Assembly: GCA_021792595.1 (NCBI GenBank)
Contig: JAJYUI010000007.1
Location: 1 to 32,390, forward strand
Source of the DNA: Thermoplasmata archaeon
GTDB lineage: Archaea; Thermoplasmatota; Thermoplasmata; Thermoplasmatales; Thermoplasmataceae
Length of the DNA stretch: 32,390 nt
Reading direction: 5' to 3'
Part shown: in pieces, positions 1 to 32,390 of the stretch
Numbering within the stretch: the first letter of the stretch is position 1
How the letters are laid out: each line of letters begins with the position of its first letter
Notes under the pieces: generated by a model
The model's input: only the letters and a program-made list of their open reading frames with translations
What the model was told of the DNA's origin: nothing
Databases searched by the model: none
Position numbers and translations under genes: made by a program

Positions 1-65
1 ATCTCGAGTTGTTCTTTGTTTTTGGTGATCCTCTCCACCTGGCTTTCTTCTGGAACCGTAATCAA
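1..65 (-). CDS. Possible 5' end of a divergent gene running off the left edge (TTG start; MITVPEESQVERITKNKEQLE...)
   Basis: Open minus frame with coding-like composition from TTG at 65..63. An AT-rich stretch (AAAATAGAG) sits about 25 nt upstream. Very short. Confidence 0.25.
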   Translation of the reverse strand, partial: MITVPEESQVERITKNKEQLE

Positions 66-201
66 GCATCTGCCAGAGAAGTTTCTCTATTTTCTCCTTA
101 TGGCCCTGCCAAAAAAATAAGACATTGTCGAAAGACAACGGTGAACGTTACCCTGGCTCCTGGGAAGATGCAACTTTCATATTATTTGAGCCAAAGTTAA
201 T

Positions 202-212
202 TACTGCCAGTA
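202..212. promoter_or_regulatory. Palindrome TACTG-C-CAGTA upstream of the GH31 gene; candidate TrmB-type operator
   Basis: Perfect inverted repeat TACTGCCAGTA 19 nt before the ATG. The right flank CAGTAGTA also occurs in the GH57 upstream palindrome. Confidence 0.4.
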
Positions 213-230
213 GTATAACTTGATTGCATT

Positions 231-2600
231 ATGCAAGAATTCTCAGAGAAATTCAGGAATTTCGCAACACTATTTGGTGAACGGGTTGCAGAAGACTCCC
301 TGTCATACACAAGGGAACGAGACAGGATTGACGGCCAGTATTCCAAAGCAAAGAGTTCCAGCCACAGGATCCCTGGCAAGATGCTGAACACGCTGGTGGA
401 AGAAAACAAGATTACAGTAGATTTTGAGAACCTGAAACTGTCTGTCTCGATTCCAATGGATAATTGCTTCAGGATAACATGGAAAGAAAGCTGGGTTGAA
501 ACCCTGATAAGCAAGGAGTTCACGTGGATTAAACTTGAGACCGGGAAGAATGTCCGTGTAGGGGACGGAGAAATCGAAATTTCCTGCACAGGATCGAGAA
601 TTGTTGTTCACGATGGCGGGATTATATCGCTGTTTGGAACTGACGGCAGCCTATTGAGGACTGACAAAGGGCCGGCGATATCCGATGGCGAGATATTCAC
701 CAGCGCCTTGATTAGGGACAGTTCATCGATACATGGGTTCGGGGAGAAGGCGTTCGGCCTCAATCTCAGGGGAACCAGTCTTGAATTCTGGAATCATGAC
801 CCAGACGGCAGTTATGGACCCAGGGACGACCCGCTTTACATTGGGATACCTGTATATATGGACCTGGTGAGTGCCAGAGGTTGCCTCGCGTTTTACAACA
901 ACCCTTCAAAGTCGAATGCGGATGTGTGTTCAAGCAGGCCAAACGAGATATCCATGCTGTTTGAAGGAGGGGGACTTGATTACTTCCTCTGCACCGGTTC
1001 CATGCGAGAACTGACTTCAATGTTCTCTGATATCACCGGAAAACCGTTTATGCCTCCCAGATGGGCCCTCGGATTCCACCAGTCCAGGTACAGTTACATG
1101 TCGACAGAGGAAATTTCAGATATTGCAGAAAATTTCATTGCCAACGGTCTTCCCCTGTCTGCAATCTATATGGATATTGATCACATGGACGGTTTCCGGG
1201 TCTTCACATTCAACAGGCAGAGTTTCTCAGATGTAGGAAGACTCTCTGAGAATCTTGAAAAGAACGGAATAAAGCTTGTTTCCATCATTGATCCCGGAAT
1301 AAAAAGCGACCCTGGGTATGGCACGTTCCTGGAAGGGGAAAGGGAAGGCTACTTTGCCAGGACTCCAGAAGGGAAAGTGGTTCTTGCCCCTGTGTGGCCT
1401 GGACTTGCCGCTTTTCCAGATTTTACCAGCGAAAGAGTGCAGAAATGGTGGGCTGACAATTATGACTTCTACATTGGTAAAGGCATTTCCGGATTCTGGC
1501 ATGACATGAATGAACCTGCCACTTTTACCATGTGGGGTGACAATACCCTCCCCATGTCAGCAGAATTCGAGAAGGGAAGTCATAATGTTATTCACAACCT
1601 GTACGCACTTTACATGGCGAAAGCCGCCTACGAGGGTTTGCTGGAGAAACTGGATGGAAGGAAGCCTTTCATTCTTACCAGGTCTGGTTGGGCAGGAATA
1701 CAGAAGTATGCTTTCGTTTGGACGGGGGACTCCGAAAGTACAACGGAGGAAATGATCTCGACCATTTCTACAATTATAAACATGGGATTGTCAGGAATTC
1801 CTTATGTTGGGGTTGACATCGGCGGATTCTCAGGCTCACCGTCGAAAGAACTGTACCTGAGGTGGTTCCAGATTGGAGCATTTCTTCCATTCTTCAGGGT
1901 CCACTCCGGCAAGAATACTGAAATGAGGGAGCCCTGGAGATTTGGCAAGGAGTTCCTTGCCATCGTTAGAAAATTCCTGAAGCTTCGCTACAGGCTTATT
2001 CCATACTATTATGGGCTGGCATACGAGTCACACAGGGAGGGGTATCCGATCATTCGGAGTCCTGCCTGGTACGACCCGTCGTTTGGTGATGACGGAGCTA
2101 GTTCTTTCATGGTCGGTGACAGTATCCTGGTGATCCCTGTTCGCCCCGGTGAGACCCATGTTTCCACCAGATTGCCTTCTGGATCATGGTACTCCCTGTG
2201 GGATGACTCGGTGTATAGCGGAATATTTGAGTATGATACCAGAGAAGAGGATATTCCCGTTCTTGTACCGGAAGGATCAGTGATTCCGATGGATGAAGAG
2301 GGAGGGTTTACAATTCATGTTTTTCCAGGAGACCATGGGTCGGGATTTCTCTACCTTGACGACGATACGAGGGACCCAGCTTACTGCAGATACATTTTCA
2401 AAGTAGAAGGAAGTGGAAACCTTTACAGGCTCAACTACAAGCTGGAAAGAGGGGGACTTCTGCCACCTGATGAAATCAGGTTCAGGATACACGGTTCTTC
2501 TGGTTGGACTTTCAATGGAGATTCCATTACTCGGGTTGTTAACGGAAACACCTTGACCTGCAGTGGCGAGGCGGGAGAGTTCAGTTTCACCAATGGCTGA
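231..2600 (+). CDS. GH31 family alpha-glucosidase (maltase-like)
   Basis: GH31 hallmarks in the translation: nucleophile region GFWHDMNEPATF, acid/base region WTGDSESTTEEM, and GIPYVGVDIGGFSG. Full-length ORF starting with ATG. Confidence 0.93.
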   Translation: MQEFSEKFRNFATLFGERVAEDSLSYTRERDRIDGQYSKAKSSSHRIPGKMLNTLVEENKITVDFENLKLSVSIPMDNCFRITWKESWVETLISKEFTWIKLETGKNVRVGDGEIEISCTGSRIVVHDGGIISLFGTDGSLLRTDKGPAISDGEIFTSALIRDSSSIHGFGEKAFGLNLRGTSLEFWNHDPDGSYGPRDDPLYIGIPVYMDLVSARGCLAFYNNPSKSNADVCSSRPNEISMLFEGGGLDYFLCTGSMRELTSMFSDITGKPFMPPRWALGFHQSRYSYMSTEEISDIAENFIANGLPLSAIYMDIDHMDGFRVFTFNRQSFSDVGRLSENLEKNGIKLVSIIDPGIKSDPGYGTFLEGEREGYFARTPEGKVVLAPVWPGLAAFPDFTSERVQKWWADNYDFYIGKGISGFWHDMNEPATFTMWGDNTLPMSAEFEKGSHNVIHNLYALYMAKAAYEGLLEKLDGRKPFILTRSGWAGIQKYAFVWTGDSESTTEEMISTISTIINMGLSGIPYVGVDIGGFSGSPSKELYLRWFQIGAFLPFFRVHSGKNTEMREPWRFGKEFLAIVRKFLKLRYRLIPYYYGLAYESHREGYPIIRSPAWYDPSFGDDGASSFMVGDSILVIPVRPGETHVSTRLPSGSWYSLWDDSVYSGIFEYDTREEDIPVLVPEGSVIPMDEEGGFTIHVFPGDHGSGFLYLDDDTRDPAYCRYIFKVEGSGNLYRLNYKLERGGLLPPDEIRFRIHGSSGWTFNGDSITRVVNGNTLTCSGEAGEFSFTNG

Positions 2601-2705
2601 CCATCCTTAGTGGCTGACATCGTGACTCATGCGAAGTGGACGAAATCAACGAAACTGTCGTTAATACGCTATCAGCGGTGGTATATTTTGTGCTTACCTG
2701 GGAAA

Positions 2706-2716
2706 GTATATTATTG
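2706..2716 (+). promoter_or_regulatory. Archaeal TATA box for malK-like gene
   Basis: GTATATTATT centred about 26 nt before ATG 2737, consistent with a leaderless transcript. Confidence 0.5.
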
Positions 2717-2736
2717 AACGTTTCTCTTTCTTTTGT

Positions 2737-3930
2737 ATGAGTTTTCTCTCCCTCCAGAACATTTCAAAAACTTTTGGAAATAAATTCAAGGCCCTTGATA
2801 ATGTCTCTCTTGAGGTTGAGAAGGGGGAGTTCTTTGTTTTGCTCGGACCGTCCGGCAGCGGTAAGACTACCCTCATCAGGTGTGTCGCTGGACTCGAAAC
2901 CGTTGATGAGGGGAAGATTTCAATCGGGGAAAGGCTGATAACAGATTTTCCTCCGGGAGAAAGAAATGTTGCAATGGTATTCCAGAACTATGCCCTATAT
3001 CCATTCCTCACTGTTTACGAAAATCTTGCTTTTCCACTCAAAGCCAGGGGAAGGCTGAAGCGGGCACTGTGGTCAGAGGCCCTGGCAAGTGGTAGCTCTC
3101 CCAGGACCGGCATAGGTTACGCCCTCGGCCTTAACCCGATAAGGAGATCGGAGGTCAGGAAAAACATACGAGAAAGGATCGACCGCGTTGCCGAAATGCT
3201 GCAGATCTCGGATATTCTCGATCGGAAACCCGGCCAGATTTCCGGAGGGCAGAGGCAAAGGGTGGCATTGGGCAGGGCACTCATAAGGGAGGCAAATGTC
3301 TACCTTATGGACGAGCCACTCAGTAACCTAGACGCGAAACTACGGTCATCCACAAGAGTCGAACTCAAGAACCTCCAGAAGAAACTCGGCATCACAGTCG
3401 TTTATGTAACTCATGATCAGATAGAAGCAATGACCATGGGGGACAGGATAGGTGTCATCAACAAGGGGCATTTGATCCAGGTTGGAAAGCCCCTAGATGT
3501 CTACAACATGCCTGACAACCTATTTGTTGCCAGCTTCCTTGGCGATCCGCCGATTAACCAGGTTGACGGAAGTGTATCCGACCGGAATAGGTCAATGATT
3601 TCCTTTGGCGGATATGATCTTGAGTTGCCGGGCAATCCTGATCTCTCCGGAGCCCCAGGAAAGAGGCTGAAACTTGCCATCAGGCCGGAGGATGTAGAGA
3701 TAGGGAAACTGGGGGCTAATGCACGCGTACTCTTCGTCAGGTCAATTGGAAGAACACACTACATCTCTGTAGTTCTTCAGGAAACTGAAGAAATGCTTAC
3801 AAAGGTGACAACCGAGGAGATGGATATATCAGAAGGCATGGAAGTGCATGTAATGCCCAATCTCTCGCACCTTGACGTGTTCGATAAGGACACTGAAGAA
3901 CTTGTCTGGTCGGCAAAGAGATCCCAGTAG
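2737..3930 (+). CDS. malK: ABC transporter ATP-binding protein, MalK/MsmX-like (CUT1 sugar importer)
   Basis: Walker A GPSGSGKTT, Q-loop VFQNYALYP, signature ISGGQRQRVALGRAL, Walker B VYLMDEPLSNLDAKLR, H-loop THDQIEAM, and a C-terminal TOBE-like domain. Confidence 0.93.
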   Translation: MSFLSLQNISKTFGNKFKALDNVSLEVEKGEFFVLLGPSGSGKTTLIRCVAGLETVDEGKISIGERLITDFPPGERNVAMVFQNYALYPFLTVYENLAFPLKARGRLKRALWSEALASGSSPRTGIGYALGLNPIRRSEVRKNIRERIDRVAEMLQISDILDRKPGQISGGQRQRVALGRALIREANVYLMDEPLSNLDAKLRSSTRVELKNLQKKLGITVVYVTHDQIEAMTMGDRIGVINKGHLIQVGKPLDVYNMPDNLFVASFLGDPPINQVDGSVSDRNRSMISFGGYDLELPGNPDLSGAPGKRLKLAIRPEDVEIGKLGANARVLFVRSIGRTHYISVVLQETEEMLTKVTTEEMDISEGMEVHVMPNLSHLDVFDKDTEELVWSAKRSQ

Positions 3931-3946
3931 TTCCAGTTGCACCCGA

Positions 3947-4870
3947 TCATTTGTAAGTTGCAATTGAAAAGCCTGACACCAGGTATCTCTGGAAAACGAT
4001 AAACAGTATGAAAATGGGTAATCCCATGACGATCGAGAAAGCGCTGAACTGGCCGAAGTTAATGGCCTGGGAAGAAATCTGGCTGTACTTGTACAACCCC
4101 TGCGCCATGTTGTCCAGTTTTCCGTTGGACACCATCATGTTTATGAGAAGATAATCTGAATATGGCCCGAAGAAAGCGAGCAGCATAGACATTATCAGGA
4201 CAGGCTTTACCATGGGAAGCAGCACCCTGAAGAGAGCCTGCGTTCTTGTGTGGCCGTCTATCTGGGCAGACTCCTCAAAGTCTGCGGGTATGCCATCCGT
4301 GAAATTCTTTATCAGCCAGGCGTTGAATATCACCGCCCCGCCGGAGTACAGGATTATCATTCCAAAGTAAGAGTTTGTGAGGGAAAGTTCCGAGAACATG
4401 TCGTAGAGTGGGATGACCATGATCGCAAGCGGGAATGTTGAAAGGATAAGCATCATGTACAGTATCACCCTTTTTCCGGGGATGCGGAACCTCGATAATG
4501 CAAGACCTGCAGAGAATGAGAGTCCCAGAGCTATTATGGTGGCACTGCCTGAATAGAACAGGGTGTTCGGAAGCCAGATATTGAGGAGTGCAGATCCGTC
4601 AAACCGGAAGAGCCCAGTGTAGTTCGCCAAGTTGAGCCTGGTGGGTAGCGGCAGCAGTGAGTTTATTGAAACAGAGGCAAGTGTAATTCCAGGGCTCAGC
4701 GAATTCACGAACATGTAATATATCGGAAATATGGAGTAAACTGCAACAGCGATCAGAACAAGGTGCGTGGCGATTCGCTTAATGATCCTGACTCTCCTGA
4801 AATGCAGGTTCCTGGATACACTGAAATGTTCCTCGCCTGGCTTATCCACAACTTTCCCGTTTATCTCCAT
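3947..4870 (-). CDS. malG: Sugar ABC transporter permease, MalG-like
   Basis: Multiple TM segments and an EAA-loop-like stretch (DFEESAQIDGHTRTQALFRVLLPMVKPVL). Adjacent to a MalF-like gene and a binding protein. Confidence 0.9.
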   Translation of the reverse strand: MEINGKVVDKPGEEHFSVSRNLHFRRVRIIKRIATHLVLIAVAVYSIFPIYYMFVNSLSPGITLASVSINSLLPLPTRLNLANYTGLFRFDGSALLNIWLPNTLFYSGSATIIALGLSFSAGLALSRFRIPGKRVILYMMLILSTFPLAIMVIPLYDMFSELSLTNSYFGMIILYSGGAVIFNAWLIKNFTDGIPADFEESAQIDGHTRTQALFRVLLPMVKPVLIMSMLLAFFGPYSDYLLINMMVSNGKLDNMAQGLYKYSQISSQAINFGQFSAFSIVMGLPIFILFIVFQRYLVSGFSIATYK

Positions 4871-4880
4871 GTTACCAACC

Positions 4881-5804
4881 TCAATAGACCACGCTCATCA
4901 TTCTTGTAAACTTGTTTATCAGGATAACGAACACAAGCAGAATCAACACATTTATCATGGCATATGCCGATGCCAGACCCCATGATGGATAGGCAATGCT
5001 AACCTCGTTGTAGGCGTAAGTAATCAGGATGTACGTGGAAGTACCTGGCCCTCCACCAGTCAGCAGGAATGGTATATAGAAATTGTTCCACGTGAATATG
5101 AACCCGAATATCGTGACGAAAGATATCTGTCTTTTCAGGAGAGGGAGGGCAACCTTTCTCACTGTGCCGGTCGTGCCGTAACCGTCGATCCTTGCGGCAT
5201 CATAGAGTTCCTTGGGAACACTCTGGAGTGCGGCCGTATAGACAAAAGTATAGTATGGAAACGAAAGCCAGAGATTCACAAGGATCATGGAAAACATGGA
5301 TGTCGAGGAGAGGCCAAGCCAGTAAACCTTCTCAACACCGACCATGGCCAGGACTTTGTTTATGAATCCCAGATTATAATCCAGCAGGCCTTTCCAGATA
5401 AGTATGGTAATGAAGGCCGGATATGCCCATGGAAACAGGTAGATTGTACGGTAGAGCTTCGTTCCACGGATGCCTGGCTGGTTCATCAGGAGTGCCAGCA
5501 TGAATCCAAGAGATGACATCAGAATAATGCTTCCGCCGCTCCACACAAATGTCTGCCAGATCAGGGTTGCAAGGCTCGGGTTATTCTCAAACAGGATGAT
5601 ATAGTAATTTCTTGCACCCACGTAGGAATAATTGAAGATGTGAAGAAGGCTGAAATCCGTAAGGGAGTAATAAATTCCGTAGGCAAGGGGGGAGAAATCA
5701 AGAAATACAAGCACAGCAAGAATTGGCAGGATAAACAGGTATCCATGCCAATCCAGTTTCCCGTGCTGCTTCTTTCCTCTCCAATTCCCTGCCCAACTTA
5801 ACAT
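4881..5804 (-). CDS. malF: Sugar ABC transporter permease, MalF-like
   Basis: Multiple TM segments, EAA motif region (LYDAARIDGYGTTGTVRKVALPLLK) and LLTGGGPGTST motif typical of MalF-type permeases. Confidence 0.9.
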   Translation of the reverse strand: MLSWAGNWRGKKQHGKLDWHGYLFILPILAVLVFLDFSPLAYGIYYSLTDFSLLHIFNYSYVGARNYYIILFENNPSLATLIWQTFVWSGGSIILMSSLGFMLALLMNQPGIRGTKLYRTIYLFPWAYPAFITILIWKGLLDYNLGFINKVLAMVGVEKVYWLGLSSTSMFSMILVNLWLSFPYYTFVYTAALQSVPKELYDAARIDGYGTTGTVRKVALPLLKRQISFVTIFGFIFTWNNFYIPFLLTGGGPGTSTYILITYAYNEVSIAYPSWGLASAYAMINVLILLVFVILINKFTRMMSVVY

Positions 5805-5824
5805 TAAATCACGTTATCAGAGAT

Positions 5825-7288
5825 TCAATAAAAAAGAGGGATAAATTGTTTGATTGGAACAGCCACGAAGACACTGTTCGCATATACCCCCGCGCTGACT
5901 AGCTCACTTACCCCCTGCGAAAAGGAAGTCAGGATGAAGCCGTAAGAGTCGTAAGGAACGTTGTTCGCTATCAGTGCGCTGATGATCTGAGACTCGATCT
6001 GGTTCATCGCATCGGTTGGAGTGACTGTTGTGGAGTTCTGTTCAAGGTTTGAGGCCCCGATGTGGAATGCGTTCCAGTAGAAAGCCATCTGAGGTATGTT
6101 GGGGAATTTCTGAGTATGCTGTTCCTGAGCTATCCAGCCTGAGACAAGAGGATCATTGCCAGGATGTGCACTTATGTAACTGCCCACTGAGTTCAGGGAG
6201 GGGAAATCACCAGCCTTGTTGAAGAGGTTAAGCTGGGCAGTATAGTTAGTCATTGCCTTGACAAACTGCACCGAAGCCCAGACCTGTGCACTGCTTGCAC
6301 CGCTTGCAGCATGGTTGGAAACTAGGTATCCAATTGAGCCCCAGAGAGGCAGTGGCCACTTTCCGGTGTGGTTATCGAACGGAATTGCGGCAACCCCCAG
6401 GTTGTTTCCAAGATATTTCATGTATGTTGACTGGTCCCAGGGACCATCTAGCATGAAGGCAGAGTAGTTGCCTTCAAAGTATGTCTGCTCGTCAAGTTCT
6501 GAACTCAGTCCTGCCTTGTCGACCCCGTAGACCTTGGTCCAGTTCCAGACAAAGCTCATGGCAGCGATATCATGGCTGCTGTTCAGTTCCGGGTACCCGG
6601 ATGTGTTGAACAGTTCCCCGCCGAATGCGGGATACCATGTAGCGAACCTGTAGCCGTATGTGGCTCCTATTGCATACGGGAGTCCGAGATAGGATGAACC
6701 CATATGCGTGACGTTAAGTGCATCCTGGATCATCTGATAGGTGTTCTTGGGAGGGTTGGGAACAAGCAACTTATTGTAATAAAGAGCAATTCCGTTGGTG
6801 TTGACAGGAACTCCATAAAGCGCACCATGCAAAGTCCAGTCACTTATTGTTCCTGTAGTGAAATTTCCGGTGAATGAACTGCCCAGGTATTGTGAGAGAT
6901 TGACCACGAGGCCAGCAGAATAAAGTGCTCCTCCATTGTCACTGCTGTCTCTGTAAACGTTCGGCGCAGTGTGCGAAGTTGCATCAGTCGCAAAGTTACT
7001 TGTACCTACAGCGACACCATGCGTGATGTCCAGCGTAATGTTGGAATGCTGAGCTTCAAAGAGAGCAACGGACGTATTGAACGCCGTAGATTCCCCTCCT
7101 GAGGCACTGGAATCCCAGACTGATATTGTCACTTTCTTTGGCGCGCTTGAAGTCTTCTGGTTCTGCCCCTGGTAATATAACGCAACGGCAACACCTGAGA
7201 CAACGACGATGATTACAACAACTATGGCAATAATTAGTGTCGGTTTACTTCTTGGTGGAACAGGTGTACCACCTTGAGTAGTATCCAT
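5825..7288 (-). CDS. Extracellular solute-binding protein of a sugar ABC transporter, membrane-anchored by an N-terminal TM
   Basis: N-terminal hydrophobic anchor LIIAIVVVIIVVVSGVAVALYY, then a family-1-like solute-binding fold (KVTISVWDSSASGGESTAFNTSVALFEAQHSNITLDI...). In operon with permeases. Confidence 0.9.
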   Translation of the reverse strand: MDTTQGGTPVPPRSKPTLIIAIVVVIIVVVSGVAVALYYQGQNQKTSSAPKKVTISVWDSSASGGESTAFNTSVALFEAQHSNITLDITHGVAVGTSNFATDATSHTAPNVYRDSSDNGGALYSAGLVVNLSQYLGSSFTGNFTTGTISDWTLHGALYGVPVNTNGIALYYNKLLVPNPPKNTYQMIQDALNVTHMGSSYLGLPYAIGATYGYRFATWYPAFGGELFNTSGYPELNSSHDIAAMSFVWNWTKVYGVDKAGLSSELDEQTYFEGNYSAFMLDGPWDQSTYMKYLGNNLGVAAIPFDNHTGKWPLPLWGSIGYLVSNHAASGASSAQVWASVQFVKAMTNYTAQLNLFNKAGDFPSLNSVGSYISAHPGNDPLVSGWIAQEQHTQKFPNIPQMAFYWNAFHIGASNLEQNSTTVTPTDAMNQIESQIISALIANNVPYDSYGFILTSFSQGVSELVSAGVYANSVFVAVPIKQFIPLFY

Positions 7289-7310
7289 GAATGTTCAATA
7301 GAAATTGAGG

Positions 7311-7322
7311 ACTTAAATATTT
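7311..7322 (-). promoter_or_regulatory. TATA box for the binding-protein/permease operon
   Basis: Reverse-strand AAATATTTAAGT about 28 nt before the ATG at 7288. Confidence 0.5.
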
Positions 7323-7364
7323 GCTTATCCCTGTTATTTTTCCATTCATGGTGGAACTGCCTGA

Positions 7365-9257
7365 TTACTTACACGACATGTTTGACCCGGATCGCTCGAA
7401 GATAACAAACGAGAATGGTCCCATGTCAATCGCGCCTCCGTTCACGGTGATTCCGTTAGCGACCAGAATTTTCCCAGTGACAGAAAGACTGGCTTCGTGG
7501 GAAGTGGTAAAAACCATTTCAAGGGAAGAGTGATGATCCATCTTTGCTATTCCGAAGCAGTCTCCGTAATCACGGAACATTGTGATTCCTTCTTCCATGG
7601 CAGTATAAAGCTGCCTTGTCTTCCCGAGGTTCCTGAAAAACCCAAGAGAGGAAGAATCAAGGCTGTTCCAGGGAAAGCATCTCCGGCAGTCTGGATCAGG
7701 TCCACCGGTCAGGCATGCCTCATCCCCATAGTACAGCGAGGGGAGCCCGTTCATCATGTAAAGAATTGCATATGAAAGCCGGAACTTATCCTCATCCTCT
7801 CCGAGAACGTTACGCAAACGACTTACGTCATGTGAGCCCAGAAGGTTCATCATAAGTGTCATCGGCCGGTCTCCGTACTGAAAGCAGAGTTTCCTGTACT
7901 TGACCCGGAATCTGTTGAAATCATCCTCCATGCCCACCATGGACAATATCATGGATCTCAGGGGATAATTCATGAGCCCGTCGAACAGCCCTTCTCGCGT
8001 GAAATATGGCGCAACGCACCACGCCTCGCAGATCTTCCTGATTTCCCTGTCGTATGATCCAATAATATGAAACAGTTCCTTGAAGTAATCAACTGGAATT
8101 GAATCGGCAACGTCGAACCTGAAGCCATCCACTTTGAAATCTTCAACATAGTGTGCGATAACCCTGTTGAAATACTCCCTTGCCTCCTTCTCCATGAGGT
8201 TGACCTTCGGCATTCCCCCGTAGCCCAGAAAAGTCTCGTATCCAGGTGCATCATGGCTTTCACCGGGCGTATAATGATGCCTGTAAATTTCAGGATTATC
8301 ATCGATGAAACGATACCAGTGGAAATATGGAGATTCCATTTTCCTTGAAACAGCATCCCTGAAGAACGGATGGTCCACGGATGTATGGTTGAAGACCACA
8401 TCCATGATCACCCTGATCCCCATGGAATGAGCAGTTCGTACAAGGTTTCTGAAGTCATCTTCGTTTCCCAGCAAGGGATCGATGGAAAAGTAATCCAGAA
8501 CATCGTATCTGTGATTGCTTCCTCCAGAGTTAATCGGATTAAGATAGAGATGACTGACGCCCAGCGATTTCAGGTATTCCAGTTTAGAGGAGATTCCTTT
8601 CAGGTCTCCCCCGAAATAGGTGGAAGCGGTGGGCTGGGAACCCCATGGTGCAAGCTCCTTGCTTGGTCTCGATCCCCTGTTAAACCTGTCCGGGAATATC
8701 TGGTACATAAGCGTACGTCTCTCTGACTTCCTTTCTTCCGGAACCATGGTAAAATATCCTGTCCTGGGTATCGAGATTTTGTCACCCGAAAACCGGTATT
8801 TCCTGAAATCACCTCCAAATTCATAAACGGTTCCAAAACTTTCTGCCACCTCTTCCCTGTAGATCCCCGATCCACTCTCCGTTTCCAGAACGTAATTCCC
8901 ACCCCCTCTGGGAACCGCCAGCCTCACGATCGAGTGACCCCCGATGTTTCCGGCAAACTGCGGCATTCCCGGATTATGGTAAGTTGTTTCAAGGGGAATT
9001 TCAAACAGAGTGTTCTCCGTGACTGGGTTTCTGCTCTCGTCAAATGAGTGATACTGGTTGACAAGAATCCTGTAGTCATATCTGCCGGGTGGAAGAGTGA
9101 TCGTGCATACCCAGTTGTGTTCCTCCATGAAATAGGTGCTTCCCTGTCCGTTGCAGTTAAATGAGCCTGAGAGATAGACAGTTCTGTCTCCGCCCACCCT
9201 GGGAAATACAAATCTCACACTGTGGAGGTAGCCATCAATGCTGCTCACTTCTGGCAT
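7365..9257 (-). CDS. GH13 alpha-amylase family enzyme, neopullulanase/cyclomaltodextrinase-like (cytoplasmic)
   Basis: GH13 conserved regions: DVVFNHTS, GFRFDVADSIP (nucleophile Asp), EAW (acid/base Glu), LLGSHDVSRL. N-terminal starch-binding/E-set-like domain; no signal peptide. Confidence 0.9.
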   Translation of the reverse strand: MPEVSSIDGYLHSVRFVFPRVGGDRTVYLSGSFNCNGQGSTYFMEEHNWVCTITLPPGRYDYRILVNQYHSFDESRNPVTENTLFEIPLETTYHNPGMPQFAGNIGGHSIVRLAVPRGGGNYVLETESGSGIYREEVAESFGTVYEFGGDFRKYRFSGDKISIPRTGYFTMVPEERKSERRTLMYQIFPDRFNRGSRPSKELAPWGSQPTASTYFGGDLKGISSKLEYLKSLGVSHLYLNPINSGGSNHRYDVLDYFSIDPLLGNEDDFRNLVRTAHSMGIRVIMDVVFNHTSVDHPFFRDAVSRKMESPYFHWYRFIDDNPEIYRHHYTPGESHDAPGYETFLGYGGMPKVNLMEKEAREYFNRVIAHYVEDFKVDGFRFDVADSIPVDYFKELFHIIGSYDREIRKICEAWCVAPYFTREGLFDGLMNYPLRSMILSMVGMEDDFNRFRVKYRKLCFQYGDRPMTLMMNLLGSHDVSRLRNVLGEDEDKFRLSYAILYMMNGLPSLYYGDEACLTGGPDPDCRRCFPWNSLDSSSLGFFRNLGKTRQLYTAMEEGITMFRDYGDCFGIAKMDHHSSLEMVFTTSHEASLSVTGKILVANGITVNGGAIDMGPFSFVIFERSGSNMSCK

Positions 9258-9340
9258 AACCTTGCAAGATGCTGCATGCGGTTATCTCTTTTGCTCAACA
9301 TGGCAATTATAGGAGTGCTGCTTGATTTCAATGCAGTACA

Positions 9341-9365
9341 TATTATACTATTTACAGTAGTAATA
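9341..9365. promoter_or_regulatory. AT-rich near-palindrome TATTATACTATTTACAGTAGTAATA; candidate TrmB operator in the GH13/GH57 divergent promoter region
   Basis: TACT-N6-AGTA core with TATTA/TAATA flanking arms, just upstream of the putative TATA box (AATTCTTAAA, ~9376-9385). Confidence 0.45.
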
Positions 9366-9405
9366 GCTGAGCAAAAATTCTTAAACTCTGTTGCATGAAT
9401 TCAGC

Positions 9406-12400
9406 ATGGCCCATTCAATGCCCTTTAGGCTAATCGTGATTCTTGTGGCTACACTTATGGTGTTTTCGTTTCCGTTTTCATTTTCGTCATTCTCCTCCAA
9501 CGGCGGATCGAACCTGCCCCAGGCTCCGGTGCATCAGTTAAGTTCTGTGGGACATTCCACCGCAATACCAGGATCAATAAGCGTTTCCAGCTCGAATATA
9601 TCCTTTACCGGAAATGTTGTATCTGATTTTGCCGGGCACATGGTTGCTTCTAACAACAACGCGAGCGCATGGGGTGCAACCAACAATATCTCCAGGCTGT
9701 ATGTTGCATTCAACTCCACATATCTTTTCATAGGGGTTTATGAGAATATTTCCGGAAATTCGCTCTATGTTTTCATGAGCAACAATTCCGGAACGCCATA
9801 TGGAACCACAAATATAACAGGGCTGAACACCTGGAGCAGGAACATTAATTTCACCAACCCGATGAACTATATGGCAACTGTTTATTCACCCAATTCCGGT
9901 CCATCAGGTCAGAATGCCTTCGTAATAAACAGTTCAGTTGCAAAGAGCGACACTTCCCCTTTCGCCACCACGATTACGAGTTATTTCAGGTTCGGATCTG
10001 CCATGAATACAACTGAAATCAGGATTCCGTGGACATCTCTTTTCCCTTACGGTCACAGCGGAAACCTTGACATGAACATATCCGCTTTTGTTGTGGGCAG
10101 CGGGGGTCCCTGGCTCGGAACCGGCATTCCATTTTCGCAGAAAGGCACTTATAACAGCGGATCGCAGAGCGAGTTCACCATAAGCAACTCTGTCAGCATG
10201 AATTTTGGAACTCTAACGGTAGCCACTTCGCAGCATATTCCGATAAACCTTGCCATAGTCTTTAACGACCACCAGCCCCTGTACAAGATTGTCGGCTCCC
10301 AGAATTACCAGCTTCCCTGGACTGAGGCCCACGCTACTGCAGAATACATGGTGCAGCCGTTGATAGCACACATGTATCCTCAGATAAACGTTACGTACGA
10401 ACTTTCTGGTTCATTACTCTACCAGCTGAATAATATCTCCTCAGACCCGCAATACAATAATACGTACATTCAGGGTGCATTCATTCCCTGGAGTTCGCTG
10501 AACACCACCCAGAACCTCACATACCTGGACAACCTGACTTATGATTATTTCAGCATTCCTGGATACGTGTTTTCACTTGGAGAACCGGCTTCAAACCTGT
10601 ACGCAAACATACACAACAACTGGACGGCTGGAAAAAGGCTCAACGCTACCCAGTTCGAGGATGCTAAAGTCCTATGGTTTCTTTATGACATAAGTACCTC
10701 CCTTGTGGAAGGAAAGCTTGGGGTACAGTGGAAGAACAGTACTATCTGGGCAATGCACAACCAGACAAGCTTCACTCAGGCAGACCTTGTAAAAGTACTT
10801 GATTACTCAAGGTGGCTCACAGGAAGGGTGATGAACGCATTCTCCGCCGACATGATGGGAAACGTCACCGGCAGCAATAATGTGGAACTTATGACAACGC
10901 CGTTCTACCACCCGTTGATGCCCCTCCTGGTCACGAACAGCATATCCGGCCCGCAGGGGAGTATATCCAAGGGAGCCTATAATGCTGATCTACTGGCGCA
11001 ACTTGAATACGGAAAGGGCCAGTTTTACAACTACTTTGGAATGACGCCGACCGGTGTGTGGTCGCCTGAGGCAGCAGTTTCGAACGCGACCGTTTCTCCC
11101 CTCAACCTGTCCGGGTACAAGTGGACAGAATCATCTGAATGGACTCTTCAGCAGAGCGGTGTTAATGCTCTAGACAGCGGAAAAGGCGGAAACGTGACCC
11201 AGTTGCAAAACCTGTACACCCCGTACAAGGTGATGGGAGCCAACGGGACCTCCGTAACTATGTTCTTCAGGGATGATTATCTCTCCAACGCCTGGGCATT
11301 CAATTACGGTAGCATGAGTACATCCGCCGCAGTGGCGAGTTTTATCAACTACCTGAAGGGAGTTTATAACTCAATACCTCTGAAAGATCACAACAATACA
11401 TTGGTGACGGTTGCCCTTGACGGGGAAAACTGGATGTTCATGTCCCCTTTCGCGAATGACGGAATACCCTTCCTTGATGCACTTTACTCCGGCCTGGAGG
11501 CAAACTCATCATATATACACACCGTAACCCCGCAGCAGTATCTTGCTACCCACTACCAGCTTCCAGTGATACACAATCTGGCTTCAGGAAGCTGGAACCA
11601 GGGCAATGGAGTTGCAGCACCCTATCAGGGAGACATATCCCTGACCCAGTGGTCTGGATATCCTGTGCAGGACTTTTACTGGGAGGTACTCAACGAGGTG
11701 CGTGGAATGGTTATGCAGTACCGGGTCCAGAACGGACTGACCCAGCTGGGTAATTATACGCTGGTAGAGCAGAATCTCACGGCCTCAGGAAAGGAGGGGA
11801 ACTTCACAAGAGCGATGAACGCTATTTACGCAGCAGAAGGCAGTGACTGGTACTTCACTGCGGCCCCATGGGACATTACCGGTTCCAACATGATCCCGTT
11901 CGACTATATCTTCAAGGGTGATCTCATCTATGCTCTCCACCAGATCGGAGAGGCTATTCCAGATTATCTTACGACTCATTCGATGCCGCCATATCCTGCA
12001 TTCTCCATGGGGCAACCTAACCAGGCACATACACCAACCATGGGAGGCTATCCGCAGACGTCTTCCAGTACAGGCATAGGAACTGCGTTTTCGGTGACTT
12101 CCAATAACGGATGGCAGGGTTCTGCTGTATACATGAACAATTCATCGGCTTCCACTCCGCTTGGAATCACCCAGATGGATATCGCATACAATCCCAGCAC
12201 ATTTTATGTCCAGATCTTCGTTAATGGAAAGGCAACAAGTTACATTGCAAATTCCAGTATCCAGATATCACTGTATTTTTCCGGTTCCGGAGTATTCAAC
12301 CCGTCAATGGGGAACGTCAGCTTTGATGTGCCTGGTGCGAATTACAATTCAATTCACGGAAATGCCCCGCTTGACTTCCCTGCAAACTACATGATCTCAC

Positions 12401-14397
12401 TCTCTTCGTATTCCTTCAATTCGAAAGGAGTGGGGGCATATGTGGTCTACTCCGCTGCTGGTTTCGGGAAGTGGAACACAATGGTACAGGACGCCAATAC
12501 ACCCGCGTACATAGGGCAAACGATCCAGTTTGCAATTCCATTCACCTATCTGGGAATGGTTCCTGGAGACACCTTCTACATGGCAGCAATGGCATCGACC
12601 AACCCAGGACCGGGAATCCACCCTGCAGTCTATTCAAGCTTGACACCAGTCCTGGTTAATGTTCCTGCCTCACTGGGAAAGTTCTACCCGATTGCTGCAA
12701 TACACAATACCGTTCCAGATAATGGACCGGGGAATTACACCTACCCAAATCAGCCAGCACAGATTCCAAACGGGTCTCTGGATATGCAGTGGATCAACGT
12801 ATCGATGAACAGCTATGACATGATGTGGAATTTCACTTTCGACCAGCTGTGGAATATCTGGAATGGCCCACTTGGGTTCTCCAACCAGATTGTGCAGGTT
12901 TTCATCAATGAGAACAACGGCTCAGGTTCGTCTTCCCTTGGAGCAGGTCCCAACGCAAATGTGAACAGGCCATGGCAGTACTCCATCTATCTCTCCGGAT
13001 GGGCGGCATATATTGCCTCCTCGTCCGGTTCTCAGTATACTAATGGCATTGTTGCAAAGGCAAATCTAACCTCAAGGACCGTGTCAATGGAATTTCCTCT
13101 TTCCATAATAGGAGGAAATCCGAGGTATTACGGTTATACAATCGTATCCGGTTCATATGATGGCTATGGCACTAACGGATGGAGAATAGTTGACAAGGTG
13201 AACACCTCGAATGGAGGATGGCAGGGAGGCGGAGGTGATCCTCCCTGGAGTTCAAATATATATAGCTACATAGCCCCGGCAACGGTTGGCGAAGGGAGCC
13301 AGACACAGCAGCAGGCACTCACTTACAGTTCAGGAAAAATCCCTACGATTACACCTGTCTTCCTGCCACTGCTCAACAGTTCCCTGGGCATGGCGCAATT
13401 CAACTATACTTCTTACAACGGATCAGTGCTTGTAAGGAACAGCAACACATACTACGACATGTTCGTCTCCAACATGTCGGGGTCAAACAACCTTTACTTT
13501 TCCTCCTCCACCGACATGATCGGCTGGACAAACCCAACAGAGGTGAGATCAATTTCCGGCATCGATCACTTTTCAGCGACCACCATAAATGGATCAGTTT
13601 ACGTACTCTTTAATGAACGAGCTAGTCCGGATAAACTGAACATTGCCAGGGTCTCACTTTCTTCCGCTACTTCGACCATGCTCGGTTCATTCAATGCCAC
13701 ATTTGCTATCCTCAGGGTTTCAGCCGTGAACAATAACACAGTTGGCAATTATGTAGCCATATCCAACGGGAGCTATGCACAATTCCTGCGTGTTGCTTTA
13801 ACGTCGTCAAAGGCCACAGTGTCTGCCCTGGCCGGTTACTCCGGGTCCGGATACGCATCCATAGACCAGTTTGGCGGGGAACTCTTTGCGGCAGTGATCA
13901 ATGCCAGCAAGGTACTTTTCATAGACCAGTTCTCTACCTCCGGTAGCTTCCAGAAGGCAGTAAAGATGAACACAAGCGGCGTGGCTGACTTCTCTATTGC
14001 AATCAGCGATTATGGAAACCTCTGGATAGCATATGCAAACAGTACCTCGCCAGGTTCTATTTTCTTCACGAACACTTCCTTGAATGGTGAGTGGACATTT
14101 TCACCCCTTACTGCCATGTCTCTTTCAGGGTCAGACGTTTACGAGATTTCAATCTTGACCGTTAACCATGGTGGTACAAGCAGCCTGATAATGACCTGGG
14201 GTGCTGCCAGTTTAACAGGGAATTCTATTTGGGCATTGAATTCCACGTTGTCCTGGAGTAATGTGGCCATCAAGCAAAGCTCGGCAACGGCTCCTAACTC
14301 ACTGCCGCTTTGGGTATACATAGTGGTCGGCGTGGTTACCGCTGCGGTAGTTGCAACAGCATCTTATTACCTGTTCTACAGGAAAAAGAAGGGTTAA
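9406..14397 (+). CDS. Secreted, C-terminally membrane-anchored GH57 glycoside hydrolase (amylopullulanase-like) with N-terminal DOMON/CBM9-like, glucodextranase-C-like and sialidase-like repeat regions
   Basis: Signal-like N-terminus (FRLIVILVATLMVFSFPFSF). GH57 motifs FNDHQPLY, TGVWSPEAAV, KWTESSEW, FFRDDYLS and DGENWMF. DNGPGNYTYP stretch typical of glucodextranase-C domains. C-terminal TM then RKKKG. The ORF track starts at TTG 9391; ATG 9406 gives better spacing from the TATA box. Confidence 0.88.
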   Translation: MAHSMPFRLIVILVATLMVFSFPFSFSSFSSNGGSNLPQAPVHQLSSVGHSTAIPGSISVSSSNISFTGNVVSDFAGHMVASNNNASAWGATNNISRLYVAFNSTYLFIGVYENISGNSLYVFMSNNSGTPYGTTNITGLNTWSRNINFTNPMNYMATVYSPNSGPSGQNAFVINSSVAKSDTSPFATTITSYFRFGSAMNTTEIRIPWTSLFPYGHSGNLDMNISAFVVGSGGPWLGTGIPFSQKGTYNSGSQSEFTISNSVSMNFGTLTVATSQHIPINLAIVFNDHQPLYKIVGSQNYQLPWTEAHATAEYMVQPLIAHMYPQINVTYELSGSLLYQLNNISSDPQYNNTYIQGAFIPWSSLNTTQNLTYLDNLTYDYFSIPGYVFSLGEPASNLYANIHNNWTAGKRLNATQFEDAKVLWFLYDISTSLVEGKLGVQWKNSTIWAMHNQTSFTQADLVKVLDYSRWLTGRVMNAFSADMMGNVTGSNNVELMTTPFYHPLMPLLVTNSISGPQGSISKGAYNADLLAQLEYGKGQFYNYFGMTPTGVWSPEAAVSNATVSPLNLSGYKWTESSEWTLQQSGVNALDSGKGGNVTQLQNLYTPYKVMGANGTSVTMFFRDDYLSNAWAFNYGSMSTSAAVASFINYLKGVYNSIPLKDHNNTLVTVALDGENWMFMSPFANDGIPFLDALYSGLEANSSYIHTVTPQQYLATHYQLPVIHNLASGSWNQGNGVAAPYQGDISLTQWSGYPVQDFYWEVLNEVRGMVMQYRVQNGLTQLGNYTLVEQNLTASGKEGNFTRAMNAIYAAEGSDWYFTAAPWDITGSNMIPFDYIFKGDLIYALHQIGEAIPDYLTTHSMPPYPAFSMGQPNQAHTPTMGGYPQTSSSTGIGTAFSVTSNNGWQGSAVYMNNSSASTPLGITQMDIAYNPSTFYVQIFVNGKATSYIANSSIQISLYFSGSGVFNPSMGNVSFDVPGANYNSIHGNAPLDFPANYMISLSSYSFNSKGVGAYVVYSAAGFGKWNTMVQDANTPAYIGQTIQFAIPFTYLGMVPGDTFYMAAMASTNPGPGIHPAVYSSLTPVLVNVPASLGKFYPIAAIHNTVPDNGPGNYTYPNQPAQIPNGSLDMQWINVSMNSYDMMWNFTFDQLWNIWNGPLGFSNQIVQVFINENNGSGSSSLGAGPNANVNRPWQYSIYLSGWAAYIASSSGSQYTNGIVAKANLTSRTVSMEFPLSIIGGNPRYYGYTIVSGSYDGYGTNGWRIVDKVNTSNGGWQGGGGDPPWSSNIYSYIAPATVGEGSQTQQQALTYSSGKIPTITPVFLPLLNSSLGMAQFNYTSYNGSVLVRNSNTYYDMFVSNMSGSNNLYFSSSTDMIGWTNPTEVRSISGIDHFSATTINGSVYVLFNERASPDKLNIARVSLSSATSTMLGSFNATFAILRVSAVNNNTVGNYVAISNGSYAQFLRVALTSSKATVSALAGYSGSGYASIDQFGGELFAAVINASKVLFIDQFSTSGSFQKAVKMNTSGVADFSIAISDYGNLWIAYANSTSPGSIFFTNTSLNGEWTFSPLTAMSLSGSDVYEISILTVNHGGTSSLIMTWGAASLTGNSIWALNSTLSWSNVAIKQSSATAPNSLPLWVYIVVGVVTAAVVATASYYLFYRKKKG

Positions 14398-14505
14398 GTT
14401 TCCTTGACCCTTTTATTTTATTTCTCGCAATGCCGTAAATAGGCCACATGTTTGCAGACAAGAAGCAGATGCGTAATCCTATAATTCGTGCTGGTCTTGT
14501 GAAAT

Positions 14506-15540
14506 TCACACTATGTGCAATACTGCCTTCTCAAGAGCGATGTCTTCAACCTTAGCTGATCGTCCCCCTATGGAGTAACTCTTTCCATTCGAAGACAGGA
14601 TAAGACTGTGGCGCAACCCCTCTTCATTTTCGATTTTTACCACTGAACCCGAAAGTTCCACCTCCTTGCCTTCTACCATGCCGGTAACGTTGATCGAAAG
14701 CTTCTTTCCTGCCTGGATCATTGAGTTGCAGATTTCGCACATCAGCCAGTTGGTCGTAAACGAGAATTTTTTCTTCTTTTCCGGATACACTATTTCCTCT
14801 GAGGGCCCCCAAAGTGTGTGATAGAAATAGTAATTCAGGATGTGTATCATCTCGTTTTCCTGAATAAACACTGAAGCCTTCCTGGAGTTAAATACACTCT
14901 CCGTATCCAGGAAGCCGGTCACCCTGTCAGATATTATGACTTGGGACGAAGCGTATTTTCTCCTCCTGACGAACGAATCGGAAAATTTTGGTCCTATCTC
15001 ATCCTGATTTATCTCCGGAGAGAGTACGAGCGCTACTGTCACCCCCCTCCCTATGGCTTCCTGAATGTATTTCTTGGCGTATTTCCACCAGACTGGCCCC
15101 ACGCAGATAAGGAGTTCATGCCTGGCTCCTGAGATTGTCTCCCTTACTTTTTGCCGGATGTTGTTTTCTGCTTCAATTAACCATATTGGCGGTTCATCAT
15201 TGCCGGTTCCGATTTAATTCTCCTCAAGTTTCTTTGACATAGCTTCTATGTCAAGAGTAAGTTCCTCAATTCTCCTTCCAAGAACCGTGGTCACTGGAAG
15301 AGCCCTGTATACCTTCTTTTTCCCCGGGCTGGCCTCAACCAGTCCCTTGGATATCATGTTATTGAATACATCATATATCCTTGGCTGGGGAACCCCGGAT
15401 AACTTAACAACGCCCATTGCGGTTAGAGGACCGTTGGTTAACAGGGTTCTGTAAACCTTGATCTCGTAGGATGTCAACCCGAATTTCGATAACTTCTCAA
15501 AAGCCCCTTCCAAACCTTCACTACTCACACTATCAGACAA
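14506..15540 (-). pseudogene. TrmB-family sugar-sensing transcriptional regulator interrupted by one in-frame TAA stop (15214-15216)
   Basis: ORF 15214..15540 carries the TrmB HTH (LSKFGLTSYEIKVYRTLLTNGPLTAMGVVKLSGVPQPRIYDVFNNMISKGLVEASPGKKKVYRA). Reading on in the same frame after the TAA gives IGTGNDEPPIWLIEAENNIRQKVRETISGARHELLICVGPVWWKYAKKY..., which joins ORF 14506..15102 (TrmB sugar-binding domain). Confidence 0.8.
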
Positions 15541-15572
15541 GAGTAGAATCCTATCGTTTCAGATATAAGTTT

Positions 15573-15582
15573 TCCAATTGGA
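15573..15582. promoter_or_regulatory. Perfect palindrome TCCAATTGGA just upstream of the TATA box (ACTTATATCT, 15561-15570) of the TrmB-like gene
   Basis: 10-bp perfect inverted repeat. The TATA-like element is about 26 nt from the TTG start at 15540. Confidence 0.35.
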
Positions 15583-15583
15583 T

Positions 15584-15880
15584 CTAATTTATGTCCGTAT
15601 GTTGATGTTTCATTCCATTCTTCGACCGGATATCAATATTCCAAAAGCCAGGCGAGGAGGAAGCACAAAGGGCACCTATTGAAATACTCAGTTCAACCGT
15701 TGTCCTATTATTGACTTTCTTAACCTCTGCCTGTATAGAAATGAGATTTCCCCACAAGTTAATCAGTTTCTCAAACCGATACTGGTCAAATTTCTCAGGC
15801 AACGAGGTTGCAGAATAGCAGGGATGGCCAAGTATGGTTTGATAGTATGTACAGGAAATATCTAAGTATATATGAAACAA
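15584..15880 (-). CDS. Doubtful hypothetical ORF (98 aa) between the TrmB-like gene and cbiA
   Basis: ORF fills an otherwise unexplained 360-bp gap, but I recognise no family and it would cover the TrmB promoter region. Confidence 0.2.
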   Translation of the reverse strand: MFHIYLDISCTYYQTILGHPCYSATSLPEKFDQYRFEKLINLWGNLISIQAEVKKVNNRTTVELSISIGALCASSSPGFWNIDIRSKNGMKHQHTDIN

Positions 15881-15902
15881 ATCCAGTTACGGTGCACGAT
15901 CT

Positions 15903-17177
15903 CTGAAAGCCATAGGAATCACTGCTCCTTTCACCGGGTCCGGGAAAACAACGGTCACGCTTGGGGTCCTGAAGGGGCTTGAGAATTCAACATCCGTGAA
16001 GATAGGCCCTGACTATCTAGACACAATGCTGCACTCTGCTGTCACAGGAGTTCCGGGTAACAACCTAGATCGCTGGATCCAGGGAAGAGCGTACAGACGT
16101 CTTCTGGCAAGTCTGGCAGAAAAATATGACTATGCCGTGCTGGAGGGGGTCATGGGATTGTTTGATTCCGGTTCTCCTAAAGATCTCAGTTCCTATTATT
16201 ATTTCAATGCTCTCGGAATTCCGTATATTCTGGTCGTGAATGTCGCGAAACTGGCTGAATCCGCATACTACGTTGCAAAGGGATTCCTTACAAAGTTATG
16301 TAAGGGAGTGATTATCAATGACTATTATTCGGAGAGACATCTTGAGATGGCAAGCAGTCCTTTCAGGCAGAGAGGAATAAGGATCGTTGGGGCTGTCCCG
16401 CATGATGATTCTATTTCTCTGGAGGAAAGACATCTGGGCCTTCGAACGGATCTGGATCCCTCAAGAATTAATGAAATAGCGTCCAGGGTTTCCTCGCACA
16501 TTGACTTCTCATTCATTGATAATCTCCCTGAAATCAATATTTCAGCCGCTACGCAGTCATCAGGCTATGGCATGAGCGGTTTGAGATTCGCGGTGGCACT
16601 GGATTCTGCTTTCAATTTCTACTACAGTTCAAGCCTCAGGTTCATGGAATTGAGGGGAAAGGTCGAGTATTTCTCCCCGCTCAATGGTGAAATTCCAGAA
16701 GACCCTGATTTCATATACATTGGTGGGGGGTACCCCGAACTCTTTGCAGAAAAATTGTCCAGAGTTTCTGCAACTAGAGATTACATCAAGAACTTCTCCC
16801 TGGCAGGAGGCGTCATTCTTTCAGAGTGCGGAGGATTAATGTATCTTGAGGATAAGTTGTTTGCAGGAGACAGAGTGTTCAACATGTGCGGCGTGTTTGA
16901 CGGGAAAACGTTAATGAAAGAAAAACCAGTTATTGGCTACACTAAACTTAGGGCAATGTCCGATACCTTTCTCTTCCGCAAGAATGAAACCCTGTATGGT
17001 CACGAATTCCATTACAGCTTGGCAGAGGATAGTGCGTTGAAAGTGCTGAATAACGAGATTGGCCGTGGAATAGACGGAACCGATGGGCTTTACAAAGATA
17101 ACACACTGGCGACTTATTCCCACTTTGACCTGTCCAGATACGGTAAGAGGATCGTCAGAAACATAAAACCCTCTTGA
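15903..17177 (+). CDS. cbiA: Cobyrinic acid a,c-diamide synthase (CbiA)
   Basis: P-loop KAIGITAPFTGSGKTTVTLGVLKGL lies upstream of the ORF-track start but in frame with it. Also KIGPDYLD, EGVMGLFDS, and C-terminal GATase PDFIYIGGGYPELFAEKL...LSECGGLMYLEDKL...GHEFHYS. The 5' boundary is uncertain (CTG at 15903). Confidence 0.85.
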   Translation: MKAIGITAPFTGSGKTTVTLGVLKGLENSTSVKIGPDYLDTMLHSAVTGVPGNNLDRWIQGRAYRRLLASLAEKYDYAVLEGVMGLFDSGSPKDLSSYYYFNALGIPYILVVNVAKLAESAYYVAKGFLTKLCKGVIINDYYSERHLEMASSPFRQRGIRIVGAVPHDDSISLEERHLGLRTDLDPSRINEIASRVSSHIDFSFIDNLPEINISAATQSSGYGMSGLRFAVALDSAFNFYYSSSLRFMELRGKVEYFSPLNGEIPEDPDFIYIGGGYPELFAEKLSRVSATRDYIKNFSLAGGVILSECGGLMYLEDKLFAGDRVFNMCGVFDGKTLMKEKPVIGYTKLRAMSDTFLFRKNETLYGHEFHYSLAEDSALKVLNNEIGRGIDGTDGLYKDNTLATYSHFDLSRYGKRIVRNIKPS

Positions 17178-17404
17178 GGTTATCTGCGGATGCCCCTTTA
17201 CGATATCGATGAGGACTATTCCCAATTCGTTTCTGAACCCTACGGATTCTAATGCCATGGTATTCGGAAACCTGTGTTACGGCCATATACAGGATCAACC
17301 CTGCCTGATACCTGGCAGTTATCATTATCGCCAATCTTGCGTCTGATCTATAAGAAAATACTTTAATTGGAAGTACATCTGGGAAAACTACTGGAGAAGA
17401 CTCA

Positions 17405-17842
17405 ATGGCAAGAATGCATAGCGGTAAGAAAGGGAAATCCGGTTCTCATAATGACTACAGATCAGACGATCATGAATGGGTGTCCATATCACAGGACGAA
17501 TACAGACAGGTGGCAACATCGCTCAGGAAGGAGGGAATGTCGGCATCCATGATTGGAATAAGGCTCAGAGATCAGTTTGGTCTTCCTGGGTCCAAGGTTA
17601 TTGCCGGAAAGAAACTTACCGTACTGCTGGAGGAGAATGGCATGAAGCCTGAGATACCCGAGGATCTCGTGGCACTGATTGCCAAGTACCAGAGAACAAC
17701 AAAACATCTGGAACTGAATCATGGTGATTCTGCAGCCATCAGGGGTAGAAACCTAATTATGGCCAAGATCCTGAGACTTGTAAGGTACTACAAGAAGAAC
17801 AATTATCTATCCCCTGAATGGAGCCTGTCCAAGGTTCTTTGA
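17405..17842 (+). CDS. rps15: 30S ribosomal protein uS15 (S15)
   Basis: Characteristic archaeal S15 sequence MARMHSGKKGKSGSH...IGIRLRDQFGLPGSKVIAGKK...HLELNHGDSAAIRGRNLIMAKILRLVRYYKK. Confidence 0.97.
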   Translation: MARMHSGKKGKSGSHNDYRSDDHEWVSISQDEYRQVATSLRKEGMSASMIGIRLRDQFGLPGSKVIAGKKLTVLLEENGMKPEIPEDLVALIAKYQRTTKHLELNHGDSAAIRGRNLIMAKILRLVRYYKKNNYLSPEWSLSKVL

Positions 17843-17844
17843 TA

Positions 17845-19224
17845 ATGCTTTCAAGCGTGATAGGCAAGGGACTCCAGGATGAGCTGGATATATTATCGGA
17901 ACACATTTCTGACAATGATTATCTCAGGATACTTGCACACTATGATGGTGACGGGACGAGCGCCGCCATTATTCTCGCCAAGGCGCTCCTGAGGGAAGGG
18001 AAAAGGTTCCACATAGGGTATATCAAGAACCTTGGAGGAGAGGGTTTCAGAGAACGAATTGAGGAAAACCAGGATATATACACAATAGTGGTTGATGCCG
18101 GATCTGACCAGGCCAAATTTGTGCCTGAAGTTGAGAAATTAGGGATTCTGGATCATCATTTCTTTCAGGAGGGACCGGCAAAAGCACTCAACATTAATGC
18201 CAGAAATCATGGAATAGACGGGACCAGAGGCGCCTGCGGAGCGACCATGGCCTACATAGCTGCACTCAATCTTAATGAGAAAAATGCAGACCTATTTCCA
18301 TTTTTTCTTTCTGGAGCGATAGCGGACAAACAGGACATTGGGGGATTCTCTGGACTAAACCAGAAGCTTGTTCAGGAGTATGGAAGCAGATACAAGAAGG
18401 TGCGTACCATAAACCTTGAGGGAAAGGACATGATTGAGTCTCTGGCATATTCCACCGATCCTTTCTTTGATGGCATTTCCGGTAACGTGGAAAACTCCAA
18501 GAAGTTACTCCTGAAGGCCGGCATTGACCCTAACACAAACGTTTTCGATCTCAATGAAGACGAGAAACAGGTGCTTGAGAAGGTTCTCGGAATAAAGCTT
18601 ATTTCCCAGGGAGTAGGAACAGACACACTCAAGTATCTTGAAACTGACATGTACAGATTCCCTGGAATTGATTTCACCTCAAAGGAAATCAGTTCAATAA
18701 TAGATGGAAACTCAAAGCTGAACAAGAACGGAACACCAGTCCAATTTTTCCTCGGAGATGAATCCACGCGTGGAGAATCCATCAGCAACTGGAAAAAATA
18801 CAAGAGTGTGCTGATTGATTACGCATACAAGGCTTACAAGGAATTATATGAGGATACACATGTAAGGTATTTCTATGCTCCAGAGTCTGAAATGGCTGGA
18901 TCTATCGGTGGTTTGCTCATGCTGTATCTTGCTCCGCAGGACAAGCCGCTTATTGGATTCAATGTCAGTGACAGCATTACCAAAGTTTCTGGCCGAGGAA
19001 GCAGAAGACTTGTTAACATTGGGTTGAACCTGTCCCTTGTCATGAGGGTTGCCTCAGAAAGCGTTGGAGGAAATGGAGGAGGTCACGACATTGCGGCAGG
19101 AGCAGTGATACCAAAGGGAAAGGAATCCCAATTTGTACACATTGCGAACTCAATAATTAGGGAGCAGGTGTCTCCGGGAACAGCGGAAGAGAGACAAAAG
19201 CCTGTGAAGAAAGCGCAGAAATGA
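17845..19224 (+). CDS. DHH/DHHA1 family single-strand exonuclease, archaeal RecJ-like (GAN family)
   Basis: DHH motifs: LAHYDGDGTSAAIIL, VVDAGSDQ, LDHHFF; C-terminal DHHA1 GGNGGGHDIAAGAVIP. Located right after rps15. ORF track start 17818 overlaps rps15; ATG 17845 fits better. Confidence 0.9.
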   Translation: MLSSVIGKGLQDELDILSEHISDNDYLRILAHYDGDGTSAAIILAKALLREGKRFHIGYIKNLGGEGFRERIEENQDIYTIVVDAGSDQAKFVPEVEKLGILDHHFFQEGPAKALNINARNHGIDGTRGACGATMAYIAALNLNEKNADLFPFFLSGAIADKQDIGGFSGLNQKLVQEYGSRYKKVRTINLEGKDMIESLAYSTDPFFDGISGNVENSKKLLLKAGIDPNTNVFDLNEDEKQVLEKVLGIKLISQGVGTDTLKYLETDMYRFPGIDFTSKEISSIIDGNSKLNKNGTPVQFFLGDESTRGESISNWKKYKSVLIDYAYKAYKELYEDTHVRYFYAPESEMAGSIGGLLMLYLAPQDKPLIGFNVSDSITKVSGRGSRRLVNIGLNLSLVMRVASESVGGNGGGHDIAAGAVIPKGKESQFVHIANSIIREQVSPGTAEERQKPVKKAQK

Positions 19225-19299
19225 ACAGTCATTCTCCGTCCCGGTAAAACAATTCTGTCTTGGAAAACCTTAAGGCTTCCAATATACTATGTGATTCGA

Positions 19300-19947
19300 A
19301 TGAGAAGGGTGGGTGTCTTTACCCAGGACTTCAAATTTTATCATGACGTGATCGAGACTCTTAGATCATGGTCAATCCCTTTTGTGAGCATGGAGCATCC
19401 CTATGAATTCTCCAAAGACGTGGTCATAGTACTCAGTTCTGCAAAGGACAGGGATTATGGTTCACTTCAGGAGAGGTTTTCAGATGCCAAGCACGCTGTC
19501 AGGCATTCGTTCGCCAGGCTGCTAGGAAAGAGTTTGTTTAGTTCTCTGGTACTTGGGATCGATCCGGGACCAAGACCAGGCCTTGCTGCTGTTGGAGACG
19601 GTGTGCTGACTGAAGCCATGGAGTGTCCGAGCATTGAAGCTTTGGCTGCAGAGGTTTCTGACATGGTATGCCAATATACATACAGAGACGTGGTCATAAG
19701 AATAGGAAATGGCGATAAACCAAACAGGGTGGCGATACTGAAGCTCCTCAAAGAATTAGGACTACTTATCCTGGAAGTTGATGAGAGGGGAACAACGATA
19801 AAGTATCGTAACGAGAATAATGCCATTTCAGCCGCCAAAATCGCAATGGCTGTTTCCCTCACAAACAATGGAAAGAAGCGCTCCGGGAAAGGGAGGAGTT
19901 TTGTCGAAAGGAACTTCCTGACGATCCAGGCAGTTCTTGGAAGTTGA
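19300..19947 (+). CDS. Uncharacterised protein with possible RNase H/RuvC-like fold
   Basis: LVLGIDPGPRPGLAAVGDG resembles the first strand/Asp motif of RuvC-like nucleases, followed by DVVIRIGNGDKPNR and VDERGTT. ORF track starts at GTG 19291; ATG 19300 is the alternative. Confidence 0.7.
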   Translation: MRRVGVFTQDFKFYHDVIETLRSWSIPFVSMEHPYEFSKDVVIVLSSAKDRDYGSLQERFSDAKHAVRHSFARLLGKSLFSSLVLGIDPGPRPGLAAVGDGVLTEAMECPSIEALAAEVSDMVCQYTYRDVVIRIGNGDKPNRVAILKLLKELGLLILEVDERGTTIKYRNENNAISAAKIAMAVSLTNNGKKRSGKGRSFVERNFLTIQAVLGS

Positions 19948-20001
19948 GAGTGCAAACATTTAACCTCTGATCCTCACTTTAAGACCTGGTGTGGATAGTC
20001 G

Positions 20002-20298
20002 ATGATTGTAGTAATGAATCATATCAAGGTAAAGAAAGAGTACGCCACCGCATTTGAAGAAGGGTTTAAAGAAAGGGAACACCTCGTTGATAATTTTCCA
20101 GGCTTCATAAGCAACATGATTATGAGGCCGGTGAAGGATGAGAGCTACATAGTAATGACCCAATGGGAATCAATGGGTCACTTCGAGAGCTGGACCTCCA
20201 GCGAAGAATTCAAGAAAGCGCATAGCAGGTCATCTTTACCAAAGGAAGCTTTTGTGGACAGTTACCTCACCATTCACGAAGTATTCTCAAAGACTTGA
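20002..20298 (+). CDS. Antibiotic biosynthesis monooxygenase (ABM)-domain protein, heme-degrading monooxygenase-like
   Basis: MNHIKVKKEYATAFEEGFKEREHLVDNFPGFISNMIMRPVKDESYIVMTQWESMGHFESWTSSEEFKKAH is typical of ABM/HmoA-type dimeric alpha-beta barrels. Confidence 0.85.
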   Translation: MIVVMNHIKVKKEYATAFEEGFKEREHLVDNFPGFISNMIMRPVKDESYIVMTQWESMGHFESWTSSEEFKKAHSRSSLPKEAFVDSYLTIHEVFSKT

Positions 20299-20333
20299 TT
20301 TTTAGAATTGGAGATCCTGAAGCTCCGCTTATC

Positions 20334-21119
20334 TCACTTCTTTCTCCATTTGGGTGCAGACAGCCTGCCAGCGCGCTTTCCTGATGAGAGAGCAAGCAGA
20401 ACACCAAAGACGATCGCTATTGCCGAGGCATAGTAAATCCAGTCAAAATTCGGTGGAGTCCCGTAATAGAAGTGTTGCGTGAAAGAAATCTGGCCATTTA
20501 CACGAACAAGGGCATTGCTCACATTTATTGTAAGGCTGTGCTCTCCATCACTTAGATGTGGGTAAACGATATCTACGGATACATTCTTTGTACTTTCTGG
20601 TGCTAGAGCCCTGATGAATGATTTCCCTACATGATTGCCATCAATGTAGTAGTTTACTGTCACATTGTAGATATATATGTAACTCGGGTTGCTTATGGTT
20701 GCCTTTAGTATCACTGGCTTGAAAACACTTATCGCGAGGCTGCTGTTGGCCCTTTCGCTTGTCTTACCTACATTTACTGTGGTAGATACAAACAGGTAAA
20801 GTGTCTCTGCAGAATCTGGGGCAGTTGCATTTATTCTAAAGTATGGACTGGATTGGGTGAAGTTATGGAAAGTACCGGAAGGAGAGATACCACTGAGATT
20901 ATATGCTGCAAAGTAAGCGGTGACACTGTAATTTTCCCAGCCATAAGTGCAGTTTATAAACACCGTGAAATTCTGTCCAGAATAAACACTGCTTGGTGCA
21001 CTAACATCAACCTGGTATATGTTCGGATGGGTCTGCGGAGTTTGTGAGTGGCCAACCCCCACTGGAATCGCGAATAACATCAAGCATGAAACAAGCAAAG
21101 TCAGTACAATACCTCTCAT
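20334..21119 (-). CDS. Small membrane-anchored extracellular protein with CARDB-like domain
   Basis: Signal peptide (IVLTLLVSCLMLFAIPVGVGHS), beta-rich N-glycosylatable ectodomain, C-terminal TM (WIYYASAIAIVFGVLLALSSG) and basic tail. ATGA overlap with the upstream AglB ORF. Confidence 0.75.
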   Translation of the reverse strand: MRGIVLTLLVSCLMLFAIPVGVGHSQTPQTHPNIYQVDVSAPSSVYSGQNFTVFINCTYGWENYSVTAYFAAYNLSGISPSGTFHNFTQSSPYFRINATAPDSAETLYLFVSTTVNVGKTSERANSSLAISVFKPVILKATISNPSYIYIYNVTVNYYIDGNHVGKSFIRALAPESTKNVSVDIVYPHLSDGEHSLTINVSNALVRVNGQISFTQHFYYGTPPNFDWIYYASAIAIVFGVLLALSSGKRAGRLSAPKWRKK

Positions 21120-24100
21120 TTCTTTCTCCTCCCCCTGAAACCGGCGATTGCCAGTCCCGCTATGATCGAAGCAGCGATTATTCCTATTCCAATATACAGC
21201 GTGTCATATGGATTTCCAGTGTAATTGGAGATAGATTCCCCAACCGGATAGGTCTTTAGAACCGGTAACTGTGGATATTGTGGAACAAGCGAGAGAGATT
21301 TCACCTGTCCATTAAGGGTTCCCAATATGGTCACGCTTGTTATGTATCTTTGTTTCATGGAAGAGTTTGGAGAAAGTTCCAGGTAAAGTGAAGCAGTCTG
21401 GTTCATGCTTAGTGAGACTTTAGTCACAGACTTGTTATTGTAGATGAAACTGAAACTCCACCCGTAGGAAGAGTAAAGTGATCTGTTAATGGAAAGAGCG
21501 ACCTTCTCTGGCCCGTTCCCCGTATTCTTCACTGAGAACTTAATGAGAATGTTCTTCTCGTGAGGAACGCCCACGGTGTTGACAGAAGTCATAGAAAAGT
21601 TGTAGAATTGCTTGACGGTCGCAGTAAGGTACCCGGTATAGTTTCCAGTTCCATAGTCAACCCTGACCGGGATTTTATCCTTTCCTGATGCTGCATACTT
21701 TGAGATTATCACTGAAGCATTCATGGTCACATTCTGCCCAGGTGAAAGCATCAGTTTGTACTTGCTGAATGTAATGTTCCAAGATCCATTTCCGGAATGA
21801 AGCGTGACGTTTGCAAATGTGTGTCCTGCGTTTTTCAGATAGAAAGTATATGCTGCCGTGCTTCCATTAAGAACAGATCCGGATGGACCTGAGAGTTGGC
21901 CCAGTGCAAGGTTGTAATGGTAGATCCTTTCAAGCTGGACAAGTACATAGGAACCATAGGTTATTGCCTGAGTGACGTTTGTTCCATATATCTCTGTGAA
22001 CTGAATTCCCTGATATGTCGAATTAAATTTCTCAGAGGCCGAAAATTCAAATGACTCCATTGGGAGGAATATCGATTTCTGTGAACTGTTAATCACCATG
22101 GTAAAACTGGTATGAATGATAGTGATATTCGTGTTGATCACTTTCCCGGAAATAGTTACGGACACCGGTACAGTGGTTCCTGGGATCATAGTTACATTGT
22201 AAATTGTTGGGGCAGAGAATGGGTTGAGTGTTTCAGAGCCCACGAAAGCAAGTCCTGAAGCTACATTGGTGACATATAGCGAGTAAGTGCCAGCTGATAG
22301 ATTCATCCGGTACCAACCGGTACCGTTAGTATAGGCTTGCTTGACAAAGGCGCCAGTTGAATTAAAGACACTCACGTTAGTATACTGGTATGGTTTACCA
22401 TTGTACAGCACCAGACCGTAGAGAATATCATGAATTGTCGAGACCGATAGTGTCAGGTTGATAGTAGTATCAGAAGCAAGAGATACATGCTTCGATCCGC
22501 TCAAGCTATACTGTCCTGTGGAATTAGAGTAGTTTAGTAGATAGCTAACCCCGTAATTTCCTGCCGGTAAAGAGTAGGTTCCTTCACTAAAGTGAACAAC
22601 CAGCCCCTTGTAATCAAGAGAGTAATTTCCTCCCTTTACTGAGAGGGTATTCTCAAGTGCTACATAATAAGACTTCCCAAAGGAAGGGGAAAATGTCGTA
22701 TTCTTTCCAATATACAGGCGCGTGATGTTAGTCCCGATGGGGTTGACTGAATAAACGGTGTAAACTCCAGCTGGTACCTCTGAACTTCCGTGATAAGATT
22801 CCCCCGCGCTGCTGAACAGCGTATAGTTGAGAGAACCATTCTCTTGGAGCCTTACGAATGATTTCACAGGAATGGTTATTGAAACATTGCTCGCAGGAAT
22901 TGATACAAGTTGCGTCTCTGGAGCAATGGATGCATCAAGGCTGCTGAATTTTACCATGTATTCTCCGGCTGGAACGACCCCGGTGAATGAGCCATCACTC
23001 AAAGGTAAAGTGTAATTACCTCCTGGGCCGTCAAGATATACAGTACCGTTGTATGCTGACTGTTTTCCATAAAGGTTGATTGCCCCGCTGAGCGTGAATG
23101 CAATCACCTCTGCATTCATGGTAAGGTTCCTTGAACTCACTGACTTGGTTATAGGTAAGAAATAAGGCGATTTGTATGAAACTGAGAGAAGAGAGTCGTG
23201 AACGTAAGCCAACGGGATGTCAAGGGCAACGAAACCACTTTTGGGCACAGACTGGAACGTCAGCGGAGTACCCTGGTAACTCATTTCAAGAATTCCGTTA
23301 TCCAATAATGATGATTTCGCGGAATTTGTGGAATACATGGAAACATTGAGCATTACAGCAGGTTGCAAGGACATATTAATGGCCAAAGATGCTTTGACGT
23401 ATGTTATCTTCTCGGCAGAATAGATCTTCCCCAGAGAAACGCCGTGCGATTGAATGGTATAGGTACCCCTCGGTACATAAATGGAAGTCAGGGAAGTTGG
23501 AGTGTTGTAATCAACCTGTATTATTCCAGAGCCACTGAGTACCTCATAGTAGCCCGTGTATTGTACACTGGTGGGAAGGTAGGTTGTAAGATTGATATAA
23601 CTGCCACTCGAAAGGCTCAGTGTAAGGTTCATGTTGGCGTTAAGATCAAATGTTTTGAAAGCCACCTGATTTCCACGATGCACGTAGGCTGTATAAATGC
23701 CCAACGGTAATGAAATGTTGAAATCTCCCTGAGAATTCGTAATGGCCTGTCTGGCTTCGTTTTCCTGTCCACTCTGATAGAAATATACGTAAACAGGGGA
23801 ATTCATTTGCGTCACACTACCTGTGATCCTAGCAGAAGCGGACGGGGTGAGATTCAGGGTTTGGTTCAAATTCCAAGACTTGAATGAAGCCTGAACGAAG
23901 GCTGAAGTTATTCCTTGACCTGAAAGGTAAAGCGAGTATGAGCCTGGTTGAACCCAGAATTCCGAAACACCTGTCGAGTTTGTCACGTTAGTCTTGGTTA
24001 TTCCAGAACCATTGAGAACTATGTTTGCACCCTTAATCGGGTTTCCATTCAATAATGCTCTTGCGAATACTGAGTCATATTGTATGTTGAGATTCTCCTG

Positions 24101-27100
24101 TACAACTGCACCCTGTGTTAGGGTAAAGTTCGCTATGTTATGGTATGTATTGCCACCCACTGTCGCATTGATTAAGTAAGTATAGGCTGGTATATTATTC
24201 AGAACATAAAGTCCATTTTCAAGTGAACTGGTAAAGGAAACCTTGTTTGTTGTGTTGTAGAACGTGACTGAACCCCTGCTGATTGGAATGGAGAATGACT
24301 TCGCACTCCCTCCTTTTTTTGATCCAGGATTAGTGAGGTATGAGAAAGAGAGTGTCCCAGACACCTTTGTTGACTTCAATTGGTAGTTCTCTGTAATGTA
24401 GTAAGATGGAAGACCGGTAGTCTGGTTGTAACCGAGTGACTGCCTCTCCGCCTGCTGCTGCGATACGTGGAAGTGAATGTACTGTATCGCGTTTGATCCT
24501 GAATCGAATACCTTGTTGTACTTTCCTGTGCTTATCAATACAGTGTCGTTTCCAGGTACAGCCGTGAGATTATAGTAGCCACCAGCATTCGTGATGGTGC
24601 TCTCATGCGGTATTCCGTACTGGTCAAAGAGTGTAACGTAGAGACCCTTGACCCCCTGGCCACCATGCATTGAAACTTTCCCTGTCACTGTAGCCCCGGG
24701 GAAGTACCCCACTATTGGGTTTTCGCTGTAAATCAACTGGTTTGTTGGGGGGAATATGTATGTAGTACCAATATTATGTTTATGATCATAGTAAGCTGTT
24801 TGCAGAGGAATGATCTTCCATGCCGAGGTATGGTTCTGATAATCTGTGTAAGGATTCCATGGGATTCCCATGTACAGTATCTCGAAGTGACTCATGTTAT
24901 GTGCGGGCATTACTGAATAGGTAGTCTGCCCATAAGTTAACCCGGGAATGCCCGTCTTGTTGCCAGTATCGTAGGTAGAGTACCCTATAAGAAACTTGTA
25001 AATGGTTGTGTTATAGAAATCATGATTGTAAGTGATTTGATAGGTAGCTGGTATTGCACCAGATGGCATCTTGTTGAGAGGGTACGTCGAACCGTTCGCC
25101 AAAACCGCAGAGATCTGATAATAATTGTATGGAACTATTTCTCCATTCGCTGAATAGCTGGGCCTGTCGGTAAGGTATGTGGGTGCATAGAAGATACCCG
25201 GATTAACACCTGAAAGAGGCATAAGTCCATTTGGCACACCGATGTACTTGATATCATAGCCGGTTATAGATTCCAGATCTGATAGTAGAGAGACGATCAC
25301 AGAATCAGGGTATAGAGTCGAGAGTTGGCCGGATACAAGGGCAAAGTAGGCGTTAGATGCAGAGATTCCGGGTATGAATTTTCCATATTCGCTGGGGTTC
25401 TTAGCGATAAGGTAGGAATACCCTCCCGGGTTCTGAAGGAATGACTTAATTGTCAAAGCCTCATTGGTCCCAAGATATTCTGAAAGAGCGTTGAACATTG
25501 CCGGAGTGAGCGCACTCCCATTATTCAGATATGAAGCCTGCAAGACTCTAGCGAGGAAAAGCGAGATTATCTGGCTCTGGTTCTGTGCCAGCAGAACCTG
25601 ACCAGCAATCTGGTAACCGTGCTGGAAGTCGTCTGCTACAGTTGGGTGCAAACCTTGTTGCATTTCCTGAAATCCATAATCCCACCATGACACGAAAGCG
25701 GGCTTCTTGTTCATTGGAAGGTTAGAATCCTGAGTTGAAAGCCAGTGGAATGCCTGAGAAAGCGGGTCACTTCCGTTTGTGATGTAAAAGCCAGATGCCC
25801 CAACAAATGACGCGTTGCTTGCAGAATATCCTGCAGGCCTCATGAATGATGGAAGATCGTTGTAAATTTGGGAGTTATAATTTCCAGCAGTATTAGCTGG
25901 AATTGAAGAAGCAATTGTGCTGAACCCCGAAGGAACAACGAGGAGAACAACAAGCGCAATTGTAAACAGTGCTGTGAGCCAGTTCTGGCCTCCCTTCAGC
26001 CTTCTGATCCCGGTTCTTGCAGTTTCGCGTTTTGAAACTTGTGCCCGTATCTTCATGATATCAGCAAAATACATCAATAGTGCAGCACCAAGAATTGCAT
26101 ATGCAGGAGCCGCAGTTATGTTGAATCTTGCGGCTGCAAAACTCATGTATATCGAGACCAGCGAGAATATGAGGAGGAATGATACCACATCCCTTCTTTG
26201 CTTAAGGAAAAGGTAAGCAAGGTAAGCAACTCCTGCCATTCCAAGTACGAACTGCGCAGGCCCGAAACCGGAGATGTACTGGCCAAGAGGTGGTGACGAA
26301 GCTTCAGCAATTGTTGCATATACCCTGTTCTTTATGAAGTACCCCTCGCCGCTCAGCAAGGTCGTCAGCAGGTGGGGATCAAAAAGCTGCACACCTATGA
26401 ATATCAGGCCAAAAATTACCACAAATGCGGGAAGGCTGAGAACCCAAGGTCTCCCAGAGAAGAAGGAGGCAAAAATTCCGAAAACTATAACTCCCAATCC
26501 GAGGAAAAAGGCTGGGTAAAACCACGTGTGAGAATATGTGGGGCTCAGGTTGAAGTAATAGTAGGCGCCCATCAGGAAGCCGAGACCTATCAGGAGAATT
26601 ATGAGATAGTTGATATAGAAAAGGCTTCTCTTCAGGAGCAGGTTTATGATCAACTGAAGGAATGCGTATATCAGGACGATCGCTTCTATGTAGGCATAGC
26701 CCTGCCATGCAAGCATCAATCCTCCAAGTGAAGCACCGGCTAAAAGACCGTAGATGGTGGCAAGCCTATTCTCAAGGACGAAGTTGCGAATTACAGAAGG
26801 CAATTTGGTGATTGTGTGGAAACTTATGTCCAGCCTATCTTTTTCAATAATATTGATAGCCCTTTCGAAGAAGTAGATAGTGAAGAAACCAAACAGAAGT
26901 TCGGGGGTATGAATCCTGGCATCTGAAAGTACGCCTGCAGAAAGGTTGCTTGGCATGAGGGTATATAGTATTGCTGCGACCATGCCAGTCTTCTTGCCGA
27001 AGGCTTCTGCAGCAATCAGATATATCGGAACAATGAGTATTGCCCCTACGAGTGCATCGAACTCCAGCAGCCCTACCTCAGCCGTGGTATATGCATTAAG

Positions 27101-27424
27101 GAACGGCGAGAGAAGCTCCGCTACAAAAACAATGGCCCAGTGGTAGAATGGTGCCCTTGGATTTGTTGCTCCAACAGGGTAATTCAACGCGTAATCATAC
27201 ACCAGTGAATGATGATTGGTGATGATGTAGTCGAGAACTCTAAGATTGTAATACGGGTCGCTTCCACCAGAAGTGCTGAAGCCCCCAACAAATGTAGCTG
27301 AATAAGAGTAGTAGTTACCAAGAAACATGTATATAATCATAAGGAAGAGGATAACTATCATCTCTGGACTGGACTGAACAAAGTTGCGGAATCTTTCGAG
27401 TGTAGACTGTTTGCTGTTCTCCAT
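21116..27424 (-). CDS. aglB: STT3/AglB-type dolichyl-phosphooligosaccharide-protein glycotransferase with a giant C-terminal ectodomain (2102 aa)
   Basis: Many N-terminal TM segments; GGSDPYYNLRVLDYI and SDARIHTPELL loops; catalytic-region motif SWWDYGFQEM. Long beta-rich carboxypeptidase-regulatory-like repeats follow, then NEW3/CARDB-like regions and a terminal TM with GRRKK. Confidence 0.9.
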   Translation of the reverse strand: MENSKQSTLERFRNFVQSSPEMIVILFLMIIYMFLGNYYSYSATFVGGFSTSGGSDPYYNLRVLDYIITNHHSLVYDYALNYPVGATNPRAPFYHWAIVFVAELLSPFLNAYTTAEVGLLEFDALVGAILIVPIYLIAAEAFGKKTGMVAAILYTLMPSNLSAGVLSDARIHTPELLFGFFTIYFFERAINIIEKDRLDISFHTITKLPSVIRNFVLENRLATIYGLLAGASLGGLMLAWQGYAYIEAIVLIYAFLQLIINLLLKRSLFYINYLIILLIGLGFLMGAYYYFNLSPTYSHTWFYPAFFLGLGVIVFGIFASFFSGRPWVLSLPAFVVIFGLIFIGVQLFDPHLLTTLLSGEGYFIKNRVYATIAEASSPPLGQYISGFGPAQFVLGMAGVAYLAYLFLKQRRDVVSFLLIFSLVSIYMSFAAARFNITAAPAYAILGAALLMYFADIMKIRAQVSKRETARTGIRRLKGGQNWLTALFTIALVVLLVVPSGFSTIASSIPANTAGNYNSQIYNDLPSFMRPAGYSASNASFVGASGFYITNGSDPLSQAFHWLSTQDSNLPMNKKPAFVSWWDYGFQEMQQGLHPTVADDFQHGYQIAGQVLLAQNQSQIISLFLARVLQASYLNNGSALTPAMFNALSEYLGTNEALTIKSFLQNPGGYSYLIAKNPSEYGKFIPGISASNAYFALVSGQLSTLYPDSVIVSLLSDLESITGYDIKYIGVPNGLMPLSGVNPGIFYAPTYLTDRPSYSANGEIVPYNYYQISAVLANGSTYPLNKMPSGAIPATYQITYNHDFYNTTIYKFLIGYSTYDTGNKTGIPGLTYGQTTYSVMPAHNMSHFEILYMGIPWNPYTDYQNHTSAWKIIPLQTAYYDHKHNIGTTYIFPPTNQLIYSENPIVGYFPGATVTGKVSMHGGQGVKGLYVTLFDQYGIPHESTITNAGGYYNLTAVPGNDTVLISTGKYNKVFDSGSNAIQYIHFHVSQQQAERQSLGYNQTTGLPSYYITENYQLKSTKVSGTLSFSYLTNPGSKKGGSAKSFSIPISRGSVTFYNTTNKVSFTSSLENGLYVLNNIPAYTYLINATVGGNTYHNIANFTLTQGAVVQENLNIQYDSVFARALLNGNPIKGANIVLNGSGITKTNVTNSTGVSEFWVQPGSYSLYLSGQGITSAFVQASFKSWNLNQTLNLTPSASARITGSVTQMNSPVYVYFYQSGQENEARQAITNSQGDFNISLPLGIYTAYVHRGNQVAFKTFDLNANMNLTLSLSSGSYINLTTYLPTSVQYTGYYEVLSGSGIIQVDYNTPTSLTSIYVPRGTYTIQSHGVSLGKIYSAEKITYVKASLAINMSLQPAVMLNVSMYSTNSAKSSLLDNGILEMSYQGTPLTFQSVPKSGFVALDIPLAYVHDSLLSVSYKSPYFLPITKSVSSRNLTMNAEVIAFTLSGAINLYGKQSAYNGTVYLDGPGGNYTLPLSDGSFTGVVPAGEYMVKFSSLDASIAPETQLVSIPASNVSITIPVKSFVRLQENGSLNYTLFSSAGESYHGSSEVPAGVYTVYSVNPIGTNITRLYIGKNTTFSPSFGKSYYVALENTLSVKGGNYSLDYKGLVVHFSEGTYSLPAGNYGVSYLLNYSNSTGQYSLSGSKHVSLASDTTINLTLSVSTIHDILYGLVLYNGKPYQYTNVSVFNSTGAFVKQAYTNGTGWYRMNLSAGTYSLYVTNVASGLAFVGSETLNPFSAPTIYNVTMIPGTTVPVSVTISGKVINTNITIIHTSFTMVINSSQKSIFLPMESFEFSASEKFNSTYQGIQFTEIYGTNVTQAITYGSYVLVQLERIYHYNLALGQLSGPSGSVLNGSTAAYTFYLKNAGHTFANVTLHSGNGSWNITFSKYKLMLSPGQNVTMNASVIISKYAASGKDKIPVRVDYGTGNYTGYLTATVKQFYNFSMTSVNTVGVPHEKNILIKFSVKNTGNGPEKVALSINRSLYSSYGWSFSFIYNNKSVTKVSLSMNQTASLYLELSPNSSMKQRYITSVTILGTLNGQVKSLSLVPQYPQLPVLKTYPVGESISNYTGNPYDTLYIGIGIIAASIIAGLAIAGFRGRRKK
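21140..24100 (-). repeat. Approximate span of repeated Ig-like/CarboxypepD_reg-like modules in the AglB C-terminal extension
   Basis: Recurrent pattern '...T-N-x-x-G-x-(F/Y)-x-(V/L)-P-x-G-x-Y-x-(L/V)-Y/K...' e.g. NSTGVSEFWVQPGSYSLYL, NSQGDFNISLPLGIYTAYV, SDGSFTGVVPAGEYMVKF, NGTGWYRMNLSAGTYSLYV. Confidence 0.6.
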
Positions 27425-27520
27425 TAGTGCCTAACCTAGGGATGGCTAATGTAATCTATCTATAAAAAAGTAATTTTATGATTATTAGTAGGGATAGTAA
27501 AATTAGGGCTCAGCGACAAC

Positions 27521-28009
27521 TTATACGTTGAACGTGATTGTTTCTCCGTCACTGTCGTAGTCAAGTAGCTTGGAGTATCTTCCCCAGTTGACTATTATGC
27601 CGAAAGTAATCTCATTGTCGTCAGAAGGAAAATTGTCTTCGATAAATACCTCCAGATCTTCCTTGCTGATTTCCTTTTTTCCAGAGGAAAATACAAGATT
27701 AATCAGAGAGTGAAATGGTTCCACGTTCCTTATCTGATTCAAGATTATCTTTCTCCTTCCATCTATGTCGGAACTCATGAAACTTCTGCCAAGGTCGGTT
27801 AGCCCGATATCTCCTCTTACAATGTGGACGAGCCCCAGAGCCTCGGTGTCCTCCAGTAAATTCATAAAGGTAGCTCTTTCCTCGTCCAAAGAATCATCTA
27901 GTTTCGCAAGATCCACGGGTTTTCCAAGATCCTCGAGGATCTCCAAAAGTCCAACTATATCTCCTGTTCCTCTAGTTTCCATAAGGTGCATTTTTGCGGC
28001 GGAGTACAT
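27521..28009 (-). CDS. Stand-alone protein resembling the AAA-associated C-terminal domain (AAA_assoc_C) of NitT/TauT-type ABC ATPases
   Basis: GDIVGLLEILEDLGKPVDLAKLDDSLDEERATFMNLLEDTEALGLVHIVRGDIGLTDLGRSFM...RKIILNQIRNVEPFHSLI...IIVNWGRYSKLLDYD resembles that domain. No ATPase core in the ORF. Confidence 0.65.
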   Translation of the reverse strand: MYSAAKMHLMETRGTGDIVGLLEILEDLGKPVDLAKLDDSLDEERATFMNLLEDTEALGLVHIVRGDIGLTDLGRSFMSSDIDGRRKIILNQIRNVEPFHSLINLVFSSGKKEISKEDLEVFIEDNFPSDDNEITFGIIVNWGRYSKLLDYDSDGETITFNV

Positions 28010-28056
28010 TATGTGTGTGAGAATAAATCTTTTACCATTAAAGTGAATATCAAGTA

Positions 28057-29058
28057 TTGAGAACCGGAAGCGAGAAACTCGAGGAAAAGATACTTTCGCT
28101 CTTGAGATCTGCTGGAGGAAGGGGGATTTCCCAAGGTAGCATAGGAATTAAGTTGGGCGTATCCAAGTCGTACCTATCGGATAAGCTTTCTGAAATGGAA
28201 AACAGATCTCTCATTTACAGGGAGAAGGGACCTGGAAGAACAAAGCGGATATGGGAGACCCTGTCTCATCCCGGGATGTCAAGCAAACTCATAAGAATAG
28301 GATTGTTGAGGTCCAGTGAATACATTCCTCTGATGAACACCATGAGAAAAGTTGCCTCAAGAAGGAAGATACGTCTGGTATTCAGGCCTACCGATTCCGC
28401 GAGGGAACTGATGTCATTGTTGAATGAAAAGACCATAGAAGCCGCTTTCGCCCCGCTTTACACTTCCACAATGTCTGCCCTTACGAGTGGTGATCTGAAG
28501 ATAATACACCTCATTGGATCTGGTGGGGGTGCGATATTCCAGAGAAAAGGCTACGACGGGAATGATTGTCTTACCACCGAGATATCATCGATGACAATTA
28601 TGCTGAAAAGTTATATGTCTAGGAACAATTCAAACTTCACTCTGGATTCCTTCACCAACCCATGCAAGGGCCTCAAGGCGTTCGAAGCGGGAAAACATGG
28701 ACGCATATGCATATGGGAGCCATATGCAACCTGTTTGAGAAAATTGGGAACTATGGAGGAGATTGGATCATATAGAGATATTCTAGGGGAACTTCCGTGC
28801 TGTTGCGTGGTAACAACTTTAGACTCCGCGTCACGAGTCTCTCAGTTGATAGATGGAAAATTTGACGGCGAGATTGAGTGGAGTGGATACGAAGAAATAG
28901 ATTTCTGTGGTTGCAGTGGTTCAGTACGGGAGTCCCTGTCAAGCTACAATTTCAATGTAGACAGGTCATTTGTTGCGTTTCTGGAATATATTGGTAGGCT
29001 TGGCATTACTGTATCAGAGAACACTGCCAGTGAAATCTACGCCCCTGCAACCTCGTGA
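28057..29058 (+). CDS. Winged-HTH regulator fused to a type-2 periplasmic-binding-protein-like (NMT1/SsuA-like) domain, Cys-rich
   Basis: N-terminal wHTH (EEKILSLLRSAGGRGISQGSIGIKLGVSKSYLSDKLSEMENRSLIYREKGPGRTKRIW), then a LIRIGLLRSSEYIPLMNTMRKVASRRKIRLVFRPTDSARELMSLLNEKTIEAAFAPLYT PBP2-like fold. TTG start. Confidence 0.65.
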   Translation: MRTGSEKLEEKILSLLRSAGGRGISQGSIGIKLGVSKSYLSDKLSEMENRSLIYREKGPGRTKRIWETLSHPGMSSKLIRIGLLRSSEYIPLMNTMRKVASRRKIRLVFRPTDSARELMSLLNEKTIEAAFAPLYTSTMSALTSGDLKIIHLIGSGGGAIFQRKGYDGNDCLTTEISSMTIMLKSYMSRNNSNFTLDSFTNPCKGLKAFEAGKHGRICIWEPYATCLRKLGTMEEIGSYRDILGELPCCCVVTTLDSASRVSQLIDGKFDGEIEWSGYEEIDFCGCSGSVRESLSSYNFNVDRSFVAFLEYIGRLGITVSENTASEIYAPATS

Positions 29059-30659
29059 AGCAGGTCGAGCCTTATCTCCAAAAGTGAAACAGGATTCTGG
29101 AGCTCAAAAAAACTCAAGAATTCGGGGTGCACTTCACCGATAAAACCGATCTCTTTGCCCCCTACATGTATCGTTCCAGATCTTCCAGGGATCAATCCTT
29201 CTATGTCACTGCTCCTGATCAAAGGTTTCTGATCGACGATCCTCTCCATATACTGGTCAAGCACCTTCTTCGCCGCGCTGAAATCTCCCCTGCTTTCCTC
29301 GACCATTACACAAAGATGAGTCTGTTGCATTTCCTCTATGAAAATGTCCCCGATCTCGAAAATTCTCAAGGGCAGAGACCTCCTTTTATTGATCCTGAGA
29401 AATTCCAGAAGATTTGGAAAAATCCTATCCCTCACGATCGAATTATCCATGCTCTTTGGGTTCAGGATTCTTACTCCGCCAAGATAATTCAAATTCTGAT
29501 AGAACTTTTCAGCAGTGACCACGAATGAGGAAACTTCCTGCAGTTGCAAACCGATCAGAACCGTACGGCAGGTATCCTGGAAATCCTTCATGCTGTCTGG
29601 TTTTCCAAACAGAGGAATGCTGATGGGCTTTGCCTCGATGTTTTCCAGCCCATACGCTTTCACTATGTCCTCGATTACGTCCACTTCCCCCATTACATCA
29701 ATCCTGTACCCAGGAACCCTGACCATAAATGCGCCATGTTCGCTTGATACTTCATACCCCATCCTTACGAGCGATGACATCACTGACGTTGTGGGAATAT
29801 CATGGCCTGTCAGCCTGAAAATGCTGCTCTTCTTTACCTCGACAGTCCTCATGTGGAAATCACGCAGTTGATGCACTTTCATTCCCTCAGCAACTGGGTG
29901 GATCGTGACAGCATAACCCATTGCCTGAAGACATTTGGATATCAGGAAAATTGTTCCTCTCACGGAAATAAAATCAATTCCGGTGAAGTCGATTATGAAG
30001 CAGTCTGTATCTTCCGATATCCTGGACTTGATCCCGTTTATCACCGGCGGCACGGACATGAGATCACCATCTGCATCCCGGATAACAATTGCCTGATTCT
30101 GCGAATTGACAAGAGAGGCGTATTCGACCCCCTTTTCGTGCCCCTTGAAAATATCTTCGATGGTCCCTTCCATTCCATCGTAAGACACCATCCTTGTTTT
30201 CTGCCTATCCTCCACGTCCACTGAAAACGGAATCCGGACATTCCCTAGATCGTGAATCCCTATTGATGCCCGTGACCTGTCCTTTCCAATCGTGTCATGG
30301 AGTTTTTCCTGAAATGAAATCAGGCGTTCCTTCATCCTCCCTATATGTGGGCCTTTAGCCACGACAATTCCGACGTAAGGCCTCAACCTGAATGCCTCTT
30401 CGGTTACCCTCACCAGACTCTTTCCAGAAAACTTGAGATCGCTTTCCTGTGACGGTTTTCCATTGTATTTTTGAATTGAAGATACAAGCAGGTCAATGGA
30501 ACATAAATCCAGCCTGTCTGGGTTGAGTTCTATCTTCAGTTCTGGACCAGATTCATCGACTGAGTACCCGAAGACGCCGGATGCCTCTGAAATTTCACTT
30601 AGAAGGCTGTTTCCCATTTCCTTGAGAAGTTCAGATGTGTTGCCACGTACTACGACCAT
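29037..30659 (-). CDS. pheT: Phenylalanine-tRNA ligase beta subunit
   Basis: Archaeal PheT sequence with LNPDRLDLCSIDLL, RPYVGIVVAKG, ASIGIHDLGNV, VRVPGYRIDVMGEVDVIEDIVKAYGLENI and GFIGEVHPEFLSFFEL. Confidence 0.95.
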   Translation of the reverse strand: MVVVRGNTSELLKEMGNSLLSEISEASGVFGYSVDESGPELKIELNPDRLDLCSIDLLVSSIQKYNGKPSQESDLKFSGKSLVRVTEEAFRLRPYVGIVVAKGPHIGRMKERLISFQEKLHDTIGKDRSRASIGIHDLGNVRIPFSVDVEDRQKTRMVSYDGMEGTIEDIFKGHEKGVEYASLVNSQNQAIVIRDADGDLMSVPPVINGIKSRISEDTDCFIIDFTGIDFISVRGTIFLISKCLQAMGYAVTIHPVAEGMKVHQLRDFHMRTVEVKKSSIFRLTGHDIPTTSVMSSLVRMGYEVSSEHGAFMVRVPGYRIDVMGEVDVIEDIVKAYGLENIEAKPISIPLFGKPDSMKDFQDTCRTVLIGLQLQEVSSFVVTAEKFYQNLNYLGGVRILNPKSMDNSIVRDRIFPNLLEFLRINKRRSLPLRIFEIGDIFIEEMQQTHLCVMVEESRGDFSAAKKVLDQYMERIVDQKPLIRSSDIEGLIPGRSGTIHVGGKEIGFIGEVHPEFLSFFELQNPVSLLEIRLDLLHEVAGA

Positions 30660-30702
30660 TCAAAAGGGAAACCGTATTTCCATTAAGGTTTTATTCCCTA
30701 GT

Positions 30703-31035
30703 TCAGGGCTCACCTGAATCGTCTGATGAAGTCAGTTTTCTGGCTTTCTCCTCTAGCTGTCTTGAAGTGTACTCCCGCAGTACGGCCCTTATAAGATCGT
30801 CGAGCGAGATGGATGACTTGGCTTCCAGGTCATCTGACAGGTTTTCCAGAACCTTCTTTGGTATCATCAAGTCCACCTTCTTTGGTTGTTCCCTGTAATT
30901 TCTTTCGACAAATTCGTCAATCGCTTTCCTGATGATGTCGGAGACACTTTCATAATCGTAACTCTCTACGAGTTTCTCAAGCTTCTTCATTGTCTCGTTC
31001 GAAACCCGTATGGTAATTCTATACGGAACAGGCAT
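30703..31035 (-). CDS. Ribbon-helix-helix (CopG/MetJ-type) transcriptional regulator, apparently with two RHH-like segments
   Basis: PYRITIRVSNETMKKLEKLVESYDYESVSDIIRKAIDEFVERNY is a classical RHH motif. A second KVDLMIPKKVLENLSDDLEAKSSISLDDLIRAVLREYTSRQ segment has a similar layout. Confidence 0.82.
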   Translation of the reverse strand: MPVPYRITIRVSNETMKKLEKLVESYDYESVSDIIRKAIDEFVERNYREQPKKVDLMIPKKVLENLSDDLEAKSSISLDDLIRAVLREYTSRQLEEKARKLTSSDDSGEP

Positions 31036-31068
31036 TATTTCAAATTCTCCCCGCCATTCACTTCATGG

Positions 31069-31112
31069 CAGACTTTTGTCAGACATATACTATAATTTAA
31101 ATAATATACTTT
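31069..31112. promoter_or_regulatory. Direct repeat CAGAC-N6-CAGAC adjacent to AT-rich imperfect palindrome around ATTTAAAT upstream of the RHH gene
   Basis: CAGAC at 31069-31073 and 31080-31084. TATACTATAATTTAAATAATATACTTT follows immediately in the promoter region of ORF 30703..31035. Confidence 0.35.
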
Positions 31113-31159
31113 CTGTATTTTGCAATATCTCGGCTCAACCCTGAAGTCTTATTCTTCCA

Positions 31160-32230
31160 TCATCTCAGGCTGTAAACAGAACCCCTCCATGTGATTTTGT
31201 GCATCCCGCCAGCGACCAGCAGATTCAACAGATAAAAGAAAGGCAAAATGAACGAACCCGGAATTATCATAGGAAACCTGAAAGGTATTCTTTTGAGCGT
31301 TCTCAGGACGTTTAGCAGGTAAGGAATAAGCAGCAAAAGGAAGAGCGGCGTCACCACAAATGAGAGGAATATCGCCATCGAGTAAAGAAGAATCTGGTTG
31401 AAGTAAAGTATGATTCCGTAATACAGTACTTTGCTTCCTGATGAGATCGACAGAGCGGTCTGCCTGTTTGACCACTCAAAAAAGGTTGCAAAGTCGTCGT
31501 CTGAATGGATCACTGCTCTTGCCTCGGGAGAATAATAGATTTGCAGGCCGGAAGCAAGGCATGCCTTTGTTAGGAAAATATCATCGGATATCTGGTTTCC
31601 AAATTCCAATTCCTTCCCGGAGAGAATTGATCGCCTGAATGCCAATGAACCGCCCCATGCAAATCTCGTAAGCTTACTCTCCATCATCCCTATCCCAATA
31701 GTCCCCCAAAGCGCCTTGAACCTAGACCAGAACCCCCCCACGGGTTCAAACAGCGGAAATGTGGTGGAAATGCCATACTTAAGGCTCATCAGTGGCTGAA
31801 CAAGTCTTTCAAGCCAGTCTTTCTCCACTGTAATGTCTGAATCTGCGATTACGATCACTTGCTCGGTGCTTTCAAGGAGTGCAGAATAGACAGCCCTAAC
31901 CTTTCCGCTTCCCCTAAGGTCTCCTGCTTCGGAAACAATGTATTCCAGTCCAACTTTCCTGAGAATTTCGCAGCTTGGATCATCCTCGGAGTCAACCACA
32001 GCAATTACGCTGTAATCCCGATATGACTGACGCATGATTGACTTGAGGTTCTCCTCAAGTGTAAGATCAACGCCCTTGCACGGCACTATCACCCTAATCT
32101 TGAAATCCGGCGCCTGGAATGATTCTGGTTTCCACCTGGGAACCTGCAAGGCACTGAAAAAAAGAAGAAGCAGAAACAGGTATGAAATGAAAATATAGAA
32201 TAGAATTTGAAGAACCAGGTCGCTGCTCAT
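31160..32230 (-). CDS. Membrane-associated family 2/21-like glycosyltransferase
   Basis: N-terminal TM; IRVIVPCKGVDLTLEENLKSIMRQSYRDYSVIAVVDS, ADSDITVEKDWLERLV, SDDIFLTKACLASG, EWSNRQTALS; C-terminal TM segments. Confidence 0.88.
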   Translation of the reverse strand: MSSDLVLQILFYIFISYLFLLLLFFSALQVPRWKPESFQAPDFKIRVIVPCKGVDLTLEENLKSIMRQSYRDYSVIAVVDSEDDPSCEILRKVGLEYIVSEAGDLRGSGKVRAVYSALLESTEQVIVIADSDITVEKDWLERLVQPLMSLKYGISTTFPLFEPVGGFWSRFKALWGTIGIGMMESKLTRFAWGGSLAFRRSILSGKELEFGNQISDDIFLTKACLASGLQIYYSPEARAVIHSDDDFATFFEWSNRQTALSISSGSKVLYYGIILYFNQILLYSMAIFLSFVVTPLFLLLLIPYLLNVLRTLKRIPFRFPMIIPGSFILPFFYLLNLLVAGGMHKITWRGSVYSLR

Positions 32231-32390
32231 ACAAGCGTTACGTCTTCTGTGTCAATCTGGGAAATTCCCGGAATGGCCCTTATTATATCCTCGACCTTTC
32301 CGATCTGGCCCTCTTCATCCTTCATGATGGTTTCAAGCCGGATAGACTTGAGACCGAAGGCAATTTCCTCAATTGCCAACCTGTTGAAGA
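32227..32390 (-). CDS. ef1b: Translation elongation factor 1-beta (aEF1B), 3' part, truncated by window edge
   Basis: Reverse-strand frame reads FNRLAIEEIAFGLKSIRLETIMKDEEGQIGKVEDIIRAIPGISQIDTEDVTLV*. The FGLK motif and C-terminal beta-alpha-beta pattern match archaeal EF-1 beta. ATGA overlap with the GT2 start. Confidence 0.8.
   Translation of the reverse strand, partial: FNRLAIEEIAFGLKSIRLETIMKDEEGQIGKVEDIIRAIPGISQIDTEDVTLV

Follow-up and report, generated by a model that had tools for sequence, protein, structure and literature searches.

The trmB gene adjoining a starch/maltodextrin island in this Thermoplasmata genome is one TrmB-family gene with one internal stop, occupying positions 15540..14506 on the minus strand of the window (the whole 32,390-nucleotide stretch of DNA that was analyzed). 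This copy of a known gene was probably broken only very recently, and a new split-regulator design is not supported. Comparison with two congeners, the Thermoplasmata metagenome-assembled genomes G001 and G002, led us to conclude that an ordinary two-domain TrmB was probably hit very recently by a single nonsense substitution at a serine codon of the linker.

The interrupted trmB gene

The gene and its parts are the following:

14506..15540, minus strand: interrupted TrmB-family regulator gene, with PF01978 and PF11495; start at GTG 15528 (favored) or TTG 15540
15214..15216, minus strand: in-frame TAA in the linker, aligning with residue 101 of Pyrococcus furiosus TrmB; serine codon in both congeners
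15217..15528, minus strand: residual first product of 104 aa, winged HTH plus coiled-coil dimerization helix, from the domain match and alignment
14509..15213, minus strand: sugar (effector) binding domain, severed from the HTH by the stop and otherwise intact, with the SIGGRSAKVED motif kept
15562..15569, minus strand: CTTATATC, a TATA-like element ahead of trmB that G001 shares unchanged, by inspection of the alignment

The TAA (15216..15214), codon 109 counted from TTG 15540, interrupts a minus-strand frame of 345 codons whose terminal stop is a TGA at 14508..14506. When this frame was searched against Pfam with X in place of the TAA, the TrmB HTH (PF01978) matched residues 17-83 (E=7.4e-23; 80.6 bits against a cut-off of 25.6) and Regulator_TrmB (PF11495) matched residues 119-342 (E=2.1e-45). 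The presence of both domains in one frame excludes chance and identifies a single interrupted two-domain gene; PF11495 is separated from the HTH by the TAA here, but both belong to a single polypeptide in the congeners. The preliminary description was therefore right in assigning the sequence to the TrmB family, in placing both halves in one minus frame broken by a single TAA, and in locating this stop in the linker between the HTH and the sugar domain. The ORFs 15214..15540 and 14506..15102 call for annotation as one gene instead of two.

The Tyr/Asp pair for DNA recognition (Y50/D51 in P. furiosus) is kept within PQPRIYDVF, according to an alignment of a congener to the 3QPH structure. That alignment ends before the Gly/Glu columns near the C-terminus; these GG...E columns, invariant in an 18-sequence alignment, were equated with the sugar contacts G320 and E326 of P. 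furiosus by motif only.

Regarding the start codon, the GTG at 15528 is matched by TTG in G001 and by ATG in G002, whereas the aligned column at 15540 reads TTG here and CTG in G001. As the former is a start codon in all three genomes, codon conservation favors GTG 15528 as the more likely start over TTG 15540, from which the gene had originally been read. The first product would accordingly have 104 aa (GTG 15528) or 108 aa (TTG 15540). Usual archaeal TATA spacing puts the start of transcription near 15540, given CTTATATC at 15569..15562. The predicted spacing would fit either GTG 15528 with a leader of ~11 nt or a leaderless TTG 15540.

The stop codon is private to this copy

The alignment to orthologues in related genomes that the preliminary description had suggested found the same gene open throughout in both congeners (about 86-87% amino acid identity in G001 and 70% in G002), with a serine codon in the column of the stop. 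At the level of the class, a profile search of 400 genomes gave 65 strong matches spread over 40 genomes; 64 of these 65 homologues had no internal stop at all, the sole exception being the present gene. Named records place members of the TrmB family also in Ferroplasma acidarmanus and Acidiplasma aeolicum, among others. The stop is private to this copy and the orthologues are intact in close relatives, as expected of a recent pseudogene or nonsense allele. No relevant papers were found on nonsense mutation in TrmB.

A search of 61 genomes also located, in a relative from the same family (G009), a TrmB homologue scattered over three frames (G009:C2:89538-90533). These look like frameshifts, which may reflect decay or sequencing error, the latter because this 1.7-Mb genome scores only 50% complete.

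Age of the stop codon

Relative to G001, dN was 0.057 before the stop and 0.084 after it, while dS was 1.37 before the stop and saturated after it. Using G002 as the outgroup, 9 amino acid changes and 19 synonymous codon changes after the stop were assigned to this branch, and 8 and 26, respectively, to the G001 branch; the replacement/synonymous ratio did not differ significantly between the two (p=0.57). Codon positions 1+2 carried 20 changes on this branch vs 15 on that of G001, and position 3 carried 36 vs 36. Downstream of the TAA there was no second stop and no frameshift, despite 106 one-step mutations able to create a stop. Since a long unconstrained period would have left many more replacements, the stop is, on this reckoning, very young: either it arose in the small last part of the lineage or it is absent from the organism.

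The neighboring genes that could be aligned with G001 were 69-95% identical and uninterrupted, with trmB in the middle of this range, indicating that trmB is not unusual in its divergence; the two permeases were compared in part only, owing to an N run in G001. This run (G001:C55, about 17149-17740) extends from the end of malF into the start of malG and makes two ORFs there look extended.

Nonsense mutation or consensus error

The intact congeners and the strong downstream constraint bear out the first alternative of the preliminary description, a fresh nonsense mutation or a sequence error. The main rival to a nonsense mutation is precisely the latter, namely that the TAA is a single-base consensus error, or that a minority strain was collapsed into the contig, and that living cells make full-length TrmB; we hold this to be possible but less likely. 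The full constraint downstream without sign of decay is what an error would predict, this is the sole interrupted copy among the 65 strong homologues, and the source genome is a draft (1.35 Mb, 86 contigs, 85% complete). In the assembled sequence of a single genome of the species, a one-base consensus error would look identical to a mutation. However, when 267 kb of this genome were compared with 624 kb of a congener, no conserved gene other than trmB showed a clear interior stop, in a sample where true gene pairs were few (37 congener ORFs with a match of at least 60% identity, some of them antisense). As no other clean interior nonsense codon appeared in the sampled orthologues, the sequence is not visibly error-rich. 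Consensus substitution errors are, in addition, rare in short-read assemblies, which argues against an error if this genome is short-read.

Other apparent interior stops in the sample were judged to lie in shadow (antisense) ORFs or in sequence upstream of the likely start. The only such case inspected in full was a P-loop ATPase that looks Mrp/ApbC-like by eye; its apparent stop precedes MAKGTIK. A hexamer coding-score scan of 170 kb of the genome for further genes interrupted in frame was too weak to be of use; the trmB stop was not among its top hits.

Can the sensor half be made?

The preliminary description had also raised the possibility that the HTH and the sugar sensor are made as separate polypeptides, with the sensor reinitiated at GTG 15102. 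The two halves do share one open frame and the stop sits between the domains, in keeping with such a design; however, there is no ATG, GTG or TTG in the 37 codons after the TAA. GTG 15102, 38 codons on, is the first start-like codon, but no Shine-Dalgarno-like sequence lies just upstream of it, the only GGAG being ~23 nt away. This GTG corresponds to P. furiosus residue 139; with the sugar domain aligning from residue 110 or so, its product would miss ~29 residues of this domain, including the conserved stretch IWLIEAENNIRQKV. Located inside the sugar domain, GTG 15102 is not a plausible gene start, and production of a separate sensor half seems unlikely, for want of a usable start codon ahead of it. 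A functional split gene would be expected to show a restart codon with a ribosome-binding site and a split conserved in relatives; the sequence offers no such restart and no relative is split likewise, making this proposal, which would have meant an unusual regulator, extremely improbable.

Readthrough of the stop, yielding a full-length regulator, is just as hard to credit. It would account for the constraint downstream, but TAA is an ordinary terminator in the window, ending for example the neighboring GH13 and GH57 genes, and no relative has a stop at that column. Moreover, TAA is not the codon for pyrrolysine or selenocysteine.

The residual fragment and the starch island

The island and its candidate operators comprise:

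231..2600: GH31
2737..3930: MalK-like ATPase
3947..4870: permease 1
4881..5804: permease 2
5825..7288: solute-binding protein
7365..9257: GH13
9391..14397: GH57 with a glucodextranase-type C-terminal module
199..215, plus strand: candidate operator AATTACTGCCAGTAGTA, upstream of GH31; same place in G002
7267..7283, plus strand: candidate operator TACCACCTTGAGTAGTA, overlapping the first malE codons; also at malE in G001 and G002
9346..9362, plus strand: candidate TrmB operator TACTATTTACAGTAGTA in the divergent GH13/GH57 promoter; same place in G001

The palindrome TACTACT-N3-AGTAGTA contains the operator of P. furiosus TrmB, TACT-N3-AGTA (PMC4158304). In G002, where genes were assigned by order and size only, it is found at the malE, malK and GH31 counterparts, and all the matches scoring at least 11/14 in the three loci (here, G001 and G002) sit at these island promoters. 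The count of palindrome matches is not by itself above chance, and the argument for the candidate operators is one of position and conservation; at malE, where the first codons are overlapped, the site could be conserved through coding constraint. With a candidate operator that resembles the Thermococcales motif, the targets of TrmB in Thermoplasmata become testable in intact relatives.

In G002 (G002:C36), trmB is the immediate neighbor of the malE counterpart, with no GH13 and GH57 genes between the two as there are here, implying that the gene content or order of the island varies within the genus. Elsewhere in the window, a minus-strand ORF of 2102 aa (21116-27424) shows a PMT_2 glycosyltransferase-like match near its N-terminus and several CarboxypepD_reg repeats, and is followed by a CARDB-domain ORF (20334-21119).

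In P. furiosus TrmB, a coiled-coil helix dimerizes the protein through its residues 81-91 (PMC4158304, from which the DNA-contact and coiled-coil residues were taken). According to the 3QPH alignment the stop falls after this helix and before the effector domain, and the fragment retains the wHTH and the dimerization helix with no sensor. Following a nonsense substitution, the cell would make only this fragment of 104-108 aa and not the sensor half, which lacks a usable start codon before it, and the allele would be heading for decay or would be a segregating variant deregulating the island. The fragment could bind the candidate operators sensorless, or it could be unstable. If stable, it could dimerize, bind TACT-N3-AGTA and repress without relief by sugar; if unstable, the island would no longer be under TrmB control. 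That the nonsense allele is genuine and frequent in its population, with a stable fragment sitting permanently on TACTACT-N3-AGTAGTA as an uninducible repressor of the starch island, seems to us improbable.

Weighing against a simple nonsense mutation is the location of the stop at a clean domain boundary, which would be expected of a functional truncation too. OxsR and MreA are examples of single-domain TrmB proteins (PMC9426492, PMC4158304), and a real and selected truncation would leave a similar HTH-only TrmB acting as a constitutive DNA binder; the fragment keeps the Tyr/Asp pair and the coiled-coil helix, it ends at P. furiosus residue 101, and the candidate operators are still present. 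Even so, such a truncation is missing from every relative examined, it is too young for selection on the fragment to show, and the half beyond the stop has yet to be lost, for which reasons we regard it as quite doubtful.

Comparison with known TrmB systems

The gene resembles that of P. furiosus and Thermococcus litoralis TrmB (PDB 3QPH) in encoding a wHTH with the Tyr/Asp pair, a coiled-coil helix and a C-terminal sugar domain, in its proximity to a MalEFGK-type transporter and amylolytic genes, and in the TACT-N3-AGTA contained in its candidate operators. It differs in that the domains of this copy are parted by an in-frame TAA, and the similarity is modest, the intact congener scoring 66 bits (phmmer). 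This congener is also far below the NCBIfam equivalog cut-off for TrmB.

The two-domain architecture is likewise shared with TrmBL1 and haloarchaeal TrmB, for which the intact congener scored 93 and 92 bits (NCBIfam), respectively, far below both equivalog cut-offs. TrmBL1 recognizes the TGM (TATCAC-N5-GTGATA), in contrast to the promoter palindrome TACTACT-N3-AGTAGTA found here. As for the single-domain MreA and OxsR, these are HTH-only proteins of about 120-140 aa, a size comparable to that of the residual fragment. They are, however, established genes in their own right, whereas in the present gene an intact and recently constrained sugar domain still lies beyond the stop.

Follow-up and report, generated by a model that had tools for sequence, protein, structure and literature searches.

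The archaeal enzyme AglB is generally regarded as an oligosaccharyltransferase (OST) of one subunit and about 600–1000 residues, in which a DK/MI motif serves the +2 Ser/Thr pocket. On the eukaryotic side, NOMO, which belongs to the BOS complex of the ER translocon, associates with nicalin and TMEM147. TRAP alpha/beta and OST48 are known, both generally and from published work (PMC11186639), as small single-pass Ig-like subunits of the eukaryotic OST and translocon. The AglB proteins of the Thermoplasmatales have been mentioned without reference to their size or domains (PMC3750248, PMC5155288, PMC10354927).

In the current study, we examined a stretch of 32,390 nucleotides from a Thermoplasmata archaeon (assembly GCA_021792595.1, contig JAJYUI010000007.1), hereafter called the window. 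It encodes an AglB whose best match, in both sequence and fold, is AglB-L of A. fulgidus (PDB 7e9s and 3waj). The A. fulgidus enzyme has 868 aa, whereas the window protein has about 1100 residues more, which are predicted to form approximately 12 added beta-sandwiches and a second transmembrane (TM) anchor. Our analysis indicates that this protein is genuine and represents a form of a known enzyme found throughout the class, and that a membrane protein encoded alongside it is strikingly conserved.

The aglB gene and its catalytic core

A preliminary reading of the window, made from its sequence only, had placed a giant AglB/STT3 protein of 2102 aa in one frame at positions 21116–27424. These coordinates proved right, and the strand, which had gone unstated, is the minus strand. 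Translation of the window shows that the frame is uninterrupted over all 2102 aa. The gene and its catalytic features are as follows.

21116–27424, minus strand: aglB, giant oligosaccharyltransferase of 2102 aa (ATG at 27424, stop at 21116–21118)
24725–27424, minus strand: catalytic module, residues 1–900, with an STT3-type multi-TM domain and an extracellular C-terminal domain predicted by AlphaFold and by PDB fold match
27257–27259, minus strand: D56, the first catalytic Asp (external loop 1), in GGSDPYY; Asp in 55 of 57 aligned class sequences, the remaining two being gapped
26303–26314, minus strand: TIAE motif of external loop 5, residues 371–374; T[IV]xE in 57 of 57
25670–25687, minus strand: WWDYGF motif, residues 580–585, within SWWDYGFQ (residues 579–586); conserved in 57 of 57

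A six-frame search of the 1.35-Mb assembly, which is 85% complete, returned aglB as its only STT3-family match, with a score against PF02516 (25.5 bits) that exceeds the cut-off of 24.5 for this family profile. Residues 24–650 also match TIGR04154 (175 bits, E 2.6e-51), the profile for the archaeosortase A-associated OST subfamily. The curated cut-off of that profile is 450 bits, which is reached by none of 349 class genomes, and thus the window protein, at 175 bits, is an AglB that lies outside this subfamily. Its profile match to A. fulgidus AglB has an E value of 3.7e-35.

The AlphaFold model of residues 1–1010, built from 57 class sequences (mean pLDDT 86.4), is predicted to adopt the multi-TM and globular-domain fold of AglB/STT3. 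The top solved structure found for this model with Foldseek is A. fulgidus AglB with a bound inhibitory peptide (7e9s, E 3.5e-24, TM 0.58/0.66), and eukaryotic STT3 and bacterial PglB come next. Features shared with the A. fulgidus enzyme include the STT3-type TM domain, the WWDYG and TIxE motifs, and the C-terminal globular domain.

Unlike A. fulgidus AglB-L, the window protein carries no recognisable DK-motif Lys. Crystal structures were needed for the identification of variant DK motifs elsewhere (PMC3703281). A candidate segment with the pattern D-x-x-[LM]-x-P, which appears to correspond to the DK motif, occurs in most class members. In this probable assignment, the putative motif position is occupied by Asp in 49 of the 57 sequences, by Pro in three and by Asn in three. 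The window protein is among those with Pro in place of the putative Asp (VPNGLMP, within residues 725–748; 25181–25252, minus strand).

The predicted extracellular arm

Beyond the core, the chain extends into a series of domains that we term the arm. The boundaries listed below were set by us from predicted strands and conserved motifs, and they should be considered approximate.

24455–24718, minus strand: domain D1, residues 903–990, with a strongly conserved DQYGIPH signature (motif, alignment)
22016–24373, minus strand: domains D2–D11, residues 1018–1803, ten predicted prealbumin/CarboxypepD_reg-like beta-sandwiches (Pfam, AlphaFold, motifs)
21239–22015, minus strand: domains D12–D13, residues 1804–2062, CARDB/NEW3-like, with N-x-G-[NS] at 1865 and 1967 (AlphaFold, motifs)
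21125–21211, minus strand: predicted C-terminal TM helix, residues 2072–2100, running into the basic tail GRRKK (AlphaFold; TM helix and basic tail in class orthologues)

On this count, the arm would comprise about 13 beta-sandwiches: D1, ten of the prealbumin/CarboxypepD_reg type and two of the CARDB/NEW3-like type. The model of residues 903–2102 (mean pLDDT 87.9) is nearly all beta structure before the helix at 2072–2100. Both the repeat ectodomain of roughly 1000–1200 residues and the second membrane anchor proposed by the sequence-only reading are therefore borne out, the former by the AlphaFold beta domains and Pfam matches and the latter by the predicted helix that precedes the GRRKK end. 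Its proposed domain types fared less evenly. Five stretches of the extension match CarboxypepD_reg (PF13620, E 2.9e-22) and a G-x-[YF] motif is conserved in most of D2–D11, whereas a Pfam search of the protein gave no match to the NEW3 profile, and the CARDB/NEW3-like call for the last two domains rests on the N-x-G-[NS] motif.

Short AglB proteins of sister classes likewise contain a segment resembling D1 (L136, where it reads DDYGIPH, and L137). For this reason, D1 probably belongs to the ancestral core, such that the arm proper would start at D2. No separate arm gene was seen among the downstream neighbours of these short AglB genes.

Like the arm, NOMO (9c7v) carries an extracytosolic string of prealbumin/CarboxypepD_reg-like domains followed by a C-terminal TM segment, and NOMO2 is the top match when the arm profile is compared with the PDB (E 2.7e-25). 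However, NOMO is a separate polypeptide whereas the arm is fused to AglB, and NOMO is absent among the top listed fold matches of the arm. A Foldseek search with the arm model recovered generic Ig-type strings only (TM ≤0.18). Furthermore, several domains of NOMO align to the same small set of arm domains. Since these alignments are not collinear, domain by domain, we attribute the similarity to a generic domain family and do not read it as a sign of orthology with NOMO.

Distribution and conservation across Thermoplasmata

The preliminary reading had considered the length of this AglB exceptional. A survey of lengths shows instead that the giant form is typical of the class Thermoplasmata. 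Open frames of aglB are mostly 2033–2134 aa in several families of the order and mostly 2.0–2.4 kaa across the class, and a methanogen-type family (f18) has frames of 1.83–2.0 kaa, plus one of 2555 aa and a few that are truncated. Named loci with a giant AglB include those of Thermoplasma, Ferroplasma acidarmanus, Aciduliprofundum, DHVE2 and the Methanomassiliicoccales. The TM helix and basic tail terminate the class orthologues that have an intact 3′ end. In one relative (L155, genome G070), a break divides the aglB frame into 1233-aa and 916-aa frames with the partner gene described below still next to them, reflecting either a sequencing error or a real mutation.

The presence of the arm in Methanomassiliicoccales methanogens also bears on the suggestion that the extension is suited to an acidic, wall-less cell surface. 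Given that these methanogens carry the arm too, such a surface is unsupported as its cause, and we rule out an acid-specific adaptation as the origin of the arm.

Two loci of the Acidiplasma group, from Acidiplasma and a close relative, encode naturally short AglB proteins (L082, 1442 aa; L083, 1425 aa), which lack approximately residues 1245–1936 and retain the last CARDB-like domain and the TM helix; the partner gene is kept as well. Most of the arm is thus dispensable in Acidiplasma, whose AglB keeps few arm domains, and the retention of the last domain and helix despite this deletion suggests that having the anchor is more important than keeping a particular arm length. Among sister families in the rest of the phylum, the frames measure approximately 0.9–1.4, 2.3–2.8 or 3.0–3.3 kaa; the short proteins end without a TM helix and the complete giants end with one. 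Some sister-family proteins (L141–L143 and L153, families f42 and f45) are longer, at about 2.8–3.3 kaa, with a C-terminal TM helix in those that are complete and no adjoining CARDB partner.

Within the family, identity to the window protein is about 50–60% in the core and about 30% in the arm, indicating that the arm evolves fast. When arms from distant groups were compared domain by domain, 9 of 13 domains matched their positional counterpart best (mean scores of 51 on the diagonal and 32 off it). This signal comes partly from D1, D12 and D13, and the middle domains, which are weakly distinguished, may have undergone some internal shuffling.

A conserved downstream gene for a probable partner

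The gene that follows aglB, which the preliminary reading had missed, encodes a probable partner of the enzyme.

20334–21119, minus strand: conserved partner, 261 aa, with a putative signal peptide, a CARDB domain, a C-terminal TM segment and a PKWRKK tail (next gene, CARDB match)

The signal peptide and TM segment were read from the sequence, and the two reading frames, from the partner ATG to the aglB stop, share 4 bp. Almost every class locus examined has a homologue after aglB, and the 4-bp overlap is usually preserved. CARDB is matched by 50 of 52 aligned members, and a PKWKK-type tail is characteristic of these proteins. At E ≤ 1e-15, members of the family occur in 58 of 58 genera and in 119 of the 121 class genomes, with one match per genome except for one that is split over two contigs. 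In 86 of 90 genomes checked, the gene is directly downstream of aglB. There are four exceptions: in three, the two genes sit on separate contigs and the aglB frame is shortened; in the other, a break interrupts the aglB frame and the partner still adjoins it. Adjacency was thus seen in every genome whose assembly permits the test. Outside the class, sister family f36 (G380, G387) has the partner beside an AglB of 2.37 kaa; it was not seen beside the other giant or short sister-family AglB genes examined.

Other neighbours are less constant. An upstream neighbour of aglB was found in 19 loci versus 76 for the partner, and the genes upstream (AAA_assoc_C, MarR-like, PheT) show no consistent linkage to aglB. 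A conserved 218-aa protein without a Pfam match (19291–19947, plus strand) is encoded convergently beside the aglB operon and occurs in 51 loci, and a family 2/21 glycosyltransferase (31160–32230, minus strand) lies near the aglB region.

With its signal peptide, Ig-like ectodomain, single C-terminal TM segment and cytosolic tail, the predicted partner resembles TRAP alpha/beta and OST48 in layout. Neither is among the best 60 PDB profile matches of the partner, and homology to them was rejected; its best matches are small beta domains that are either uncharacterised or from cell-surface proteins (such as 3idu, 2kl6 and 2l0d), along with weak matches to antibodies.

Possible roles of the arm and its partner

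The reading that we tentatively favour, and regard as plausible though somewhat short of probable, is that a membrane-tethered OST arm and a dedicated small subunit serve as an accessory unit for acceptor handling or docking. The AglB core would move a lipid-linked glycan onto Asn-X-Ser/Thr, and the chain would continue outside the cell as about 13 beta-sandwiches before rejoining the membrane via the second anchor, forming a tethered arch near the enzyme. Together with the CARDB type-I membrane protein, the arm would provide a built-in accessory unit that holds or guides emerging acceptor polypeptides by the catalytic site, attaches the enzyme to the secretion machinery, or both. We base this proposal on the intact catalytic motifs and fold, on the occurrence of the arm in the same frame throughout the class with its domain order kept (the 9 of 13 correspondence), on the retention of the last CARDB-like domain and TM helix in Acidiplasma, and on the partner being found in 119 of 121 genomes and downstream of aglB in 86 of 90. 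Arguing against it are the fast evolution of the arm, the few arm domains of the Acidiplasma protein, the absence of the partner beside the giant AglB genes of several sister families, and the generic, non-collinear nature of the NOMO2 similarity.

A more specific proposal, which we consider doubtful at present, is that Thermoplasmata possess a two-gene OST complex. Here, Ig-like accessory functions that in eukaryotes reside in separate OST and translocon subunits would be fused to the catalytic subunit as the membrane-tethered arm, supplemented by one dedicated CARDB type-I subunit.

The extension contains 50 N-X-S/T sequons versus 20.1 ± 3.8 in shuffled sequences (2.5-fold; the reversed motif occurs 20 times), in agreement with the sequon richness noted in the preliminary reading, and the arm is probably a glycoprotein in acidophiles. 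That reading had further suggested that the enzyme may glycosylate itself. However, two other probably exported window proteins are also enriched (55 versus 29, and 10 versus 3.3), and therefore sequon enrichment is no special mark of the arm and does not distinguish self-glycosylation as a special property of it. The first of these counts belongs to a probable exported protein of 1668 aa (9391–14397, plus strand) with GH57 glycoside hydrolase and Glucodextran_C (SLH-like) domains.

The sequons also bear on the possibility that the arm is a surface scaffold or glycocalyx element, whether S-layer substitute or glycan carrier, whose glycosylated sequons would allow an enzyme fused to it to help build the coat. 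An S-layer is absent from most cultured Thermoplasmatales (PMC5155288), the STT3 protein of P. torridus (PTO0786) was detected in an experimental secretome (PMC8345856), and arm sequons exceed the shuffle expectation in acidophiles (2.16-fold), DHVE2/Aciduliprofundum (2.52-fold) and methanogens (1.41-fold). Nevertheless, the methanogens carry the arm with few sequons, the enrichment extends to other exported proteins of the window, and an enzyme would be an improbable bulk coat protein, such that we judge this explanation unlikely.

Equally, the arm might be a spacer that arose by domain accretion, in which duplicated D1-like domains are tolerated because they are extracellular and have little specific function beyond stability. 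Low conservation of the arm, the internal deletion in Acidiplasma and the range of AglB sizes in the phylum (frames of about 0.9 to 3.3 kaa) speak for such a spacer. Against this must be set an arm length that is near-constant over many class families, the domain-by-domain correspondence between arms, and the conservation of both the anchor and the partner gene, and we do not expect this account to prevail. Finally, a frameshift, assembly or gene-fusion artefact, as might be suspected from the 86 contigs of the source assembly and the aglB frame break in relative G070, is excluded for practical purposes, because many independent genomes, including several that consist of a single contig, carry the same uninterrupted frame.

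Implications

The sequence-only reading had counted an extension that is shared by relatives and already described against its novelty. The extension is indeed shared, and no description of the arm or its partner was found in the open-access literature searched. Alignments of AglB that are trimmed to the core hide the arm architecture. Throughout the class, and also in its cultured species, the AglB in use appears to be about twice the usual size and to be encoded together with a conserved membrane protein. If AglB and this partner form a complex, it would represent a multi-subunit OST outside eukaryotes with accessory parts of its own, and the role of OST accessory domains could then be tested by trimming a single polypeptide.
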